Source of the DNA: Streptomyces harbinensis
GTDB lineage: Bacteria > Actinomycetota > Actinomycetes > Streptomycetales > Streptomycetaceae
Direction: 5' to 3'
Assembly: GCF_900116145.1 (NCBI RefSeq)
Contig: NZ_FPAB01000006.1
Location: 124,001 to 188,000 of the forward strand
DNA: 64,000 nucleotides
In this document: positions 1 through 64,000 of the stretch, one piece after another
Layout: every line of letters starts with the position of its first letter
Numbering within the stretch: position 1 is the first letter of the stretch
The notes under the pieces: generated by a model
What the model was told of the DNA's origin: nothing
Database searches by the model: none
Seen by the model: the letters and a program-made list of their open reading frames with translations, nothing else
Program-made: the position numbers and the translations under genes

Positions 1-28
1 ACCGATGGACGAGATGCGAGGAGGTCCC

Positions 29-907
29 ATGACGGTTGTCGTCACCACCCCCACCGGACAGGTCGGGTCGCGGGTGGTCGGGTTGCTGCTTCAGGCCGGG
101 GTGCGGCCGCGGGTGCTGGTACGCGATCCGGCGCGACTGGCGCCTGGGGTCCGGGACCGGGTGGAGGTGCGGCGCGGTGATCTGACCGACGCCGATTTCG
201 TGGCCGGGGCGATGGCGGGGGCCACGGCCGCGTTCCTCGTCGATCCGACCCCGCACGCGGTCGAGGACCCGGTGGGTACGTCGCGCCGCACCGGCGCCGG
301 GCTGGCGCGGGCGGTACGGGAGAACGGGGTGGGGCGGGTGGTGTTCCTCAGCAGCGGCGGGGCGGAGCTGCGGCACGGCGCCGGGCACATCGACGGACTG
401 GCCGCGATCGAGGAGCAGCTGGACGCCACCGGCGCCGACGTCACGCATCTGCGGTGCGGCTACTTCTACCCGAACCTGCTGCTCTCCCTGGAGGAACTGG
501 CGGCCGGGGAGCTGAGCACGGCGGGCGACCCGGACCGTCCGCAGCCATGGGTGGACCCGCGTGACATCGGGGAGGTGGCGGCGGCCCGGTTGCTGAGCGA
601 TGCCTGGCGCGGGCGGGTGGTGCAGGGCGTGCACGGTCCCGAGGACCTGTCATGGCGGCAGGTCGCGCGGACGCTGACGGGGGCGCTCGGGCGCGGGATC
701 CGGCTGCGCGTGGTGTCGGACGACGAGGTGCGGGCGGCGCTGGGCGGGGCGGGGCTGCCGCCGGGCGCGATCGAGGGGATCGTCGGGATGACGGCGGGCA
801 CCCGCGGGCTCACTCCGGAGCCGCCCCGGGACGTGCTCACCACCACCCCGACCACGCTCGCCGGCTGGGCGTACGCCCGGCTGCGGCCGCGGCTGGACGT
901 GCGCTGA
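29..907 (+). CDS. NmrA-like NAD(P)-binding oxidoreductase
   Basis: 292-residue Rossmann protein of the atypical SDR (NmrA/NAD(P)H-binding) family. The N-terminus shows the glycine-rich dinucleotide motif TPTGQVGSRVV at about residues 6-16, followed by an Arg-rich stretch (VLVRDPARL) that usually selects NADP(H). Members act as small-molecule reductases such as azoreductase or quinone reductase, or as redox-sensing proteins; the substrate cannot be read from sequence. I chose the ATG at 29 because a GAGGAGG-type ribosome site ends just before it; an in-frame ATG at 5 lacks one. A strong hairpin follows the stop directly. It appears to be a single-gene transcript, although the sequence upstream lies outside the window. 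Cytoplasmic. Confidence 0.85.
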   Translation: MTVVVTTPTGQVGSRVVGLLLQAGVRPRVLVRDPARLAPGVRDRVEVRRGDLTDADFVAGAMAGATAAFLVDPTPHAVEDPVGTSRRTGAGLARAVRENGVGRVVFLSSGGAELRHGAGHIDGLAAIEEQLDATGADVTHLRCGYFYPNLLLSLEELAAGELSTAGDPDRPQPWVDPRDIGEVAAARLLSDAWRGRVVQGVHGPEDLSWRQVARTLTGALGRGIRLRVVSDDEVRAALGGAGLPPGAIEGIVGMTAGTRGLTPEPPRDVLTTTPTTLAGWAYARLRPRLDVR

Positions 908-930
908 CCCCCGCGCTCGCCGCGCGGGGG
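908..930 (+). terminator. Hairpin terminator after the NmrA-like gene
   Basis: Perfect 9-bp stem CCCCCGCGC / GCGCGGGGG with a 5-nt loop, starting one base after the stop codon at 907. There is no U-tract, as is usual in streptomycetes. It lies between convergent genes, so it may also stop leftward transcription. Confidence 0.6.
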
Positions 931-1003
931 CGGCGGGCCGGGGGTGTGGGACCGCGCGGGGCGGTGGGGAGCCGATCCGTGCGCGGCGGGGCCGCGCGGG
1001 CGG

Positions 1004-1282
1004 TCAGCTCTGCTTGCCGCTCGGCTGCTTCTTGCGGTCGCCGAGGATCACCAGGCCGGTGATCAGGGCGAACAGCGCGATGGGGGCGGCCACGAACAGG
1101 CCCAGGGTCTCGATGGCGCTCAGGCCCGGGCCCGGGTCGTCGCCGTCCTCCCGGTGCGCCGCCTGGGCGAGCGGGGAGGTCATGAGCAGCATCAGCAGCG
1201 TGCCGGCCGTGAGGGCTCCGGCGCGCAGACCGTGCCTGCTCGCCTGCTTCTGCCCACGGGCGTTCTTGTTCGCGTTCACCAC
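1004..1282 (-). CDS. Small secreted or membrane-anchored protein, function unknown
   Basis: About 92 residues. The sequence shows a basic N-terminus, then a hydrophobic stretch ending in a signal-peptidase-like AQA-A site (around LMTSPLAQAAH), a short acidic Pro/Gly segment, a second hydrophobic helix (LFVAAPIALFALITGLVIL) and a basic tail (DRKKQPSGK). This predicts either a cleaved precursor with a single C-terminal membrane anchor or a two-span hairpin. Start is GTG at 1282 or the adjacent GTG at 1279, behind a GGGGG tract; a longer reading to 1321 adds an unlikely Cys-containing leader. I recognise no named family. No operon partner: the next leftward gene upstream is about 60 nt away. Confidence 0.6.
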   Translation of the reverse strand: MVNANKNARGQKQASRHGLRAGALTAGTLLMLLMTSPLAQAAHREDGDDPGPGLSAIETLGLFVAAPIALFALITGLVILGDRKKQPSGKQS

Positions 1283-1343
1283 GCCCCCACAGTAACGAAC
1301 CCCTTCCGGGCCTTCTCCCACGCCCCCGCCGTTTCGTACCGGA

Positions 1344-1634
1344 TCAGTGCGGATCGGCGTGCGTGAGCCCGGCGGTCGGCTCGGAGGTCAGGGGCAGCTC
1401 GGCGGCGGACAGTGGCTGCTCGGAGGTGAGCGGGGTGGTACCGGCGGGTGCGGGTTCGCTGGTCAGCGGCGGGTCCAGGGCGCGGGCGGCGGCGTCGGGG
1501 TCGGTCAGCTCGGACAGGTCGAACTCACCGGTCTCGTCCCACGGCATGGGGGGCAGCTCGTCCTGCGGGACGGCGGGCTCCCCGATCAGCGCGGGCGGAA
1601 AGGGGGCGACGGCGGGTTTGCTGGGTGCGGCCAC
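1344..1634 (-). CDS. Hypothetical acidic, Pro-rich small protein with PLTSE repeats
   Basis: About 96 residues, strongly Pro/Ala/Glu-rich, with no membrane segment or known domain. The C-terminal half contains three spaced copies of a PLTSE(P/Q) hexapeptide, each separated by Ala/Pro-rich sequence. A central, more ordered-looking acidic stretch reads PMPWDETGEFDLSELTDPD and could be a short binding motif. I chose the GTG at 1634 because GGAG lies 8 nt upstream; the GTG at 1652 is an alternative. Coding character rests on GC3 bias and the absence of a better frame, so the gene is plausible but not certain. Confidence 0.45.
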   Translation of the reverse strand: MAAPSKPAVAPFPPALIGEPAVPQDELPPMPWDETGEFDLSELTDPDAAARALDPPLTSEPAPAGTTPLTSEQPLSAAELPLTSEPTAGLTHADPH

Positions 1635-1787
1635 GGGCCTCACTCCGTTCACGGGCGGTAACGCGGACTTCGGTGCCCTCGTTGCCCTACCCAGTCAACG
1701 CCACCCCATCCGTCCCCGCGACCGGAATTGCGGGAAAGCGAGCGATATCACCCACGGTCGGCGAAAAGATTTGCGGTCGGCCCGGGG

Positions 1788-2327
1788 TCAGGCGGAGGAC
1801 CGTCCCTCGATCCGGGCCAGTGCGTCGTCCGCGCCGTACGGCTGGAGATACGGCAGCCACCGCGGATCGCGGTGGCCGGTACCGATGATGCGCCAGGCGA
1901 GACCGGACGGCGGCCCCGGCTTGTGGCGCAGCCGCCAGCCCAGCTCGGCGACCTGCCGGTCGGCCTTGATGTGGTTGCAGCTGCGGCAGGCGGCGACCAC
2001 GTTGTCCCAGGCGTGCGCGCCGCCCCGGCTGCGCGGGATCACGTGGTCGACGCTGGTGGCGACAGCGCCGCAGTACGCGCACCGGCCGCCGTCCCGGGCG
2101 AACAGCGCCCGGCGGGTCAGGGGCACGGCGCCCCGGTAGGGGACACGCACGAACCGTTTGAGCCGCACCACGCTGGGGGCGGGTATGGCGTGGGTGGCGC
2201 TGCGCATGAGGGCGTCCGAGTCCTCCAGACTCACCGCCTTGTCGTTGAGCAGCAGGATGAGCGCGCGGCGGATGGGGACGACGCCGAGAGGTTCGTACGA
2301 GGCGTTGAGGACCAGGACTTGTGGCAC
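1788..2327 (-). CDS. HNH endonuclease family protein
   Basis: 179 residues. The HNH core is clear: a Cys pair (RCAYCGA), then SVDHVIPRSRGG with the catalytic His, and a second Cys pair in ACRSCNHIKADR. The four cysteines form the structural zinc site of the McrA-like HNH fold, and the DH motif together with the N/H in CNHIK supplies metal binding. The N-terminal half (VLNASYEPLGVVPIRRAL) is typical of the actinobacterial chromosomal HNH family, whose role is not settled and need not be restriction. Start is GTG at 2327, behind GGAGGG; the upstream in-frame extension to 2450 is not supported. Divergent from the MscS gene and not beside a methyltransferase, so a restriction system is unlikely. 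Confidence 0.85.
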   Translation of the reverse strand: MPQVLVLNASYEPLGVVPIRRALILLLNDKAVSLEDSDALMRSATHAIPAPSVVRLKRFVRVPYRGAVPLTRRALFARDGGRCAYCGAVATSVDHVIPRSRGGAHAWDNVVAACRSCNHIKADRQVAELGWRLRHKPGPPSGLAWRIIGTGHRDPRWLPYLQPYGADDALARIEGRSSA

Positions 2328-2518
2328 GGATGCCCTCCAGTTCCGTCGGCGGCACGTGGCTCGCGCCGGGACGATCTCCCACAGTGTGTCCCGGCCACGG
2401 GGGATGGCGCCACCACGGACCGGTAATACACCGATGGTGTCATTCGCCACACCCGCCCCGTCCTGACCGTTTTTCCCCGGCGTCCCGGGGTGCGCGGCGC
2501 GATTACGGTGGACGGGTG

Positions 2519-3427
2519 ATGAGGGAGCACTGGGAAGCCTGGCTGGGCACGGGCCTGCGGATCGCGCTGATCGTGGTGATAGCCCTCGTGCTGCGCGTGG
2601 TCGTGCGCCGGTCGATCAGCCGGCTGATCAAGCGCATGCACCGGGACGACAAGCGCCGCGCCGGCAGCCCCTCGCGCGGCTCCGCCCTGCTGGCCAACCC
2701 CGAGCGGCGCATCCAGCGCGCCGCCGCCATCGGCTCGGTGCTGCGCTCGGCCGCCTCCGTCCTGGTGCTGGGCACGGCGGCGCTGATGGTGCTCTCCCAG
2801 CTGAGCATCGAGCTGGGCCCCCTGGTGGCCAGCGCCGGGATCCTCGGGGTGGCGATCGGCTTCGGCGCCCGCAACCTGGTCACCGACGTGCTCAGCGGCA
2901 TGTTCATGCTGCTGGAGGACCAGTACGGGGTCGGCGACCGGATCGACGCCGGCGAGGCGAGCGGCACCGTGGTCGAGATCGGGCTGCGGGTCACCACGCT
3001 GCGCGCCGACAGCGGCGAGCTGTGGTACGTGCGCAACGGCGAGATCAAGCGGGTCGCCAACCTCAGCCAGGGCTGGGCCACCGCGCAGCTGGACGTCGAG
3101 GTGCGGGCCGAGGCCGACTACGCGCAGGTGCACAAGGTGATCACCACCGTCGGCGAGGAGCTGCACGGCGGCGGACCGCCCTGGGACGAGCTGCTGTGGG
3201 AGCCGCTGGAGGTCCTGGGCCTGGAGTCGGTGTCGATGGACACCATGGTGGTACGGGCCAAGGGCAAGGTCGCGCCCGGCAAGGCCGCCACCGTCGAGCG
3301 CGAGCTGCGCCGCCGCGTCAAGGAGGCGCTGGACGCCGCCGGGATCGCGCAGGTGGACCCGGCCGCCGTCACGCTGGAGAAGCTCCGAGCTGCGCCCCCG
3401 GGAACGCTCCGTAACACTGAGGGGTGA
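2519..3427 (+). CDS. Small-conductance mechanosensitive channel (MscS family)
   Basis: 302 residues. The sequence shows one N-terminal helix (about residues 8-25), a basic loop, and then two helices (about 75-140) leading into the Gly/Ala-rich pore helix typical of MscS (SAGILGVAIGFGARNLVTDV). The conserved beta-domain start follows (LLEDQYGVGDRI), then the cytoplasmic vestibule with TTLRADSGELWYVRNGEI. It would sit in the plasma membrane and open under turgor stress to release solutes. An ATG at 2519 is directly preceded by an in-frame GTG at 2516; neither has a strong ribosome site. The oxidoreductase gene follows after 31 nt with its own ribosome site. Confidence 0.88.
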   Translation: MREHWEAWLGTGLRIALIVVIALVLRVVVRRSISRLIKRMHRDDKRRAGSPSRGSALLANPERRIQRAAAIGSVLRSAASVLVLGTAALMVLSQLSIELGPLVASAGILGVAIGFGARNLVTDVLSGMFMLLEDQYGVGDRIDAGEASGTVVEIGLRVTTLRADSGELWYVRNGEIKRVANLSQGWATAQLDVEVRAEADYAQVHKVITTVGEELHGGGPPWDELLWEPLEVLGLESVSMDTMVVRAKGKVAPGKAATVERELRRRVKEALDAAGIAQVDPAAVTLEKLRAAPPGTLRNTEG

Positions 3428-3458
3428 GGAGCGAAGCGACCTGGGAGGCGATTCCACG

Positions 3459-4367
3459 ATGCGCGCACTGACGTACACGGATTACGACGACCCCTCGGTG
3501 CTGCGGGTCACCGACCAGCCCGAGCCGCACGCCGGACCCGGCCAGGTCCGTATCGCGGTGCACGCGGCGGCGGTGAACCCGATCGACTGGAAGATCAGGC
3601 GCGGACTGTTCGACGACACCTCCCCGCTCGCCTTCCCCGCGATCCCCGGCTCGGACGCCTCCGGCGTGGTCGACGAGGTCGGCCCCGGGGTGGCCGGGGT
3701 GTCGGTCGGCGACGAGGTGTTCGGCTCCGGGCGCAGCGCCTCCGCGCAGTACGCGGTGCTCGACCACTACACGGTGAAGCCGCCCGAGCTGACCTGGGAG
3801 CAGGCGTCCGGGCTGCCGATGGCCACCGAGACCGCGCGGCGCGCGCTCGGACTGCTCGGGCTGCGGGCAGGCCAGACGCTGCTGATCGAGGGCGCGGCCG
3901 GCGGCACCGGCAGCGCGGCGGCGCAGTTCGCGATCGCCGACGGCCTCACCGTCATCGGCACCGCCAGCGACCGCAACCAGGACTATCTGCGCTCGCTGGG
4001 GGTGCGGCCCACCACGTACGGGGCCGGGCTGAAGGACCGGGTGGCGCGGCTGGCGCCGGACGGGGTGGACGGGGTCTTCGACACGGCCGGCTCCGGCTCG
4101 CTGCCCGAGCTGATCGAGATCGCCGGCGATCCGGGCCGGGTGGTGACCATCGCGGACTTCTCGGCGCCGCAGTACGGGGCGCGGGTCACCTCCGCGATGT
4201 CGGACGACCCGGCGTACGACGCGCTGCCGCAGGCGGCCGAACTGGCCCGGGAGGGGCGGTTCACGGTGGCCATCGACTCGGAGTACCCGCTGGACGCCGG
4301 CGCCAAGGCGCACGAGCGCAGCGAGGGCGGCCATGTGCGCGGGAAGATCGTGCTGAAGGTCTGGTGA
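3459..4367 (+). CDS. Zinc-independent NADP-dependent quinone oxidoreductase (MDR family)
   Basis: 302 residues, the usual length for the quinone-oxidoreductase branch of the medium-chain dehydrogenase superfamily. The N-terminal GroES-like domain contains AAAVNPIDWKIRRG and PGSDASGVVDEVG; the zinc ligands of alcohol dehydrogenases are absent. The cofactor domain carries EGAAGGTGSAAAQFA, the expected NADP-binding glycine motif. It probably reduces quinones or alpha,beta-unsaturated carbonyls with NADPH in the cytoplasm. GGGAGG is well placed before the ATG. It follows the MscS gene closely and a GNAT gene comes after 21 nt, so a loose transcription unit is possible. Confidence 0.88.
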   Translation: MRALTYTDYDDPSVLRVTDQPEPHAGPGQVRIAVHAAAVNPIDWKIRRGLFDDTSPLAFPAIPGSDASGVVDEVGPGVAGVSVGDEVFGSGRSASAQYAVLDHYTVKPPELTWEQASGLPMATETARRALGLLGLRAGQTLLIEGAAGGTGSAAAQFAIADGLTVIGTASDRNQDYLRSLGVRPTTYGAGLKDRVARLAPDGVDGVFDTAGSGSLPELIEIAGDPGRVVTIADFSAPQYGARVTSAMSDDPAYDALPQAAELAREGRFTVAIDSEYPLDAGAKAHERSEGGHVRGKIVLKVW

Positions 4368-4388
4368 CCCACCGGGGCGGGTCCGAGA

Positions 4389-5036
4389 ATGATCCGCATG
4401 ACACGCACTGCTGGGGATGTACGGATCCGCCCCTACCGGCCCAGAGACGCCGTGGACGCGGCGGCACTGCGGCGGATCTGTGTACGCACCGGGGAACTGG
4501 GCGGGGACGCCCGGGGCCACTTCCACGACCCGGGCGTCCTGCCCGCGCTCTTCGCCACCCCGTACGCCGAACTCGACACCGGCCTGGCCTTCGTGGCGGA
4601 CGACGGCGACCCGGACGGGCCGATCGGCTACATCGTGGGCGCGCCCGACACCGAGGCGTACTACCGCGACTTCCGGGCCCGGTGGCTGCCGCGGATACGC
4701 GACCGCTTCCCGGTGCTGCCCGGCCGCACGGACCGGGACGGGGAGTTGCGCGCGCTGCTGCACGAGCCGGAGCGCATGATCGACGCCGAGGTGGTGCGGG
4801 AGTACCCGGCACACCTGCACATCGACCTGCTGCCGCACGGGCAGCGGCGCGGTCTGGGCACCCGGCTGATGACGGCGTACCGCGACGCGCTGCGCGAGCG
4901 CGGCGTCCCGGGCCTGCATCTGGCGATGAACCCGGCGAACGCCGCCGCGCACGCGTTCTACCTGCGGTACGGCTTCCGTACGCTGCGCGAGCCGAGCGAG
5001 GAGAGCCCGGTGCTGCTGCTGGGGCTGCGGCTCTAA
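4389..5036 (+). CDS. GNAT-family N-acetyltransferase
   Basis: 215 residues. The GNAT fold is recognisable from the N-terminal IRPYRPRDAVDAAAL, the middle strands (PIGYIVGAPDTEAYYRDF) and the acetyl-CoA pyrophosphate loop HGQRRGLGTRLMTA, which matches the Q/RxxGxG/A motif. It ends in MNPANAAAHAFYLRYGF, the typical motif B. The central insert HIDLLPHGQ after a region with EYPAHLH is characteristic of the longer actinobacterial GNATs. The substrate is unknown. Start is ATG at 4389 with a second ATG at 4398; no clear ribosome site favours either. Its stop overlaps that of the next, convergent GNAT gene by 4 nt. Confidence 0.85.
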   Translation: MIRMTRTAGDVRIRPYRPRDAVDAAALRRICVRTGELGGDARGHFHDPGVLPALFATPYAELDTGLAFVADDGDPDGPIGYIVGAPDTEAYYRDFRARWLPRIRDRFPVLPGRTDRDGELRALLHEPERMIDAEVVREYPAHLHIDLLPHGQRRGLGTRLMTAYRDALRERGVPGLHLAMNPANAAAHAFYLRYGFRTLREPSEESPVLLLGLRL

Positions 5037-5608
5037 CCGGGCGGCGCGTCCTGCGGGTACCGCTCCCAGGTGAGCAGGGTGACGGGGCGGCCCCTGATCT
5101 CGCGGTGCAGCGGCGGGTCGGGGGCCACCACGAAGCCGGCGGCGCGGGCGACGGCGTTGGAGGGGGCGTTCTCCGGCTCGATCCGCAGGATCACCCGGCG
5201 CACGGCCAGCTCGCGCAGCGCGTACTCGGCGAGCACCCGCACCGCGCGCGCCGCCAGGCCCCGGCCCCGGTGGGCGGGCCCGACGGTGTAGCCCAGCTCG
5301 GCCTCGCGCGGGGCGTCCGGGTTGGGGAAGAGCACCACCTCGCCGAGCGGGGTGCGGCCGTCGACGGTGATGGCCAGCTGGACCCGGCGGCCCTCGGCCC
5401 GGTGATCGAACGCCTTGGCGAGGTAGTCGTGCGCCGCCTCCAGGTCGAACGGGGAACGCAGCGGGGTGAAGCGGGCGATGTCCGGGTCGTCGAACAGCGC
5501 GACCATGGCCGCGCTGTCCTGCACCGTCCACTCCCGCAGCCGTACGCCGTGGCCGGCCGGCCGCAGCGGGGCCGGGGGCAGCTCGTATACGGATTCGTCG
5601 CCGGTCAT
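5033..5608 (-). CDS. RimJ/RimL-type GNAT acetyltransferase
   Basis: 191 residues. The Acetyltransf_3 pattern is evident: GVRLREWTVQDSAAMVALFDD near the N-terminus, PLGEVVLFPN, ELGYTVGPAHRGRGLAARAV with the acetyl-CoA-binding RGRGLA loop, then LRIEPENAPSNAVARAAGF. RimJ/RimL relatives acetylate protein N-termini or amino-sugar antibiotics; nothing here resolves which. I chose the ATG at 5608; an in-frame TTG at 5626 would add six residues without a better ribosome site. It converges with the unrelated GNAT at 4389-5036 (4-nt tail overlap). Confidence 0.83.
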   Translation of the reverse strand: MTGDESVYELPPAPLRPAGHGVRLREWTVQDSAAMVALFDDPDIARFTPLRSPFDLEAAHDYLAKAFDHRAEGRRVQLAITVDGRTPLGEVVLFPNPDAPREAELGYTVGPAHRGRGLAARAVRVLAEYALRELAVRRVILRIEPENAPSNAVARAAGFVVAPDPPLHREIRGRPVTLLTWERYPQDAPPG

Positions 5609-5671
5609 GCTGGTGATCTTGCCCAATGATCACCGATCTTGGAAGCGGTTGATCAGCGGAGGGAAACCGGC

Positions 5672-5711
5672 GCGGCGGCCGGCCGGAGGGTTCCGTCCGG
5701 CCGGCCGCCGC
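5672..5711 (-). terminator. Very strong hairpin terminator downstream of the cellulase gene
   Basis: Perfect 16-bp inverted repeat (5672-5687 / 5696-5711) of GCGGCGGCCGGCCGGA with an 8-nt loop. It lies just past the leftward cellulase stop at 5727 and before the leftward GNAT gene, isolating the two. No U-run. Confidence 0.75.
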
Positions 5712-5726
5712 ACCGGCGCGCGCGGG

Positions 5727-6806
5727 TCACACGCGGTCGCGGACCCAGATACCGGCCTCCTTCAGCGGGGCGGTGCCGCTGAACTGGCCGGCCGCGCAGG
5801 AGCCCTCGCGGAAGACGGCGCCCGAGCGCCAGTCGTCGGAGAAGTTCCAGTTGGTCCAGCCGATGCCCTTGGCGGCCATCAGGTCGAGGTAGCGCTGGGC
5901 GTTGGCGAAGTCGTTGGCCCCGTCGCCCGTGTAGTCCTGGGTGCCCCACTCGGTGACGAACACCGGCAGCTGGTCGGAGGCCCGGTCCAGGGCGGCGAGG
6001 TAGTTGTCGCGGTGCGAGGCGGCGTAGAAGTGGAAGGTGTACGCGATGTTCTCCGCGTCGACCGGGTTCGCGATGATCTCCCGCTCGTCGGAGCCCTCGG
6101 AGACGCCGAGCGAGGACCAGCCACGGGTGCCGACCAGCACGACGGCGTCCGGGGAGCCCGCCCTGACCACCGGGATCAGCTCCTCGGCATAGCTCTTGAT
6201 GCTCTGCCAGCTGACGCCGTTGGGCTCGTTGGCGATCTCGTACAGCAGGTTGTCCTGGTCGCCGTGGCGGTCGGTGATGTCGGTGAAGAACCGCTTCGCC
6301 AGGTCGGTGTTGGCGTTGGGGTCGCCGGGGGTGAGCATGTGCCAGTCGACGATCACGTACAGGCCGCGCGCGGTGGCCTGGTCGATGACGCGGCTCGCGA
6401 GGTCGGTGAAGTACTGCGGATCGGTCGCGTAGCCGTCCTCCTGGACGTAGGTGGACAGCCGCAGCACGCTCGCGCCCCAGTCGTGGGCGAGGGCGTCCAG
6501 GGACGCCTCGGTCAGGCAGTGCTCGAACCACTGGGTGCCGTGGCTGCTCATGCCGCGCAGCTGGACGGGGGTGCCGTCCTCGCCGCACAGCCGGGTGCCG
6601 CAGATCTCCAGGGCGCCGTGCTGCTGGTACGGGGTGACGGCCGACGGCTCGGGCCCGGTGGGGGCGGGCCCGTTCCCGGTGGAGGTCGCGGTGGCGGTGC
6701 CGCCGCCGAGCCAGAGGGCGGCGGCCGTACCGGCGGCGGTGAGCAGGGCGGCGAACGAGGCGAGCGCGCGGGTGGGGCGGGCCGGGCGGGATAACGAGCG
6801 GCTCAT
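5727..6806 (-). CDS. Secreted GH5 endo-beta-1,4-glucanase (cellulase)
   Basis: 359 residues. The N-terminus has an Arg-rich start (MSRSLSRPARP) and an Ala/Leu-rich signal segment, then a short Pro/Thr linker and the catalytic domain, beginning around GALEICGTRLCGEDG. Both GH5 glutamates are present: the acid/base in YEIANEPNG (E194) and the nucleophile in VFVTEWGTQ (E286). The motif RGMSSHGTQWF and the His-containing VIVDWHML are typical of the GH5_2 bacterial endoglucanases. No carbohydrate-binding module follows, so it is catalytic-domain-only. Start is ATG at 6806 behind GGAGAG; the frame stays open to 6881 without support. Upstream is a fair sigma-70-like promoter. I found no TGGGAGCGCTCCCA-type CebR site, so cellobiose control is not supported by sequence. 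Confidence 0.92.
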   Translation of the reverse strand: MSRSLSRPARPTRALASFAALLTAAGTAAALWLGGGTATATSTGNGPAPTGPEPSAVTPYQQHGALEICGTRLCGEDGTPVQLRGMSSHGTQWFEHCLTEASLDALAHDWGASVLRLSTYVQEDGYATDPQYFTDLASRVIDQATARGLYVIVDWHMLTPGDPNANTDLAKRFFTDITDRHGDQDNLLYEIANEPNGVSWQSIKSYAEELIPVVRAGSPDAVVLVGTRGWSSLGVSEGSDEREIIANPVDAENIAYTFHFYAASHRDNYLAALDRASDQLPVFVTEWGTQDYTGDGANDFANAQRYLDLMAAKGIGWTNWNFSDDWRSGAVFREGSCAAGQFSGTAPLKEAGIWVRDRV

Positions 6807-6852
6807 CGGATCTCTCCATTCGTGGTGGGGGGACGGAGAAAAGACCGATGCG

Positions 6853-6881
6853 ACGGTAGGTGCAACCTGACGGGTGGTCAA
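6853..6881 (-). promoter_or_regulatory. Candidate sigma-70-type promoter of the cellulase gene
   Basis: Read on the minus strand, TTGACC (6881-6876) and TACCGT (6858-6853) are separated by 17 nt, about 46 nt upstream of the start codon. Both hexamers match the housekeeping consensus at four or five positions. No palindromic operator was seen over it. Confidence 0.4.
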
Positions 6882-7053
6882 TGCGTGTCAGGGGATGACG
6901 GGACGGGCGACGGAGCGGGAACGGGGACGCGCGCCGGGCGGCCCGCGCGGAACAACATCGCGATCGCGACAAGATCCCCGCAAACCCTGTCTGGAATCCG
7001 TCCGGGCGGCCATACTTCTGGCCGTGGCCACACACGAGGGGGGAGGCCCGACC

Positions 7054-8556
7054 GTGACGCAGCCACCGCACTCCCCGGCGCGGCCCGGCCTGCCTCCACC
7101 CGGCCCGCCACCACCGGCCCTGCCGCCGGCTTCCCTGCCTGCCCCGCCGGCCGTACCGCCCGTACCGCCGCCCGCCCCGCCGGTGCCGCCCCGGCCGCCC
7201 GGCAGACCCCGGCTGTCGGACTGGGCGAAAGGGGTGCGCTCGCTGCGCGCGGCGGCCCGTACCGAACCCGGCCGGCTGCGGATCATCGGCGCGGCCGTGG
7301 TCGCCGCCCTGCTGCTGTTCGGCGCGGCCACCGCCTGGCAGATCGCCGACCGCGCCGAGGCCGCCGACACCCTCATCGACTCCAGCCAGCCGCTGAGCGC
7401 GGAGGCCGCCGACATCTACCGCTCGCTCGCGGACGCCAACACCAGCGCCGCCGTGGCGCTGCTGACCGGCACCGGCTCCGACCCGCAGGTACGGGAACGG
7501 TACGAGGAGCGCGTCGCCACCGCCGCCGCCCTGCTGACCCGGGCCGCGGCGCACACCGGCAACTCGCCCCGCGCGCAGGAACTGACCGCCGAGCTGAACG
7601 CCGAACTCCCGGTCTACACCGGCCTGGTGGAGACGGCCCGGGCCAACGACCGGCTGGGCCTGCCGCTGGGCGGCGCCTATCTGCGGTACGCCGACAGCCG
7701 GATGCAGGAGGTCCTGCTGCCGGCCGCCGCGTCGCTGTACGCGCTGGAGACCGAGCGTTTCCAGCACGATGCCCGGCGGGCCGCCGACTGGCCGTGGTTC
7801 TCGCTGGCCGCCGCCGGCCTCGCGCTGGCCGTCCTGGCCTGGGTCCAGCGCCGGCACTGGCTGCGTACCCACCGGGTGTTCAACCAGGGGCTGCTCGCGG
7901 CGACCGGGGCGGCGCTGGTGCTGCTGCTGTGGCTGACCGGCTCGCACACCCTGGCCCGGGCGGCGCTGCACGACGCGGACCGGGGCGGCGCGCAGTCGCT
8001 GAGCGCCCTCAACGACGCCTGGATCGCGGCGCTCCAGGCCCGCGGCGCCGAGGGCATGACCCTGGTGGCGCGCGGCTCGGGCACCGGGTTCGAGGAGAGC
8101 TACCAGGAACGCATGACCGAACTGGCGGGCCTGCCCGCCGGCAACGGGGAGAACGGCGCGGCCGACGGCGACGCGGCGGACACCCCGCAGGGGCGGCTCG
8201 GCACCGCCTGGCAGCTGGCCGACGACGAGGCCGGCCGGGCCCCCGTCGAGGCGGCCCACGCGGCGGTCGGCGAGTGGCGCGGGCTGCACGAGGAGGCCAG
8301 GCAGCGGGAGAATGCCGGGGAGTACCAGGAGGCGGTGGAACTGGTCATCGGCGAGGGTTCCACGGGGGAGGCCTTCGACCGGGTGGACGAGGCGCTGGCG
8401 CAGGCACTGGCGCACGAACAGGACCAGTTCACCCGGGCCGCCGAACGGGCCGTGACGGCCAGGACCGGGCTGCTGGTCGGCGCGCTGTCCCTGGCGGTAC
8501 TGGCGGCCGGCTGCGCCGTGCTGGGGATCAACCAGCGGCTGGCGGAGTACGGGTGA
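7054..8556 (+). CDS. GlnX-like four-helix membrane sensor protein of the PknG pathway
   Basis: 500 residues. Residues 1-50 are almost pure Pro/Ala and cytoplasmic. Helix 1 (about 75-97, IIGAAVVAALLLFGAATAW) leads to an extracytoplasmic helical domain. Helices 2 and 3 (about 247-298) flank a short basic loop (RRHWLRTHR). A second extracytoplasmic domain follows, then helix 4 (TGLLVGALSLAVLAAGCAVL). Two outward-facing helical domains fit mycobacterial GlnX, the membrane partner linking the Asp/Glu-binding protein GlnH to kinase PknG. The assignment rests on topology plus the neighbouring GlnH-like and PknG-like genes, not on a diagnostic motif. Start GTG at 7054 has a GGGGGGAGG site; a GTG at 7024 is less likely. 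First gene of the nine-gene operon. Confidence 0.72.
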   Translation: MTQPPHSPARPGLPPPGPPPPALPPASLPAPPAVPPVPPPAPPVPPRPPGRPRLSDWAKGVRSLRAAARTEPGRLRIIGAAVVAALLLFGAATAWQIADRAEAADTLIDSSQPLSAEAADIYRSLADANTSAAVALLTGTGSDPQVRERYEERVATAAALLTRAAAHTGNSPRAQELTAELNAELPVYTGLVETARANDRLGLPLGGAYLRYADSRMQEVLLPAAASLYALETERFQHDARRAADWPWFSLAAAGLALAVLAWVQRRHWLRTHRVFNQGLLAATGAALVLLLWLTGSHTLARAALHDADRGGAQSLSALNDAWIAALQARGAEGMTLVARGSGTGFEESYQERMTELAGLPAGNGENGAADGDAADTPQGRLGTAWQLADDEAGRAPVEAAHAAVGEWRGLHEEARQRENAGEYQEAVELVIGEGSTGEAFDRVDEALAQALAHEQDQFTRAAERAVTARTGLLVGALSLAVLAAGCAVLGINQRLAEYG

Positions 8557-8616
8557 GCGGGTGGGTGCGGGGGCGCGTGCGGGTGCGGGTGCGGCTGTGA
8601 GGGAGGAGGGACGACG

Positions 8617-9882
8617 GTGACGGAACGGGCGCGGACAGACGCGGCGGGAGCGGCGAACGCGACGGGAGCTGAGCGCGCCGACGCGACGGCGGCAGGACCC
8701 GCGGGTACGGCAGGAGCGGACACCACGGCAGCGGGACCCGTGGACGCGACGGACCCGGCCGCGTCCGCGGCCTCCGCCGCGGCTGCGGCCCTCGCCTCGG
8801 CGCCAGCCCGGGCACGTACCCGGACCGGGACGCGTACCCGCCGACGGCGGCCCGGCGGCGGCCGTCCGCTGCTCACCGCCGCCTGCGGCCTGGCGCTGGC
8901 CGGCTGGATGCTGGCCGGCTCCCTGCCCTCCCCCGGCGACACCGCCGGTGCCGGCCACGCCCACGGCGAGCCGCCACCGGTCGCCGGCGGCCGGGTGGTC
9001 CAGGTGGACGACACCACGGACGACGACGACACCATCGGCTCGCTCGCCGCCCGCGAAACCTGCGCGAACGGCACCGACCCCGCCGCGTACAGCTGGTCGC
9101 CCTCCCGCGACGGCGGCGAAGCGGTCCGGCGGATCACCGAACGCGGCCGGCTGATCGTGGGCGTCGACCAGAACAGCTACCTGTGGGGCTACCGCGCCCC
9201 CGACGACCCGCAGACCGTCATCGGCTTCGACATCGACCTGGCCCGCGCGGTGGCCGCCGATCTGCTCGGCGACCCCGGACGCGTCACCCTGCGGCCCATC
9301 CCCACCGACCAGCGGATCCCGCTGCTGGAGAACCGGGAGGTGGACATGGTCATCCGCAGCATGTCCATCACCTGCGACCGCTGGGAGGCGGTGGCGTTCT
9401 CCGCCCCGTACTTCGACACCGGCCAGCAACTGCTCGCCCCCCGCTGGTCCGGCATCACCGGCTTCGACTCCTCGCTGGCCGGCATGCGGGTGTGCAGCGG
9501 CGACGACACCACCGCCCGCGTCCTGCTGGAGCGGGAGCCGCACGGCGCCGAACTGGTCACCGCCGGCGGCCACCTGGACTGCCTGGTGCGCATCCAGCTC
9601 GGCGAGGCCGACGCCCTGATGACCGACGGCGCGCTCGCCGCCGCCCACGCGGCGCAGGACCCCACCATGCGGCTGATCGGCGAGCCGATCAAGGAGGAGT
9701 CCTACGGCATCGCCATGAACCTCGACGACCAGGACCTGGTGCGCCGGGTCAACGCCATACTGGAGGACTACCGCTCCGGTGGCGACGGCAGTGCCTGGCA
9801 GCTGGCGTACCGGACCTGGCTCGCCGACTGGTTCCCGCCGGACATCTCGCCCGAGCCGGCCGCGCCCCGCTACCGGGACTGA
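8617..9882 (+). CDS. GlnH-like membrane-anchored amino-acid-binding protein (SBP_bac_3)
   Basis: 421 residues. The first 80 are Ala/Thr/Arg-rich and predicted cytoplasmic. A membrane helix follows at about 84-103 (GLALAGWMLAGSLP), then the family-3 solute-binding fold from about residue 155: GRLIVGVDQNSYLWGYR, IGFDIDLARAVAADLLG, the ligand loop ENREVDMVIRSMSITCDR, FSAPYF and the late EADALMTDGALAA. These motifs mark a glutamate/glutamine/aspartate-type binding protein. A Cys sits at residue 90 inside the helix, but the sequence before it (TAAC after a basic run) is a poor lipobox, so I favour a helical anchor over a lipoprotein. No amino-acid permease is adjacent, so it probably senses rather than imports. 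GTG start with GGAGGAGGG upstream. Confidence 0.85.
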   Translation: MTERARTDAAGAANATGAERADATAAGPAGTAGADTTAAGPVDATDPAASAASAAAAALASAPARARTRTGTRTRRRRPGGGRPLLTAACGLALAGWMLAGSLPSPGDTAGAGHAHGEPPPVAGGRVVQVDDTTDDDDTIGSLAARETCANGTDPAAYSWSPSRDGGEAVRRITERGRLIVGVDQNSYLWGYRAPDDPQTVIGFDIDLARAVAADLLGDPGRVTLRPIPTDQRIPLLENREVDMVIRSMSITCDRWEAVAFSAPYFDTGQQLLAPRWSGITGFDSSLAGMRVCSGDDTTARVLLEREPHGAELVTAGGHLDCLVRIQLGEADALMTDGALAAAHAAQDPTMRLIGEPIKEESYGIAMNLDDQDLVRRVNAILEDYRSGGDGSAWQLAYRTWLADWFPPDISPEPAAPRYRD

Positions 9883-9997
9883 CGGTGAACCGCACCCGGG
9901 CGGGGGAAGGATCAAGCAGCAGTCGGAACCGAGCAGATCAGACCAGGTGAGCAGGCATGCAGCAGAAGCAGTGGCGGACGGGACAGAGGGGAGAACA

Positions 9998-11245
9998 ATG
10001 GCCCCGGATTCCGGTCAACGGGTGCTGAGCCGGGAGGAAGTGGACCGCGCCCTCGTACGGCTCGCCGCCGAGCACGAGGCGATCGAGTCCTCCCTGCTCA
10101 CCCTCCAGGACCACGCCGGCCGCCGGCTGCTCGAAGGCGCGCGGCTCACCGGGCTCACCCGCGAACGCTGGCAGCGTGCCGAGGCCACCGTCGCCGACCT
10201 GTGGTCCTGGTTCGAGACCTGCACCGAAACGCTCACCACCGCCCGTGAGCTGCGCGCCCGCCGCCGCTTCCCCGGACGCGAGGAACTGACCCGGCTCAGC
10301 CTGCTCCTGGAGGGCCGCAACCTGGTGATCTCCGGCGGCGAACTGCTCGCCGAACACACCAGCTGGCAGCAGCTGGTGGCCCGGATGAACCGCGGGTACG
10401 CCGAAGTCCTCGACGTCGTCGCCGCCGCCGACGCCGTGTGGTCCGCGCTGCCCGCCCGCATAGACCTGCTCTCCGCCGAACTGCGCCGGGTCAGCGAACT
10501 GGCCCACTCCGCCGGGGTGCGCCCCGGTACCCACCCGGCCGGCGACGACCTGGAACGGGTCACCGGCGAACTCACCGCGCTGCGCGCCGAGGTGATCTCC
10601 GACCCGCTGGCGTTCTGGCTGCCCGACCCCGGCCGGGCCACCCCCGGCGGAGGCCGCCCCGACACCGCACGCTACGACCGGGCCGCCCGCACCCTGGACG
10701 ACATCCGGCGCGAGGTGGACGCCGTCTTCGGCGTGCGCAAGGACGCCGAAGCCCGGCTGCTGGGCCTGCGCGACGTGCTCTCCCGGGCGGACCGCACCCT
10801 CGCCGAGGCCCGCGCCGCCCGGGTCGAGGTGCTCTCCAAGATCGCCGCCAGCGAGGTGCCGGCCGTCAGCGGGCCGCCCGTCGCCCTCCAGCAACAGCTC
10901 GCCACCGCGGGCGACTACCGGCGCCGCGCCCAGTGGCACCGGCTCTCCCCGCTCCTGGACGCCCTGGAGGTGCGGGCCGAGGAGGAGCTGGAGCGGGCCC
11001 GTTCCTCCCTCTCCGCCGTCACCGCCCCGCTCGCGATACGCGCCGAACTGCGCGGCCGGCTCGACGCGTACCGCGCCAAGGCCGTCCGGCTCGGCAAGGA
11101 CGACGACCCGCTGCTGGCCGAACGGTACGACGCCGCCCGCCGGCTGCTGTGGACCGCGCCGTGCGATCTGCGCGCCGCCGAGGGCGCCGTCCAGCGCTAC
11201 CAGGAGGTGGCGGCCGACCTGCTCTCCCCGAGGAGCGAGCCATGA
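9998..11245 (+). CDS. Helical coiled-coil-rich protein of the PknG operon, unknown function
   Basis: 415 residues, no signal peptide or membrane segment, rich in Leu, Ala, Arg and Glu with long heptad-like stretches (LVRLAAEHEAIESSLLTLQD near the N-terminus, EVRAEEELERARSSLSAV near the C-terminus). Predicted cytosolic and largely helical. I recognise no enzyme motif. Its place, after the GlnH-like protein and overlapping the kinase start by ATGA (11242-11245), implies co-translation with the kinase and suggests a scaffold, adaptor or substrate; that role is inference. Start ATG at 9998 has GGGGAG upstream; the frame stays open back to 9779 but without codons that make sense. Confidence 0.7.
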   Translation: MAPDSGQRVLSREEVDRALVRLAAEHEAIESSLLTLQDHAGRRLLEGARLTGLTRERWQRAEATVADLWSWFETCTETLTTARELRARRRFPGREELTRLSLLLEGRNLVISGGELLAEHTSWQQLVARMNRGYAEVLDVVAAADAVWSALPARIDLLSAELRRVSELAHSAGVRPGTHPAGDDLERVTGELTALRAEVISDPLAFWLPDPGRATPGGGRPDTARYDRAARTLDDIRREVDAVFGVRKDAEARLLGLRDVLSRADRTLAEARAARVEVLSKIAASEVPAVSGPPVALQQQLATAGDYRRRAQWHRLSPLLDALEVRAEEELERARSSLSAVTAPLAIRAELRGRLDAYRAKAVRLGKDDDPLLAERYDAARRLLWTAPCDLRAAEGAVQRYQEVAADLLSPRSEP

Positions 11246-13794
11246 GCGGCACCGGGTCCGGGCCGCTCCCCTGCCAGCGGCCCGACTGCGCCGGCCGGTA
11301 CGAGGACGTCGGCGACGGCCGGCTGTACTGCGACCTGTGCGGGCTCGCCCCGGTGCTGTCCCCGCGCGGCGACATCGGGACGGTGGCCACCGGGCTGACC
11401 GTTCCCCCGCAGCGCGGCCCCGCCCCTTCCCCTGAGCCGGAGCCGGAGCCGGCCTCGGCCTCGGCCGGTTCTGCCCCCCGGCCCGCCCCCGGGCCCGGCC
11501 CGGATTCCGGCGCCGGGCCCGGCTCCGCGCGGTCGCTGCCCAGCTCCCGCCTGTCGCACCGTTCCGTCTCCGGTTCGCTGTCCCGCTCCGGCGCCCACCC
11601 GTTCGCGGACCGCTCGGTGTCGGTCCGCAGCTCCCGGTCCACCGCCACCGGCTCCCGCCACCGGCTCGGCGCCGGCCTGGTGACCGTTCCCCCCGTACCG
11701 CGCCCCGACCCGCTCGACCAGGTGCTCGCCGACCCCGAAGTACCCGAGCGCAAACGCTTCTGCGGCAACAGCGACTGCGGCGAACGCGTCGGCCGCACCC
11801 GGGGCGACCGGCCGGGCCGCAGCGAGGGGTACTGCACCCGCTGCGGCCACCCGTACTCCTTCGTGCCCAAGCTGCGCCCGGGCGACCTGGTGCACGACCA
11901 GTACGAGATCGCCGGCTGCCTCGCCCACGGCGGCCTCGGCTGGATCTACCTCGCCCGCGACACCAAGGTCAGCAACCGCTGGGTGGTGCTCAAGGGCCTG
12001 CTGGACACCGGCGACGACGACGCCATGGAAGTGGCCATCTCCGAACGCCGCTTCCTCGCCGAGATCGAACACTCCACCATCGTGCGGATCTACAACTTCG
12101 TCGAACACCTCGACCGCCGCACCGGCAGCCTCGACGGCTACATCGTGATGGAGTACGTGGGCGGCCGGTCGCTGAAGGAGATCGCCAACGCCCGCCGCAC
12201 CCCCGACGGCCGCCGCGACCCGCTGCCGGTGGAGCAGGCGTGCGCGTACGGCATCGAGGCGCTCGACGCGCTCGCGCATCTGCACAGCCGCCAGTTGCTG
12301 TACTGCGACTTCAAGGTGGACAACGCGATCCAGCAGAACGACCAGCTCAAGCTCATCGACATGGGCGCGGTGCGGCGGATGGACGACACCGGGAGCGCGG
12401 TGTGGGGCACGGTCGGGTACCAGGCGCCCGAGGTCGCCGAGATCGGGCCGTCCGTCGCGTCCGACCTGTACACCGTGGCGCGGACCCTCGCGGTGCTGAC
12501 CTTCGACTTCCAGGGCTACACGACGGTCTTCCAGGACAGCTTGCCGGAGCCGGAGCACGTGGAGGTCTTCCAGCGGTACGAGTCGTTCTACCGGCTGCTC
12601 GTCCGGGCCACCGATCCGGACCCGGAGCGGCGGTTCTCCTCGGCGCAGCAGATGTCCGAGCAGCTGACGGGCGTGCTGCGGGAGGTGGTGGCGCTCCAGT
12701 CGGGGCAGCCGCAGCCGGCGCTGTCGCAGCTGTTCGGCCCGGAACTGCGGGTGCCGGACACCGAGCTGATGCCGGCCGTGGGCCGCGAGGTGTCGGCCCT
12801 GGGCGCGCGGCGGCGGCGCGGGAAGCACCCCCGGCCGGCGCCGGCGTCGCCGGCGGCGTCCGGCCCGCTGACCATGCCGGTGGACATCGAACGGACCGCC
12901 CTGTCGCTGCCGGTGCCCAAGGTCGCCCCGGACGACCCGAACGCGGGTTTCCTGTCGGGCCTGACGGCCGCCGCCCCGTCCGATCTGCTGGGCGCCCTGA
13001 ACGCCGCCCCGGCGGACTCCGTGGAGCGGCGGCTGCGCGAACTGCGCGCGCTGCTCGAACTGCCGGACAGCCGGGGCCGGGAGAGCGCCCGCCTGTTGCT
13101 GGCCGGACTGGAGAACGAGTACGGCGACGACTGGCGGGTCGTCTGGTACCAGGGCGTGGCGGCACTGGCCACCGGCGACCTGGGGACGGCGGCGCTGTCC
13201 TTCGACGCGGTGTACGACGCGTTCCCGGGCGAGGTGGCGCCGAAGCTGGCGCTCGCGGTCTGCGCCGAGACCCTGGGCCAGCTGGACAACGCGGCCGACT
13301 ACTACGAGCTGGTGTGGCGCACCGATCCCAGCCATGTCAGCGCGGGCTTCGGCCTGGCCCGGGTACGGCTGGCGGCCGGCGACCGCGAGCGGGCGGTGGC
13401 GGCGCTGGAGTCGGTGCCCGACACCTCGGCCCACCACATCGCCGCCCGGGTGGCGGCGGTACGGGCCCGGCTGCGGCAGCGTTCACCTGCGGAATCGCTC
13501 CTGCCGGACCTGCTGGCGGCGGGGCGGCAGGTGGAGGCGCTGCTCGCGGGCGGACTGGAACCATCGCTGGGTGAACAGCTGTCCTGTGAAGTGCTGGGGT
13601 CCGCGCTGGACTGGCTGCTGTCCGGCCATTCCGGACAGGATGGGCGGCTTCTGGGCACGCCACTGGAGGAGACGGGTATCAGACTGGGTCTGGAACGCTC
13701 CTACCGGCGGCTCGCGCAGTGGGCGCCGGACAGTAGTGAACGGATTGAACTGGTGGAGGCGGCCAACCGCTTCCGCCCGAGGACATGGGTGTGA
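11242..13794 (+). CDS. pknG: PknG-type Ser/Thr protein kinase with zinc ribbons and TPR tail
   Basis: 850 residues. Layout: an N-terminal CxxxxC...CxxC ribbon (about 10-37), a Ser/Pro/Arg-rich disordered linker, a rubredoxin-like four-Cys module (RFCGNSDCGE ... CTRCGHPY, about 172-210) as in PknG, then the kinase domain (about 218-480). Kinase motifs: AHGGLGWIYLARD (glycine loop), VVLKGL (Lys about 251), YCDFKVDNAI (catalytic Asp about 356, HRD replaced by YCD) and LIDMGAVR (DFG replaced by DMG, Asp about 373). The tail has tetratricopeptide-like helices (about 580-830). Mycobacterial PknG phosphorylates the FHA regulator OdhI/GarA and tunes glutamate and TCA metabolism; the FHA gene three places downstream is a natural partner candidate. 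Start overlaps the preceding stop. Confidence 0.88.
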   Translation: MSGTGSGPLPCQRPDCAGRYEDVGDGRLYCDLCGLAPVLSPRGDIGTVATGLTVPPQRGPAPSPEPEPEPASASAGSAPRPAPGPGPDSGAGPGSARSLPSSRLSHRSVSGSLSRSGAHPFADRSVSVRSSRSTATGSRHRLGAGLVTVPPVPRPDPLDQVLADPEVPERKRFCGNSDCGERVGRTRGDRPGRSEGYCTRCGHPYSFVPKLRPGDLVHDQYEIAGCLAHGGLGWIYLARDTKVSNRWVVLKGLLDTGDDDAMEVAISERRFLAEIEHSTIVRIYNFVEHLDRRTGSLDGYIVMEYVGGRSLKEIANARRTPDGRRDPLPVEQACAYGIEALDALAHLHSRQLLYCDFKVDNAIQQNDQLKLIDMGAVRRMDDTGSAVWGTVGYQAPEVAEIGPSVASDLYTVARTLAVLTFDFQGYTTVFQDSLPEPEHVEVFQRYESFYRLLVRATDPDPERRFSSAQQMSEQLTGVLREVVALQSGQPQPALSQLFGPELRVPDTELMPAVGREVSALGARRRRGKHPRPAPASPAASGPLTMPVDIERTALSLPVPKVAPDDPNAGFLSGLTAAAPSDLLGALNAAPADSVERRLRELRALLELPDSRGRESARLLLAGLENEYGDDWRVVWYQGVAALATGDLGTAALSFDAVYDAFPGEVAPKLALAVCAETLGQLDNAADYYELVWRTDPSHVSAGFGLARVRLAAGDRERAVAALESVPDTSAHHIAARVAAVRARLRQRSPAESLLPDLLAAGRQVEALLAGGLEPSLGEQLSCEVLGSALDWLLSGHSGQDGRLLGTPLEETGIRLGLERSYRRLAQWAPDSSERIELVEAANRFRPRTWV

Positions 13795-16700
13795 CGATGC
13801 CGCAGCTCGACCAACTCTCCGCCTGCCCCGGCTGCGGTGAGCCGTTGGATGCCGACGACGAGTTCTGCGGCAACTGCGGCCAACACCTGCGCACCCCTCC
13901 CCCGATGACAGCCCGCCCCGCCGCCCGCCGCCCCACCGCGCCGGGGGCGCGGGGCGCGGGAGCGCAGGGAACCGGACCGCAGAGCCCGGCCGCACCGGGC
14001 GCGGCAGCACCGGGCGCGGCAGCGCAGGGCACCGGACCACAGAGCCCGGCCGCACCGGGCGCGGCAGCGCAGGGGGCAACTCAGCGGGGCGCGGGAGCAC
14101 AGGCCACCGGACCGCAGGCCACGGCACAGCCGGGCACCACGGACGGCGCCGGTGCCCGGCCACAGGCCACGGACCCCGCTGGTGCGGCGCCCCGCACCCC
14201 AGCGGCCCCCGCAGGCAACGGCGCGACGGTGCCGACCGGCACGCAGCCCCCCGGAAAGACGGCCCCGGCCGCGCCGCAGACCCCGGACGCGGCATCGACG
14301 TCCACACCCGATCGGCGACCGAACGACCCCGCCACCGGGGCCCCCGCCCTGGGCGGGCGGCCCCCGGCCGCCGGCCGGGCCCAGGCGCCCGCTCACCCCG
14401 GCGCCACGCCACCGGCGCCCGGCACCGGCGCGACCCCGGCCCGCCCCGCCGGGGCGCAAGCACCGGCCGGCGCGGTCTCGAACACCCCTGCCGCACCTCC
14501 GGATACAGCGGCGCCCGGCCCCGGAACCGCCCCGGTCCGGCCGGCTGGCACGGCACCGGGCAGCCCGGCCATGCCGGGCACCGGCAGCACGCCGACCGGT
14601 GCCCCCGGAACACCGGCACCGGCACCGGACGCCGCGCAGGCGCCTGCACCGCAAGCCCCCGGTATCGGTACACCCCAGCAGCCCACCGCCGCGAACACCC
14701 CGGCGCACGGCGCGGGTCCGAACCCCAGCGCGCCCGGCACCGCTCAAGGCCGCACCACCAACCCCGGTGCGGCAACCGGCAGCGACAACGCACCGGTCAC
14801 GGCTCCCCCGGCCCAGGCCCCGGGCACGGCCGCCAACGGACCAGCCACCCCCACCGGTACGGCCTCGCAGCGCGCCGGACAGGGCCCGGAATCGCCACCG
14901 GCGGTAGGCGGAACCAGCGGCAGCAACGACAAGCCGTCCGCCGCACCCCGCGCACACACACCGGCGCCGAACCCCGGAAGCGCCCCGCAGCAGCCCGCCC
15001 CAGCGCCCGGCGCCGGACAGCACCCCGCAGCCAACAGCCCGCACCCGTCACCGGCAGCAGCTGCCCCCGGCAGCGGCGCCCCTTCGCAGGCGCCGGCGCC
15101 CGGTGCCGCGTCCAGCACCCCGGCCGCGCCCGCTGGAACCGCGCCGCAGCAGCCCGCCGCGACCACCCAGGCACACGACGGCAAGCCGAACGTTTCGGCT
15201 GCGGGTCCGGGTACCACTTCCCCGGCCATCCCCGGCCACTCCGCGGCAGGGGCCGGCAAGGGCAACGGCAAGGCCACGAGCCCGGCTCCCGCTTCCGCCC
15301 AGCGGTCCGGTTCGGCCGGGGCCGCCGCCGGAGCGACGCCCGACAACCCCGCACGGCCCGCACCCAGCGACCCGGCAGCGCAGGGGCCCGGGGCGGGTTC
15401 CGCCGCCGCTGCTCGTCCGGCTCAGCCTGCCGCCCCGGCAGCGTCGCCGAACGCGCCTTCCGCCGCCCCGGCGGCTCCGCCGCAGGGCGGGGCGTCTTCC
15501 GGGCCGGCCGGCGGGCAGGCCGGTGCGGGGCGGGGGGAGGCGTACACGCCCACCGAGCCGGACTTCACCCTGCCGCCGCCGCAGCCGCAGCCGCAGGGGC
15601 CCGCCGGGTCGGCGCGGGGGAAGGCCGCGCCCCGGGCGGCGTCGGCGCCGCCGTCGCAGCCGCCGTCCTCGGCCGCCCCGGCGCAGCCCGCCCCCGCGCA
15701 GCCCTCGTCGGCTCCGCGGCTGCCCTCCCTCGATCCGCGGGCCACTGCCGCCGCCTCCGTCGCAGCGTCCGCGTCCGCCGCGTCCGGGCCCACCTCCCCG
15801 TCCTCCGCGTCCGGGTCCACCTCCGCCTCCGCCGCGTCCGGGGCCCCCGCCTCCGCCTCCGCCGCCGGTTCCGGGGGCTCCGCCTCCGCCGCCAACTCCC
15901 TGGGCACCGCCCCCGCCGATCCGCGGGCCGCCGCCGATCCGCGGACGCGGGACGCTCGGCCGCCGAACCGCGAGACCCATCCCGTGCTGTGCGCGCTCTG
16001 CTCGAAGGGCCGGGTCGACGCCGACGGCTACTGCTCCGACTGCGGCCGGGCGCAGCCCGGCGAGCGTGATCATGTCGAGCGGGCGCTCGGCGGGGTGGCC
16101 GCCGTGACGGACCTGGGGTTGCGGCACCACCGCAACGAGGACTCGTTCACCGTCTCGGCCACCGCCCTCGCCGACGGTTCACCGGCGGTCATCGCCGTCG
16201 TCTGTGACGGCGTGTCCTCCTCCTCCCGGCCGCACGAGGCGTCCGCCGCCGCCTCCGAGGCGGCGGCGGAATCGCTGCTCGCCTCGCTGCCGCGCGGCGT
16301 CTCCGGTCAGCAGGCCATGCACGACGCCGTCCTGTCGGCCGCCCGCGCGGTCGCCGATCTGGCCGACGCCGCCGCCGAGCCCGGGCAGAACGCCCCGGCC
16401 TGCACGCTGGTCAGCGCGGTCACCGCCGGCGGCATCCTCACCGTGGGCTGGGTCGGCGACAGCCGCGCCTACTGGATCCCCGCCGAACGCGGCGCCGCCG
16501 CGGCCCGGCTGACCGAGGACGACTCGTGGGCGGCCCAGATGGTGGCCGCCGGGCTGCTCAGCGAGGCGGAGGCGATGGCGGACCACCGCGCGCACGCCAT
16601 CACCGCCTGGCTCGGCGCGGACGCGGTCGAGGTCGAGCCGCACACCGCGTCGTTCAAGCCGGACCGGCCCGGCGTGGTGATCGTGTGCACGGACGGCCTG

Positions 16701-16871
16701 TGGAACTACGCCGAGTCCGCCGAGCAGCTGGCGCGGCTGGTGCCCGCCGGGGCCCGGGAGACCCCGTTGCCGACCGCCCAGCAACTGGTGCGGCACGCCC
16801 TGGAGTCGGGTGGCCACGACAACATCACCGTCGCGGTCATCCCGTTCCCGGTGGTGGATGTGGCGCGATGA
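13791..16871 (+). CDS. PP2C-family protein phosphatase with two zinc ribbons and a giant disordered linker
   Basis: About 1026 residues, several times the usual PP2C length. A short N-terminal ribbon (CPGCGEP ... FCGNCGQ) is followed by some 680 residues of Pro/Ala/Gly/Thr low complexity, a second ribbon (CALCSKGR ... CSDCGR) and a C-terminal PP2C domain of about 260 residues. Metal and catalytic motifs are intact: HHRNEDSF, VCDGVSS, VGWVGDSRAYW, VCTDGLWNYAE and HDNITVAV. It should be an Mn/Mg-dependent Ser/Thr phosphatase opposing the upstream kinase. The GTG at 13791 overlaps the kinase stop (GTGA) and lies 9 nt after GAGG; ATGs at 13785 and 13797 are alternatives. The linker holds a 60-bp tandem DNA repeat. 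Its stop overlaps the VWA start. Confidence 0.9.
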   Translation: MTMPQLDQLSACPGCGEPLDADDEFCGNCGQHLRTPPPMTARPAARRPTAPGARGAGAQGTGPQSPAAPGAAAPGAAAQGTGPQSPAAPGAAAQGATQRGAGAQATGPQATAQPGTTDGAGARPQATDPAGAAPRTPAAPAGNGATVPTGTQPPGKTAPAAPQTPDAASTSTPDRRPNDPATGAPALGGRPPAAGRAQAPAHPGATPPAPGTGATPARPAGAQAPAGAVSNTPAAPPDTAAPGPGTAPVRPAGTAPGSPAMPGTGSTPTGAPGTPAPAPDAAQAPAPQAPGIGTPQQPTAANTPAHGAGPNPSAPGTAQGRTTNPGAATGSDNAPVTAPPAQAPGTAANGPATPTGTASQRAGQGPESPPAVGGTSGSNDKPSAAPRAHTPAPNPGSAPQQPAPAPGAGQHPAANSPHPSPAAAAPGSGAPSQAPAPGAASSTPAAPAGTAPQQPAATTQAHDGKPNVSAAGPGTTSPAIPGHSAAGAGKGNGKATSPAPASAQRSGSAGAAAGATPDNPARPAPSDPAAQGPGAGSAAAARPAQPAAPAASPNAPSAAPAAPPQGGASSGPAGGQAGAGRGEAYTPTEPDFTLPPPQPQPQGPAGSARGKAAPRAASAPPSQPPSSAAPAQPAPAQPSSAPRLPSLDPRATAAASVAASASAASGPTSPSSASGSTSASAASGAPASASAAGSGGSASAANSLGTAPADPRAAADPRTRDARPPNRETHPVLCALCSKGRVDADGYCSDCGRAQPGERDHVERALGGVAAVTDLGLRHHRNEDSFTVSATALADGSPAVIAVVCDGVSSSSRPHEASAAASEAAAESLLASLPRGVSGQQAMHDAVLSAARAVADLADAAAEPGQNAPACTLVSAVTAGGILTVGWVGDSRAYWIPAERGAAAARLTEDDSWAAQMVAAGLLSEAEAMADHRAHAITAWLGADAVEVEPHTASFKPDRPGVVIVCTDGLWNYAESAEQLARLVPAGARETPLPTAQQLVRHALESGGHDNITVAVIPFPVVDVAR
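13961..14068 (+). repeat. 60-bp-period tandem repeat within the phosphatase linker
   Basis: Two copies of a 48-bp sequence (13961-14008 and 14021-14068) differ at two positions and are spaced at exactly 60 bp. Each encodes AQGTGPQSPAAPGAAA, and the 12 bp between them repeat part of the same unit (PGAA). It expands the disordered linker in frame. Repeats like this vary in length by slippage. Confidence 0.85.
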
Positions 16872-18145
16872 GTACGGGGCCGGTCTTCGGCGTCGAGGTC
16901 TACCAGAACGAGTATCTGCACCGAGGCGCCGACGAGATGCACGCGATCGTCACGGTCACCGCCACCGGCGGTGACCGGTCCTCGGACGCCGCCGTGGTGA
17001 TCATGGTGGACTGCTCGGGGTCGATGAACTACCCCTCCGCCAAGATGGACGCGGCCCGCCGCGCCACCGAGGCGGCCCTCGACACGCTGCGCGACGGCAC
17101 CGCGTTCGCCGTGGTGGCCGGTACGCACCGGGCCAGGGAGGTCTATCCGGGCGGGGGCCGGCTCGCGGTCGCCGACGCGGCCACCCGCGCGGCGGCGAGG
17201 CGGTCGCTGGGCGGGCTGACGGCGGACGGCGGCACCGCCATCAGCACCTGGCTGCTGCTCGCCGACCGGCTGCTGGCGACCTCCGGCGCCGCCGTCCGGC
17301 ACGGGCTGCTGCTCACCGACGGCCGTAACGAGCACGAGGAGCCGGAGCGGCTGCGCGCGGCGCTGGAGCGGTGCGCGGGCCACTTCACGTGTGACGCGCG
17401 TGGCGTCGGCACCGACTGGGAGGTGCGGGAGGTCACCGAGATCGCCGGCACGCTCCTGGGCAGCGCCGACATCGTCGCCGAACCGGAGGACCTGACGGCC
17501 GACTTCACCGCCATGATGGAGGCGGTGATGGGCAAGGGCATCGGGGATGTGAGCCTGCGCCTGTGGACGCCGCTGGGCGCGTCGGTGCGGTACGTGAAGC
17601 AGGTGGCCCCCGCAGTCGCCGATCTCACCGGGCGCCGTGCCGAGGCACCGCCGCGCGCCGGGGACTATCCGACGGGTTCCTGGGGCGAGGAGTCCCGCGA
17701 CTACCACCTCAGTGTGCGGGTGCCGCCGTGCGACGTGGGCCAGGAGATGCTGGCCGCCCGGGTGTCCCTGGTCGGCCCGGACGGGGTGACGGTCAGTGCC
17801 CGGCCCGGTCTGGTGCGCGCCGTGTGGACCGCCGATCCGGCCGCCGCCACCGCGCTCCATCCGCAGGTCGCCCACTACACCGGGCAGGAGGAGCTGGCCC
17901 GCGTCATCCAGCAGGGCGTCGATCTGCGCAAGCGCGGGGACACCGCCGGCGCCGCCGCCCGGCTGGGCCGGGCCGTCCAGCTGGCGCACGTCTCCGGCCA
18001 CGAGCAGACCTCACAACTGCTCGCAAAGGTAGTGGACGTGGAGGATGCGGCGACCGGTACTGTTCGGCTGAAGGCGAAAGTCGCCGAGGCCGACGCGATG
18101 ACCCTGGAGACGAGGTCGACGAAGACGGTCCGGGTAAAGAAGTAG
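16868..18145 (+). CDS. VWA (von Willebrand factor A) domain protein, TerY-like
   Basis: 425 residues, cytosolic. The VWA domain (about 35-235) has the MIDAS metal site: VIMVDCSGSMNYPS with DxSxS starting at D48, a Thr in the loop LTADGGTAISTWL, and LLLTDGRNEHEEPE as the third element. The C-terminal half holds beta-rich segments (DYHLSVRVPPCDVG) and then a helical region (RKRGDTAGAAARLGRAVQLA) with a TPR-like look. Intact MIDAS suggests metal-dependent binding of a partner protein. The start ATG overlaps the phosphatase stop (ATGA), implying equimolar synthesis. A VWA protein beside a PP2C and a Ser/Thr kinase matches the TerY-P triad described for tellurium-resistance-linked systems. Confidence 0.88.
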   Translation: MSTGPVFGVEVYQNEYLHRGADEMHAIVTVTATGGDRSSDAAVVIMVDCSGSMNYPSAKMDAARRATEAALDTLRDGTAFAVVAGTHRAREVYPGGGRLAVADAATRAAARRSLGGLTADGGTAISTWLLLADRLLATSGAAVRHGLLLTDGRNEHEEPERLRAALERCAGHFTCDARGVGTDWEVREVTEIAGTLLGSADIVAEPEDLTADFTAMMEAVMGKGIGDVSLRLWTPLGASVRYVKQVAPAVADLTGRRAEAPPRAGDYPTGSWGEESRDYHLSVRVPPCDVGQEMLAARVSLVGPDGVTVSARPGLVRAVWTADPAAATALHPQVAHYTGQEELARVIQQGVDLRKRGDTAGAAARLGRAVQLAHVSGHEQTSQLLAKVVDVEDAATGTVRLKAKVAEADAMTLETRSTKTVRVKK

Positions 18146-18187
18146 TCGACATGAGAAGAATCAGCGGAAGCAGGGGGAGGCAGTAAC

Positions 18188-19159
18188 ATGCCGACGTGCC
18201 CGAACGGCCACCAGTCGGCGGCCGAGGACTGGTGCGAGGTGTGCGGGTACCGCATGCCGGCGCCCGCGCCCGCCGCCGCGATGCCCCCGCCGCCCGGAGC
18301 GTTCGGCCAGCAGCCCCCGGGTCCGCCCGGTCCCCCCGCGCCGCCGCCCGGCCCGCCCGGCTATCCGGCGGCCCCGCCGATGCAGCCCGCGCCGGCCGGC
18401 GAGCACTGTCCCCAGTGCCGTACGCCGCGTGAGGCGCAGGCCCCGTTCTGCGAGGGCTGCCGGTACAACTTCCTGACCAACTCCCCCACCACCTACATAC
18501 CTCCGCTGCGTGCCGATGGGCCGCCGATACCCGGCGCACCGCCCCAGCACCAGCAGCCCCAGCACCAGCCTCCCCACCAGCCGCCGGCCCCGCCCCACCC
18601 CTACGGCCACGGCCACGGTCACGGCCACCAGCCGCCGCCCGCCCCGCCGGCGCCCGGTGGCGCCCCCGGCCAGACCGGCGACTGGGTGCTCCCGCCGCCC
18701 GCGCAGCAGCCCCCGCAGCAGGCCCCCGGCGGCTACGGCTACCCGCCGCGCGGCGGCGCGTGGATGGTGACGGTCGGCCCCGACCCCGACTACTTCCAGG
18801 CCATGATGCGCCGCTCCGGCCCCGAGGCCGCGCAGCTGAGCCTGCCGCCGTACGCACCACCCCGCCAGCTGCCGCTGAGCGGACCGCAGGTCACCGTCGG
18901 CCGCCGCCGCCAGTCCACCGGCGAGAGCCCGGACATCGACCTGTCCCAGCCGTCCGAGGACCCGGGAGTCTCCCACCAGCACGCCGTGCTCGTCCAGCAG
19001 CCGGACGGCAGCTGGGCGGTGGTCGACCAGGACTCCACCAACGGGACCACGGTCAATGGGTCGGAGGATCCGATCCAGCCGTTCGTTCCGGTACCGCTGC
19101 GCGAGGGAGACCGCGTGCACGTCGGTGCCTGGACCACCATCACGCTCTACAGGGGATAG
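18188..19159 (+). CDS. FHA-domain protein with two zinc ribbons
   Basis: 323 residues. Two N-terminal ribbons (CPNGHQSAAEDWCEVCGY and CPQCRTPREAQAPFCEGC) flank a Pro-rich stretch. A long Pro/Gln/His-rich linker follows, including an HGHGHGHG run, and a C-terminal FHA domain begins near residue 235: VTVGRRRQ, DPGVSHQHAVL and DSTNGTTVNG give the phosphothreonine-binding Arg, Ser-His and Asn residues. It should dock Thr-phosphorylated proteins made by the upstream kinase. Unlike OdhI/GarA it is not a short single-domain protein, and I could not identify an obvious N-terminal ETT-type phosphosite. GGGGGAGG precedes the ATG at 42 nt after the VWA gene. Confidence 0.88.
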   Translation: MPTCPNGHQSAAEDWCEVCGYRMPAPAPAAAMPPPPGAFGQQPPGPPGPPAPPPGPPGYPAAPPMQPAPAGEHCPQCRTPREAQAPFCEGCRYNFLTNSPTTYIPPLRADGPPIPGAPPQHQQPQHQPPHQPPAPPHPYGHGHGHGHQPPPAPPAPGGAPGQTGDWVLPPPAQQPPQQAPGGYGYPPRGGAWMVTVGPDPDYFQAMMRRSGPEAAQLSLPPYAPPRQLPLSGPQVTVGRRRQSTGESPDIDLSQPSEDPGVSHQHAVLVQQPDGSWAVVDQDSTNGTTVNGSEDPIQPFVPVPLREGDRVHVGAWTTITLYRG

Positions 19160-19170
19160 GAGCAGTCTCA

Positions 19171-19899
19171 GTGGACCAACCCGCCATATCTGTCAGCGGG
19201 CTGCGGAAGACATACGGGGATGTGCAAGCGGTCGACGGGGTGACCTTCGAGGTGGCGCCCGGCGAGTTCTACGGCATTCTGGGGCCCAACGGCGCGGGCA
19301 AGACCACCACGCTGGAGATCGTCGAGGGGCTGCGCCGCCCCGATGAGGGCACGGCCGAGCTGTTCGGCATCCCCTCCTGGCCGCGCAACTACGAGCTGCT
19401 GCGCCGGATCGGCGTCCAGCTCCAGGCGACCGCGTTCTTCGAGAAACTCACCGCGCGCGAACAGATCCACACCTTCGCCGATCTGTACGAGGTGCCGCGC
19501 GAACGCGCGGACGCCATGCTGGAGTCGGTCGGCCTCACCGAGAAGGCCGACGTGAGCGACACGGAGCTGTCGGGCGGCCAGGCCCAGCGGCTGTCGATCG
19601 CCTGTGCCCTGGTGCACGATCCGGAGCTGGTGTTCCTGGACGAGCCGACCACCGGTCTCGATCCGCAGGCGCGCCGCAACATGTGGGATCTGCTGCGCGA
19701 GATCAACGCCGCCGGCCGGACCGTGGTGCTGACCACCCACTATCTGGACGAGGCCGAGGTCCTGTGCGACCGCGTCTCGATCATGGACGCCGGCCGGATT
19801 CTGCGCACCGGCCCGCCCGCCGAGCTGATCTCCGAGCTGGGTGTGAAGACCCTGGAGGACGTGTTCCTCCAGCTGACCGGCCGGGAGTTCCGCCAGTGA
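19171..19899 (+). CDS. ABC transporter ATP-binding protein (ABC-2 type)
   Basis: 242 residues. A full set of ATPase motifs is present: Walker A GPNGAGKTTTLE, Q-loop LQATAFFEKLTAREQ, signature LSGGQAQRLSIA, Walker B LVFLDEPTTGLDPQ and the switch His in LTTHYLDEAE. The CcmA/DrrA-like family exports drugs, lipids or polymers with an ABC-2 permease, supplied by the next gene. Start is GTG at 19171, 12 nt after the FHA stop with GGAG upstream; the open frame to 18760 is a shadow. Being the eighth gene of the PknG operon suggests the transporter is an output, or a regulated client, of the phosphorylation pathway. Confidence 0.92.
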   Translation: MDQPAISVSGLRKTYGDVQAVDGVTFEVAPGEFYGILGPNGAGKTTTLEIVEGLRRPDEGTAELFGIPSWPRNYELLRRIGVQLQATAFFEKLTAREQIHTFADLYEVPRERADAMLESVGLTEKADVSDTELSGGQAQRLSIACALVHDPELVFLDEPTTGLDPQARRNMWDLLREINAAGRTVVLTTHYLDEAEVLCDRVSIMDAGRILRTGPPAELISELGVKTLEDVFLQLTGREFRQ

Positions 19900-20972
19900 G
19901 CCGTAGCCTCGGGGGGCTCGTTCCCCTCTCCAGAACCATGGTGCTCGGCCTGGTGCGGGACCGCACGGCCGTGTTCTTCATGCTGATCTTCCCGCTGATG
20001 TTCCTGGTGCTGTTCGGCGCGCTCTTCCAGGACACCTCGGTCTCGCGCTCGCCGATCGCCCAGGTCGGCGACGTCGAACTGCTGGAGGAGTTGCCGGCGG
20101 ACTACCGCGCCGACCTGGACAAGGTGGTGGAGCTGCGGCGCGCCGCCGATCTCGACGAGGCGCTGAAGCAGGTCCGCGACGGCGATGTGGCCGGCGCGAT
20201 CTGGCAGGACGGCACCACCATCGAGGTGCGCTACTCGGAGGCGGACGGGGTACGGGCGGGCACCGTCCGCAGCGTGGTCCAGACGCTGGTGGAGTCGGCG
20301 AACCTGGCCGCGACCGGCCAGCCGCCGACGTACACGATCGCGATGGACACGGTCGAGGACGACTCGGTCAAGCCGATCCAGTTCCTGGCGCCGGGGCTGC
20401 TGGGCTGGGCGGTGGCGATGGGCGGGGCGTTCCTGTCCGCGCTCACCCTGGTCAGCATGCGCAAGACCCGGCTGCTGCGCCGGCTGTGGCTGGCCCCGGT
20501 CCGTCCGTGGGCCGTGGTCGCGGGCCGGGTGGGGGTGACGCTGGGGCTGGCCGTGGTGCAGACGGCGGTGTTCCTGGGCGTCGCGGTGATCCCGTTCTAC
20601 GGGCTCCAGCTGAGCGGGGCGTGGTGGCTGTCCATTCCGCTGGTGCTGTGCGGCTCGCTGGCGTTCATGTCGATCGGCCTGATCATCGGGGCGGTGGCGA
20701 AGACCGAGGAGGCGGCCAACGGCATCCTCCAGGTGACGATCATGCCGATGGCGTTCCTGTCGGGGTCGTTCTTCCCGGCGGACGTGATGCCGTCCTGGCT
20801 GTCGACGATCGCCCAGGTGATGCCGCTCAAGCACCTCAACGAGGCGCTGATGGCGGTCCTCAGCCGCGACGACAGCTGGGGCACGGCGCTGCCGGTGATG
20901 GGCGGGCTGCTGCTCTTCACGGCGGTGTGCACGGCGATCGCGGCGAAGCTGTTCCGCTGGGACAGCGCCTGA
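19896..20972 (+). CDS. ABC-2 type transporter permease
   Basis: 358 residues. One N-terminal helix (VFFMLIFPLMFLVLFGALF) precedes an extracytoplasmic domain (about 45-155), then five helices in the C-terminal half, including SALTLVSMRKTRLLRRLWLAPV, the typical cytoplasmic loop of ABC-2 permeases. The signature late motif AFLSGSFFPADVMPSWL is clear. It pairs with the upstream ATPase; GTG at 19896 overlaps the ATPase stop by 4 nt. The substrate is not predictable. It is the last gene of the operon; a G-C hairpin follows the stop. Confidence 0.9.
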   Translation: MSRSLGGLVPLSRTMVLGLVRDRTAVFFMLIFPLMFLVLFGALFQDTSVSRSPIAQVGDVELLEELPADYRADLDKVVELRRAADLDEALKQVRDGDVAGAIWQDGTTIEVRYSEADGVRAGTVRSVVQTLVESANLAATGQPPTYTIAMDTVEDDSVKPIQFLAPGLLGWAVAMGGAFLSALTLVSMRKTRLLRRLWLAPVRPWAVVAGRVGVTLGLAVVQTAVFLGVAVIPFYGLQLSGAWWLSIPLVLCGSLAFMSIGLIIGAVAKTEEAANGILQVTIMPMAFLSGSFFPADVMPSWLSTIAQVMPLKHLNEALMAVLSRDDSWGTALPVMGGLLLFTAVCTAIAAKLFRWDSA

Positions 20973-20992
20973 CGGGAGCGCGCCCGATGCGG

Positions 20993-21016
20993 CGGGGCGG
21001 GCCCGGGCCCGTCCCG
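20993..21016. terminator. Bidirectional hairpin between the permease and globin genes
   Basis: CGGGGCGGGC (20993-21002) pairs with GCCCGTCCCG (21007-21016) over a CCGG loop, with one G-T wobble. It ends the PknG operon and the convergent globin gene. Confidence 0.6.
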
Positions 21017-21017
21017 C

Positions 21018-21422
21018 TCAGCCGGGGGTGTTGATCATCGAGCCGGCCGCGTAGACCATGTAGCGCCACATCTCGGCCTCGTCCTCCGGGTCGAGGCCGA
21101 GGGTGTCGATGGCGTCGCGCATGTGCCGCAGCCAGGCGTCGTGGGCGGCGCGGTCGACCGTGAACGGAGCGTGCCGCATCCGCAGCCGGGGGTGACCGCG
21201 CCGGTCGCTGTAGGTGCGCGGGCCGCCCCAGTACTGCATGAGGAAGAGGGCGAAGCGCTCCTCGGCCGGCCCGAGGTCCTCCTCGGGGTACATGGGCCGC
21301 AGCAGCGGATCGTCGGCCACGCCCTCGTAGAAGCGCTTCACCAGCTTCCGGAAGGTGGCCTCGCCGCCGACGCGCTCGTAGAAGGTCTCGGTGGGCAGGG
21401 TGCCGCGTCGGATCTCGTTCAC
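21018..21422 (-). CDS. glbO: Group II truncated haemoglobin (GlbO type)
   Basis: 134 residues, full length for trHbO. Group II hallmarks are visible: FYERVGGEATFRKLVKRFYE near the N-terminus, PMYPEEDLGPAEERFALFL, the YWGGP motif after helix E, the proximal His region HPRLRMRHAPF, and Trp in AHDAWLRHM at the G8 position. These haems bind oxygen and NO and are linked to redox or nitrosative protection; the exact role in streptomycetes is not fixed. The start is the GTG at 21422, but the upstream GGGAGG runs directly into it, so the true start may be slightly different. Divergent from the XRE regulator gene. Confidence 0.88.
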   Translation of the reverse strand: MNEIRRGTLPTETFYERVGGEATFRKLVKRFYEGVADDPLLRPMYPEEDLGPAEERFALFLMQYWGGPRTYSDRRGHPRLRMRHAPFTVDRAAHDAWLRHMRDAIDTLGLDPEDEAEMWRYMVYAAGSMINTPG

Positions 21423-21530
21423 CCTCCCATGGTCGCAGACCGGTTCCCGGGGGCGGGAACTCACGGAGAGTAGACCGGGGGCGACAGCGCGCGGCAGACT
21501 GATCCGGTCGCGGATGAGGAGGGCAGGCAG

Positions 21531-22385
21531 ATGCCGCCGAGGGATCTTCCGAGCGCACGTGAGGCGCGGCTCGGGGCGGAATTGCGGAAGTTGCGGGAGC
21601 GGGCCGGGAAAGCGGCGCACGAGGCTGCCGCCTGGATCGGCACGGATCGCGCGAAGATGTCGAATATCGAATCCGGCCGGCGCGGTATCAGTGAGACACG
21701 GATCCGCCGGCTCACCGAGTTCTACGGCTGCGAGGATCAGCGGCTCATCGGGGAATTGTGCGCGATGGCCAGGGAACACCGGGGCGGGAACTGGTGGGAC
21801 GCGTTCCGGGGCCGGGTGCCGCAGGGGAATGTGGACATGGCGGAGCTGGAGCATCACGCCACCCGGCTGCGGATGGTGCACATGCTGCTGGTGCCCGGGG
21901 TGTTCCAGACGCCCGGGTACGCGCGCGCGGTGATGGGGGGTTCGGTGCCGCCGCCGGACGAGGAGCTGCTGGCGGCGCGGGTGGCGCTGCGGATACGGCG
22001 CGGGGAGCTGCTGCGCGGGGAGGACCCGCCGCCGTGCCAGGCGATCATCCACGAGGGCGCGCTGCGGATGCGGTACGGGGGCCGCCGGACGGCGCGCGAG
22101 CAGTTGGAGCGGCTGCTGGACGTGGCGCACTGGCCCTCGGTGGAACTGCGGGTGATTCCGTTTTCCCGGGAGGACATTCCCGGGCACGGGCAGTCATTTC
22201 TCTATGCGTACGGCCCGGTGACCGAGTTGGACACGGTGGAGGTGGACACGCCTTTCGGCGGCGATTTCCTGCACGATGCCTCGGAGTTGGAGAAGTACCG
22301 GAAACTTCTGGAAGTTTCGGAGCGGATCGCGCTCGACGTGGTGGAGTCGCGGCAGCTGATCCGGTTCATCGCGCGCGAGATGTGA
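21531..22385 (+). CDS. XRE-family regulator with DUF5753 (Scr1/WhiJ type)
   Basis: 284 residues. The N-terminal helix-turn-helix reads LRKLRERAGKAAHEAAAWIG then DRAKMSNIESGRRGISE, the standard Xre recognition pattern. The C-terminal DUF5753 domain includes HATRLRMVHMLLVPGVFQTPGYA, AIIHEGALRMRYGG and IRFIAREM. Streptomycetes have dozens of such paralogues; they usually pair with a small DUF397 protein, but none is adjacent here, so its partner lies elsewhere or has been lost. A GGAGG site precedes the ATG. Followed by a 7-bp hairpin. Confidence 0.85.
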   Translation: MPPRDLPSAREARLGAELRKLRERAGKAAHEAAAWIGTDRAKMSNIESGRRGISETRIRRLTEFYGCEDQRLIGELCAMAREHRGGNWWDAFRGRVPQGNVDMAELEHHATRLRMVHMLLVPGVFQTPGYARAVMGGSVPPPDEELLAARVALRIRRGELLRGEDPPPCQAIIHEGALRMRYGGRRTAREQLERLLDVAHWPSVELRVIPFSREDIPGHGQSFLYAYGPVTELDTVEVDTPFGGDFLHDASELEKYRKLLEVSERIALDVVESRQLIRFIAREM

Positions 22386-22406
22386 CCCGGCGGCCGGGCC
22401 ACCGGT

Positions 22407-22424
22407 GGGCCCCTCGCGGGGCCC
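22407..22424. terminator. Hairpin between convergent XRE and hypothetical genes
   Basis: Perfect GGGCCCC / GGGGCCC stem with a TCGC loop, 21 nt after the XRE stop and upstream of the end of the leftward operon. Confidence 0.55.
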
Positions 22425-22485
22425 TGCCGGAGGGCCCGCGCCGGACCGAAGTCAACCCGACGGCCGCCCGTCACCCGAACGAGCG

Positions 22486-23133
22486 TCAGCGCGGGGTGAC
22501 GGTCAGCCCGGGGGTGGTGCTGCCGGGGCGGCGGACCGCGATGGACCCCAGCGGGGTGCGCAGCCGCAGCCACACGCCCCGGGCCAGCACCGCCGCCGGG
22601 GCGGCGGCGCGCAGGAAGCCCAGCGACCGGGCCGCGTGCACGGCCCGCAGCGGCAGCGGCGTGCCGGGCAGCGGACGGCTCCAGATCTCCTCGGCGAGCG
22701 CGTCCAGCGCCTCCCGGGTGCGCTCGGCGTCGGCCAGGGCCTCGGTACGCTTCCGGAACTCCGCCACCACGGCCTCGGCCGCGCCGCGCAGCCCGCCGTG
22801 CTCCAGCTCCGCCAGCGGCTCCCAGCCGCCGCGCGGGGGCAGCACCCCGGCCCAGGACGGGCCGGTCACCGGCGCCGGCACCCGGGCCGTACCGGCCGCC
22901 TCGTCGATCCCCTCCAGCAGCTCACCGGCGGAGACCGTGACATCGAGCCGCGCCGGCTCGGCCAGCCGCAGCGGCCGGATGGCCAGTACGCCGAACCGGG
23001 CCGGCCGGGCGAACACGCCCAGCACCGGACCGTCCGCCTGCAACCGGGCGGCGGCGGCCTTCTCCCAGCGCAGCAGCCGGGCGAGGAGGGCCGCCAGATC
23101 GGCGGCCTCTCCCCGCTCGGCGAGCGAGATCAT
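22486..23133 (-). CDS. Hypothetical protein following a thioesterase
   Basis: 215 residues, no signal peptide or membrane helix, Ala/Leu/Arg-rich. The first part is helical (LAALLARLLRWEKAAAARLQ), then comes a beta-rich middle (VLGVFARPARFGVLAIRPLRL), an acidic/aromatic patch (TGPSWAGVLPPRGGWEPLA), a long helix (EAVVAEFRKRTEALADAERT) and a C-terminal basic strand. I recognise no catalytic motif or named family. Its ATG overlaps the thioesterase stop (ATGA at 23133), so the pair is translationally coupled downstream of ettA. This implies a linked function that I cannot name. Confidence 0.75.
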   Translation of the reverse strand: MISLAERGEAADLAALLARLLRWEKAAAARLQADGPVLGVFARPARFGVLAIRPLRLAEPARLDVTVSAGELLEGIDEAAGTARVPAPVTGPSWAGVLPPRGGWEPLAELEHGGLRGAAEAVVAEFRKRTEALADAERTREALDALAEEIWSRPLPGTPLPLRAVHAARSLGFLRAAAPAAVLARGVWLRLRTPLGSIAVRRPGSTTPGLTVTPR

Positions 23134-23561
23134 CACGCGCCACCGCTCCCGCCGGCCGCGTCGTCCTGGTAGTGCCCGAGGAACCGGCGTTCCTCCTCGG
23201 TGATCCGGCGCGGCCGGCCCGCCTGGAGGTCGTAGGGCACGACCACCGTGGAGGCGCGCACGTACACCTGCTCCGTGTCCTTGATCTCGTAGGCCACGGT
23301 GACCGAGGCGCCGCCGAGCTTGGCGACCCACAGCTCGACGGAGACCGGCGCGTGCCGGTGCACCAGCGGGCGCAGATAGTCGATCTCGTGCCGTGCGACC
23401 ACCGAACCCCCGGTGAACGCCCCGGAGTCGGCCTGCCGAGCCAGCCGGAACATGAAGTCGATCCGGGCCTCTTCCAGATACCGCAGGAAGATCACGTTGT
23501 TGACGTGCCCGAACGAGTCCATGTCCGACCAGCGCAGGGGGCACTCGTACACATGCCGCAC
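23133..23561 (-). CDS. Acyl-CoA thioesterase (4HBT hot-dog family)
   Basis: 142 residues, the usual length for a single hot-dog domain. The active-site signature RWSDMDSFGHVNNVIFLRYLEE, split here as RWSDMDSFGHVNN and FLRYLEEAR, carries the catalytic Asp and the conserved Gly-His-Val-Asn-Asn of the 4-hydroxybenzoyl-CoA/YbgC class. Later strands (VVARHEIDYLRPL, SVELWVAKLG) match. It hydrolyses an acyl-CoA in the cytoplasm; chain preference is unknown. It lies 13 nt below ettA on the same strand and its stop overlaps the following hypothetical gene. Confidence 0.88.
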   Translation of the reverse strand: MRHVYECPLRWSDMDSFGHVNNVIFLRYLEEARIDFMFRLARQADSGAFTGGSVVARHEIDYLRPLVHRHAPVSVELWVAKLGGASVTVAYEIKDTEQVYVRASTVVVPYDLQAGRPRRITEEERRFLGHYQDDAAGGSGGA

Positions 23562-23574
23562 GGCGTTCCGCCCC

Positions 23575-25239
23575 TCAGCCCCGGGTGAGCTTCTTGTAGG
23601 TGGCCCGGTGCGGACGGGTGGCCTCCGGGCCCAGCCGCTCGGCCTTGTTCTTCTCGTACGCCTCGAAGTTGCCCTCGAACCAGAACCACTTGGAGTCGCC
23701 CTCGTACGCCAGGATGTGCGTGGCGATGCGGTCCAGGAACCAGCGGTCGTGGGAGACGACCACGGCGCAGCCGGGGAAGTCCAGCAGCGCGTTCTCCAGG
23801 GAGGACAGGGTCTCCACGTCGAGGTCGTTGGTCGGCTCGTCGAGGAGCAGGAGGTTGCCGCCCTGCTTGAGGGTGAGGGCCAGGTTCAGCCGGTTGCGCT
23901 CACCGCCGGAGAGGACGCCGGCCGGCTTCTGCTGGTCGGGGCCCTTGAAGCCGAAGGCGCTGACGTAGGCGCGCGAGGGCATCTCGACCTGGCCGACGTT
24001 GATGTAGTCGAGTTCGTCGGAGACGACCGCCCACAGCGTCTTCTTCGGGTCGATGTTGGCGCGCGACTGGTCGACGTAGGAGACCTTGACCGTCTCACCG
24101 GTCTTGATGTTCCCGGAGTCCGGCTGTTCCAGACCCATGATCATCTTGAACAGGGTGGTCTTGCCCGCGCCGTTGGGGCCGATCACACCGACGATGCCGT
24201 TGCGCGGCAGCGTGAAGGTGAGGCCGTCCACCAGCACCTTGTCGCCGAACGACTTGTGCAGATCGTTCACTTCGACGACGACGTTGCCGAGCCGCGGCCC
24301 CGGCGGGATCTGGATCTCCTCGAAGTCCAGCTTGCGGGTCTTCTCGGCCTCCGCCGCCATCTCCTCGTAACGGGCGAGACGGGCGCGGGACTTGGCCTGC
24401 CGGCCCTTGGCGTTGGAGCGGACCCACTCCAGCTCGTCCTTGAGCCGCTTGGCGCGCTTGGCGTCCTTCTGGCCCTCGACCTTGAGCCGGGTGGCCTTGG
24501 TCTCCAGGTACTTGGAGTAGTTGCCCTCGTAGCCGTGCAGCCGGCCCCGGTCCACCTCGCAGATCCACTGCGCGACGTTGTCCAGGAAGTACCGGTCGTG
24601 GGTGATGGCCACCACGGTGCCCGGGTACTTCGCCAGGTGCTGCTCCAGCCAGTTCACCGACTCGGCGTCCAGGTGGTTGGTGGGCTCGTCCAGCAGCAGC
24701 AGGTCGGGCTGCTCCAGCAGCAGCTTGCACAGCGCCACCCGGCGCTTCTCGCCACCGGAGAGGTTGGTGACCTGCCAGTCGCCGGGCGGGCAGCCCAGGG
24801 CGTCCATGGCCTGCTCCAGCTGGGCGTCCAGGTCCCAGGCGTTCGCGTGGTCCAGCTTCTCCTGAAGCTGTCCCATCTCCTCCATGAGCGCGTCGGAGTA
24901 GTCGGTCGCCATCAGCTCGGCGATCTCGTTGAACCGGTCGAGCTGGCCCTTGACCTCGGCCACGCCGTCCTGGACGTTCTCCAGCACGGTCTTGGACTCG
25001 TCCAGCGGCGGCTCCTGGAGCAGGATGCCCACCGTGTAGCCCGGCGCGAGGAAGGCGTCGCCGTTGGAGGGCTGCTCCAGCCCGGCCATGATCTTCAGCA
25101 CGGTGGACTTACCCGCGCCGTTGGGGCCCACGACACCGATCTTGGCCCCGGGCAAGAAGCTCAGGGTGACGTCATCGAGGATCACCTTGTCGCCGTGCGC
25201 CTTGCGCGCCTTGCGCATGGTGTAGATGTACTCAGCCAA
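23575..25239 (-). CDS. ettA: Energy-dependent translational throttle protein EttA (ABC-F)
   Basis: 554 residues, matching EttA length. Two ABC domains lie in tandem without membrane segments: Walker A GPNGAGKSTVLKIMAG and GPNGAGKTTLFKMIMG, signatures NLSGGEKRRVALCKLL and VLSGGERNRLNLALTL, Walker B LLLLDEPTNHLD and LLLLDEPTNDLD. The Arm region and the interdomain linker (ETKATRLKVEGQKDAKRAK) are highly charged, as in ABC-F ribosome factors. EttA binds the ribosomal E site and gates the first elongation step according to ADP/ATP ratio. The N-terminus EYIYTMRKARKAHGDKVIL is the family start. First gene of a leftward unit with a thioesterase and a hypothetical. Confidence 0.96.
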   Translation of the reverse strand: MAEYIYTMRKARKAHGDKVILDDVTLSFLPGAKIGVVGPNGAGKSTVLKIMAGLEQPSNGDAFLAPGYTVGILLQEPPLDESKTVLENVQDGVAEVKGQLDRFNEIAELMATDYSDALMEEMGQLQEKLDHANAWDLDAQLEQAMDALGCPPGDWQVTNLSGGEKRRVALCKLLLEQPDLLLLDEPTNHLDAESVNWLEQHLAKYPGTVVAITHDRYFLDNVAQWICEVDRGRLHGYEGNYSKYLETKATRLKVEGQKDAKRAKRLKDELEWVRSNAKGRQAKSRARLARYEEMAAEAEKTRKLDFEEIQIPPGPRLGNVVVEVNDLHKSFGDKVLVDGLTFTLPRNGIVGVIGPNGAGKTTLFKMIMGLEQPDSGNIKTGETVKVSYVDQSRANIDPKKTLWAVVSDELDYINVGQVEMPSRAYVSAFGFKGPDQQKPAGVLSGGERNRLNLALTLKQGGNLLLLDEPTNDLDVETLSSLENALLDFPGCAVVVSHDRWFLDRIATHILAYEGDSKWFWFEGNFEAYEKNKAERLGPEATRPHRATYKKLTRG

Positions 25240-25343
25240 CAGAAACCGTCCGGCAGATCAGTGAAGGGGCGGAAGAGTGGATGCGTCCATCCTGCCGCAT
25301 GGCATGCCCCGGGCGGAAACCGGACCGGGGCGCGGGACGCGGA

Positions 25344-25372
25344 AGGGGCGGGCCCCCGCGGGACCCGCCCCT
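25344..25372 (-). terminator. Terminator of the LAETG surface-protein gene
   Basis: AGGGGCGGG (25344-25352) and CCCGCCCCT (25364-25372) form a 9-bp stem with an 11-nt loop. It sits about 60 nt past the surface-protein stop and before ettA on the same strand. Confidence 0.65.
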
Positions 25373-25432
25373 GTGCGCGCGTACGGCGGTGTTCACCGTA
25401 CGTAGCGGTTCTGCTCGCTCAGCTCACTCGGC

Positions 25433-26848
25433 TCACTCAGCGGCGGAACCGGCGCTCCGCTTGCGCAGGAAGAACACCGCGCCACCGCCGACGGCCAGCA
25501 GGGCCACGGCGACACCGGCGATCATGCCGAGGTTGGAGCTGGAACCGGTCTCGGCCAGGTCCGGACCGCCGTTGCCACCGGTGGTGTCCGGGGTGGGCTC
25601 GTTGTCGGCCGGGGTCTCGGGCTCGGGCTCGGCGATGGGCTCCTCACCGGCGGTCTCGCAGTTCAGGACACCGGTGAAGACCCAGGGCTCCTTGCCCTCC
25701 AGGTTCTCGACGGTGATCTCGTACGCCTGGCCGTTCTCGACCGGGACGATCACCTGCTGCTCGGCACCGGGGGCGATCTCGTAGGACTCGCCGTCCAGCT
25801 CGAAGGTGAAGGGCTGGTCACCGTCATTGGTGACGTTCAGCCGCACGCCGCCCTCGACGCAGACCTCCTCGGCGGTGATCGCCGGGTTCGGGCCCTCGCT
25901 GGCCCAGTGGACGGTCGCGCCGGAGCTGACGGAGGACTCGGAGGACCCGGCCAGGATCATGGTCTGGGTCCGGACGTCGATACCGGTGAGCACACGGCCG
26001 ACCGGCACCGGGGAGGTGGCGGTGGCGGTCAGGGAGGCGGAGCCGTCCTCGGCGCCCTCGGGCACGGAGAAGAACAGCTCGGTGCCGTCGGTGACCGGGG
26101 TGGACTCGGTGACGGTCTCACCGTTCGCGTCGACGACGGTGACACCGGCAGCGGCGGCGGCCGGGTCGGTGGAGATGACCACGGAGTCGGCGCTGGTGTG
26201 GACGGTGATCGGGTCGGAGAGCCCGCCCGGCTTGGCCGTGACCTCCTGCGGGGACAGCCCCAGCGAGGCGCGCGGCTCCTCGACGGCCTGGGCGTTCTCG
26301 CCGAGCCAGTCCGCGAGCTTGGCGGCGTTCTCGTCCTTCGGGGTGGCCTCGACGCCGTCCGACAGCTCCCAGATGGCGGCCTGGGTACCGGCGGCAGCCT
26401 GCTTGTCGGTCAGCGAGTTCGCGCCGGCCGCCTCGGCCAGGGCGTTGAGGTCATCGACGGCCGGGTAGGAGTTCTGCAGGATCCAGTGGATCTTGGCGGC
26501 CTCGTCCGGGATGTCGTGCAGACGCGAGGAGTTCCAGTCGGTCTCCTTGTACTTGGCCTTCGGCGAGGTGGGCGTGCCGAAGTCGATGCAGTACGTCTTC
26601 AGGGTGCCGCCGTCGTCCGCGTTCAGGTAGAACAGACCACCGCTGTAGGTGTTGGTCCGTCCGTCCTTCGTCACGTCGATCTTGTCGCTGACCCGGAGCC
26701 CGTCCAGCGTGGCGGTGGCACCACCGTTGCCCGGGGTCTGGTCGGCGAGGGCCGGGCCGGCGGTGGCCAGCACGCCGGCGGCGGCGAGCCCGGTGGCGAC
26801 GGCGGTAGCCGCAAGGCGGGCGGCGACCCGCTTGCGTGCAAACATCAT
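25433..26848 (-). CDS. Sortase-anchored surface protein with an internal thioester (TQXA/TIE-type) domain
   Basis: 471 residues. A classical signal peptide (MMFARKRVAAR, Ala-rich core, GPALA-DQ cleavage near residue 36) is followed by a TQXA thioester domain: TYCIDFGTP with Cys87 and GTQAAIWELSDG with Gln156, the residues that form the Cys-Gln thioester in this family. The middle contains Ig-like or adhesin-like beta repeats, and an acidic Pro/Glu/Thr stretch (EPEPETPADNEPTP) spans the wall. The C-terminus has LAETG at 431-435, a hydrophobic helix and RKR, a cell-wall sorting signal of the LAXTG type used by Streptomyces class E sortases. It is likely a wall-linked protein able to bond covalently to a target amine. 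Start ATG 26848 has GGAGGGGA upstream. Confidence 0.93.
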   Translation of the reverse strand: MMFARKRVAARLAATAVATGLAAAGVLATAGPALADQTPGNGGATATLDGLRVSDKIDVTKDGRTNTYSGGLFYLNADDGGTLKTYCIDFGTPTSPKAKYKETDWNSSRLHDIPDEAAKIHWILQNSYPAVDDLNALAEAAGANSLTDKQAAAGTQAAIWELSDGVEATPKDENAAKLADWLGENAQAVEEPRASLGLSPQEVTAKPGGLSDPITVHTSADSVVISTDPAAAAAGVTVVDANGETVTESTPVTDGTELFFSVPEGAEDGSASLTATATSPVPVGRVLTGIDVRTQTMILAGSSESSVSSGATVHWASEGPNPAITAEEVCVEGGVRLNVTNDGDQPFTFELDGESYEIAPGAEQQVIVPVENGQAYEITVENLEGKEPWVFTGVLNCETAGEEPIAEPEPETPADNEPTPDTTGGNGGPDLAETGSSSNLGMIAGVAVALLAVGGGAVFFLRKRSAGSAAE

Positions 26849-27274
26849 GTAAGTCCCCTCCACGGCGATCACGGGGGCGCGCAGCCGCACTTGAGGCGGC
26901 ACGCTCATCAACTTCCCCGTGCGTACTGCCGGATCGTAGAGAGGCAGTCGCTCTATGTCCCCGTCCGTAGACAGTCTTAAGCCTTCCGACGTGGAATCGT
27001 TACCTCGGAATCGCGCGGAATGGGAACAATCACGGCACCCGCCCGACCGCCCGGTCGGAGCGGCCCGGGCACCGGCCGCCGGTGCCGGGTGTGGCGGACG
27101 TCCTTGACGAAACGGGGCGTTCCGGCCCAGGGTCGTCCGCATGCGCGCAGCCGCCCTGACGTCCCGTCGGCACATCGACCTCGGGCGGGTCACCACGGCC
27201 TCCTGTCCGGCCTGACGCCGCCCCGGCGACCCCGGCCCCCGCCCGTACCCCACTCCCCCGACCGGAGACCCGCT
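26849..27274. other. Intergenic region with the surface-protein promoter side
   Basis: 426 bp between divergent genes with no convincing CDS. On the minus strand the stretch 26984-27010 carries inverted TTCCGA / TCGGAA arms 15 nt apart around GGTAAC, a possible operator or promoter element for the surface-protein gene. The right half, 27020-27274, shows only ordinary high-GC sequence and a GGAG site before the DUF1684 start. Confidence 0.4.
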
Positions 27275-28138
27275 GTGCCGAACCCGACCCTGCCCCCGAA
27301 CCCCCCGCACCCCGACCCCGGCTCCGGCTCCGACCCCGAGGCGTTCGTCCGCGACTGGACCACCTGGCGCCGGGCCCGCGAGCGCTCCCTCGCCGCCCCG
27401 CACGGCTTCCTGGCCATCACCAGCATGCGCTGGCTGACCCCCGAGCCCACCCGGTTCGACGACGCGCCCGGCGCCTGGTCCACCGGTGACGACGGCGCGG
27501 TGCTGGTCACCCTCGCCGACGGCGAGACGCTCACCGTGGACGGCGAGCCCGTCCACGGGCGGCACCGGTTCGACGCCCTGGCGGACGGCGGCAGCGTCTT
27601 CCCCGTCTCCGGCGATCTCGTCATCGAGGTGGCCCGGCGCGGCGGGCAGGCGTTGCTGCGCCCCCGGGACCCGGCGAACCCGCTGCGTACCGGCTTCACC
27701 GGTACCCCCGTCTTCGCCCCCGACCCGGCCTGGGCGCGGCCCGGCCGTTTCCTGCCGTTCGACGCGCCGCGCCCGGTGACGGTCGGCGCGGTGGTGGAGG
27801 GGCTGGAGCATGTGCTGGAGGCGCCGGGGCAGGTGGAGTTCGAGCTCGACGGCGCGGCCCACCGGCTCACCGCGTTCAACGGTGGCCGTCCCGGTGCGCT
27901 GTCCGTGCTGTTCACCGACGCGACCTCGGGGGTGAGCACGTACGCGGCGAACCGTTCGCTGTCGATCGAGCCGCCGGACGCGGAGGGGCGGGTGACCGTC
28001 GACTTCAACCGGGCGGTCAACCTGCCCTGCGCGTACACCGATCTGGCGACCTGCCCGCTGCCGCCGCGCGAGAACCGGCTGGCGCCGGCCGTCGAGGCCG
28101 GTGAGCGGCTGCCGCTGGAGCGCGGCGGGAGGCCCTGA
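27275..28138 (+). CDS. DUF1684 domain protein
   Basis: 287 residues, no signal peptide. The DUF1684 hallmarks are the opening helix with WRRARERSLAAPHGFLAITS, the central VFAPDPAWARPGRFLPFDAP, and the C-terminal signature FNRAVNLPCAYTDLATCPLP followed by ENRLAPAVEAGE. The function of this family is not established; the conserved Cys/Pro signature suggests an enzyme pocket or metal site but that is speculation. Start is GTG at 27275, with GGAG upstream; the frame remains open to 27020 but with Arg/Pro-rich noncoding character. It faces the dynB gene, separated by a 13-bp hairpin. Confidence 0.85.
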   Translation: MPNPTLPPNPPHPDPGSGSDPEAFVRDWTTWRRARERSLAAPHGFLAITSMRWLTPEPTRFDDAPGAWSTGDDGAVLVTLADGETLTVDGEPVHGRHRFDALADGGSVFPVSGDLVIEVARRGGQALLRPRDPANPLRTGFTGTPVFAPDPAWARPGRFLPFDAPRPVTVGAVVEGLEHVLEAPGQVEFELDGAAHRLTAFNGGRPGALSVLFTDATSGVSTYAANRSLSIEPPDAEGRVTVDFNRAVNLPCAYTDLATCPLPPRENRLAPAVEAGERLPLERGGRP

Positions 28139-28144
28139 GCGGGG

Positions 28145-28179
28145 CGGGGCGGCGGGCCCCGGTGGTGCCCGCCGCCCCG
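28145..28179. terminator. 13-bp hairpin between the DUF1684 gene and dynB
   Basis: Perfect CGGGGCGGCGGGC / GCCCGCCGCCCCG stem (28145-28157, 28167-28179) with a 9-nt loop, right after the DUF1684 stop. Works for rightward and possibly leftward transcription. Confidence 0.7.
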
Positions 28180-28337
28180 CGCGTGGCCGGTACGCGACCG
28201 CTGCGTGGCCGTCGCGCCTCGCGCGGGCTGCCGGTCCGCACGACCCGGCCGCTGACCTGCTGCGGGTTGATGCCGAGAGTGCGCGCCGCACCCATCCTTT
28301 GCCCGGCCGCGGCGGGACGGGTGCGGCGCCTGTGTCC

Positions 28338-30380
28338 TCAGCTCTCGGACAGCACGGCCGGGGGGATCGGGTCGTCCGCCGAGCCGGTCGGGGAGGCGGC
28401 GATCGCGTACTGCTCGCGGACCTCCCGGTAGCGCAGCAGTTCCGCCGCCACCGGTTCCAGGACGTGGCTCTGGCCGGCCTCGGCGGCCAGTCTGCGCAGC
28501 CGCCACTCCTCCTTGCGGCCCCAGCTGTGCGCCGGGCCACGGGCGGCGAGCCGGCAGGTCCAGGCCAGCAGCGGGCCGCCGACCGAGCCGCCGAGCAGCA
28601 GCGCGAGGGGCAGCCAGCGGCCGGCGACGGGGAAGCCGATCAGCGCGGCGAGCAGCCAGCTCACGCCCAGCAGCTGGGCGGCCAGCAGCATCGCCTGGCC
28701 GAACGCGGCCACCGACCACCAGCCGGGCCGGGGCAGTTGGAGGGCCGGGGCGGCGGGGCCGGTCGGTACGGGGGGCGCGGGGACGGTACCGGGCGGCGGC
28801 TTCAGCACGGTCAGTTCGGGCTGCCGGTGCCGGGCGAACCAGCGCCGGCCGCGCCCGGCGGCGGCGACGGTCCGCCCCGGCTTCTCCGGCCGCGTCTTCT
28901 CCTCCTTCCCCTCCGTCCCCTGCGTCCCCGGGTTCCGCTCCGCTGTCCCCTTCTTCTTCTGTCGCGATGTCGACATGTCGCCGTCCTCCCGGGCCGGCGG
29001 GCGGGCCAGCGCCGTCTCCAGCGCGCGCGGCAGCCCCTGCGCGCCGCGCCAGGCGGCGTCGTGGACGGCCGTGGACCACGGCAGCGGCAGCCCGTGCGAG
29101 GCGTCCTCGGCCAGCTCCCGTACCGCCTGTTCCAGCGCCGGACGGGAGACGGCGGGCGGCGGGTCGCCGGCCAGCCGCCGGGCCAGCAGGGCGGGCGGCT
29201 CGCCGCGCCGCTGGGCCTGCCGGAACGCCATCCGGCGGGCCAGCTGCGCCCACGGCGTGCCGCAGGCGCGGTCGGCGCGCCGCAGCCAGCCGCGTTCGGC
29301 GGCCTGCCCGGCGGCCTGGGCGCCGACGGCCAGCGCCAGCCGTTCCTCGAAGTCCTCCCGGGTGCGCTGGGTCAGCCCGGCCGGGGATTCGGCCTCCTCG
29401 CCCACGTACAGCGGGCGCAGGCGGCGGGCGACGCCGTCGACGTCCGCCGCGATGCGCTTGGCCGCCGCGCTCCGGCCGCCGACCAGGTCGCCGACGAGCT
29501 GCCGCAGTTCGGGCACGCCCTGCCCGGTGAGCGCGGAGACGGCCAGGACGCCCGCGCCCGGTTCGCCGTGCTCGCTGAGCGCGATGCCGCGCTCGTCCAG
29601 CAGCCGGCGCAGATCGTCCAGGACGGCGTCCACCGCGTCGCCGGGCAGCCGGTCCGCCTGGTTGAGCACCACGATGCTGACCTCGGCGTGTCCGGCGAAG
29701 GCCCGCAGATAGCGCTCGTGGAAGACGGCGTCGGCGTACTTCTCCGGGTCGACCACCCAGATCACCGCGTCCACCAGGCCGAGCAGCCGGTCCACCTGTT
29801 CGCGGTGGTCGGGGGCGATGGAGTCGTGGTCGGGCAGGTCGAGCAGGATCAGGCCGCGCAGCGCCGGGTCGGGGACGTGGGCGCGGCGCCGGGCGCGGAC
29901 CGGGATGGCCAGGCGTTCCAGCAGCCCGTCGCCGCCGCGTCCCTTGCCGGCGGGCCAGCTGCACGCGACGGCGTTGGCGGTGGTGGGGCGGCGTACCCCG
30001 GTCTCGGACAGGTTGGCGCCGGCCATGGCGTTGAAGAGGGTGGACTTGCCGCTGCCGGTGGCGCCGGCGATGGCGACCGTGGTGTACGTCCTGGGCAGCC
30101 GGTCCCGGGCGGCGGCCTCGTCCAGGACCTTGCCGGCCTCGGCGAGCACTCCGGCTTCGAGGCGGGCGCGGGAGAGGCCGATCAGCTCGCGCAGCGCGCC
30201 GAGCCGGGTGTGCAGGGCCCGGTCCTCGGGGGCTTCGGCGCCGTGCGCGGGGGCGGGGACGGCGGTGGCGAGTTCGGTGCTGCGCCCGGGGGGCGCGTCG
30301 TCGATGAGCGCGCGGCGGGCGATGAGGCCGTCGTCCCAGCCGTTGCCCTGGGCTTCCGCCGTCATGGTTCTCTGCGGCAC
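28338..30380 (-). CDS. dynB: Dynamin-like GTPase DynB (membrane-attached)
   Basis: About 680 residues. The GTPase domain has P-loop GATGSGKSTLFNAMAG, a switch Thr in VRRPTTANAVACSW, G3 LLDLPDHDS and a G4-like LNQAD. A helical middle follows, then a Lys/Glu-rich linker, and two close hydrophobic segments near the C-terminus (WWSVAAFGQAMLLAAQLLG and ALIGFPVAGRWLPLALLLGG), giving a membrane hairpin. This fits DynB of the Streptomyces DynA-DynB pair, which stabilises FtsZ ladders at sporulation septa. Start GTG 30380 has GGAG 7 nt upstream; ATG 30365 is the alternative. It lies 41 nt after dynA on the same strand, so co-transcribed. Confidence 0.82.
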   Translation of the reverse strand: MPQRTMTAEAQGNGWDDGLIARRALIDDAPPGRSTELATAVPAPAHGAEAPEDRALHTRLGALRELIGLSRARLEAGVLAEAGKVLDEAAARDRLPRTYTTVAIAGATGSGKSTLFNAMAGANLSETGVRRPTTANAVACSWPAGKGRGGDGLLERLAIPVRARRRAHVPDPALRGLILLDLPDHDSIAPDHREQVDRLLGLVDAVIWVVDPEKYADAVFHERYLRAFAGHAEVSIVVLNQADRLPGDAVDAVLDDLRRLLDERGIALSEHGEPGAGVLAVSALTGQGVPELRQLVGDLVGGRSAAAKRIAADVDGVARRLRPLYVGEEAESPAGLTQRTREDFEERLALAVGAQAAGQAAERGWLRRADRACGTPWAQLARRMAFRQAQRRGEPPALLARRLAGDPPPAVSRPALEQAVRELAEDASHGLPLPWSTAVHDAAWRGAQGLPRALETALARPPAREDGDMSTSRQKKKGTAERNPGTQGTEGKEEKTRPEKPGRTVAAAGRGRRWFARHRQPELTVLKPPPGTVPAPPVPTGPAAPALQLPRPGWWSVAAFGQAMLLAAQLLGVSWLLAALIGFPVAGRWLPLALLLGGSVGGPLLAWTCRLAARGPAHSWGRKEEWRLRRLAAEAGQSHVLEPVAAELLRYREVREQYAIAASPTGSADDPIPPAVLSES

Positions 30381-30421
30381 CGGCGGTCTCCTTGTCGTGG
30401 ATCGGGTGGGGGCGGGCGGAC

Positions 30422-32023
30422 TCAGGCCGCGGTGCGCAGCCGTTCCGCCTGGAGGGTGGAGAGGGCGGCGATCAGCTCGACCTGGGGCCGGGCGGTGATG
30501 CCGAGGTGGTGCAGGGGCGCGCCGCGCCGGTCGCGTTCCTCGCCGAGGACCTGGTCGACGCAGTCGCCGAGGATGCGGCGGCCGTTGTCGCGCATGCGGT
30601 TGGCGGCGAGGGTGCCGAGGACGCCGGCGAGGGTGTGCTGGGCGATCTGGGCTTCCTTGCCGCCGAGGAGTCCGGCGGCGAGCAGGGCGGCGAGTTCGCC
30701 GTCGTCGCCGGTTCTGACCCGGGCGGGGCCGCCGCGTTCGCCGATGACGGGGCCGCTGTGGCCGCCGGAGGCGGCGCGGGCCTCGTCGGCGAGTTCCTCC
30801 AGGCAGCGGCGCAGGCGGCGGACGCGGATGCCGACCCGTTCGCGGACCTCTTCGGGGGTGTCGCAGCCGCCGGGCGGGGCGCCGGGTTCGCGGCGCCAGG
30901 CGGCGGTGGTGTGTTCGTCGGCGGCGGCGACGGCCTCGGTGAGCAGGGCGGTGAGGGCGTCGGTGAGGGCGTCCAGGAGTTCGGAGCTGCTGGTGTCCTC
31001 GGGGAAGGCGGCCCAGTGGGCGCGGGCGGCGCCGGTGAGGACGCCGCCGGTGGTGAGGCACTGGCGGACCCGGGTGACGGATTCCTTGTACGCGCTCTGG
31101 AGCTGCTGGTCGAGCCGGACGGCGGTGGCGTACTGGGCGGCGGACGCGGCGGCCAGCGCGCCGACCGAGCCCTTGAGCGCGGCGAGCGCGCCGGTGGCGG
31201 TGCGGGCGGCGGCCCGGGTGCGGGCGGCGGGGCTCTGGGCCTGGTGGGCGAGCCATTCGCGCAGCGCGGCCACGGCGGTACGGGGCAGCAGGCCGTTGCC
31301 GCCGCCGGCGGATTCCGGCAGTTCGGGGACGGTGAAGCGGGGGATGTCGTCCAGGCCGGCCCGCTCCAGGAGGGCGGCGTAGTGCCGGGAGACCTCGGCG
31401 GCGATCTGGTGCGGCACGCGGTCGAGGACGGTGGCCAGGGTGACGTCGTACTCCTGGGCGCTGCGCAGCAGGTGCCAGGGCAGGGCGTCGGCGTAGCGGG
31501 AGGCGGTGGTGACCAGGATCCAGATGTCGGCGGCGCACAGCAGGTCGGCGGCGAGGTCGCGCTGGCCGGCGACGAGGGAGTCGATGTCGGGGGCGTCGAG
31601 GAGGGCGATGCCGGGGGGCAGGGTGCGGGTGGTCTCGGTGGTGAGTTCGCCGCGTTCCCGGTCGAGCTGGGGCAGGACGCGGTCGCCGGCGAACCAGTGC
31701 CGGTCGTCGGGGTGGCAGACGAGCACGGGGGTGCGGGTGGTGGGGCGCAGGACGCCGGCCTCGGTGACCGGGCGGCCGATGAGGGAGTTGACCAGGGTGG
31801 ATTTCCCGGCGCCGGTGGAGCCGCCGATGACGGCGAGCAGCGGGGCGTCGGGGCGGCGCAGTCTGGGCAGCAGATAGCCGTCGAGCTGGGCCAGCAGCTC
31901 CGCCCGGGTGCGCCGGGCGCGGGGTGCGCCGGGCAGCTCCAGCGGGAAGCACGCGGCAGCGAGGCGCTCCCGCAGTACGGTCAGCGCTTCGAGCAGTTCG
32001 GGCCGTGCGTCCAAGATCGCCAC
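30422..32023 (-). CDS. dynA: Dynamin-like GTPase DynA
   Basis: About 533 residues. GTPase motifs: P-loop [17 protein letters not shown] (about 67-83), a switch-I Thr in [13 protein letters not shown], and G3 LLDAPDIDS. After the GTPase come long helical segments ([20 protein letters not shown] and so on) forming a dynamin stalk-like region; no obvious transmembrane helix. The neighbouring DynB-like protein has the membrane anchor, matching the published division of labour in Streptomyces. I chose the GTG at 32023, where the conserved [13 protein letters not shown] begins; the reading back to 32167 crosses AT-richer promoter-like DNA. No clear ribosome site is visible before 32023, so a leaderless or slightly longer start is possible. 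Confidence 0.8.
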
Positions 32024-32308
32024 ATGCGAAGAATGCCCAATTTCACGCGGTTTCCAAAGCATATTCGCCCGAACGCGCCCGATTCCGGGTGGCAAACCCG
32101 GCTCTGTGGCATAACGAGTGCGCAACACCCCTCGCGGGAGCCCGCGAAATCGCTGCGCGCATCGCACTCGCCTGCGATTATCGGGGCTGCTTCACTGGAT
32201 CTCCACACGACGGCGTCGCCGTGAAGCATCCGGGACGAACCTCGCGACGCTCTATCCTGTGCGTCGAGGTCAGCGAGGGCATCCGTCCCGGGCCGTGCCG
32301 GAGTCCAT

Positions 32309-32381
32309 GCCCCCGTAGCTCAGCGGATAGAGCAGGTGCCTTCTAAGCACTTGGCCGCAGGTTCGAGTCCTGCCGGGGGCG
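32309..32381 (+). tRNA. tRNA-Arg (anticodon TCT)
   Basis: A full cloverleaf can be folded: acceptor GCCCCCG / CGGGGGC, D-arm GCTC / GAGC, anticodon stem GGTGC / GCACT with loop CTTCTAA (anticodon TCT at 32342-32344), T-arm GCAGG-TTCGAGT-CCTGC and discriminator G. CCA is not encoded. It decodes AGA, a rare arginine codon at this GC content. tRNA 3' ends are common integration sites, but no integrase or attR-like duplicate was seen nearby. Confidence 0.97.
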
Positions 32382-32855
32382 CTTGCCTCGTACCGGCGTT
32401 TCCGCAGGTCAGAGCGGGTGCCACGGTCGTGTGGGGTGCCGCGTGGGGGCGCCGGCAAGCGGGGATCCGCCGCCGGTCCGCCCGGCGGGGAGGACGGCCG
32501 GACCGTGGTGGCGGCCGGCTCACCCGATGCGTACGCCGCGGGTCACGGCCCGCGTGCCCGGGGTTACGGATCTTCACCCACGCGGCCACCGGGGCGGCCG
32601 GGACGGTCGGGGCGGCCGGGGCGGAACGGGACACGGGTGGCCATCGGCCGGTGGATCGGGTTGGATGCCCCCGAGCACCGGACCGCCGCGCACACCACCG
32701 CCGGGAGGCCGCGTCGGATGCCGCTCCGGCCTCCGCGCCGGCCCCGTCCAGCGAGGCCCGGAGCGCCTGAGTCCCGACCCCCGGGCACCTCGCTGTGACC
32801 GGCGTCACCTCCCCCGCGCCCTGTGGCCGCCCCGGCATGGCCTATATATGAATAG
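32382..32855. other. Gene-free interval upstream of the metal ATPase gene
   Basis: 474 bp without a CDS I can support; the open frames here lack ribosome sites and a protein-like composition. The right end holds two candidate control elements for the ATPase gene: GTGACCGGCGTCAC at 32795-32808 and an AT-rich inverted repeat at 32841-32856. Confidence 0.6.
32795..32808. promoter_or_regulatory. Crp-like palindrome upstream of the P-type ATPase
   Basis: GTGACCGGCGTCAC is a perfect 5-4-5 palindrome and fits the GTG-N6-GNCAC pattern reported for Streptomyces Crp sites. It lies about 48 bp upstream of the ATPase start codon. Assignment is by pattern only. Confidence 0.35.
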
Positions 32856-32858
32856 GTG
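32841..32858. promoter_or_regulatory. AT-rich inverted repeat abutting the ATPase start
   Basis: CCTAT (32841-32845) and ATAGG (32852-32856) flank ATATGA, giving an island of A/T in very GC-rich DNA. The half ATATGAATA resembles ArsR/SmtB-family metal-sensor operators. The repeat overlaps the GTG start at 32856, so a bound repressor would block initiation. No ArsR gene is in the window near it. Confidence 0.35.
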
Positions 32859-34757
32859 TTCACGTCTACGTATGTACGGCTCCCCGAGGCGCGCTGGGCG
32901 CTCGCCGCCCTGCTCCTCTTCCTCCTCGCCCTCCCCACCCACCTGCTCGGCGCACCCGCCTGGCTCTGGGGCCCGCTCTACGCCGCCACCTACGTCTGCG
33001 GCGGCTGGGAACCCGGCTGGGAAGGGCTCAAGGCGCTGCGCGAGAAGACCCTGGACGTGGACCTGCTGATGGTCGTGGCCGCCCTCGGCGCCGCCGCCAT
33101 CGGCCAGGTCCTGGACGGGGCGCTGCTCATCGTCATCTTCGCCACCTCCGGCGCCCTGGAGGCCATCGCCACCCACCGCACCGCCGAGTCCGTCCGCGGT
33201 CTGCTCGACCTCGCCCCCGCCACCGCCACCCGGCTGCGGCCCGGCGGCGACGGCGAGGAGACCGTGCCCGCCGACCGCCTCGCCATCGGCGACACCCTGC
33301 TGATCCGGCCCGGCGAACGGATCGGCGCCGACGGGCTGGTCCTCTCCGGTGAGAGCGAGGCCGACCAGGCCACCATCACCGGCGAACCGCTGCCCGCCGC
33401 CAAGGCGCCCGGCGACGAGGTGTTCGCCGGCACGGTCAACGGCACCGGCGCGCTGCGGGTGCGCGTCACCCGCGACCCGGCCGACTCCGTCATCGCCCGG
33501 ATCGTGAAGATGGTGGAGGACGCCTCCCGCACCAAGGCCCCCACCCAGTTGTTCATCGAGAAGATCGAACAGCGCTACTCCTGGGCGATGGTCACCGCCA
33601 CCCTCGCGCTGTTCCTCATCCCGCTCGCCCTCGGCGCCGCCCTCGACGCCACCCTGCTGCGCGCCATGACGTTCATGATCGTGGCCTCCCCGTGCGCCGT
33701 CGTGCTGGCCACCATGCCGCCGCTGCTGTCCGCGATCGCCAACGCCGGACGGCACGGCGTCCTCGCCAAGTCGGCCGTCGTCATGGAACGCCTCGCCCAG
33801 GTCGACGCCGTCGCCCTCGACAAGACCGGCACCCTCACCGAGGGCACCCCGCGCGTCACCGCGCTGCGCCCGCTGCCCGGCAGCGGACTCGACGAGGACG
33901 CGCTGCTCGCCCTCGCCGCCGCCGCCGAACACCCCAGCGAACACCCCCTCGCCCGCGCCATCACCGCCGCCGCCCGGGAACGCGGCCTCGTCCTCGCCGA
34001 CGCCACCGCCTTCAGCTCCGCCCCCGGCACCGGGGTCACCGCCACCGTCAAGGGCCAGGAGATCCGGGTCGGCGCCCCGGCCCGGCTCCTCCCGGACGAC
34101 GACCCCACCGAGTTGGAGAAGGAGGGACACACCGTCGTCGTGGTGCTGCGCGACGGCGACCCGGTCGGGTACCTCGGCCTCGCCGACCGCCCGCGCCCCG
34201 GCGCCGCCGCCACCGTCGCCGCGCTCACCGCGCACACCGGCCGTCCCCCCGTCCTGCTCACCGGCGACAACGCCCCGGCCGCCCGCCGGCTGGCCGACGA
34301 GGTCGGCATCACCGAGGTACGGGCCGGGCTGCTGCCGCAGGACAAGGCCGCCGCCGTACGGGAGTGGGAGAGCGCCGGCCGCAAGGTGCTGCTGGTCGGC
34401 GACGGCGTGAACGACGCCCCCGCGCTGGCCGCCGCGCACACCGGGGTGGCGATGGGCCGGGCCGGCTCCGACCTCGCCCTGGAGACGGCCGACGCGGTGG
34501 TCGTCCGGGACGAACTCGCCACCCTCCCCGCCGTCCTGCACCTCGCCCGCCGCGCCCGGCGGCTGGTCATCCAGAACCTGGTCATCGCCGGGACGTTCAT
34601 CGCCGTCCTGGTCACCTGGGACCTGGTCGGCCACCTCCCGCTGCCGCTGGGCGTGGCCGGGCACGAGGGCTCCACGGTGCTGGTCGGCCTCAACGGGCTG
34701 CGGCTGCTGCGCGAGTCCGCCTGGCGGCGGGCGGCGGCGCCCCAAGAAGGGCCCTAG
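32856..34757 (+). CDS. P1B-4-type metal-transporting ATPase (CtpD/CoaT-like)
   Basis: 633 residues, without an N-terminal HMA domain. About six to eight membrane helices; the ion path shows SPC in helix form (FMIVASPCAVVLATMPP, S278-P279-C280) and the late HEGST motif (GHEGSTVLVGLNGLRLL, H603), which together mark the P1B-4 subgroup that exports cobalt, iron or zinc. Catalytic parts: TGE loop in ATITGEPLPA, phosphorylated Asp322 in LDKTGTLTEG, HP in ASEHPSEHPLA and the hinge LVGDGVNDAPAL. The GTG start at 32856 sits within an AT-rich inverted repeat and has no clear ribosome site, so the transcript may be leaderless. Mycobacterial relatives are induced by metals through ArsR-family sensors. 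Confidence 0.9.
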   Translation: MFTSTYVRLPEARWALAALLLFLLALPTHLLGAPAWLWGPLYAATYVCGGWEPGWEGLKALREKTLDVDLLMVVAALGAAAIGQVLDGALLIVIFATSGALEAIATHRTAESVRGLLDLAPATATRLRPGGDGEETVPADRLAIGDTLLIRPGERIGADGLVLSGESEADQATITGEPLPAAKAPGDEVFAGTVNGTGALRVRVTRDPADSVIARIVKMVEDASRTKAPTQLFIEKIEQRYSWAMVTATLALFLIPLALGAALDATLLRAMTFMIVASPCAVVLATMPPLLSAIANAGRHGVLAKSAVVMERLAQVDAVALDKTGTLTEGTPRVTALRPLPGSGLDEDALLALAAAAEHPSEHPLARAITAAARERGLVLADATAFSSAPGTGVTATVKGQEIRVGAPARLLPDDDPTELEKEGHTVVVVLRDGDPVGYLGLADRPRPGAAATVAALTAHTGRPPVLLTGDNAPAARRLADEVGITEVRAGLLPQDKAAAVREWESAGRKVLLVGDGVNDAPALAAAHTGVAMGRAGSDLALETADAVVVRDELATLPAVLHLARRARRLVIQNLVIAGTFIAVLVTWDLVGHLPLPLGVAGHEGSTVLVGLNGLRLLRESAWRRAAAPQEGP

Positions 34758-34801
34758 GATGCGGAGTTGATCATCACAACACCACATCTTCGGGGGACAC
34801 C

Positions 34802-35509
34802 ATGGCCCAGCAGGACCCGGCTCCACCGCCCGCCCGCGCCCCGCGCACCCGCCGGCTGCTCGCCTGGCTGCTGGACTTCACCGTGATCCTCGCGATCGCC
34901 GCGCTGCTCGGCTGGCTCACGTTCAACCGGATCAGCGCCAAACTGACCGGCGTCCCCGGCCTCGTGGGCATCTCCGCCTGGCAACTCGTCACCTCCGGCG
35001 GTGACCTGGTGGGCGCGGGCCAGGGCGTGGGCTCTTCGCTGTGGCGCTCCTCGGTGCGCGCGGTGTGGCAGGGGTTCGCCGGGCTGGTGGTGTTCGCGTT
35101 CGCCTACCGCTTCGCGTCCCTGGCGCTGATGGGCCGCACCCCCGGCCAGGCGCTGCTGGCGCTGCGCGTGACCGGCCGCCGCGACGGCGAGCGCCCCACC
35201 CGCGCCACGATGGCCACCCGGGCGGCGGCCGGCACCCTGGTGGACATCGGCTGGTACGCGCTGGCCTGCTGCCTGCTGGTGGGCGGCGCGATCGGCCTGT
35301 CGGTGCTGTGCTGGATCCTGGCGGTGGCGGTCTTCGGCCTCAGCGCGCTGCTCTCCCTGGCCGGACCCCGCCGTTCACTGGCCGACCGGGCGGCGGGCAC
35401 CACCGTCGTCAGCGTCTTCCGCATCACGACCGTCTGGACCCGGCTGTCCGCCACCGTACGGCGCCGCACCCCCGACGAGGAACAGCCGCCGCTGGCCCCC
35501 GTCGCCTGA
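34802..35509 (+). CDS. RDD-family integral membrane protein
   Basis: 235 residues. The RDD signature is present as an Arg near the first helix (RRLLAWLLDFTVILAIAALLG with the characteristic Asp) and the later GRTPGQALLALRVTGR and RRSLADRAAGT motifs. Four predicted helices, with N- and C-termini inside. Function of RDD proteins is mostly unknown; some are Na+/H+ or Li+/H+ antiporters or act in wall synthesis. GGGGGA precedes the ATG, 44 nt after the ATPase stop, so the two may be co-transcribed. Confidence 0.87.
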   Translation: MAQQDPAPPPARAPRTRRLLAWLLDFTVILAIAALLGWLTFNRISAKLTGVPGLVGISAWQLVTSGGDLVGAGQGVGSSLWRSSVRAVWQGFAGLVVFAFAYRFASLALMGRTPGQALLALRVTGRRDGERPTRATMATRAAAGTLVDIGWYALACCLLVGGAIGLSVLCWILAVAVFGLSALLSLAGPRRSLADRAAGTTVVSVFRITTVWTRLSATVRRRTPDEEQPPLAPVA

Positions 35510-35577
35510 GCCCACATCACCCGCACGGCCCGGTGCGCTTCCCCGCGAACCGGGCCGCGCGGTCCTACGGTGCACCC

Positions 35578-35982
35578 GTGACGGCCACCGAACTGCTGCC
35601 CATCATCGCCCTCTTCTCCCTGGTCACGGTTGAATTCGGCGGGCACGCCCTGCTGCGCTTCATCACCGTGGACCGCACCGAACTCGGCCCGGCCCGCGAA
35701 CAGTTCTTCCGCGCCGGCCACGCCCACGCCGGGGTCCTGCTGATCCTGTCGCTGGCGTACTTCCTGTATCTGGACCGCACCGACTGGGGCGGCTTCCTCC
35801 AGTGGCTGTTCGGCATCATGCTGCTGGCGGGCGTCCTCGCCCAGTCCGGCGGCTTCTTCCTCCACCTGGTCGCGGGCGCCCCCGAACGCACCACCCCCGG
35901 CACACACCTGACCCGCCTCGGCGCCCTGCTGATCGCTGCCGCGCTGATCGCCCTGGGCATCGGCCTGATCCAGGCCCTGTGA
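35578..35982 (+). CDS. Small four-helix membrane protein, function unknown
   Basis: 134 residues with four hydrophobic helices (LLPIIALFSLVTVEFGGHAL, AGVLLILSLAYFLYL, FLQWLFGIMLLAGVLAQ, LGALLIAAALIALGIGLIQ). A His/Ala cluster (RAGHAHAGVL) and a buried Glu/Gly/Gly/His (VEFGGHALLRF) recall small redox- or haem-associated membrane proteins, but I would not assign a role. Start GTG at 35578; no strong ribosome site, and the short upstream region (68 bp) may hold its own promoter. It is followed by a 6-bp hairpin and converges with the hydrolase gene. Confidence 0.75.
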   Translation: MTATELLPIIALFSLVTVEFGGHALLRFITVDRTELGPAREQFFRAGHAHAGVLLILSLAYFLYLDRTDWGGFLQWLFGIMLLAGVLAQSGGFFLHLVAGAPERTTPGTHLTRLGALLIAAALIALGIGLIQAL

Positions 35983-36021
35983 GGCCGGTCCGCCCCGGTC
36001 AGCCGAACCGCGCCTGCTGAA

Positions 36022-36037
36022 GGCCGGCTGTCCGGCC
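36022..36037. terminator. Short hairpin between membrane-protein and hydrolase genes
   Basis: GGCCGG / CCGGCC with a CTGT loop, 40 nt beyond the small membrane-protein stop. The rest of 35983-36209 shows no gene. Confidence 0.45.
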
Positions 36038-36209
36038 GGGGTGCGTCCGGATCCGGACGATGACGACGGAGGCGGTGGCGCCGCCCGCCGATGACCGGGC
36101 TGCGCCGGAAGGCGTCACGCTACCCGGCCGCCCCGCCGACAGGACGAGAGCGGCAGCGGCCGATTGCGGCAGCGATGGGCCACGTCCGCAGTTCGACGGC
36201 CGGAGGCGG

Positions 36210-36935
36210 TCAGAGGCCGACCCTCAACAGCAGTTCGCTCAGCCTGTCCGGCATGGTGATCATGCAGTCGTGCCCGGTCGGCAGCTCCCACACCTGGGCC
36301 GGAGAGCCATTGGGCTGCAGGGCGGGGACGGGTCGCCGGGCGATGCCTTCCGGCTTCACGGCGCAGTGGATGTGCGTGCGGGGAATCGCGTCCACGGCCG
36401 GGTTGTCCAGCCGCACCGGCTGCCGCAGGCAGCCCACCGGCTGATCGGTGAGCATCGTGCGCAGCCACGCGACGTCCGCCGGGTCGGTGACCCCGAACAG
36501 ACCGAATGGCGGCGGCATCTCGGGCAGCGGCGGGATGCGCCAGCCTCCGCCGGACGCCTCGGCCCGCTCGATCAGTTGCCGGGTCATGGGCTGGACATCG
36601 ATGGCCGCCTCGCCGTGTTCCGGGACCATCGCGTCCAGGTACACCATGTGTGCGATGCGTTCCGGGACGTCGTTGGCGACGGACGAGATCACCAGACCCG
36701 CGTAGCTGTGCCCCACGAGCGTCGCTTCGGTCAGTTCCTCCTTGTGGAGGAGCTTGACGATGTCCTCGACATGCGTGTCGAGCCCCACCTCGGGGCTGAG
36801 CAGGTGCGCCTTGTCGCCGTAGCCGGTGAGCGAAGGCGCGTACACGCGGTGTCCGGCCGACTCCAGGAGCGGCACCACCCGGTCCCAGCACCGGCCGCTG
36901 TGCCAAGCGCCATGGATCAGCAGAAACGTTGACAT
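36210..36935 (-). CDS. Alpha/beta hydrolase (esterase-like)
   Basis: 241 residues. The N-terminal strand and oxyanion region are TFLLIHGAWHSGRCWDRVVP; the nucleophile elbow is LVGHSYAGLVIS (Ser in GHSYAG); the catalytic His is expected in ELPTGHDCMITMPDRL near the C-terminus, with an Asp around YLDAMVPEHGE or later. This belongs to the small actinobacterial esterase family related to plant salicylate/methyl-ester esterases. Cytoplasmic. It is divergent from the HxlR regulator across 159 bp containing an inverted repeat, so it is probably that regulator's target. Confidence 0.88.
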   Translation of the reverse strand: MSTFLLIHGAWHSGRCWDRVVPLLESAGHRVYAPSLTGYGDKAHLLSPEVGLDTHVEDIVKLLHKEELTEATLVGHSYAGLVISSVANDVPERIAHMVYLDAMVPEHGEAAIDVQPMTRQLIERAEASGGGWRIPPLPEMPPPFGLFGVTDPADVAWLRTMLTDQPVGCLRQPVRLDNPAVDAIPRTHIHCAVKPEGIARRPVPALQPNGSPAQVWELPTGHDCMITMPDRLSELLLRVGL

Positions 36936-37000
36936 GGGGGAAACAGTCTTCCTATTCGGGGAGGGCGAGGCGCGGAGACATCATGGTTCCGATCCGTGCC

Positions 37001-37021
37001 TCGGTACCCTTTGAGAACCGA
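37001..37021. promoter_or_regulatory. Candidate HxlR operator in the hydrolase/HxlR divergent region
   Basis: TCGGTAC (37001-37007) and GAACCGA (37015-37021) are near-perfect inverted arms, one mismatch, 7 nt apart. A further CGGTTCTC at 37076-37083 inverts GAGAACCG at 37013-37020, so two dimers could bind. The second site lies just upstream of the HxlR ribosome site. Confidence 0.45.
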
Positions 37022-37094
37022 TGTCATCGTGGTGCACCTGCCGCGTAAAGCGCAATAAGGCACATTTCGGTGCCCCGGTTCTCTGGAGGTAACC

Positions 37095-37478
37095 ATGAAC
37101 CCAGTCGACGGTGAGTCACGGCCGGCCCGTCAGGAGGACCCGTGCCGCACCCGCGAAGTGCTGGACATCGTCGGTGACAAATGGGCACTGCTGGTGGTGC
37201 GCACCCTCAGCCAGGGGCCGCGCCGGTTCACCGAACTCAAGCGAGCGATCGACGGAATCAGCCAGCGCATGCTCACCGTCACCCTGCGCGACCTGGAACG
37301 GGACGGAATCCTCACGCGGACGGTCCGCAACGTCATGCCACCGCACGTCAGCTATGAACTCACCCCGATGGGCACGACCCTTCGGGAGGCGACCGCGCCG
37401 CTACTGGAGTGGAGCGTCCTGCATCTCCCGCGTATCGACGCCGCCCGCGCCGCGTACGACGCCCGCCCGGACGCGTAG
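37095..37478 (+). CDS. HxlR-family winged-helix transcriptional regulator
   Basis: 127 residues, standard length. The HxlR signature runs CRTREVLDIVGDKWALLVVR then LSQGPRRFTELKRAIDGIS and RMLTVTLRDLERDGILTR, ending with SYELTPMGTTLREA. The conserved N-terminal Cys (DPCRTREV, Cys17) is present; in relatives such as YodB and HypR it senses quinones, aldehydes or oxidants. GGAGGT precedes the ATG closely. It is divergent from an alpha/beta hydrolase, suggesting local, electrophile-responsive control of that gene. Confidence 0.92.
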   Translation: MNPVDGESRPARQEDPCRTREVLDIVGDKWALLVVRTLSQGPRRFTELKRAIDGISQRMLTVTLRDLERDGILTRTVRNVMPPHVSYELTPMGTTLREATAPLLEWSVLHLPRIDAARAAYDARPDA

Positions 37479-37704
37479 AGGCTGTGCCGCACGCGAACGG
37501 GCCCGGTACGCGTCCCCCGCCGCCCCCGCGCCGCCACGTCCTCCGCTCAGGCGTCCCCCTGCCCCCAGGTACGGCGCGGACGCGCGCGCCCGGTGATCGC
37601 CGTCAGTCATCCCCCCACTCCTCACCGGCTCCGGACCGCGCACCCTGTCGCGCTCCACGGTAGGTCTCCCGCCCGAGGGCGCCTGAAACCACAGCTCAAG
37701 AGGA

Positions 37705-37734
37705 CGGCCCTCCCCATGGGTGTGGGAAGGGCCG
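37705..37734 (-). terminator. Terminator after the first DUF397 gene
   Basis: CGGCCCTCCCCA and TGGGAAGGGCCG (37705-37716, 37723-37734) pair with one mismatch over a 6-nt loop, 20 nt past the leftward DUF397 stop. The interval 37479-37704 shows no gene. Confidence 0.6.
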
Positions 37735-37753
37735 GTTGCACGCCGGAGCGCAG

Positions 37754-37990
37754 CTACAGCGTTCCTTCGTTCACAGCCTGGCAGAAGGCACCCCACTGGC
37801 CGGCGGGGCAGCGCAGGGTTCCCTTGGCCGGGTCCTTCGAGTCCCGGACAGCGATGCCACCCGGCAGGCCGGCGACCTCGACACACGGCTCCCCGCCGGC
37901 ACTGAACGACGACGTGTACCAAGCAGCGTCGCTGAGGTCGAAGGCATACAGATCGGCTTCTCGCAGCTTTCGCCGACTGCTCTGGAGCAC
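37754..37990 (-). CDS. DUF397 protein (first copy)
   Basis: 78 residues. The DUF397 core is visible: AAWYTSSFSAGGEPCVEVAG, then GIAVRDSKDPAKGTLR and WGAFCQAV. Small DUF397 proteins act with XRE/DUF5753 regulators (WhiJ-type loci) and are thought to modulate them. It lies 146 nt downstream of the second DUF397 gene on the same strand, in the same leftward transcription direction as the XRE gene at 38355. The Cys in EPCVEV is conserved in the family. Confidence 0.88.
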   Translation of the reverse strand: MLQSSRRKLREADLYAFDLSDAAWYTSSFSAGGEPCVEVAGLPGGIAVRDSKDPAKGTLRCPAGQWGAFCQAVNEGTL

Positions 37991-38136
37991 CGGCTACGAC
38001 CCGTACCACCGGATTCCTACCCGATGAGATCGGCCGAGTCACGGCACGAAAAGGCCATGACACGGGCGCTGTTGATGCACGTCTGCCGTCTCACCGGAGT
38101 CGGACAGCTCAAGGTGTGCGCACGTCTCGCGGCTGC

Positions 38137-38346
38137 TCAGGGGCCCAGTCGCGCGTTTTTCACTGCCCGTATGAAGTTGCCCCACGGGACCGGGCCGGAC
38201 ACAAGCGCTCCCCTGGCACGATCCTTGCTGTCTCCTACGGCGAGGAACCCTTCCTCCGTGAACTGCACCTCGACGCACTGGCCTCCGTTGTCGGCACTGT
38301 ACGAAGAACTGCGCCACCGATGTGCGGGCAGGTTATGCCGGACCAT
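38137..38346 (-). CDS. DUF397 protein (second copy)
   Basis: 69 residues. HRWRSSSYSADNGGQCVEVQ, FLAVGDSKDRARGALV and WGNFIRAVK align with the DUF397 core and with the copy at 37754, though the two are clearly diverged. The ATG lies 8 nt after the XRE stop, so it is the immediate, co-translated partner of that regulator. Confidence 0.9.
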   Translation of the reverse strand: MVRHNLPAHRWRSSSYSADNGGQCVEVQFTEEGFLAVGDSKDRARGALVSGPVPWGNFIRAVKNARLGP

Positions 38347-38354
38347 GAGATCCC

Positions 38355-39224
38355 TCAGACTTCTCTCTCCAGGTCCCGCGAGAGTCGCGAGATGAGTGAC
38401 ATGGATTGCCGAGACGATAGGGCCGAGGCTCTGAGCTGGTCAAAGGCCCGGTGGTATCGCCCGACACTGGCATCGTCCTCCAGGTACAGGGCGCCGTCCA
38501 GGTAGTCCACGGTCACGACGTCCAGGTGCAGCGGGTCGGGGTAGGAATACACGCTGAAGCCACCGTCGAGTCCCGCGTGCCAGCCCTGGCCAAAGGGGAT
38601 CACCTGAATCGACAGGTCCGGCGGGGAGTTGATCTCCAGCAATCGATCCAGTTGCCCCTTCAGGGCGGACGCGCCGCCGACACGTCGGTGCAAGACCGCC
38701 TCGTCCAGCAAACACACCAGTTGGGGCGCGGTTGCTCGACGGAGGATCGCCTGTCGTGCCATGCGCATCTCGACCCAGTGCTCGACTTCTGCCTCAGTAG
38801 CCGTCCTCTCCGCACTCCGGATGACCGAGCGGGCGTACTCGGTGGTCTGGAGCAATCCCGGCACCAGGAGTGGCTGAAAGGCGAGTATGCGAGCGGCGTC
38901 GTCCTCCAGGTCCATCCGTTCCTCGAAGTGCGGATGAAGGTCCTGGCTGTACTGATGCCACCACCCCTTGCGCCTGGTCTGCTTGGCCATGGCAACCATC
39001 GCGGTGACGACCTGTTCGTCGCTGACTCCGTACAGGCCGAGCAGGGCCTCCAACTCCAGTCGACGGATGGAGGCAAGGCCGTTCTCAATCCTGCTGATCT
39101 TGGGCTTGTCGGCGTCGATCCGGCGGGCTGCGTCTTCCATCCGTACACCGGCCGCCTCACGGAGTCGGCGCAACTTCCCACCAAGCCGCCTCAAACGCAC
39201 GCGAGGCCGCGGACGTGCTGCCAT
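38355..39224 (-). CDS. XRE-family regulator with DUF5753 (WhiJ/Scr1 type)
   Basis: 289 residues. The helix-turn-helix is LRRLREAAGVRMEDAARRID with DKPKISRIENGLASIRR as the recognition segment. The DUF5753 part includes EDDAARILAFQPLLVPGLLQ, EMRMARQAILRR, LVCLLDEAVLHRRVGG and QVIPFGQGWHAG. I chose the ATG at 39224 because GGAG lies 8 nt upstream; the in-frame ATG at 39248 is weaker. Followed by two DUF397 genes and divergent from an HATPase gene, reproducing the abaA/whiJ-type developmental locus architecture. Overlapping direct and inverted repeats fill the 228-bp divergent region. Confidence 0.9.
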   Translation of the reverse strand: MAARPRPRVRLRRLGGKLRRLREAAGVRMEDAARRIDADKPKISRIENGLASIRRLELEALLGLYGVSDEQVVTAMVAMAKQTRRKGWWHQYSQDLHPHFEERMDLEDDAARILAFQPLLVPGLLQTTEYARSVIRSAERTATEAEVEHWVEMRMARQAILRRATAPQLVCLLDEAVLHRRVGGASALKGQLDRLLEINSPPDLSIQVIPFGQGWHAGLDGGFSVYSYPDPLHLDVVTVDYLDGALYLEDDASVGRYHRAFDQLRASALSSRQSMSLISRLSRDLEREV

Positions 39225-39312
39225 GTCATTCGCTCCTTCGCCTGCCATCCGGAGGCCGAACCGGTGAAACCTCGGACACAGAGCGTATCTGCTTCCTGTC
39301 CGATGCCATCTA

Positions 39313-39355
39313 ACAACGTTGTGAATCCGGCTGGTTGCAAAATCCGGATATTGCC
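39313..39355. promoter_or_regulatory. Palindrome and direct repeats between the XRE and HATPase genes
   Basis: ACAACGTTGT at 39313-39322 is a perfect 10-bp palindrome. It is followed by two AATCCGG...TTGC direct repeats (39324-39338 and 39341-39354) about 17 bp apart. AT-rich compared with surroundings, and suitable for an XRE regulator controlling both divergent genes. Confidence 0.45.
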
Positions 39356-39452
39356 TGCACTCTAGGCCGTAGCGACACAGCGTGCCTTCGGGGTGACTGT
39401 TGGTGGTGCCCCTCTTGGCGACAGGGTCGCGCCTACCGGCCTGGAGGGTGCC

Positions 39453-39881
39453 ATGAGCAGTTCCGTACGAGTGGCCTACGACCAGAACGTGTACGGGCAG
39501 TCGTTAAGGGCCGATGGCCGCAGCATCGAGTGGTGGCGGCGGGAAGCGGCTGAGGTGTTGCTGGCCTGGGGTGGGTCGGCGGGGGCGGTCGAGCTGGTGC
39601 GGTTGGGGGTCAGTGAGTTGCTGTCCAACGTCATCCGGCATGTGGCCGAGCCCCGTTGCTACCTGCGGATCGTCCGGATCGGGAGCGAGGTCACGGTGCA
39701 GGTCTTCGACCGTTCCGTCGAGATGCCCGTCATCGGGGAAGCGCCCGACTGGGACGCGGAATCCGGGCGCGGATTGTGGCTGCTGCGGGAGATGGCCACC
39801 CGCTTCGGGTGTGAACGCACCGGGCACTGCGCCGGGAAGATCGTCTGGTTCAGCTGCGACCTGTTCGGGGACCCGCGATGA
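39453..39881 (+). CDS. HATPase-domain protein (anti-sigma/AbaA-like ATP-binding protein)
   Basis: 142 residues. A compact GHKL ATPase: N-box VRLGVSELLSNVIRHVAEP, then VFDRSVEMP, and the glycine box ESGRGLWLLREMA. This is the RsbW/SpoIIAB-like kinase family without a histidine kinase domain; such proteins beside XRE/DUF397 genes are typical of abaA-type loci affecting antibiotic production. Leu18 is encoded by TTA (39504-39506), so translation probably depends on the bldA tRNA. GGAGGG precedes the ATG at 39453; the next gene overlaps by ATGA. Confidence 0.87.
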   Translation: MSSSVRVAYDQNVYGQSLRADGRSIEWWRREAAEVLLAWGGSAGAVELVRLGVSELLSNVIRHVAEPRCYLRIVRIGSEVTVQVFDRSVEMPVIGEAPDWDAESGRGLWLLREMATRFGCERTGHCAGKIVWFSCDLFGDPR

Positions 39882-40144
39882 GCGCGCACGACACCGACGA
39901 GCCGCCGCAGTGGGTCAGCGTCACGCTCGACGTTCCGGTGCAGCGGGTCCGGGAGTGGGACCGGATCGAGGTGGGGGGCCGGACGGAAAAGGTGGAGTCG
40001 GTGACGGTGCTGCACAACGGGCGGCGGCTCAACTTCGTTCGGGGTGGGCGGCTGACGCTCAGCACCGGACGGGTGCTCACCGTCCGCCGGATCGTCGACG
40101 GGCGGCGTACCGAAGAACCACCGCACGGAAGCCGAGGCGCATGA
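39878..40144 (+). CDS. Small hypothetical protein coupled to the HATPase
   Basis: 88 residues, beta-rich and basic (DVPVQRVREWDRIEVGGR, LHNGRRLNFVRGGRLTLS). No membrane segment or Cys. The ATG overlaps the HATPase stop and its own stop overlaps the next ATG, so three genes are translationally chained. Not a family I can name; a small adaptor is possible. Confidence 0.75.
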   Translation: MSAHDTDEPPQWVSVTLDVPVQRVREWDRIEVGGRTEKVESVTVLHNGRRLNFVRGGRLTLSTGRVLTVRRIVDGRRTEEPPHGSRGA

Positions 40145-40506
40145 CCGCTCCCACTCCTCTCGCCTGGCTGCACGCCGGGGAGTTCACCGGCTGGGCGCAG
40201 ACCGGCCGGTGCTCCATGTGCCGCACCGACGACGTACCGGTCCTGTGGGCCGGGTCCGTCGTCGCCCACGGCCGTGCCCGGGCCGTCCGTGCCTGTGGCT
40301 CCTGCCTCGCCACCCTGCGCGCGTTCGTCCGGGGCGAGCAGGACGGCCCCTGCGCGCCGACCCGGCACACCACCGGCGACTTGCGCCGGCCCGCCCCGGC
40401 CGCCGGGCGCCGCGCCTCGGTGGACCGGGCGTTCACGACCATCACCGTGCTGGGCCTGGCCGCGCTCGCCGCGAGTGTGGCCAGCGCCTGGTGGACGGTC
40501 CGGTGA
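40141..40506 (+). CDS. Hypothetical protein with Cys pairs and a C-terminal membrane helix
   Basis: 121 residues. Two Cys pairs, CSMCRTDD and CGSCLATL, are spaced like a small zinc or treble-clef module, and the C-terminus is hydrophobic (VLGLAALAASVASAWW), predicting a tail anchor. It overlaps the preceding gene (ATGA at 40141) and ends 61 nt before the LysR start. I do not recognise the family. Its position suggests a membrane-associated member of the HATPase unit. Confidence 0.72.
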   Translation: MTAPTPLAWLHAGEFTGWAQTGRCSMCRTDDVPVLWAGSVVAHGRARAVRACGSCLATLRAFVRGEQDGPCAPTRHTTGDLRRPAPAAGRRASVDRAFTTITVLGLAALAASVASAWWTVR

Positions 40507-40528
40507 TCCCGGACAACCGGCCTCCGGT

Positions 40529-40553
40529 GAGCCACAACCGTTGGTTGTGGCTC
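40529..40553. promoter_or_regulatory. Perfect 11-bp inverted repeat upstream of the LysR gene
   Basis: GAGCCACAACC, spacer GTT, GGTTGTGGCTC. It ends 14 bp before the LysR GTG start. LysR proteins bind interrupted palindromes of T-N11-A type, found inside this repeat, so autorepression is likely. It could also act as a terminator hairpin for the upstream gene. Confidence 0.6.
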
Positions 40554-40567
40554 CCTAGGATCCAGTC

Positions 40568-41500
40568 GTGGACACCGAAGCACTGCGATCATTCGTCCGG
40601 GCCGCCGAACTCGGCCAGTTCCGGACCGCCGCCGACGAACTGGGCGTGACCCAGCAGGCGATCTCCAAGCGGATCGCCGGCCTGGAACGCGAACTGGAAG
40701 TACGCCTGTTCACCCGCACCGCACGCGGCGTCGAGCTGACCCGGGACGGCCACACCTTCCTCCCGCACGCACGCGGCGTCGTCGCGAGCGTCGAACGCGC
40801 CCTGACCGCCGTCCGGCCCGGCGCCCGCACCCTGCGGATCGACGTGCTCGGCCTGCGCACCGCCCAGGCCGTCATCCTGCACGAGTACTGGCGCTCCCGC
40901 CCCGGCAGCCGGATCGACGTGGTCACCCTCAAGGTCACCGACCCCTGGGAGGCGGTCGCCGCCGTGGCGGCGGGCGAGGTGGACGCGACGTTCCGTACGG
41001 TCACCGACCCGGCCGGGCTGCCGCCCGGCATCCGGATGCGGCACGCGTTCGACTCCCCGGTGGAACTGCTCGTCGGCCCGAAGCATCCGCTCGCCGGTGC
41101 GGTGAGCCTGACCCCGCGCCAGTTGCGCAAGCACCGCATCTGGGTGCCGGGCATCGCGCCCGGCAGCGAATGGGCCGACTTCTACGACCAGTTGGTCACC
41201 GAGTTCGACCTGCGCGTGGACGCGGCGGGCCCGCACTTCGGGGACGAGGTGCTGCTGGACGTTCTCGCGGAGTCCGGGGACGTGGCCACCCTTGTCGGCG
41301 CCCGCGACCGCTACGTATGGCCGGAGCACCAGGACCTGCGCCGCATCCCCATCGCCTCGCCCAGCCTCGCGTACCCGGTCTCCCTCATCCTGCCCAGCAC
41401 CCATCCGCATCCCGAACTGCGGGGCGTACTGGCCCACTTCGCGTCCCTGCCCCGGCTGCCGGAGGACACCTGGGTGCCGTCCTGGGCCACCCGGCCCTGA
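40568..41500 (+). CDS. LysR-family transcriptional regulator
   Basis: 310 residues, normal for the family. Helix-turn-helix: LRSFVRAAELGQFRTAADEL then GVTQQAISKRIAGLERELEV, followed by the linker helix LFTRTARGVELTRDG. The effector domain follows, with RIDVLGLRTAQAVILHEYW and late LSLIL-type strands (PVSLILPSTHPHPEL). The inducer is unknown. Start GTG 40568 lies just after a perfect palindrome that may be its operator. The same-strand acetyltransferase gene begins 42 nt later, a plausible target. Confidence 0.92.
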   Translation: MDTEALRSFVRAAELGQFRTAADELGVTQQAISKRIAGLERELEVRLFTRTARGVELTRDGHTFLPHARGVVASVERALTAVRPGARTLRIDVLGLRTAQAVILHEYWRSRPGSRIDVVTLKVTDPWEAVAAVAAGEVDATFRTVTDPAGLPPGIRMRHAFDSPVELLVGPKHPLAGAVSLTPRQLRKHRIWVPGIAPGSEWADFYDQLVTEFDLRVDAAGPHFGDEVLLDVLAESGDVATLVGARDRYVWPEHQDLRRIPIASPSLAYPVSLILPSTHPHPELRGVLAHFASLPRLPEDTWVPSWATRP

Positions 41501-41542
41501 TACGGCCCCCGCTCTCCCTGCCAACCGAAAGGACACACCACC

Positions 41543-42085
41543 ATGCCCAGCGACCGTCTCATGCTGGTCGACAGCGACCAGTTCCGTACCCACATCGAAC
41601 GGGTGCAGCAGGTCACCGACCTCACCTCCCGCCTCAACGTGCTGCCGTTCGGCGACGAGGACGGCAAGGCCGCCCTGTTCGAGCAGATCCTCGGGAAGCC
41701 GCTGCCGGAGGGGACGGTGATCTACCCGCCGTTCTTCACCGACCACGGGTTCCGGCTCGACCTGGCCGAGCGGGTGTTCATCAACCAGAACTGCACCTTC
41801 CTCGACTACGCCGGTATCCGGCTGGCCGAGGGCGTGTGGGTCGGCCCGAAGGCCACGTTCATCACCGGCGGCCACCCCGTCGACCCCGCCGAACGGCAGC
41901 TCTACATCACCGGCGCACCCATCGACGTGGCGGAGAACGTGTGGATCGGCGCGGGCGCCACCATCCTGCCCGGCGTCAGCATCGGCCGGGACGCGGTGAT
42001 AGCCGCAGGTGCGGTCGTGGCCGACGACGTACCGCCCGCCTCCCTGGTCACCGGGGGCAAGGCGACCATCCGCCGCCAGTGGTGA
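41543..42085 (+). CDS. Sugar O-acetyltransferase (left-handed beta-helix, MAT type)
   Basis: 180 residues. Hexapeptide-repeat architecture is clear in the second half: VFINQNCTFLDYAGIRLAEG, GVWVGPKATFITGGHPVDP, then IDVAENVWIGAGATILPGVS and IGRDAVIAAGAVVADDVPPA. The first half has the maltose-acetyltransferase N-terminal helix pair. The catalytic His of the family lies in ITGGHP. Trimeric, acetyl-CoA dependent, cytoplasmic; the acceptor sugar is not fixed. Follows the LysR gene by 42 nt with an AAAGGA site. Confidence 0.9.
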   Translation: MPSDRLMLVDSDQFRTHIERVQQVTDLTSRLNVLPFGDEDGKAALFEQILGKPLPEGTVIYPPFFTDHGFRLDLAERVFINQNCTFLDYAGIRLAEGVWVGPKATFITGGHPVDPAERQLYITGAPIDVAENVWIGAGATILPGVSIGRDAVIAAGAVVADDVPPASLVTGGKATIRRQW

Positions 42086-42148
42086 GGCACCCGGGCGGGC
42101 CCGGGAGACGGTGGACGGCCCGTCGCAGCCTTCGGTAGGTTGCCCGGC

Positions 42149-42703
42149 ATGACCGGCACCGGTACCGCCTCCGCCGACTGGCCGCCCACCCCGATCCGTA
42201 CCGGGCGGCTCGTGCTCCGCGCGGCCGAGGGGCGGGACCGGGCGGCGTTCATCGCGTTGTTCGCCTCGCCCGAGGTGACGGCTTACACCGGCGGACCCCG
42301 GCCGCGCGATGAGCTCGAACGCACGGCCCCGGCCGTCCCCGGGCAGCGCCCACGGTGCTTCGTCGCCGAACTCGACGGGACGATGATCGGCATGGTCACG
42401 CTCGATGAGCGGGACCCGGAACGCCCCGGACCGGCCAGGCCCGATGCCGGACGGGTGGAGCTGGGCTATCTGTTCCTCCCGCACGCCTGGGGCCACGGGT
42501 ACGCGGCCGAGGCGTGCGCGGCGGTACTCGGCTGGTACGCCGCCGCCCACCCCGGCGAGCCGGTGGCGCTGTGCACGCGGACCGACAACGACCGGGCGTT
42601 GCGGCTCGCGGTCACGCTGGGGTTCACCGAGGTGGAACGGTTCGCGGCGTACGGCGCCGAGCAGTGGCTCGGCGTGCGGCACCCGGCCCGGCCGGCCGGC
42701 TGA
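42149..42703 (+). CDS. RimJ/RimL-type GNAT acetyltransferase
   Basis: 184 residues. Acetyltransf_3 pattern: TGRLVLRAAEGRDRAAFIAL near the N-terminus, ARPDAGRVELGYLFLPHAWG with the acetyl-CoA loop HGYAAEACAAV, and ALCTRTDNDRALRLAVTLGF. Substrate unknown. The ATG at 42149 is preferred to a TTG at 42140. It is close behind the sugar acetyltransferase (63 nt) but probably has its own control. Converges with the leftward biosynthetic operon; no strong hairpin separates them, only short CGGCAGCAC repeats. Confidence 0.85.
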   Translation: MTGTGTASADWPPTPIRTGRLVLRAAEGRDRAAFIALFASPEVTAYTGGPRPRDELERTAPAVPGQRPRCFVAELDGTMIGMVTLDERDPERPGPARPDAGRVELGYLFLPHAWGHGYAAEACAAVLGWYAAAHPGEPVALCTRTDNDRALRLAVTLGFTEVERFAAYGAEQWLGVRHPARPAG

Positions 42704-42773
42704 GGCGAGGCGGGGCGGTCCGGGCGGCTCGGGCGGCCCCGGCAGCACCGGCAGCACCGGCACCCCCTCAGCG

Positions 42774-43424
42774 TCAGTAGTGCTCGCCGAACGCCGCGCG
42801 CTGGCGGCGTTCCAGGCGGGAGCGCATCAGGGCCGCCACCGGCTTGGCCGGGACGCCGCCGCGTTCGGAGTCCTCCGCCACCGAGGCCAGCCACGGCGGC
42901 ATGAACGTCAGCGTCCAGCGGGCCGCCGACTTCACCATCGACTTCTCGAACCGGGCCCACAGCTTCGGGTCCAGGGCCGGGGCCAGCCGGCCGGCGAGTT
43001 CGCGTTCCTCGTCCGCCGTGTGCACGGCGAGGAGTTCGCGTACCCCGGTGGCCGCCTTCGCCAGGTCGGCGGCGCCGGTGCCGTCCGGTGACAGCGCCTC
43101 GATCGCCCGGCCGAACCCGTCCAGCCGGCCCTCCAGCGCGGCGTGTTCCTCCTGGAGCAGGGTCAGCGCCTCCTCGTCCGCGCCGCGCTCGCGCAGCGCC
43201 GGCCACAGCACCTCGTCCTCGCCCTCGTGATGGTGGTGGATCAGCTCGGTCAGCCTGCGGGCGTACGCCGCCAGGTGGCGGGTACGGTCCGGGTCCGGGG
43301 CGCCGGCGAGGGCGGTCGCGGTGCGGGCGATCCGGTCCAGGTCGCGCAGCATCGCGCGGTGGGCGAGGATCATGGTCTTCAGGCCCGGGGAGGTCACGGT
43401 CTGCTGCCTTTCGTCGTCGGTCAC
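42774..43424 (-). CDS. Hemerythrin HHE-domain protein
   Basis: 216 residues, predicted four-helix bundle. Metal ligands of the HHE cation-binding domain are visible: MILAHRAMLRDLDRI (first His), ELIHHHHEGEDEVLWPAL (His-xxx-Glu cluster), LLQEEHAALEGRL and LLAVHTADEERELAG. The C-terminal third (FEKSMVKSAARWTLTFMPPW) is an extension seen in actinobacterial versions. Such diiron proteins bind oxygen or sense redox; an oxygenase-like role has been shown in only a few. Its GTG overlaps the preceding stop (GTGA, 43421-43424), making it the last gene of the leftward biosynthetic operon. Confidence 0.88.
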   Translation of the reverse strand: MTDDERQQTVTSPGLKTMILAHRAMLRDLDRIARTATALAGAPDPDRTRHLAAYARRLTELIHHHHEGEDEVLWPALRERGADEEALTLLQEEHAALEGRLDGFGRAIEALSPDGTGAADLAKAATGVRELLAVHTADEERELAGRLAPALDPKLWARFEKSMVKSAARWTLTFMPPWLASVAEDSERGGVPAKPVAALMRSRLERRQRAAFGEHY

Positions 43425-44047
43425 ACCAGGCTGCCGCCGGCCGCCACCAGCGCGCCGGAGTCGAAGAGGCGGACGTAGTGCGGGTCCACCCGGTCCGGTG
43501 AGCGGTACAAGTGGCCGTAGTGCTCCTGGTACGTGGTGAACCAGTCGGGGCGGTGGTGGAGGAACAGGATGTCGTGGAACGCCATCCGGCGCACCACCAT
43601 CTGCGGCAGCGGTGAACGGTTCGCCGGGAACGCGGGGTTGCGGGCGGCCCGCGCGTCGCACTCCGGGTGCATCTGGCCGAGCATCAGCCCGCGCGAGACG
43701 GCCTCGTCCTTCACCTCCTCGTACACGTCGTCGATCAAATGCCACTGGTGGGGCCGGAGCCCGTCGAAGACGACGATCAGCGAGTCCAGCGAGGTGGGAC
43801 GGTCGGCGTACCGCTCCTCGAAGGCGTCCATGGCGGTACGGATGAGCGCCGTCATGCGCGGCGCGCCGTCGCCCGGCAGCCAGCGGCAGCGCACGCCGTG
43901 CAGCACGCCGGAGCGCCGTGCGGGCGCGACGAACGGGCACACCGGACCGTCCCGGCCCAGCTCCGGGTGCGGTGCGGTGACGTAGCCGGTCAGCCAGCCG
44001 GACAGCGCCGCCTCCTGTTCGGCGGTCAGCGGCAGGAAGGGATGCAT
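43421..44047 (-). CDS. DUF6875-like protein of the biosynthetic operon
   Basis: 208 residues, no signal or membrane segment. The N-terminal motif GRDGPVCPFVAPARRSG, the central SLIVVFDGLRPHQWHLID and the late MVVRRMAFHDILFLHHRPDW resemble the actinobacterial DUF6875 family, which I recall only from its annotation, so treat the name as tentative. Conserved Cys, His and Arg could form an active site. GAGGAGG lies before the ATG, in the 18-nt gap after the acyl-CoA dehydrogenase stop; the hemerythrin gene overlaps its end. The tight coupling to a diiron protein suggests the two work together. Confidence 0.75.
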   Translation of the reverse strand: MHPFLPLTAEQEAALSGWLTGYVTAPHPELGRDGPVCPFVAPARRSGVLHGVRCRWLPGDGAPRMTALIRTAMDAFEERYADRPTSLDSLIVVFDGLRPHQWHLIDDVYEEVKDEAVSRGLMLGQMHPECDARAARNPAFPANRSPLPQMVVRRMAFHDILFLHHRPDWFTTYQEHYGHLYRSPDRVDPHYVRLFDSGALVAAGGSLV

Positions 44048-44065
44048 CGATGGGCCTCCTCGGGC

Positions 44066-45862
44066 TCAGAACGCCGCGTCCGGCAGGCTCATCAGCCGCT
44101 CGTCGCGGCGGCCGACCGTGTGCAGCTGGGCGGCGACCAGCGGCAGGACGTCGTGGGCGAAGACCGACGCGGCGGCGATCTTCCCCTCGTAGAACGCCCG
44201 GTCGGCCGGGCGCACTTCGCCGGTCAGCCGCTCGGCGGCCACGGCCGCCCCGCGCAGCAGCAGCCAGCCGGTGACCACGTCGCCGGCCGCCATCAGCAGC
44301 CGGGTGGTGTTGCGGCCGACCTCGTACAGCGCGTCCGGGGTCTCGAAGCTCGTGAGCAGATGGCCGCCCAGCGTCTCGGTGATGCGCCGCAGCGCGTCCG
44401 CCGCGTCGCTCAGTTGCTCGCGCTCGGCGGCCAGTTGCCCGCCGCCCGCCTCCGAGGCGGCGAACGCGGTGATCTCGGCGGCCAGCGCGGTGAGGGCGGC
44501 GCCCTGGTCGCGGGCGATCTTGCGGAAGAAGAAGTCCATGCCCTGGATCGCGGTGGTGCCCTCGTACAGGGTGTCGATCCGGGCGTCGCGCAGATACTGC
44601 TCCAGCGGGTGGTCCTTGAGGTACCCGGCGCCGCCCAGGATCTGGAGCGCGGCGCTCAGCTGCTCCCAGGACCGCTCGGCGCCGTACCCCTTGACCAGCG
44701 GCAGCAGCAGGTCGCTCAGCGCCCGGTTGCCGTCGTCCTGGGCGCACGCGGTGTACAGGACGAGGGCGCGCAGGCCCTCGGCGTACGCCTTCTGGGTGAG
44801 GAGGGAGCGGCGCACCTCGGGGTGGCGGATGATCGGCACCCGGGGCGCGCTCTTGTCGGTCGCCCGGGTGAGGTCGGCGCCCTGGAGGCGCTGGGTGGCG
44901 TAGGCGACGGCGTGCCGGTGGCCGCTGGAGAGGGTCGCCATGGCCTTGGTGCCGACCATCATCCGGGCGTGTTCGAGGATGGTGAACATCTGCCGGATGC
45001 CGTCGTGCCGTTCGCCGACCAGGTAGCCGACGGCCGGTTCCGCCTCGCCGAAGGTGAGTTCGACGGTGGCGGACGCCTTGAGGCCCATCTTGTCCTCCAG
45101 GGCGGTGGCGCGGACGCCGTTGCGCGCGCCCAGGGCGCCGGTGGACCAGTCCGTCACCCGGTACTTGGGGACGACGAACATCGACAGGCCCTTGGTGCCG
45201 GGGCCGTGGCCCTCGGGGCGGGCGAGCACGAAGTGCACGATGTTCTCGGACAGATCGTGTTCGCCGGAGGTGATGAAGCGCTTGACGCCCTCGATGTGCC
45301 AGCTGCCGTCGTCCTGCGGTACGGCGCGGGTGCGCAGTGCGCCGACGTCGCTGCCCGCGTCGGCCTCGGTGAGCACCATGGTGCCGCCCCACTCGCGCTC
45401 CACCATGGTGCGGGCCAGGGTGCGCTGCTCGTCGGTGCCGAGGGCGTGCAGCACGGAGGCGAACCCGCCGAAGGACTGGTACATGTGCAGCGCCGGGTTG
45501 GCGCCCATGAGGAGTTCGGTGACCGCCCACTGGAGCGAGGGCGCCACCTGCGAGCCGCCCAGCTCGGGGGGCAGCCACAGCCGGTGGTAGCCGGTGTCCA
45601 TCCAGGTGCGGTACGCCTTGGTGAAGCTGTCCGGCAGCGAGACGGCCTGGTCGAGCGGGTGGTACGCGGGCGGGGTGCGGTCGGCGTCGACGGTGGCGTC
45701 GGCGAGGGCGTCGACGGCGAGCCGGGCGACCTCGGCGAGCAGGGTGCGGGCGGTGTCCTCGTCGGCGTCGGCGTACGGGCCCCGCCCGTACACCTCGCCC
45801 CGGCCCAGTACCTCGAACAGGGTGAACTCGATGTCCCGGACGTTCGGCAGGTAGTGGCTCAT
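44066..45862 (-). CDS. Acyl-CoA dehydrogenase (long form, FadE5-like)
   Basis: 598 residues, the length of the extended acyl-CoA dehydrogenases with an extra N-terminal helix and C-terminal domain. FAD/substrate motifs: MVLTEADAGSDVGALRTRA, HIEGVKRFITSGEHDL, and the catalytic base in IDTLYEGTTAIQGMDFFFRK. It introduces a trans-2 double bond in an acyl thioester, passing electrons to ETF. Its start overlaps the aminotransferase stop (ATGA), so it is co-translated within the cluster and may act on an acyl-ACP or acyl-CoA intermediate rather than in general beta-oxidation. Confidence 0.9.
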   Translation of the reverse strand: MSHYLPNVRDIEFTLFEVLGRGEVYGRGPYADADEDTARTLLAEVARLAVDALADATVDADRTPPAYHPLDQAVSLPDSFTKAYRTWMDTGYHRLWLPPELGGSQVAPSLQWAVTELLMGANPALHMYQSFGGFASVLHALGTDEQRTLARTMVEREWGGTMVLTEADAGSDVGALRTRAVPQDDGSWHIEGVKRFITSGEHDLSENIVHFVLARPEGHGPGTKGLSMFVVPKYRVTDWSTGALGARNGVRATALEDKMGLKASATVELTFGEAEPAVGYLVGERHDGIRQMFTILEHARMMVGTKAMATLSSGHRHAVAYATQRLQGADLTRATDKSAPRVPIIRHPEVRRSLLTQKAYAEGLRALVLYTACAQDDGNRALSDLLLPLVKGYGAERSWEQLSAALQILGGAGYLKDHPLEQYLRDARIDTLYEGTTAIQGMDFFFRKIARDQGAALTALAAEITAFAASEAGGGQLAAEREQLSDAADALRRITETLGGHLLTSFETPDALYEVGRNTTRLLMAAGDVVTGWLLLRGAAVAAERLTGEVRPADRAFYEGKIAAASVFAHDVLPLVAAQLHTVGRRDERLMSLPDAAF

Positions 45863-46965
45863 GCGGCGTGCTCCATGGTGCGCAGGACGGCGGCGAGGGC
45901 GGTGACGGCCCGTTCGACCTGGGGGACGGTGCCGACGGTGATCCGCAGGTGTCCGGGCAGGCCGAGCAGGGTGAGGTCGCGGACGAGGACGCCGTGTTCG
46001 GCGGCGAGCCGGGCGGCGACGCGGGTGCTGTCGGCGACGGGCAGGGCGGCCAGCACGAAGTTGGCGGCCGAGGGGGTGACGGACACGCCGATGGTGTCCA
46101 GGGACTTGGTGAGGTGTTCGCGGGCGCGGGCGGTGCCGGTGCGGACCCGCTCCAGGTGGCCCGGCTCGGCCAGGGCGGCGAGCACGGCGCGCTGGGCGGG
46201 GCGGCTGACGCGGAACGGCAGGGCGCGGGCGGTGCGTTCGATGCGGGCGACGCGCTCGGGCGGGCCGATGAGGACGCCGAGCCGGACCGAGGCCAGGCCC
46301 CAGGCTTTGGAGAAGGTGCGCAGCACGAGGGCGGGGGCGCCGTCCCGTACCCGGTCCAGGGCGTGGTCGTGTTCGGGGCCGGCGAAGTCCAGGTAGGCCT
46401 CGTCGAAGACGAGTTGGCCGGGCGCGCCGTCGGCGGCGGCCAGCAGGGCGGCGGTCCCGGCGCGGTCCAGGACGGTGCCGGAGGGGTTGAGCGGGTTGCA
46501 GACGAACGCCAGGTCGGTGCCGTCGGCCAGGGCGTGCGCGAAGGCGGTGGCCGGGACGGCGTACCCGGGGGTCAGCGGCAGGGCGCGCAGCCGGGCGCCG
46601 ACCGCGCGGGCGGCTTCGCCGTAGCCGGGGAACGTCCGCTCGGTGCAGGTGACTTCCGCCTGCGGGCCGGCGGCGAAGGTGAGGGCGGTGAGCAGGATGA
46701 GTTCGTCGACGCCGTTACCGACGGTGAGCATCGCCGGGTCGACCGCGAAGTGCCGGGCGAGGGCGGCGCGCAGCGTGCGGGCGGCGGGGTCGGGGTAGTG
46801 CGGGAGATGGCCGGCGGCCTCCTCGCGTACCGCGTCGACGGCGCCGGGCGGCGGGCCGTACGGGCTCTCGTTGAGGTGGAGCCGCAGCCGGCCGGGGGTG
46901 CCGGGGCCGGTGCCGGGACCGTCCTCGTCGTCGTCGGACCGGAAGAAGGAGGCTTCCTCGCTCAT
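45859..46965 (-). CDS. HisC-like PLP-dependent aminotransferase (class I/II)
   Basis: 368 residues. Fold-type I motifs typical of histidinol-phosphate aminotransferases: LHLNESPYGPPPGAV, GNGVDELILLTALTF, FVCNPLNPSGT, LVFDEAYLDF and the PLP lysine in LRTFSKAWGLASVRLG (Lys220). The HisC branch also includes many secondary-metabolite aminotransferases, and no his genes are near. GGGAG precedes the ATG. The gene starts 93 nt after the desaturase stop, across a 12-bp hairpin, so it may have a separate promoter or rely on read-through. Confidence 0.9.
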   Translation of the reverse strand: MSEEASFFRSDDDEDGPGTGPGTPGRLRLHLNESPYGPPPGAVDAVREEAAGHLPHYPDPAARTLRAALARHFAVDPAMLTVGNGVDELILLTALTFAAGPQAEVTCTERTFPGYGEAARAVGARLRALPLTPGYAVPATAFAHALADGTDLAFVCNPLNPSGTVLDRAGTAALLAAADGAPGQLVFDEAYLDFAGPEHDHALDRVRDGAPALVLRTFSKAWGLASVRLGVLIGPPERVARIERTARALPFRVSRPAQRAVLAALAEPGHLERVRTGTARAREHLTKSLDTIGVSVTPSAANFVLAALPVADSTRVAARLAAEHGVLVRDLTLLGLPGHLRITVGTVPQVERAVTALAAVLRTMEHAA

Positions 46966-47006
46966 CGTGTACTCCCTGGGGTGGCGGCGGTGGGCGGTGC
47001 GCCCGG

Positions 47007-47040
47007 CCGGCCGCCCGGGCCGGTGGCACCGGGCGGCCGG
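47007..47040 (-). terminator. Hairpin between the desaturase and aminotransferase genes
   Basis: Perfect 12-bp stem CCGGCCGCCCGG / CCGGGCGGCCGG (47007-47018, 47029-47040) with a 10-nt loop, about 18 nt past the desaturase stop. It splits the leftward run of genes and may attenuate expression of the distal ones. Confidence 0.6.
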
Positions 47041-47057
47041 GTGGGTCGGCCGGGCGG

Positions 47058-48065
47058 CTACTCGACGTCCACCAAGGAGGGCTTGGCGTCGGCCGAGCGC
47101 TCCGCGAGCGGGACGATCTCCTGCTGGCTGGCGAGCAGTTGCTGCCGGTCGGCGCCGGCCGCGCTGACCCGGGAGATGCCGGCCTCGCGGAGCGTGAGCC
47201 GCTCGGTGTCGATGCGGACGACCTTCCAGGCGAGCCGGGTCTTCTCCAGGCTCCAGATGAAAATGGCGCTGATGTCCACCTCGTACCAGCGCATGCCGTG
47301 CCGGGCGGAGCGCGGGAACGCGTGGTGGTTGTTGTGCCAGGCCTCGCCGAAGGACGGGATGGCGAGCCAGGCGACGTTGCGGGACTCGTCGGTGGTGGTG
47401 AAGCGGCGGCGGCCGAAGACGTGGCCGATGGAGTTGACCGCGTACGTGAGGTGGTTGACGAGGAACAGCCGCACCAGGCCGCCCCACAGCATGCCGGTGA
47501 GCAGCGCCGTCCAGTCGCCGCCGGTGAAGGCGAAGCCGAGCAGGCCGGGCAGGGCGATGCCGGCGAGGACGACGAGGACGAAGTTCTCACTGATCCAGCG
47601 CAGCGGCTTCTCGCGGGTCAGGTCGGGGCAGTAGCGCAGCGGGTCGGAGGTGAGCCCGGTGTCGAAGAGCCAGCCGAGGTGGGCGTGCCAGACGCCGGCC
47701 AGGGTGCCCTTGACGCCGGGCTCGAAGCCCAGGTGCGGGCTGTGCGGGTCGCCTTCCTTGTCGGCGACGCGGTGGTGCCTGCGGTGGTGGGCGGCCCAGA
47801 TGATGGGCGGGCCCTGGCCGGCCATGGCGCCCCAGGTGGCCAGGGTGTAGCGGATCGGCTTGTACGTCTCGAAGGAGCGGTGGGTGAGCATCCGGTGGTA
47901 GCCGGTGGAGACGCCGAACCCGCAGATCACATACATGATCACCAGGACCGCGAGGTCGCTCCAGCCGAAGATGCGGTTCCACAGCAGGACCATCGCGGCG
48001 ATGATCCCGATCAGGGGGATGATGGACGCCGCCAGGATGAACCAGCGGTGTTCCTTGCCGTCCAT
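47058..48065 (-). CDS. Membrane acyl-CoA/acyl-lipid desaturase
   Basis: 335 residues. All three histidine boxes are intact: HRMLTH (57-62), HHRRHH (93-98) and HNNHH in FGEAWHNNHHAFPRS. Four hydrophobic helices surround them, as in delta-9 stearoyl-CoA desaturases. It uses diiron and oxygen to put a cis double bond in a fatty chain at the membrane. The short linker to the SDR gene (44 nt, AAAGG ribosome site) places it in the cluster operon, which suggests a dedicated lipid substrate, though a general membrane role cannot be excluded. Confidence 0.93.
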   Translation of the reverse strand: MDGKEHRWFILAASIIPLIGIIAAMVLLWNRIFGWSDLAVLVIMYVICGFGVSTGYHRMLTHRSFETYKPIRYTLATWGAMAGQGPPIIWAAHHRRHHRVADKEGDPHSPHLGFEPGVKGTLAGVWHAHLGWLFDTGLTSDPLRYCPDLTREKPLRWISENFVLVVLAGIALPGLLGFAFTGGDWTALLTGMLWGGLVRLFLVNHLTYAVNSIGHVFGRRRFTTTDESRNVAWLAIPSFGEAWHNNHHAFPRSARHGMRWYEVDISAIFIWSLEKTRLAWKVVRIDTERLTLREAGISRVSAAGADRQQLLASQQEIVPLAERSADAKPSLVDVE

Positions 48066-48109
48066 GCGTCAGGTGCCTTTCCGGGTCGGGTCGGTCAGGG
48101 AGTGCCGGT

Positions 48110-49066
48110 TCAGGAGGTTCCGGCGGAACCGGCGGACGTACCGGTGGCGGCTGCCGTGGCGGCGGCCACCACGCGGTTGAGCCGGTCCATGCGGGTGGCC
48201 AGCGTCATCCGGCCCTCCAGCCGGAAGGCGGGCGGGCGGCGGCCGTCCACGTCGTCGAAGCCGTACTCCTCGGCCAGGTCCCCGGTGGTGAGGACGGTGC
48301 CGGCCCGTTCGGCGACGGCGGGGTCGGCGGCGAGGTGGGCGACGGCGCGGCCCACGTACTCCACGGAGTGCAGGACGGCGGCGGGCCCGGCGCTCAGCGC
48401 CTCCCAGGCGGCCTCCACCCGCTCGGTGCGGACGAACCCGGGGTGCAGGGCGAGCGCGGTGACGCCGTGTTTGCGCAGGTCGGCGGCGAAGGCGCGGTTC
48501 AGGCGGTCGGAGCCGTGCTTGAACACGTCGTAGGCGGCCTGCCCGAGGTAGGTGTCGCCGTCGGTGAAGCCGATGCCGATGACCAGCCCGGCGCGCTGCG
48601 GCAGCATGAGCGGGACGAGCAGCCGCGTCACGTCGTACTGGGCGCGCAGCGAGGCGGCGCACAGGTCGTAGCGCCACATCGGCTGCTGCCAGAACGGGGC
48701 GTCGAAGCGTACTTCGGCGGAGCGTTCGTAGCCGGCCCAGGCGTTGTTGACGAGCAGGTCGAGCCGGCCGTGCCGCTCGCGCACCAGGTCGGCGAGCGCC
48801 CGGTTTCCGGCGTCCTCGGTGTGGTCGCAGCGCACGGCGATGCCGGTGCCGCCGCGTGCGGTGATCTCCTCGGCGACGTCCTCGACGGTGCCGGGCAGGC
48901 CCTCGGTGCGGTCGCCGGTGCGCGAGGAGCGGCCGGTGACGTACACGGTGGCGCCGGCCGCGCCGAGCGCGAGCGCGATGCCGCGGCCCACGCCGCGGCT
49001 GGCGCCGGTCACCACGGCCACGGTGCCGTCCAGCCGGGGCGGCTGCCAGCCTTCGCCTTCTGCCAT
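48110..49066 (-). CDS. Short-chain dehydrogenase/reductase
   Basis: 318 residues. Classical SDR cofactor motif AVVTGASRGVGRGIALALG (about 17-35) with Arg following for NADP(H), LVNNAWAG, and the active-site Tyr/Lys as AAYDVFKHGSDRL (YxxxK). The C-terminus is extended with a segment after the Rossmann core (AFRLEGRMTLATRMDRLN) rich in Ala/Thr. Reaction probably a keto/alcohol interconversion on a cluster intermediate. It starts 4 nt after the thioester-reductase-like gene stop (AGGGAAC ribosome site). Confidence 0.88.
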   Translation of the reverse strand: MAEGEGWQPPRLDGTVAVVTGASRGVGRGIALALGAAGATVYVTGRSSRTGDRTEGLPGTVEDVAEEITARGGTGIAVRCDHTEDAGNRALADLVRERHGRLDLLVNNAWAGYERSAEVRFDAPFWQQPMWRYDLCAASLRAQYDVTRLLVPLMLPQRAGLVIGIGFTDGDTYLGQAAYDVFKHGSDRLNRAFAADLRKHGVTALALHPGFVRTERVEAAWEALSAGPAAVLHSVEYVGRAVAHLAADPAVAERAGTVLTTGDLAEEYGFDDVDGRRPPAFRLEGRMTLATRMDRLNRVVAAATAAATGTSAGSAGTS

Positions 49067-49070
49067 GGGT

Positions 49071-50078
49071 TCAGTTCCCTTCGGGTGGGGCCGACGCGTA
49101 CCGCAGGGTGCGCAGGTAGGCGTCGGTGTCGCGGACGTCGGGCAGCCCGAAGCGGGCGCGCAGTTCGGGCAGGGAGGTGGGCAGGACGCCGCCGGAGGCC
49201 ATGGTGACCTCGCTGACGTCGCGCAGCACCGACAGATAGGAGCGGGCGAGCGGGGTGAGGCCGGACAGGTCCCGGCCGCGCTCGCTGTCGGGGTGCACGA
49301 CGGGCACCTGCGGCAGGGTGCGGCCCAGGCTCGCGGCGTGCTCGGCGCACACGGCGAGGGTGGTCTCCATGTCCATCGCCTCCGGGCCGTAGGTGACCCA
49401 GAACTCGCCCTCGTCCACGCCCTGTTCGATGGCGCGCAGTACCGCCTTGGAGAGCAGGTCCTGGGGCACGATGTCAGTGCGGTTGCCGGGGTGGGCGAGG
49501 ATGAACGGGGCGCGGCCCCGGCACATCCAGTCCGACAGCAGCTGGACGACCTGGCCGCGCGAGGTCCAGCCGGTGCGGGAGTCGCCGATGAGGTTGGTGG
49601 GGCGGAAGACGGTGTGCGGGACACCGCTCTTGGCCAGCAGCTGTTCGGCGGTGAGCTTGGAGCGGACGTACGGGGCGGTGATGTTGGTGTCCGGCAGCGG
49701 GGCCGCCGCGCCGGGCAGCAGGGCGGCGACGAACGCGGTGGACATGAAGTGCACGGCGGCACCGGCCGTTTCGGCGAACTCGGCGACGCGGCGGGTGCCT
49801 TCGATGTTGACCGGCTCGTACCGTTCGGCGGGCAGGCCCCATTCGGTGAGCCCGGCCGAGTGGATGACGACATCGACCTCGGCGGCCAGCGCCCGGTAGG
49901 TGCCGGCGTCCAGGCCGAACCGGTCCCGGGTGAGGTCGCAGTGCACGGTGCGCACCGCGCGGCCGGCGTCGATGGGGCCTCGGGCGGCGGCGATCAGCCG
50001 GACGTCGGCGGGCTCGCGCAGCAGCGACTGGCCGACGACGCCGCCGGCGCCGGTGAGCAGGACGGTGGGGGCGCTCAT
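49071..50078 (-). CDS. Extended SDR / thioester-reductase-like NAD(P)-binding protein
   Basis: 335 residues. GxxGxxG motif in VLLTGAGGVVGQSLL; then VDVVIHSAGLTEWGLPAERY, NIEGTRRVAEFAE, HFMSTAFVAALL, and APYVRSKLTAEQLLAKSGVP with the YxxxK pair, then FRPTNLIGDSRTGW and DIVPQDLLSKAVLRAI. This order matches the NAD_binding_4 (male-sterility/thioester-reductase) type rather than sugar epimerases, though a 3-beta-HSD-like role is possible. If correct it would release an acyl chain from ACP as an aldehyde. ATG overlaps the oxidoreductase stop (ATGA). Confidence 0.8.
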   Translation of the reverse strand: MSAPTVLLTGAGGVVGQSLLREPADVRLIAAARGPIDAGRAVRTVHCDLTRDRFGLDAGTYRALAAEVDVVIHSAGLTEWGLPAERYEPVNIEGTRRVAEFAETAGAAVHFMSTAFVAALLPGAAAPLPDTNITAPYVRSKLTAEQLLAKSGVPHTVFRPTNLIGDSRTGWTSRGQVVQLLSDWMCRGRAPFILAHPGNRTDIVPQDLLSKAVLRAIEQGVDEGEFWVTYGPEAMDMETTLAVCAEHAASLGRTLPQVPVVHPDSERGRDLSGLTPLARSYLSVLRDVSEVTMASGGVLPTSLPELRARFGLPDVRDTDAYLRTLRYASAPPEGN

Positions 50079-51403
50079 GACCGGCCCTCCCGCCACTCCA
50101 TCAGCCGGGTCACGCCGCGTACTCCGGCCGCCAGCAGCGGCTCGGGCGGGAAGGACGGCTGGGAGCGGCCGGGGCCGTCCACGTACAGCAGCCGGGTGAA
50201 GTCGGAGTCCTTGCCGAGGACGAGGTCGCGCAGCACCTTGCCGCCGGTGTGGGTGGCGGAGATGCCGTTGCCGCAGAAGCCGTACCCGTACAGGATGTTG
50301 CCGGGCAGGGTGCCGAAGTGCGGGGCGAAGTCGCGGGTGATGTCGATGGTGCCGCCGTAGGCGTAGCGGAACCGTACGTCGTCCCACATCGGGAAGAACC
50401 GCCGGAACTCGCGGAGCAGTTCGCGGTAGGCGCGCGGCTCGTTCATGCGGCGGCGGCGCAGGTCGCGGCCGGCGAAGTACAGCACCGGGCCGCCCGCCCA
50501 CAGCACGCGGTTGTCGGCGGTGAAGCGGGCGCAGGTGAGGAACGTCTTGGCCTCGACCAGTCCCTCGCGGCCGGCCCAGGCGATCCGGCCCAGCTGGGCG
50601 TCGGTCAGCGGGTCGCTGACCAGGGCGTAGCTCCACACCGGCAGGACCTTGTTGCGGAAGCCGGGGAAGGTGAACTGGTGGGCGTTGGCGGCCAGGACGA
50701 CCTTGTCGGCGGTGATCTTGCCGCCGGGGGTGTGCACGGTGGGCCGGACGCCGGGCCGCACGCGCAGCGCCGGGGTGCGGTCGTGGATCGTGACGCCCTG
50801 CTCGCGGACGACGCGGGCCAGGCCCCGGGCCAGCTTGTACGGGTTGATCAGCGCGCCGCCGGTGCGCAGCGCGCCGGTGAGGGCCGGGGAGCCGATGATG
50901 TCGCGGGTGGCGCGGGCGTCCAGGAGTTCGGGCGCGGCGCCGCCGCTGAGCCGGGCGGCGAGCGCCCGGTCGTGGGCGAGCCGTTTGAGCTGGGCGGGGC
51001 TGGTGGCGGCCAGCAGGTAGTCGTTGGCCTCCCAGTCGGCGTCGATCCTGTTGCGGCGCAGGAAGCGGCCGATCTCCAGGATGGAGCGGCCCACGGCCTG
51101 GGACGCCTCGGCGGTGCGGCGCTCGCCGAACCGCTCGACGAGGGCCTGGATGTCCTTGCCGATGGTCGGGGTGACGAAGCCGTCGGCGCGGCCGGAGGCG
51201 CCGTAGCCGGAGTGTTCGGCCTCCACGATGTGGATGTCGAGGGCCGGTTCGGCCTGCTTGAGGAAGTGCGCGGTCCACAGGCCCGCGTAGCCGCCGCCGA
51301 CGACGGCGACGTCGCAGTCGATGTTCTCGCGCAGCGGCGGTCCGGGCTCTGCCGGTGCGGTCTCGTGCCAGTAGACCACCTTTTTCAGCTCGTCCAGGCG
51401 CAT
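50075..51403 (-). CDS. FAD-dependent amine/amino-acid oxidase-like protein (DAO family)
   Basis: 442 residues. The FAD-binding Rossmann motif is VAVVGGGYAGLWTAHFLKQ (about 33-51), then GYGASGRADGFV, a motif seen in the gamma-glutamylputrescine/glycine-oxidase group, and the C-terminal FAD contact HFGTLPGNILYGYGFCGNGI. No covalent-flavin His is obvious. Relatives oxidise primary or secondary amines to imines with oxygen. Following the ACP and methyltransferase in the operon, it may oxidise an alkylamine or cyclic imine; the methyltransferase stop lies 1 nt from its start. Confidence 0.87.
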   Translation of the reverse strand: MRLDELKKVVYWHETAPAEPGPPLRENIDCDVAVVGGGYAGLWTAHFLKQAEPALDIHIVEAEHSGYGASGRADGFVTPTIGKDIQALVERFGERRTAEASQAVGRSILEIGRFLRRNRIDADWEANDYLLAATSPAQLKRLAHDRALAARLSGGAAPELLDARATRDIIGSPALTGALRTGGALINPYKLARGLARVVREQGVTIHDRTPALRVRPGVRPTVHTPGGKITADKVVLAANAHQFTFPGFRNKVLPVWSYALVSDPLTDAQLGRIAWAGREGLVEAKTFLTCARFTADNRVLWAGGPVLYFAGRDLRRRRMNEPRAYRELLREFRRFFPMWDDVRFRYAYGGTIDITRDFAPHFGTLPGNILYGYGFCGNGISATHTGGKVLRDLVLGKDSDFTRLLYVDGPGRSQPSFPPEPLLAAGVRGVTRLMEWREGRS

Positions 51404-51404
51404 G

Positions 51405-52316
51405 TCACCGCACCTTTTCGAAGGTGATGCGGGCGAGTCCGAGGTGCCGCCGGTCGAAATGGTCGGCGGCGGAGCGCAGATAGCGCTCGTAATGCGCGGT
51501 GGTCTCCTCGCCGACGAGCGCGATCGCCTCGGTGCGGCGGGCGGTGAGGCGGCGGTGCCATTCGCGCAGGGTGCGGCTGTAGTGCGGGGCGTCGTTGCGG
51601 AGCGAGACGACGTCGAATTGCCGCTCGGCGCCGTGGATCACTTCGGAGAGCGCGGGAATTTCCGACTCCGGGAAAATCATGTCCATGATGAACAGCTGAT
51701 CGCGGACCGTGGCCCGGTCCATGACGACGTTGTTTCCCTTGACATTGGTCTGGAGCGCGAGCCGGCCGCCCGGCGGCAGCCAGCCGGCGCACCGCTCGAA
51801 GAACTCCCGGTACGCCGCCACCCGTTCGGCGCGGGACAGCCCGGGCGCGGCGAAGTGCTCGAAGGCGCCGATGGAGATGATGGCGTCGTAGCCGTCCCCC
51901 TCGGGCCGGTGCTCCTGCCAGGGTTCGAGCCGCACCTCGACGCCGGGCAGCGCCTGCTCCCGTACCCGGGCGGCCTGCGTCGCGCTCAGGGTGAGCCCGA
52001 CGGCGGCCGGCACCTCGTACACCTCGGCGAGCCGGCGCAGCAGGCTGCCCCAGCCGCAGCCGATGTCCAGCACCCGGCGGGCGCCGCCGGCCCGGGCCTG
52101 CTCGACGAGGTGGTCCAGCTTGCGGCGCTGGGCGCACTCCAGGGTCTCGGCCGGGTCGGCGGGCTCCTGGTAGAGCGCGCAGGTGTAGGTGAGCGAGGTG
52201 TCCAGCCACAGGGCGTAGAAGTCGTCGGAGACGTCGTAGTGGTGCTGGATGGCCTCGGCGGTGGCGCCCTGGTTGAGAACGGCGCCGGGCGCGGTGGCGG
52301 GGGCGGGGGCGCTCAT
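51405..52316 (-). CDS. SAM-dependent methyltransferase, cyclopropane-fatty-acyl synthase family
   Basis: 303 residues. N-terminal IQHHYDVSDDFYALWLDTSL and LTYTCALYQEP match the CFA synthase/mycolate methyltransferase signature; SAM motif RVLDIGCGWGSLLRRLAEVY; then SIGAFEHFAAPGLSR. The C-terminal region has the family helices (LREWHRRLTARR). It could add a methyl or methylene to an unsaturated acyl chain, which would fit the desaturase in the same operon, or methylate another group. Shorter than housekeeping Cfa (about 380-430), like the secondary-metabolite versions. ATG overlaps the ACP stop. Confidence 0.88.
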   Translation of the reverse strand: MSAPAPATAPGAVLNQGATAEAIQHHYDVSDDFYALWLDTSLTYTCALYQEPADPAETLECAQRRKLDHLVEQARAGGARRVLDIGCGWGSLLRRLAEVYEVPAAVGLTLSATQAARVREQALPGVEVRLEPWQEHRPEGDGYDAIISIGAFEHFAAPGLSRAERVAAYREFFERCAGWLPPGGRLALQTNVKGNNVVMDRATVRDQLFIMDMIFPESEIPALSEVIHGAERQFDVVSLRNDAPHYSRTLREWHRRLTARRTEAIALVGEETTAHYERYLRSAADHFDRRHLGLARITFEKVR

Positions 52317-52564
52317 GCCTCCACGCTGCCGAGCTTGGTGGCGCGGGCCAGTTCGACCAGGTCGCCGACGGTCTTCACATTGGCGGCCTGACCCGGGTCG
52401 AATTCGATGCCCACCTCGTCCTCGATCGCGTAGACGATATCGGCGATCTGGAGGCTGGAAAGGCCCACGGTTTCGAATTCCGTATCGGCGTTGAGCGTGT
52501 GCTGGGCGGCCTTGGCGCCCAGCTTCTTCGCCATGAGATCGCAGACCATGGAAACGGTGACCAT
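52313..52564 (-). CDS. Stand-alone acyl carrier protein
   Basis: 83 residues, typical free ACP length. The phosphopantetheine attachment site is in FETVGLSSLQIADIVYAIED (Ser37 of the SL pair, where most ACPs have DSL), with acidic helix III (DEVGIEFD). It will carry the growing or activated acyl chain, be primed by the phosphopantetheinyl transferase of the cluster and be loaded by the acyl-AMP ligase. GGGAG lies 7 nt before the ATG. First gene of the leftward operon; divergent from the TPP enzyme. Confidence 0.92.
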   Translation of the reverse strand: MVTVSMVCDLMAKKLGAKAAQHTLNADTEFETVGLSSLQIADIVYAIEDEVGIEFDPGQAANVKTVGDLVELARATKLGSVEA

Positions 52565-52630
52565 CGGGAACTCCCTGGCTGTCCGGTGGATGGAGGACCA
52601 CACCCTAGGTCGGCGGCACCGGGCGGCGGC

Positions 52631-52685
52631 ATGGCAATCCGATAGCAGCAATCTGTCAGGGCAAGCGCCCTGTCATGGATGGCAA
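52631..52685. promoter_or_regulatory. Repeat-containing divergent control region, ACP operon / TPP operon
   Basis: The 203-bp intergenic region contains ATGGCAA twice (52631-52637, 52679-52685), a CAGGGC / GCCCTG inverted repeat (52657-52662, 52667-52672), and flanking TGTCA copies at 52654-52658 and 52671-52675. This is a plausible activator-binding zone for the cluster LuxR protein. Confidence 0.35.
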
Positions 52686-52767
52686 GTTGCTGCGGGTGGC
52701 GGGGCGTTGGCGCGCGGCATAGAAAGGCCGGACCCCCGCACCACGACTTCCGGATCGGGCCACCACC

Positions 52768-54654
52768 ATGGGTCACTCATCGCGCACGGTTGATTACATC
52801 GTCGCTTTCCTGAGGAATCAGGGGCTGCACGATGTGTTCGGAGTGGACGGAGCGAATATCGAGGATCTCTACGACGCGGTGCAGTCGGCCGGGGCGCCGC
52901 TGCGGGCCCTGGTGGCCAAGCACGAGTTCTCGGCCGCGACGATGGCCGACGGCTACCACCGCGCCTCGGGCCGCCCGGCGGCGGTCGCCGCCACCTCGGG
53001 CGCCGGGGCGATGAACCTGGTGCCCGGGCTCGCCGAACTGCGCGCCTCACGGGTCCCGGCGCTGGCGCTGATCGGCCAGCCCCCGGCGGCGCTCGACGGC
53101 ACCGGCTCCTTCCAGGAGACCTCGGGCGCGGCCGGCACGATGGACGCGGAGCGGCTGTTCGCGGAGATCGGCGTGTTCTGCGCCCGGGTGCGGGAGCCCG
53201 GGGAGATCGTGACGCTGCTGCCGCGCGCGTGGACGGCCGCGCTCACCGCGCCGGGACCGGCCGTGCTGCTGCTGCCGAAGGATGTGCAGCAAGCGGTACT
53301 CGGTGCCGGTGCCGCACCGGGGGGCGGACCGGGCCCGGTCGAGGTGCCCGCGCGCCCGCTCTCCCCGCAGCGGACCCGCCGGGAGGCGGCGCGCGTCCTG
53401 GCGGACGCGGCGGCGGGCGGCGAGGTCGTCGTGCTGGCGGGTCCCGGGGTGATCCGCGCCGACGCCCGGAGCGAATTGGCTTCGCTTGCCTCGGCGCTGG
53501 ACGCGCCGGTAGCGGTGGCGCCGGACGCCAAGGACGTGTTCGACAACGGCGATCCGCGCTGCCTGGGCGTGCTCGGGCCGTCCGGGGTGCCGGAGACGGA
53601 CCGGCGGATCGGGGCGGCGGCGGCCGTGGTGCTGGCCGGCAACCAGCTGCCGCAGCTGGCGGGCGGCGCGCTGCGCGCGCGACTGGCGGACGTCCCGGTG
53701 GTGAGCGTGGACGGCGGCACGGCGCCGCTGCTGCCCGTGGACCACCCGCGCCTGATCCGGCTGACCGGCCCGATCGGTGCGGAACTCGACGCGCTGGCAG
53801 ACGTGTTGCGGGCGGCGGCGGGAGCGACTGCGGCGGGGGCGGGGGCGGCGGGGCTCGCACCGGCTGCGGCGCCCGCCGCATCGGCGACGGCGGCGACGGC
53901 GGCAGCGGCCGACGTACCGCCCGCACCGGCGACGGCCGACATACCGCCCGCACCGCCCGCACCGCCCGCACCGGCGACGGCCGACGTACCGGCCGGATCG
54001 CCCGTGTCGGCGACGGCCGACATACCACCCGCATCGGCGACGACCGCTGCGACCGCGACCGGCGTACCCGCCCCGCCGGACGGCGCGGCGCTCGATCTGC
54101 CCACCGCTCTCGCCGTCCTCGCCCGCCGGCTCCCCGACAACGCCCAACTCGTCGTCGACGCCGGGAACACCGGCGCCACCACCGTCCACCAGGTGCCCGC
54201 CCCCGCCAAGGGCCGGTTCATCACCGCGCTCGGCATGGGCGGCATGGGCCACAGCTTCGGCGCCGGCATCGGGGCCGCGCTCGCCACCGGTGCGCCCACG
54301 TACGTCGTGGCCGGGGACGGCGCCTTCTACATGCACGGCATGGAGATCCACACCGCCGCCGAACTCGGCCTCCCCATCACCTTCCTGATCGTCAACAACA
54401 ACGCGCACGCCATGTGCCACACCCGCGAGCAGGTGTTCTTCTCCGGCGACTACACCTACAACCTCTTCCGGCCCGCCCGCATCGGGGCCGGGGTCGCCGC
54501 ACTGTTCCCGGGCGTGCGGGCGCTGCACGCCGCCGACGCCGCCGCGCTCGACCGGGCGCTGGCCGAGCCGCCGGACGGGCGCCCCGTCCTGATCTCCATC
54601 GACACCGACCCGCACCAGGTACCGCCGTTCCGGCCGTTCCACACCCACAGTTAG
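52768..54654 (+). CDS. Thiamine-diphosphate enzyme, acetolactate-synthase-like
   Basis: 628 residues. N-terminal ThDP PYR domain with the cofactor-activating Glu in VAKHEFSAATMADGYHRASG (Glu53), a middle domain, and the C-terminal PP domain GMGGMGHSFGAG then VVAGDGAFYMHGMEIH with the GDG...NN diphosphate motif ending in IVNNNAH. Between middle and PP domains (about 350-440) lies an Ala/Pro low-complexity insert with DNA repeats not expected in this family. Such enzymes decarboxylate 2-oxoacids and transfer the acyl anion (acyloin or Stetter addition). Substrates unknown. First of three co-directional genes; the next starts after 7 nt. Confidence 0.85.
   Translation: MGHSSRTVDYIVAFLRNQGLHDVFGVDGANIEDLYDAVQSAGAPLRALVAKHEFSAATMADGYHRASGRPAAVAATSGAGAMNLVPGLAELRASRVPALALIGQPPAALDGTGSFQETSGAAGTMDAERLFAEIGVFCARVREPGEIVTLLPRAWTAALTAPGPAVLLLPKDVQQAVLGAGAAPGGGPGPVEVPARPLSPQRTRREAARVLADAAAGGEVVVLAGPGVIRADARSELASLASALDAPVAVAPDAKDVFDNGDPRCLGVLGPSGVPETDRRIGAAAAVVLAGNQLPQLAGGALRARLADVPVVSVDGGTAPLLPVDHPRLIRLTGPIGAELDALADVLRAAAGATAAGAGAAGLAPAAAPAASATAATAAAADVPPAPATADIPPAPPAPPAPATADVPAGSPVSATADIPPASATTAATATGVPAPPDGAALDLPTALAVLARRLPDNAQLVVDAGNTGATTVHQVPAPAKGRFITALGMGGMGHSFGAGIGAALATGAPTYVVAGDGAFYMHGMEIHTAAELGLPITFLIVNNNAHAMCHTREQVFFSGDYTYNLFRPARIGAGVAALFPGVRALHAADAAALDRALAEPPDGRPVLISIDTDPHQVPPFRPFHTHS
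53901..54033 (+). repeat. 25-bp imperfect repeats within the TPP-enzyme gene
   Basis: Four imperfect copies of GGCGACGGCCGACATACC (starting at 53901, 53928, 53973 and 54009), encoding repeated ATAD(I/V)P(P/A) units. They make up the Ala/Pro linker in the TPP enzyme and are in frame. Confidence 0.8.
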
Positions 54655-54661
54655 GACCGCC

Positions 54662-55258
54662 ATGTCCAGCAGCATCGACGACATCCCCGGCCTGATCCGG
54701 ATCGAGAACACCCCGCAGGAGCAGGCCATCGGCCTCGCCGCCTCCTACACCCCCGGCCCGTCCCCGTTCGTCACCGTCGAGGAGTACATCGACGCCCCGC
54801 CGCAGGCCGTCCACGCCTACCTCAGCGACATCCGCAACCTCGACGAGTTCACCTACAGCACCCGCGCCTTCCAGCCCGTCGAGGGCAAGCCGGGGCTGTA
54901 CGAGGGCCGGGACCCGCTCGCGCACCCGGACACCAAGATCTTCATGCGGGTCGAGTCCGACCCGTCCGCGCTCACCGTCGACATGCACTGCGCCTGGGAC
55001 CAGGGCGAGGAGCTGTGGATGGTGTACCTGCACCGGATCGTCGACGCGCGCACCGTCCTCGGCAAGCCCGGCTCCGTCGTGCTGTGGACCAACAGCCGCC
55101 ACCCGTACTACGACAAGAACCCGTTCCCCGAGCTGGCCCCCACCCCCGAACGCCCGTGGGTCGGCGACTTCTGGGACATCTTCGCCGCCGCGCACGCCCT
55201 CGAACTCCAGAACCTCAAGCGCATCCTGGAGCACCGGCACGGGGGCGGCGCCGCGTGA
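54662..55258 (+). CDS. SRPBCC (START/aromatase-type) domain protein
   Basis: 198 residues. A polyketide-cyclase/dehydrase-like fold is suggested by PSPFVTVEEYIDAPPQAVHA, YLSDIRNLDEFTYSTRAFQP, IFMRVESDPSALTVDMHCAW and the C-terminal helix DIFAAAHALELQNLKRIL, which is typical of START/SRPBCC domains. These bind hydrophobic small molecules in a deep cavity and can catalyse cyclisation or dehydration. The role here is inferred from neighbours: between the TPP enzyme and a KASIII-like enzyme (GTGA overlap with the latter). Confidence 0.75.
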   Translation: MSSSIDDIPGLIRIENTPQEQAIGLAASYTPGPSPFVTVEEYIDAPPQAVHAYLSDIRNLDEFTYSTRAFQPVEGKPGLYEGRDPLAHPDTKIFMRVESDPSALTVDMHCAWDQGEELWMVYLHRIVDARTVLGKPGSVVLWTNSRHPYYDKNPFPELAPTPERPWVGDFWDIFAAAHALELQNLKRILEHRHGGGAA

Positions 55259-56271
55259 TAACCGTCAGCCTGCTGGAGGTCGCCTCCTACCTCCCGCCCC
55301 GCAAGGTGCCCACCCAGTACTTCCTCGACCACCAGGACCCGGACAGCCCGCTGGCCGACAGCACCATGTTCGGCGCGCCCGCCTTCCGGCACCACGTGGA
55401 CCGCGACGAGAGCGCGGCCGACATGATCGAGAAGGCCGCCCGCGTCCTGCTGGACCGCATCGGGCCGCGCGAGGCGTCCCAGATCGATGTGGTGCTCACC
55501 AACGTCCTGCTGCCCGACCTGCCGATCACCGGCGCCGGGGCCGAGGTCAGCCACCGGCTCGGGCTGCGCCCCGACTGGGTGCTGGACGCGCACAACGGCG
55601 GCTGCGCCTCGTTCATCCACATGCTGCGGCTGGCCCGCGCGCTGATCGGCAGCGGGCAGGCGCGCGCCGCGCTGCTGTGCAATGTGCAGAACTGCGCCGG
55701 GAACGTCATGACCCAGTCCGAGGTGCGCAAGCTGCCCGAGGCGGTGGTGCCGGGCGACGGCTGCGGTGTCGCCTACGTCGCCGCCTCCGAGGAGTCCCCG
55801 GTGCTGGCGATCGAGACCCGCAACCTCGGCGAGTACGCCAAGGACTGCGGGCTGACGCTCGCGGACGGCCGCAAGTACTGGGAGCCGGGCGAGTCCCAGG
55901 TGCACGTCGGGTTCACGCCCGGCAAGATCGCCGACATCGTCGAGCGGGGCAACCGGCTGGTGCCCGAGACGGTGCGCGCGGTGTGCGACCGGCTCGACAT
56001 CGAACCGGGCGATCTGGACACGCTGATCACCAACCAGCCGAACCGGGTGTTCCTGCGCAAGTGGCAGGAGCGGCTGGACATCAAGCCGGACCGGCATCTG
56101 GACACCTACGACCGGTTCGGGAACCTGTTCGGCGCGGCGGTTCCGGTGACCCTGGACCACGGGCTGCGGGAGGGCCGGATCCGGGACGGCTCGCTGCTGA
56201 TGCTGGCCGGGTTCGCGCACGCCGGCGACTTCGCCGGGGCGGCGGCCGTCCGGTGGCGGGCCGCCGCGTGA
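55255..56271 (+). CDS. KASIII-like acyltransferase with a noncanonical active site
   Basis: 338 residues. FabH-like thiolase fold: EVASYLPPRKVPTQYF at the N-terminus, the nucleophile in HNGGCASFIHMLRLARAL (Cys117), and VPGDGCGVAYVA. The catalytic His of the HQAN motif is replaced: TLITNQPNRVF has Asn260 where His is expected. The last triad member is Asn290 in RFGNLFGAAVPVTL. A Cys-Asn-Asn set is unlikely to do normal decarboxylative condensation; CerJ/ChlB3-type KASIII relatives transfer acyl groups to O or N instead. GTG start overlaps the SRPBCC stop. Last gene of the TPP unit. Confidence 0.88.
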   Translation: MITVSLLEVASYLPPRKVPTQYFLDHQDPDSPLADSTMFGAPAFRHHVDRDESAADMIEKAARVLLDRIGPREASQIDVVLTNVLLPDLPITGAGAEVSHRLGLRPDWVLDAHNGGCASFIHMLRLARALIGSGQARAALLCNVQNCAGNVMTQSEVRKLPEAVVPGDGCGVAYVAASEESPVLAIETRNLGEYAKDCGLTLADGRKYWEPGESQVHVGFTPGKIADIVERGNRLVPETVRAVCDRLDIEPGDLDTLITNQPNRVFLRKWQERLDIKPDRHLDTYDRFGNLFGAAVPVTLDHGLREGRIRDGSLLMLAGFAHAGDFAGAAAVRWRAAA

Positions 56272-56275
56272 GGAT

Positions 56276-56313
56276 CCGGGGCCCGGTGCGGCTGCACCCG
56301 CGCCGGGCCCCGG
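56276..56313. terminator. Bidirectional hairpin between KASIII-like and PPTase genes
   Basis: CCGGGGCCCGG / CCGGGCCCCGG (56276-56286, 56303-56313), a perfect 11-bp stem with a 16-nt loop, between convergent stops at 56271 and 56319. Confidence 0.65.
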
Positions 56314-56318
56314 TGCGC

Positions 56319-57044
56319 CTACGTCCGGGCGGTGCCGGCCAGGGCCGCGTCGCCGCCGTCGCCCGGGCCGGCGACGGCGGCCACCAGCGCGCGGCCCAGC
56401 GGGAGTTCGGCCACCGGCCAGCGGCTGCCGCCGGGCGGGCGGACCGTACCCGTCCGGTGCCCGGCGGGCCAGGCGCCGGCCAGCACCTCGATCGCGTGCA
56501 GCCCGGCGGCCGTTCCGGTGCCCAGCACCTTGCCGACCGCTTCCTTGCGCACCCAGCCGCGCAGCGCCTCGCGCTGCCGCCACGCCGCCGGGAGGCCCGC
56601 GATGCGCTCCCGCTCGGCGGCGCTGAAGCAGCGCCGCAGCACGGCCGGGCCGACGCCGCCGCCGGGTGCGTCGCCGGCCGCCTCCACATCGACGCCGACC
56701 GGTCCCGCGTGCGACAGCGCCAGCAGCCACCAGGGGCCGGAGCGGGACACGCTCAGCCACAACCGCCGCTCCTGGCCCAGCAGGACGGGCGGCCCGTGCC
56801 GCTCGCTGCCGCAGCCGGGGCACGGGGTGCGGCCCCAGGCGAGCCGTTCCGGCGCGGTGCCGAGCGCGGCGCCCAGGGTGCGGCGGATGCCGGCCCGGGC
56901 GGCGATGTAGTGCGCGCGGGCGGCCGGGTCGGCGATGCGGTGGGCGCGGGCCCGTTCCGTACCGTCCAGCAGGGCGCCGTCCACGGCCGGGCGGGGCGCC
57001 GCCGGGGCGTGGCCGAGCCAGACCGCGCACCGCAGCCCGGGCAC
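56319..57044 (-). CDS. 4'-phosphopantetheinyl transferase (Sfp-like)
   Basis: 241 residues. The family motifs are PVGVDVEAAGD (metal-binding Asp/Glu) and LRGWVRKEAVGKVLGTG (W-x-x-KEA). Other parts match, including FSAAERERIAGLPAAWRQRE and the N-terminal LAWGRTPCPGCGSERHGPP. It transfers 4'-phosphopantetheine from CoA to the Ser of carrier proteins, almost certainly including the cluster ACP. GTG at 57044 begins 2 nt after the LuxR stop, so it is translationally coupled to the regulator. Confidence 0.92.
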   Translation of the reverse strand: MPGLRCAVWLGHAPAAPRPAVDGALLDGTERARAHRIADPAARAHYIAARAGIRRTLGAALGTAPERLAWGRTPCPGCGSERHGPPVLLGQERRLWLSVSRSGPWWLLALSHAGPVGVDVEAAGDAPGGGVGPAVLRRCFSAAERERIAGLPAAWRQREALRGWVRKEAVGKVLGTGTAAGLHAIEVLAGAWPAGHRTGTVRPPGGSRWPVAELPLGRALVAAVAGPGDGGDAALAGTART

Positions 57045-57046
57045 GG

Positions 57047-58921
57047 TCAGCCGGCGCGCTGCCCCAGAATGCGGGCCACATGAACGCGCGAGGGGCAGCC
57101 GAGCTTGCGCATGACCTGCCGCAGATGGTTGACGACGGTCCATTCGGAGATCTCCAGTTCCCGGCTGATCTGACGGTTGGTGAGGCCCTTGGCGACCAGC
57201 AGGGCCACCTCGTGCTGGCGCGGGGTGAGTCCGGCGCCGGGCAGCACCGCGGGTACCGCCTCCGGTGGCGCCGGGGCCGGGGGCGGCGGTGGCCCGGGCA
57301 CGACCAGGGGCACCGGTACGGGTACGGCGACCGGTGCCGGTACGGCCAGGACCGGGGGCGCGAGTTCGGGACCGGGACCGGGCGCCGCCCGCCGGGCGTC
57401 CTGGAGGGCGGCGAGCACTTCTTCGGCCTGGTACGGCAGGCCCGCGTCGCCGCGCCCGCTGAGGGCGATGGCGCGGCGCAGGGCGTCGGCGGCCCGGTCC
57501 GGGTCGCCGGTGCGGGCGGCCAGCCGGGCCAGGGTGAGCAGCGCCGCGGTCGCCGGGCCGCGCGCGGGCGGGCCGCCGTGGGCGGCGGCGTGTCCGGCGC
57601 TCTCCTCCAGCTGTGCGGCGTACTCGGTGCCGCCCGGACCGTCCGGGCCCGCCATCACCAGCAGCAGCCGCAGCACGTCGGCGTACCGGCCGGCCGTGCG
57701 CAGGTGGCGGACGGCGGCCCGCAGGTCGGGCATCCGCTCGGCGATGGCGGCGGCCCGGTGGGTGTCGCGGTCGCCGGGGGTGAGGGGCGCGGCGCGGCCG
57801 ACGCGTTCGGCGAAGGCCAGGCAGATCCCGGCGTGCCGGGCGCGGGCGGTGGCCAGGGCCGCCGGGTCGCGTTCCAGCTCGCGCCGGTAGTGGCTGCGCG
57901 CCATGTGGGTCATGGCGAACGAGTAGCCGCCCAGGCCGTTGTCGACGCTGACGAGCAGCCCCTGGTGGACGAGGCGGCGCAGCCCGCCGGAGATCTCCTC
58001 GCGGCCGATGCCGCTCAACTGCCGTGCGGTGTCCAGGTCGATGCGGGACTCGCACACCGACAGCCGTTTCAGCAGGGTGATGTCCTCCTCGCGCTGGGCG
58101 CTCTCGCCCCAGCTGAGCGCGTGGCCGACGGAGCGGTGGCGGGCGGGCACGTCGCGCAGCCGGGCGCGGGCGGGGTACTCGCCGCGCCGCAGCCGGCCTT
58201 CGAGTTCGCCGGGGCTGAGCGGGCCGATGGCCTCGGCGGCGATCTCCAGGGCCAGCGGGATGCCGTCCAGGAGGGCGCAGACGCGGGTGACGGCGGCGCG
58301 TTCGGGGGCGCCGGTGATGCCGTGCCGGTAGTACGGACTGACCCGTTCGGTGAACAGCCGCTCCGCGTCGCCGTCCTCGCCGGTCGGCAACGGGCCGACG
58401 GGGATGAGGTGTTCGGCGTAGACGTCGAGCGGGGTGCGGCTGGCGCACACCACCACCGTCCAGGGTGCGGCGGCCAGCAGCCGCAGGACGCCGTCTGCGA
58501 CCGCGTCGACGACGGGGTCGCAGTTGTCGAGGAGGACGATCTGCCGGCCGTCCGCGTTGCGCGGCCCGGTGCCGGCGAGGGCCGCCAGGGTGGAGCCGAC
58601 CGCCGTGTCCGTGCCGGCGTCGGCGAGGTCGAGGGCGACCACGGCGCTGTCGCCCCGGGCGGCACGGGCGGTGACGGCGGCGCGGGCGAGCGCGCTCTTG
58701 CCGATGCCCGCCGGGCCGCAGAGGGTGACCAGCCGGGGCCCGGGGGCCGCCAGCAGATCACCGAGGCGGCCGAGTTCGGGGGCGCGGCCGATGAGCGGCG
58801 GCGCCGGGTGGGCCCATATGGAAGGTTCCTCGTCGTCGCGTCTGGCGGCCTCCTGGATGTCGGCCCCCGTGTATTCTCGGCGAATCCTGTTCGTCCGGCT
58901 TACTTCAGAGCGAATGCGCAT
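57047..58921 (-). CDS. LuxR-family transcriptional activator with AAA/NB-ARC-type ATPase domain
   Basis: About 624 residues. The ATPase domain holds Walker A LCGPAGIGKSALARAAV (about 68-84) and a Walker B-like IVLLDNCDPVVDA; the middle is helical and TPR-like, with a Pro/Val-rich hinge (PVAVPVPVPLVVP) before the C-terminal HTH: GLTPRQHEVALLVAKGLTNR then QISRELEISEWTVVNHLRQV. It resembles the small AfsR/LAL cluster activators, which use ATP for oligomerisation. I chose the ATG at 58921; an in-frame ATG at 58987 is the alternative. Coupled to the PPTase and divergent from the acyl-AMP ligase gene. Confidence 0.88.
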   Translation of the reverse strand: MRIRSEVSRTNRIRREYTGADIQEAARRDDEEPSIWAHPAPPLIGRAPELGRLGDLLAAPGPRLVTLCGPAGIGKSALARAAVTARAARGDSAVVALDLADAGTDTAVGSTLAALAGTGPRNADGRQIVLLDNCDPVVDAVADGVLRLLAAAPWTVVVCASRTPLDVYAEHLIPVGPLPTGEDGDAERLFTERVSPYYRHGITGAPERAAVTRVCALLDGIPLALEIAAEAIGPLSPGELEGRLRRGEYPARARLRDVPARHRSVGHALSWGESAQREEDITLLKRLSVCESRIDLDTARQLSGIGREEISGGLRRLVHQGLLVSVDNGLGGYSFAMTHMARSHYRRELERDPAALATARARHAGICLAFAERVGRAAPLTPGDRDTHRAAAIAERMPDLRAAVRHLRTAGRYADVLRLLLVMAGPDGPGGTEYAAQLEESAGHAAAHGGPPARGPATAALLTLARLAARTGDPDRAADALRRAIALSGRGDAGLPYQAEEVLAALQDARRAAPGPGPELAPPVLAVPAPVAVPVPVPLVVPGPPPPPAPAPPEAVPAVLPGAGLTPRQHEVALLVAKGLTNRQISRELEISEWTVVNHLRQVMRKLGCPSRVHVARILGQRAG

Positions 58922-59356
58922 GCGCGTCGCCCCCGTTCGCCAGCGTCTCTGCACACATTGTTCCCCGTGATGCGCTTTCGATTTCATCCCGCCGCATCCA
59001 GTTCACGGTTTTCGGCGAGATCAAACCGGTTGACAGATAAACTTGCTGGATGGTGCAGCCGGCCCGGCCGCGGCCGTCGGATAAGTGCCGCTCATCGAGG
59101 GTCCGGCAGCCTCATCCTGCCCCAAACCCGTCCCCTTCGCCAGTACTTGGGGGACATTGCTTCCGGCTACACATAACCCCCGGGAACCTTGCCCGTTCGG
59201 CGCCCCGGCGCTACTGACGAGCCCGGCGCCGACCGCGGCACCGGATTCCCCATACGGCTTCTCCACCATTCCGGGCGGCATTGCCCGGACACCGCGAAAA
59301 GACCCGTACCAATGGCCGTCTCCGTCCGATCGACAAGAAACAAGGGGGACATTTCG
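58922..59356. promoter_or_regulatory. Divergent control region, LuxR / acyl-AMP ligase
   Basis: 435 bp without a CDS I can support. A good -35 hexamer TTGACA (59030-59035) for rightward transcription overlaps the palindrome AACCGGTT (59024-59031), but no good -10 follows at 17-18 nt, which suggests activator dependence. GCGCATGCGC (58916-58925) is palindromic at the LuxR start. The 3' half leads to a GGGGGA ribosome site for the ligase. Confidence 0.4.
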
Positions 59357-61000
59357 ATGCGGTTGTGGAAGGCGCTCACCGACGGCTCGGCGCGCGGCAC
59401 CCTGCACGCCTGGGCCGGCGAGGGCTTCGAGCACACCCCGTGGCGCCGGGTCGCCGAGGACGCCCACGCCTGGGCCGCCGGGCTGCGCGCCGCCGGGGTG
59501 CGGCCCGGCACCACGGTGGCCGCCGTCGCCACCAACAGCCCGGCCACCGTGCGCGGACTGCTCGCGATCTGGCTGGCCGGCGGCGTACCGGCCTCGCTGC
59601 CGCTGCCCACCCGGGGCCAGAGCCCGCGCGAGTACGGCCAGGTGCTCACCGCGCTGACCGAACGGCTCGACCCGGTGCTGCTGCTGGCCGACGACGCGAT
59701 CCTCTCGCTCGTCCCGCCCGCCCTCACCCGGTCGCTGCCCACCGGCACCTGGCACCTGCCCGACACCGGGCGGCGCCTGGACCCGTGCCCGCCGGGCCCC
59801 GACGACCTCGCCTTCATCCAGTACTCCTCCGGCTCCACCAGCACCCCCAAGGGCTCGGCGCTCACCACCCGCGCCATCGAGGCGCAGCTGGACCTGCTGC
59901 GGCATCTGACCGGCGGCCGGCCGGGACGGGACACCGGAGTCTCCTGGCTGCCGCTCTCCCACGACATGGGCATGTTCGGCTGCCTGCTCTACTGCTGGGC
60001 CCACGACTTCGACTTCGTGCTCTCCACCCCCGAGCGCTTCGCGATGGCCCCGCGCAGCTGGTTCCGGGACCTGGCCGAGTACGGGGCCACGCTGACGGCC
60101 GGCACCTCCACCGCCGTCCACCTCGCCGCCCGCGCCCAGGGCCGGGGCGCGCTGCGCGGCGGCCTGGCGCGGCTGCGGACGGCGGTGATCGGCGCGGAGC
60201 GCGTCGACTGGGGCAACCTGGCGGCGGCCCAGGAGCGGTTCGGCCCGCACGGCCTGTCCCGCACCGCGTTCCAGCCCGCCTACGGCATGGCGGAAGCGAC
60301 CCTGGCGGTGGCCGGCAAGCCCTGGCAACAGGAGCCGCTGGCCCGGGACTTCGACGGGGAAGCACTCGGCGCGGGCCTGGTGCGGGAGGTCGGCGCCGAC
60401 CATCCGCGCGCCACCCGGCTGGTGTCCTGCGGCCGGGCGCTGCCGGGCGTCGAGCTGGCCACCGGCGGGACGGCGGCGGACGGAACCCTCGGCGAGATCA
60501 CCGTCGGCTCGCCCTCGCTGGCCACCGGCTACTACGCCGACCCGGACCGTACCGCGGCCCGCTTCCCCGGCGGCGACCGGCTGCGCACCGGCGACCTCGG
60601 CTTCCGGCACGGGGGCGAACTGTACGTCGTGGGCCGCGAGGACGACATGCTCTCGGTCGGCGGCCGGAAGGTGTACGCGGGCGAGATCGAGTCGGCGATC
60701 GAGGGGCACACCCAGGTCCGCAAGGGCTGTGTGGCGGTGGTGGACGCCGGGACCGGCGGACTGCCCCGGCTGGTGCTGCTGCTCGAACCCCAGGGCAGGC
60801 CGCGGGACTTCGTGCCGATCGCCGACCTGGCCGCCTCGGTGGCGCTGGAGAAGTCCGGGGTGGCCCTGGCCGAATGCCTCTTCCTGCCGCGTGGGACCCT
60901 GCCACGAACGCCCAGCGGCAAGATCCAGCGTTTCCGCTGCCGGACACTGCTCGACAGCGGGCGTTTCGACCCGCTCGCCCGGGTAACATTCGCCGACTGA
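59357..61000 (+). CDS. Fatty acyl-AMP ligase (FAAL-like adenylating enzyme)
   Basis: 547 residues. ANL superfamily motifs: FIQYSSGSTSTPKGSALTTR (A3 phosphate loop, about 155-175), SWLPLSHDMGMFGCLLY, AYGMAEATLAVAGKP, LRTGDLGFRHGGELYVVGRE and PSGKIQRFRCR (A10 Lys). SWLPxSHDMG and YGMAEATL are typical of FAALs, which load fatty acids as acyl-adenylates onto ACPs rather than CoA. It most likely feeds the cluster ACP. Start ATG 59357 has GGGGGA 7 nt upstream. The FabH gene follows 20 nt later. Confidence 0.9.
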   Translation: MRLWKALTDGSARGTLHAWAGEGFEHTPWRRVAEDAHAWAAGLRAAGVRPGTTVAAVATNSPATVRGLLAIWLAGGVPASLPLPTRGQSPREYGQVLTALTERLDPVLLLADDAILSLVPPALTRSLPTGTWHLPDTGRRLDPCPPGPDDLAFIQYSSGSTSTPKGSALTTRAIEAQLDLLRHLTGGRPGRDTGVSWLPLSHDMGMFGCLLYCWAHDFDFVLSTPERFAMAPRSWFRDLAEYGATLTAGTSTAVHLAARAQGRGALRGGLARLRTAVIGAERVDWGNLAAAQERFGPHGLSRTAFQPAYGMAEATLAVAGKPWQQEPLARDFDGEALGAGLVREVGADHPRATRLVSCGRALPGVELATGGTAADGTLGEITVGSPSLATGYYADPDRTAARFPGGDRLRTGDLGFRHGGELYVVGREDDMLSVGGRKVYAGEIESAIEGHTQVRKGCVAVVDAGTGGLPRLVLLLEPQGRPRDFVPIADLAASVALEKSGVALAECLFLPRGTLPRTPSGKIQRFRCRTLLDSGRFDPLARVTFAD

Positions 61001-61020
61001 GGATGAGAAAGGCCAGCACG

Positions 61021-62037
61021 ATGAAGCCTCGGATCACCCCCTCCGGCCGGCATGCCACCGGCGGCGCCCCGCACGCCCGGATCTCCGGCGTGGGTGGCTA
61101 CCGTCCGCACCGGCTGGTCGGCAACGCGGAGGTGTGCGAACGCATCGACTCCTCCGACGCGTGGATCCGCGAGCGCACCGGGATCGTCACCCGGGGCTGG
61201 GCAGGACCGGAGGAGACCCTGACCGAGATGGGCTCGGCCGCCGCAGGCAAGGCACTGGCGGCGGCGGGGATCACGGCGGACGCGCTGGACTGCGTCATCG
61301 TGGCCACCTTCACCCATCTGTGGCAGACCCCGGCCGCCGCCACCGCGATCGCCCACCGGCTCGGCGCGCACGGCGCGGCGGCCTTCGATCTGTCGGCGGG
61401 CTGCGCGGGGTTCGTCCACGCGCTGTCGCTGGCGGCCGACACGGTACGCGCCCGGGGCGGCCACGTCCTGGTCATCGGCGCCGAGCGGATGACGGACCTG
61501 CTGGACGTGGAGGACCGCGCCACCGCGATGATCTTCGGTGACGGCGCGGGCGCGGTGGTGGTCAGCCCGTCCGCCACGCAGGCGATCGGCCCGGTGGTGT
61601 GGGGCGCGGACGGCGGCCAGTGGGACGCGGTGACCCAGACCGCGCCGTGGGACGCGCTGCGCACCGACCCGGGGCTGCGCTGGCCGGCCCTGACGCAGAA
61701 GGGGCCGCAGGTCTTCCGGTGGGCGGTGTACGAGGTGTCGAAGGTGGCGCAGGAGGCGGTGACGGCCGCCGGGCTGACGCCGCGTGATCTGGACGCGTTC
61801 ATCCCGCACCAGGCGAACGTCCGCATCATCGACGGGATGGCCAAGCGCCTCGGGCTCACCGGTGACACGGTGATCGCGCGCGACATCGTCACCACCGGCA
61901 ACACCTCGGGCGCGTCCGTCCCGCTGGCGATGGAGGCGGTGATGGCCACCGAGGACGTCGGCAGCGGTGATCTGGCCCTGCTGGTGGGCTTCGGCGCCGG
62001 CCTCTCGTACGCGGCCACGGTGGTCGCGCTGCCCTGA
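61021..62037 (+). CDS. 3-oxoacyl-ACP synthase III (FabH-type), canonical active site
   Basis: 338 residues. The full KASIII triad is present: Cys128 in DLSAGCAGFVHALSLA, His263 in FIPHQANVRIIDGMAKRL, and Asn294 in GNTSGASVPLAM. Typical N-terminal VGGYRPHRLVGNAEV and RTGIVTR, then VVATFTHLWQTPA. It condenses an acyl-CoA starter with malonyl-ACP, or elongates the cluster ACP-bound chain. Start is ATG at 61021, with AAAGG upstream; ATG at 61003 is an alternative. The cluster thus has one active and one altered KASIII. Followed by a 12-bp hairpin. Confidence 0.93.
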   Translation: MKPRITPSGRHATGGAPHARISGVGGYRPHRLVGNAEVCERIDSSDAWIRERTGIVTRGWAGPEETLTEMGSAAAGKALAAAGITADALDCVIVATFTHLWQTPAAATAIAHRLGAHGAAAFDLSAGCAGFVHALSLAADTVRARGGHVLVIGAERMTDLLDVEDRATAMIFGDGAGAVVVSPSATQAIGPVVWGADGGQWDAVTQTAPWDALRTDPGLRWPALTQKGPQVFRWAVYEVSKVAQEAVTAAGLTPRDLDAFIPHQANVRIIDGMAKRLGLTGDTVIARDIVTTGNTSGASVPLAMEAVMATEDVGSGDLALLVGFGAGLSYAATVVALP

Positions 62038-62077
62038 GCCGCCGACGCGACCCGCCCGACCTGCCCGGGACGCACCA

Positions 62078-62108
62078 CGGCCGCGCCCCCGGGTGAGGGG
62101 CGCGGCCG
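62078..62108. terminator. Hairpin between FabH and dicarboxylate symporter genes
   Basis: CGGCCGCGCCCC (62078-62089) and GGGGCGCGGCCG (62097-62108), a perfect 12-bp stem over a 7-nt loop, between convergent genes. Marks the right edge of the presumptive biosynthetic cluster. Confidence 0.7.
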
Positions 62109-62128
62109 GGCAAGAGGGGGCGTACGGC

Positions 62129-63520
62129 TCAGACCTTGGCGGGGGCCCGCTCCAGCGGTGCGGTCTCCTCCGGCGGGGGCGGCGGCGCGCCGTGGCCGTC
62201 GTCCACCAGCGTCGCCTCGTCGAACGGGCGCTGCCCGGAAAGGACCTCGCGCATCCGCTCCTTGTCGACCTCCTTGGTCCAGGTGCCGATGATCACGGTG
62301 GCGACGGCGTTGCCCGCGAAGTTGGTCAGGGCGCGGGCCTCGCTCATGAACCGGTCGATGCCGATGATCAGGCCGACGCCGTCCAGGAGTTCGGGGCGGT
62401 GCGAGGAGAGTCCGGAGGCGAGGATCGCGATGCCGGAGCCGGAGACCCCGGCCGCGCCCTTGGAGGCGATGATCATGAAGAGCAGCAGGGAGAGCTGTTC
62501 GCCCAGGGCCAGCGGGGTGCCCATCGCCTCGGCGATGAACAGCGCGGCCATGGTGAGGTAGATGGCGGTGCCGTCCAGGTTGAAGGAGTAGCCGGTGGGC
62601 ACCGTGATGCCGACGACCGGCTTGCTGACGCCGGCGTGCTCCATCTTCGCGATCAGCCGCGGCAGCGCGGTCTCGGAGGAGGAGGTGGAGACGATCAGCA
62701 GGAACTCGCGGCCCAGGTACTTCAGCAGCGCGAAGATGTTGACGCCGGTGGTGAGCTTCAGCAGGACGCCGAGGACCACGACGATGAACAGCACACAGGT
62801 GACGTAGAAGCCGATCATGATGACGGCCAGCGACTTGAGCGCGTCCACGCCCGTCTCGCCGACCACCCCGGCGATCGCGCCGAACGCGCCGATCGGGGCG
62901 GTCCACATGACCATGCCCAGCACCCGGAAGACGACCTTCTGGAGGTGGCCGATGCCGCGCAGCACCGGTTCGCCGGCCTTGCCCATGGCCTGGAGCGCGA
63001 AGCCGACCAGCAGCGCGACCAGCAGCGTCTGGAGGACTTCGCCGGCGGTGAAGGCGGAGACCAGGGTCTCGGGGATCATGCCCAGCAGGAAGTCGACCGT
63101 GGACTCGCCGGCCTTCTCGGCGGCCTCGGCGCCGGCGTTGGTGTCCACCTCGGCGAGGTTCAGCCCGTGGCCCGGCTCCAGGAAGTTGCCCACCAGCAGG
63201 CCGATGCCGAGGGCGAACGTCGACATCACCATGAAGTAGCCGAGGGCGAGCCCGCCGACCGCGCCGACCTTGGCGGCCTTCCGGACCGAACCGATCCCGA
63301 GCACGATGGTGCAGAAGATGATCGGCGAGATCATCATCTTGATCAGGGCGATGAACCCCTGGCCCAGCGGCTTCAGCTCCACCCCCACCCCGGGCGCCGC
63401 CAGTCCGATGGTGATGCCCGCGGCCACCGCGATGATGACGGCGATGTAGAGCCAGTGCGTACGGTCGCGGCGTTTCACGCGGGGGGCGGTGGGCGCCCCG
63501 GGCGGGCTGGATGCGGCCAC
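62129..63520 (-). CDS. dctA: DctA-family cation:dicarboxylate symporter
   Basis: 463 residues, eight-helix DAACS transporter. Diagnostic motifs: LIKMMISPIIFCTIVLGI, STSSSETALPRLIAKME (the serine-rich re-entrant loop), SFNLDGTAIYLTMAALF and RFMSEARALTNFAGNAVA. Imports C4-dicarboxylates (succinate, fumarate, malate) with protons or sodium. The C-terminus is Pro/Glu-rich. Start GTG 63520, behind GAGGAG; an in-frame ATG at 63619 would add an unlikely 33-residue leader. Separated from the cluster by a terminator, so probably unrelated to it. Confidence 0.94.
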   Translation of the reverse strand: MAASSPPGAPTAPRVKRRDRTHWLYIAVIIAVAAGITIGLAAPGVGVELKPLGQGFIALIKMMISPIIFCTIVLGIGSVRKAAKVGAVGGLALGYFMVMSTFALGIGLLVGNFLEPGHGLNLAEVDTNAGAEAAEKAGESTVDFLLGMIPETLVSAFTAGEVLQTLLVALLVGFALQAMGKAGEPVLRGIGHLQKVVFRVLGMVMWTAPIGAFGAIAGVVGETGVDALKSLAVIMIGFYVTCVLFIVVVLGVLLKLTTGVNIFALLKYLGREFLLIVSTSSSETALPRLIAKMEHAGVSKPVVGITVPTGYSFNLDGTAIYLTMAALFIAEAMGTPLALGEQLSLLLFMIIASKGAAGVSGSGIAILASGLSSHRPELLDGVGLIIGIDRFMSEARALTNFAGNAVATVIIGTWTKEVDKERMREVLSGQRPFDEATLVDDGHGAPPPPPEETAPLERAPAKV

Positions 63521-63672
63521 GGTGGTCTCCTCGTCCTTGTGGAGTCTTGCGGCCCGGGGGCCGGATTGCACGTGACGCAATATCCACCAGGGGGTGACCG
63601 AGGTCTCGGTTACGGTCATTACGTTCGCGAGGATTTTCGTACGGCTGTCATCCGGGCGTCACCCGGCCGACA

Positions 63673-64000
63673 TCACCACACCAGCAGTACGGGGCACGGC
63701 GCGTGGTCCACCACGAACCGGGTGGGTGGCGCCAGCGTGTGCGGCCCCGGCCGGGACCGGTCCCCGTCCCGGGCGCAGACCAGCACGTTCTCGCTGTCCG
63801 GCCCGGACAGCGCCGCCAGCACCTCGTCCTCGGTGCGGCCGGTCCGCGCCAGCCGCCGCACCGGCCCGCCCAACCGCTGCGCCGCCCGCTCCAGCAGCGC
63901 GGCGGCGGCCTCGGCCGCCTCCCGCTCCAGCCGCCGGGCCGGGTCCTCGCCGGGGCGGTGGCCGCGCCCCAGCAGCCCGGCGAACGCGCCGTGCGCCGCC
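63673..64000 (-). CDS. Universal stress protein family, C-terminal part (cut by window edge)
   Basis: The reading frame stays open to the right-hand end of the window, so the gene is 5'-truncated and only the last 108 residues are seen. It has a helical segment (RLEREAAEAAAALLERAAQR), then DSENVLVCARDGDRSRPGP and the UspA-type C-terminal FVVDHAPCPVLLVW. The ATP-binding G-x2-G-x9-G(S/T) motif is not clearly present; GPHTLAPPTRFVV occupies its place, which suggests a non-ATP-binding variant. Confidence 0.75.
   Translation of the reverse strand, partial: AAHGAFAGLLGRGHRPGEDPARRLEREAAEAAAALLERAAQRLGGPVRRLARTGRTEDEVLAALSGPDSENVLVCARDGDRSRPGPHTLAPPTRFVVDHAPCPVLLVW

Follow-up and report, generated by a model that had tools for sequence, protein, structure and literature searches.

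Gene content of the locus

The window, a stretch of 64,000 nt from Streptomyces harbinensis (contig NZ_FPAB01000006.1, positions 124,001 to 188,000), carries nine tightly packed genes in the same direction between positions 7054 and 20972.

7054..8556, + strand: GlnX-family membrane signal transducer, 500 aa, with a Pro-rich N-terminus and about four hydrophobic segments (NF058618, 437 bits; cut-off 250)
8617..9882, + strand: GlnH-type solute-binding protein of 421 aa; a single hydrophobic segment lies at the N-terminus (SBP_bac_3, 2e-22)
9998..11245, + strand: CC, a mostly helical protein of 415 aa and member of the core module (0 Pfam/NCBIfam matches)
11242..13794, + strand: PknG kinase, with an extra N-terminal zinc-ribbon-like Cys motif, a Ser-rich stretch, and rubredoxin, kinase, and TPR domains (PknG_TPR, 7e-87; PknG_rubred, 6e-29)
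13791..16871, + strand: PP2C phosphatase carrying two zinc-ribbon motifs; its low-complexity linker is expanded to ~750 aa (Stp1_PP2C_phos, 3e-32)
16868..18145, + strand: VWA protein with an intact MIDAS, a VWA_3_C domain, and a C-terminal Ser-x-x-Thr tail (VWA_3_C, 2e-21)
18188..19159, + strand: FHA protein whose N-terminal part has two zinc-ribbon motifs (FHA, 2e-15)
19171..19899, + strand: ABC ATPase, a patchy, non-core neighbour starting 11 nt past FHA (ABC_tran, 2e-29)
19896..20972, + strand: ABC-2 permease, a patchy, non-core neighbour (ABC2_membrane_3, 2e-40)

The first-pass annotation had described nine co-directional genes with 4-nt overlaps, and its coordinates are exact. The gaps in gene order are 60, 115, -4, -4, -4, 42, 11, and -4 nt, with the overlaps at 11242, 13791, 16868, and 19896, and each gene has the coding signal of a high third-position GC (0.87-0.97). 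The PP2C gene has an alternative start at ATG 13785. A promoter scan of the locus found none, and the single terminator-like site lies within the permease gene, against a chance expectation of 1.6. SCO3621 and SCO1551 were considered as the S. coelicolor counterpart locus, and neither was confirmed.

GlnX reaches 177 bits against the mycobacterial equivalog model NF041460 (cut-off 780), which places it in the same family but outside that equivalog. The best solved relative of GlnH is the GlnH structure 6h1u (1e-48). In the binding pocket of the window's GlnH, the equivalents of R147, S164, R169, and D250 are kept, while T162 is replaced by Ser, K161 by Arg, and W232 by His. The Trp232 equivalent is Gln in most Streptomyces, and with this residue replaced the ligand may differ. 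PknG aligns to 2pzi at 7e-169, retains the catalytic K, D, and D, and combines the rubredoxin, kinase, and PknG_TPR domains required of members of the GlnX-GlnH-PknG system.

The MIDAS of the VWA protein had been called intact from the window alone, and its residues D48, S50, S52, T123, and D151 are indeed invariant in 20 aligned VWAs. Moreover, a full-length homologue has been solved (PDB 4fx5, titled 'von Willebrand factor type A'; 1e-124), and its sequence includes the tail, as STKTVRAKR. The metal-site motifs of PP2C are conserved; the median linker length across 104 other loci of Streptomyces is 181 aa. In 27 aligned FHA proteins, conservation within the phosphopeptide site reaches at least 90% for G, S, H, and N and at least 70% for the Arg. 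CC, which the first-pass annotation had counted as gene 3 and left unnamed, matched neither a Pfam nor an NCBIfam family at E 0.1. Its AlphaFold2 model (pLDDT 87, pTM 0.68) retrieved nothing with Foldseek at E<=0.001. The VIA-align match to EzrA (Z 10.5, rmsd 17) falls within the chance range for helical bundles, searching solved structures with a profile yielded weak rows only (best E 0.0025), and no CC relative was confirmed among the viral contigs searched.

A conserved seven-gene unit

GlnX, GlnH, CC, PknG, PP2C, VWA, and FHA, seven of the nine genes in the window, form a conserved unit, a wider operon around the three-gene amino-acid sensor/kinase switch that is found in Streptomyces and many other actinobacteria. 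PknG loci were chosen for having PknG_TPR (18 further places and 60 hand-picked for spread over families), and 20 extra loci were hand-picked from VWA-bearing places. The seven genes lie in order in 58/58 named Streptomyces-type loci of at least 21 kb, which is above chance, and in 31/31 same-genus genomes mapped through PknG. Contig ends cut 22 of the 80 named loci, all seven genes being still visible in 10 of these and not in 12. The clustering of the GlnH-GlnX-PknG sensor with PP2C, VWA, and FHA, read from the window alone, is supported. Three layouts were seen, with GlnXH first or, in other families, GlnXH last (at the 3' end in L001 and most of family f16) or GlnXH facing the rest of the block (L202). 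There are also mirror-image CC-PknG-VWA modules without PP2C or FHA (L029, L184, L190-L193, L198).

The ABC-2 pair is patchy and not part of the core. It directly follows FHA in the window and in 2/80 named loci (L163, L171), is retained after FHA in two reduced loci (L199, L200), and lies upstream and divergent in L035. Gene order is conserved for the seven genes but not for this pair, and we rejected the proposed nine-gene relay ending in a transporter because the pair is outside the conserved set. The pairing of FHA with an ABC-2 transporter can be likened to Rv1747, a mycobacterial FHA-ABC exporter.

Co-occurrence with PknG was followed genome-wide. At 1e-30, a line drawn after inspecting the results, VWA was found in 104/394 class genomes, comprising 104/156 with PknG and 0/238 without it; scoring for PknG, VWA, and CC covered the best 4-5 candidates in each genome, and some may have been missed. 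Fisher values for the association take no account of shared ancestry. The 156 PknG genomes include weak matches (G103, G190) and fragments (G141). At 1e-10 the VWA count rises to 126; the 22 weaker genomes, some without PknG, have mostly partial-domain matches and are taken for carriers of other VWA proteins. A VWA without an intact PknG in the fetched stretch was seen at second or split loci (L183, L185, L188), whose genomes do have PknG, and L186 has a partial PknG beside VWA in a genome with PknG. Within the class sample, 45/47 same-genus genomes have both PknG and VWA, one of them in fragments. Beyond the class, VWA is seldom met: a phylum draw of 296 yielded 1 genome, plus 12 from the same genus. 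A repeat VWA count over 148 genomes gave nothing new.

CC homologues were detected at 1e-10 in 93/394 class genomes, 91/93 of which have PknG, and CC went undetected in 19/104 VWA genomes. CC and PknG occur with no VWA at 1e-30 in G050, G074, G167, G175, G183, and G313, although the VWA of G074 was recovered by local search (L053). PknG was not found in G001, G002, G008, and G013; since the CC genes of G002 and G008 lie at contig ends, these two are not counted as PknG losses. Overall, the genes clearly co-occur, against the refuting outcome named in the first-pass annotation (58/58 and 31/31 orders; VWA in 104/104 cases with PknG).

It is very improbable that these genes are merely old neighbours co-expressed for convenience, with no direct working links. 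Their linkage survives the three layouts, no VWA was found without PknG in the 394 genomes at 1e-30, and four of the genes, which are not all adjacent, have been lost jointly.

Kinase, PP2C, and VWA also come together in the TerY-P triad. The locus could be such a stress or biological-conflict triad, of the TerY-P or GAP1-N2-linked kind, with GlnXH as its trigger. In the GAP1-N2 systems, a passage of PMC7159879 places an actinobacterial zinc-ribbon kinase beside PP2C and a standalone VWA, and zinc-ribbon motifs are present here in PknG, PP2C, and FHA. However, the kinase here is of the PknG type and is accompanied by GlnX, GlnH, and FHA; by Pfam, no GAP1-N2 GTPase is evident among the nine genes, and 0/7 conserved genes have a GTPase or known effector domain (CC being matchless). 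PADLOC returned generic hits to kinases and ATPases plus a single weak one to PP2C, on which grounds a defence system was rejected, and PknG with VWA in nearly all same-genus genomes is unlike the patchy distribution of conflict systems. We therefore consider a conflict triad improbable, and TerY-P membership, suggested in the first-pass annotation, comes down to resemblance.

The VWA tail, GarA, and gene loss

The tail residues S417 and T420 are invariant in 20/20 aligned VWAs. Among VWAs from loci with FHA, the tail pattern is present in 147/151 and absent from 4/151, and T+3 is V, L, I, or M in 123/147 of those bearing it. By eye, the tail is absent in 7 of the 10 FHA-less modules that are uncut by a contig end (four contig-cut loci, L117, L128, L129, and L170, were excluded) and present in L064, L066, and L067, although few independent lineages underlie this association. 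In L029 and L191 nothing but a looser pattern was matched, and it lies outside the tail. Judged by this sequence pattern, the near-invariant Ser-x-x-Thr tail is likely an in-operon phosphosite read by FHA. Docking of FHA to an N-terminal phospho-Thr of PknG, in the mycobacterial style, was judged less likely; by eye, the stretch before the rubredoxin domain in Streptomyces is Ser-rich with few conserved Thr, which favours the VWA tail as the FHA site.

PknG may instead work through GarA alone, as in mycobacteria, freeing 2-oxoglutarate dehydrogenase, with PP2C acting on GarA or PknG and with VWA, FHA, and CC assembling or tuning PknG. GarA/OdhI is shown as the PknG substrate in PMC6069109 and PMC8546545, and the window's genome has a GarA orthologue unlinked to the operon (L091 1132-1848; 194.7 bits, curated cut-off 200), with an ETTS motif in SSETTSTIS. 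The operon FHA scores 20 bits against the OdhI NCBIfam model (cut-off 200), which rules it out as a second GarA. However, a GarA homologue occurs in 13/13 tested genomes (178-193 bits, all below the curated cut-off of 200), including G252 and G280, which have no PknG, so GarA does not require PknG. Moreover, CC, PP2C, and FHA remain where the kinase has been lost and so are not merely PknG tuners. A GarA-only output is thus rather unlikely in our judgement.

That kinase loss is seen in three Streptomyces loci (L199, L200, L201), where GlnX, GlnH, PknG, and VWA are gone from the locus and CC, PP2C, and FHA are intact. In the CC tree the three joint losses are separate events. The FHA binding residues are kept in these loci, which implies that VWA is not the sole ligand of FHA. 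FHA dN/dS is 0.40-0.45 among the reduced loci versus 0.18 and 0.29 between full loci, values that are rough because NG86 dS is near saturation, and the increase may reflect relaxed constraint. In our reading, the losses separate an arm that senses and writes (GlnX, GlnH, PknG, VWA) from one that erases and reads (PP2C, FHA, CC), and the second arm must serve other kinases too.

The same loci raise the question of whether the operon holds two largely separate pathways, GlnXH-PknG-VWA on one side and PP2C-FHA-CC with other kinases on the other, joined by an ABC-2 exporter in some lineages. The gene sets retained in the reduced loci, with ABC-2 kept in two, speak for this, as do the mirror-image modules. 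However, the linkage is full in other loci and the VWA tail is lacking from most FHA-less modules, so that we regard such a separation as having little probability.

A proposed switch and its known relatives

The reading we prefer, with confidence a little short of even, is a conserved actinobacterial Ser/Thr phospho-signalling module running from PknG to the VWA tail and on to FHA, with PP2C as its reset. GlnH would bind a small amino acid outside the membrane, and GlnX would relay the signal through the membrane to PknG, at its TPR domain, a transfer with literature support in relatives. PknG would then phosphorylate the co-encoded VWA at tail Thr420 (or Ser417), besides its usual target GarA, encoded elsewhere. 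The FHA protein would bind the phospho-tail intermolecularly, comparable to the intramolecular binding of the GarA FHA domain to its own phospho-tail. PP2C would reset the switch, and CC may provide a helical scaffold. The ABC-2 pair would adjoin FHA in some lineages, the window's included.

The closest known system is GlnX-GlnH-PknG of Mycobacterium and Corynebacterium, which in passages of PMC6069109, PMC9769921, and PMC8546545 clusters the same homologues, alike in domain layout, and has its GarA at an unlinked site. In contrast, the module here adds CC, PP2C, VWA, and FHA, its PknG has the extra Cys motif and Ser-rich N-terminus, and the side-chain pocket of its GlnH is altered. The type VI PpkA/PppA/Fha1 pathway with TagQRST likewise has a kinase, a PP2C-type phosphatase, an FHA protein, and an envelope sensor, as outlined in parts of PMC12133291, whose reference 69 mentions in its title an ABC transporter in this pathway. 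However, the module here has a soluble TPR-bearing PknG, a solute-binding sensor, a separate VWA gene, and 0/7 type VI genes. The transporter of that title is presumably TagST. A type VI (TagH-type) FHA was ruled out at 30.8 bits against VI_FHA (cut-off 120), and type VI membership, another earlier suggestion, is again a likeness. The seven-gene unit was not found described in a search of open-licence papers, in agreement with the first-pass annotation, which knew of no full description in streptomycetes.

In the midpoint-rooted PknG tree, the three-gene operon of the mycobacterial type is nested next to full modules and is therefore probably a reduction. We tentatively suggest, as a possibility well short of even, that PknG ancestrally belonged to a seven-gene module that senses, writes, reads, and erases through a split-GarA switch (VWA tail and separate FHA), and that the three-gene operon of mycobacteria and corynebacteria is a secondary reduction with GarA alone as output.

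PknG has been studied mainly in mycobacteria and corynebacteria, and its wiring there was read from the three-gene operon. If the seven-gene form is ancestral, four conserved partners of PknG have been overlooked, including the VWA with its solved homologue, and these are direct candidates for PknG binding and phosphorylation. The natural losses hint at which parts of the module work together. The partners may also help to explain how external amino acids are linked in Streptomyces to metabolism, and perhaps to the making of antibiotics.

The nine-gene cluster in the window

The first-pass annotation was right that the nine genes are co-directional with 4-nt overlaps: all lie on the + strand, and the successive intergenic gaps are 60, 115, -4, -4, -4, 42, 11, and -4 nt. 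The third gene, which that annotation counted and left without a name, is unannotated and encodes a helical protein without a family match, here termed CC.

5727-6881, - strand: GH5 cellulase upstream of the cluster, opposite to it
7054-20972, + strand: GlnX, GlnH, CC, PknG, PP2C, VWA, FHA, ABC ATPase, and ABC-2 permease, in this order
13800-16000: PP2C linker of about 750 aa, Pro/Ala/Gly-rich, with tandem repeats of 13-60 bp (across 104 other Streptomyces loci, the median is 181 aa and the maximum 423)
21018-22187, - strand: bacterial-type globin downstream of the cluster, opposite to it
25433-28540, - strand: ORF with a thioester domain (PF08341)

Judged by sequence, the cluster belongs to the GlnX-GlnH-PknG family. 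Its PknG has the complete rubredoxin-kinase-TPR layout with an additional Cys motif at the N terminus, aligns with the solved Mycobacterium tuberculosis PknG (2pzi) at 7e-169, and lies nearest in the PknG tree to those of S. radicis and Streptomyces sp. ACA25. Alignments reveal that the MIDAS of VWA is intact and that PP2C and FHA retain their metal-site motifs and phosphopeptide-binding positions, respectively. The AlphaFold2 model of CC is confident and mainly helical (pLDDT 87, pTM 0.68); structure and profile searches of solved structures returned no convincing relative. For GlnH, pocket roles were taken from the available part of PMC6069109 and positions transferred by alignment. The equivalents of R147, S164, R169, and D250 are conserved in the window, while T162, K161, and W232 are replaced by Ser, Arg, and His. 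In 69 of 73 GlnH sequences from Streptomyces-type loci, the residues at positions R147, K161, T162, S164, R169, W232, and D250 are R, R, T, T, R, Q, and D. The GlnH ligand is plausibly an acidic amino acid.

Conservation of the seven-gene module

PknG-centred mapping covered 78 loci, namely, every one of the 18 further places that the relatives search gave plus 60 hand-selected ones from the class search. The order GlnX-GlnH-CC-PknG-PP2C-VWA-FHA (the full module) is present in 31 of 33 same-genus loci, window included, one per genome in 31 genomes; the two exceptions (L029 and L030) each represent a second copy of PknG. The same order occurs in families f3 (7/7 loci) and f12 (1/1). In family f16, GlnX-GlnH mostly stands at the end: of its 20 loci, 9 read CC-PknG-PP2C-VWA-FHA-GlnX-GlnH, 4 more share this order without a detected CC, and the remaining 7 are incomplete, second copies, or truncated by contig ends. 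All seven genes are found in 6 of 11 f17 loci, with contig ends cutting 3 of the other 5. Nonomuraea gerenzanensis likewise has the permuted order, GlnX-GlnH last, with overlapping gene ends, and in a genome from a different class within the phylum (L202), GlnX-GlnH faces a CC-PknG-PP2C-VWA-FHA block. Since the three layouts (GlnX-GlnH first, last, or facing) hold the same genes, linkage of these genes persists through rearrangement.

Smaller forms are also present. GlnX-GlnH-PknG stands alone in 3/5 f6 loci, 2/2 f41 loci, and the loci of Tsukamurella and Nocardia farcinica, and a lone PknG occurs in one f6 locus and on one Nocardia plasmid; L089 is the single one of the five f6 loci carrying all seven genes. 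Two f6 genomes, G264 (L197) and G333 (L089), have the full module and four PknG_TPR matches each, unlike the other mapped f6 loci with their three-gene or lone PknG forms. In Tsukamurella tyrosinosolvens, the GlnX-GlnH-PknG operon is found complete on a plasmid (L002, 9449-14106; 121-kb record). On the plasmid of Nocardia sp. NBC_00511 (L003, 3823-14109), a PknG homologue adjoins NAD-glutamate dehydrogenase and an amino-acid permease, with type VII secretion genes nearby and no GlnX or GlnH detected at the locus. In L187, L189, and L196, GlnX-GlnH-CC-PknG-VWA-FHA is followed by a second GlnH-GlnX pair on the opposite strand.

A separate VWA-profile scan yielded 80 Streptomyces-type loci. When homologues were sought for the gene-order check suggested by the first-pass annotation, the seven-gene order was kept, in 58/58 loci of at least 21 kb, but the ABC-2 pair was not, following FHA directly in only 2/80 (L163 and L171). 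The 22 shorter loci are cut by contig ends, and 10 of them hold all seven genes. In the window and in two reduced loci (L199 and L200), the pair likewise stands after FHA. It lies upstream and divergent in L035 and gives a weak match (28 bits) in L179; L042, L043, L072, and L076 have a same-strand ABC ATPase after FHA with no ABC-2 permease detected. Because its bearers are split between one clade of the CC tree (window, L163, and L171; 100/100) and rows outside it (L199, L200, and L035), the distribution is patchy.

Among 394 genomes of the class, PknG_TPR was detected in 156, VWA (1e-30) in 104, and CC (1e-10) in 93; PknG is present in 104/104 VWA genomes and 91/93 CC genomes. For 33 of the 104 VWA genomes, hand-picked among those with listed places, the distance between VWA and the end of the PknG TPR is 1.1-1.8 kb. 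Against a strict VWA-PknG link, 3 of 20 further VWA loci (L183, L185, and L188) lack PknG in the fetched stretch, and a fourth (L186) has it partially. Beyond the class VWA is rare: a phylum draw of 296 genomes gave 12 of the same genus and one other, that of L202.

Reduced loci and the three-gene operon

The two class genomes having CC without PknG are G252 and G280, both lacking a PknG_TPR match; G141 has fragments of PknG and VWA. In these three reduced loci, whose sequence contains no N, GlnX, GlnH, PknG, and VWA are gone or fragmentary, but CC, PP2C, and FHA remain intact; two of the three loci also retain the ABC-2 pair. The CC tree requires three separate changes for them. Between L199 and L200 or L201, retained genes differ by dN 0.19-0.28 and dS 0.54-0.76 (NG86, rough). 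Constraint on PP2C equals that between full loci, that on CC is slightly weaker, and that on FHA clearly weaker (dN/dS 0.40-0.45, versus 0.18 and 0.29 when the window is compared with L171 or L163), and thus some relaxation is possible. Mirror-image CC-PknG-VWA modules without PP2C and FHA occur in L184, L190-L193, L198, and L029. Read from these losses and mirror-image modules, the module may consist of two arms, one sensing and writing and the other erasing and reading. In the divergent CC-PknG-VWA modules L190-L193, L184, and L029, a zinc-ribbon motif at or near the VWA C terminus replaces the Ser-x-x-Thr tail.

In the midpoint-rooted PknG tree of 61 rows, seven three-gene or lone PknG loci, including Tsukamurella and Nocardia, group in a single clade (100/100), whose sister group (100/99) consists of the two full f6 loci, L089 and L197. 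Both groups sit amid many full-module lineages, and CC-PknG-VWA paralogues are outermost under this rooting. The simplest reading of the tree is that the textbook three-gene operon would be a reduced form of the seven-gene module; the other minimal rows (f41 and L056) need separate changes.

A putative VWA-FHA switch and relation to known systems

Ser417 and Thr420 of VWA are invariant in 20/20 aligned sequences, among variable neighbouring final residues. The Ser/Thr/Tyr-x-x-Thr tail pattern is matched by 147 of 151 VWAs from loci with FHA, and the residue at Thr+3 is V, L, I, or M in 123 of the 147 (V 112, L 6, M 3, I 2). In ten FHA-less modules, judged by eye with four contig-cut loci excluded, the tail is absent in 7 and kept in 3 (L064, L066, and L067). 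FHA domains recognise phospho-Thr and give weight to the residue at +3; GarA, the known PknG substrate, combines a phospho-Thr tail and an FHA domain within a single chain. From the tail conservation, its association with FHA, the +3 preference, and this one-chain design, we propose that VWA and FHA could form a split, intermolecular GarA-like switch with PknG as writer. Against this switch, FHA binding residues are kept in loci without VWA, so FHA must have further partners. The solved structure PDB 4fx5 is a full-length homologue of the operon VWA, and its sequence contains the tail motif.

A GarA/OdhI orthologue is encoded elsewhere in the genome (L091; 194.7 bits, cut-off 200; SSETTSTIS), and a homologue of 178-193 bits, below the cut-off, is present in 13/13 genomes tested, G252 and G280 included. 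The operon FHA protein, considered as a second GarA, was ruled out at 20 bits.

Published work already describes the glnX-glnH-pknG operon and how it is conserved in Actinobacteria (PMC6069109), as well as its signalling role in Corynebacterium (PMC9769921, PMC8546545). The available parts of these three papers name no CC, PP2C, VWA, or FHA operon neighbours, although figure 2B (STRING) of PMC6069109 could show them. The terms "operon," "GlnX," and "von Willebrand" are absent from the main text, as available, of a 2025 GarA engineering paper (PMC12321487). According to the available sections of the respective papers, kinase, PP2C, and VWA likewise come together as triads in actinobacterial GAP1-N2 systems (PMC7159879), and type VI control shares kinase, phosphatase, and FHA with the seven-gene module (PMC12133291). 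Our literature search, with slight coverage of subscription papers, brought up no account of the seven-gene unit. Overall, this unit is real and widely conserved, and it extends a known signalling system.
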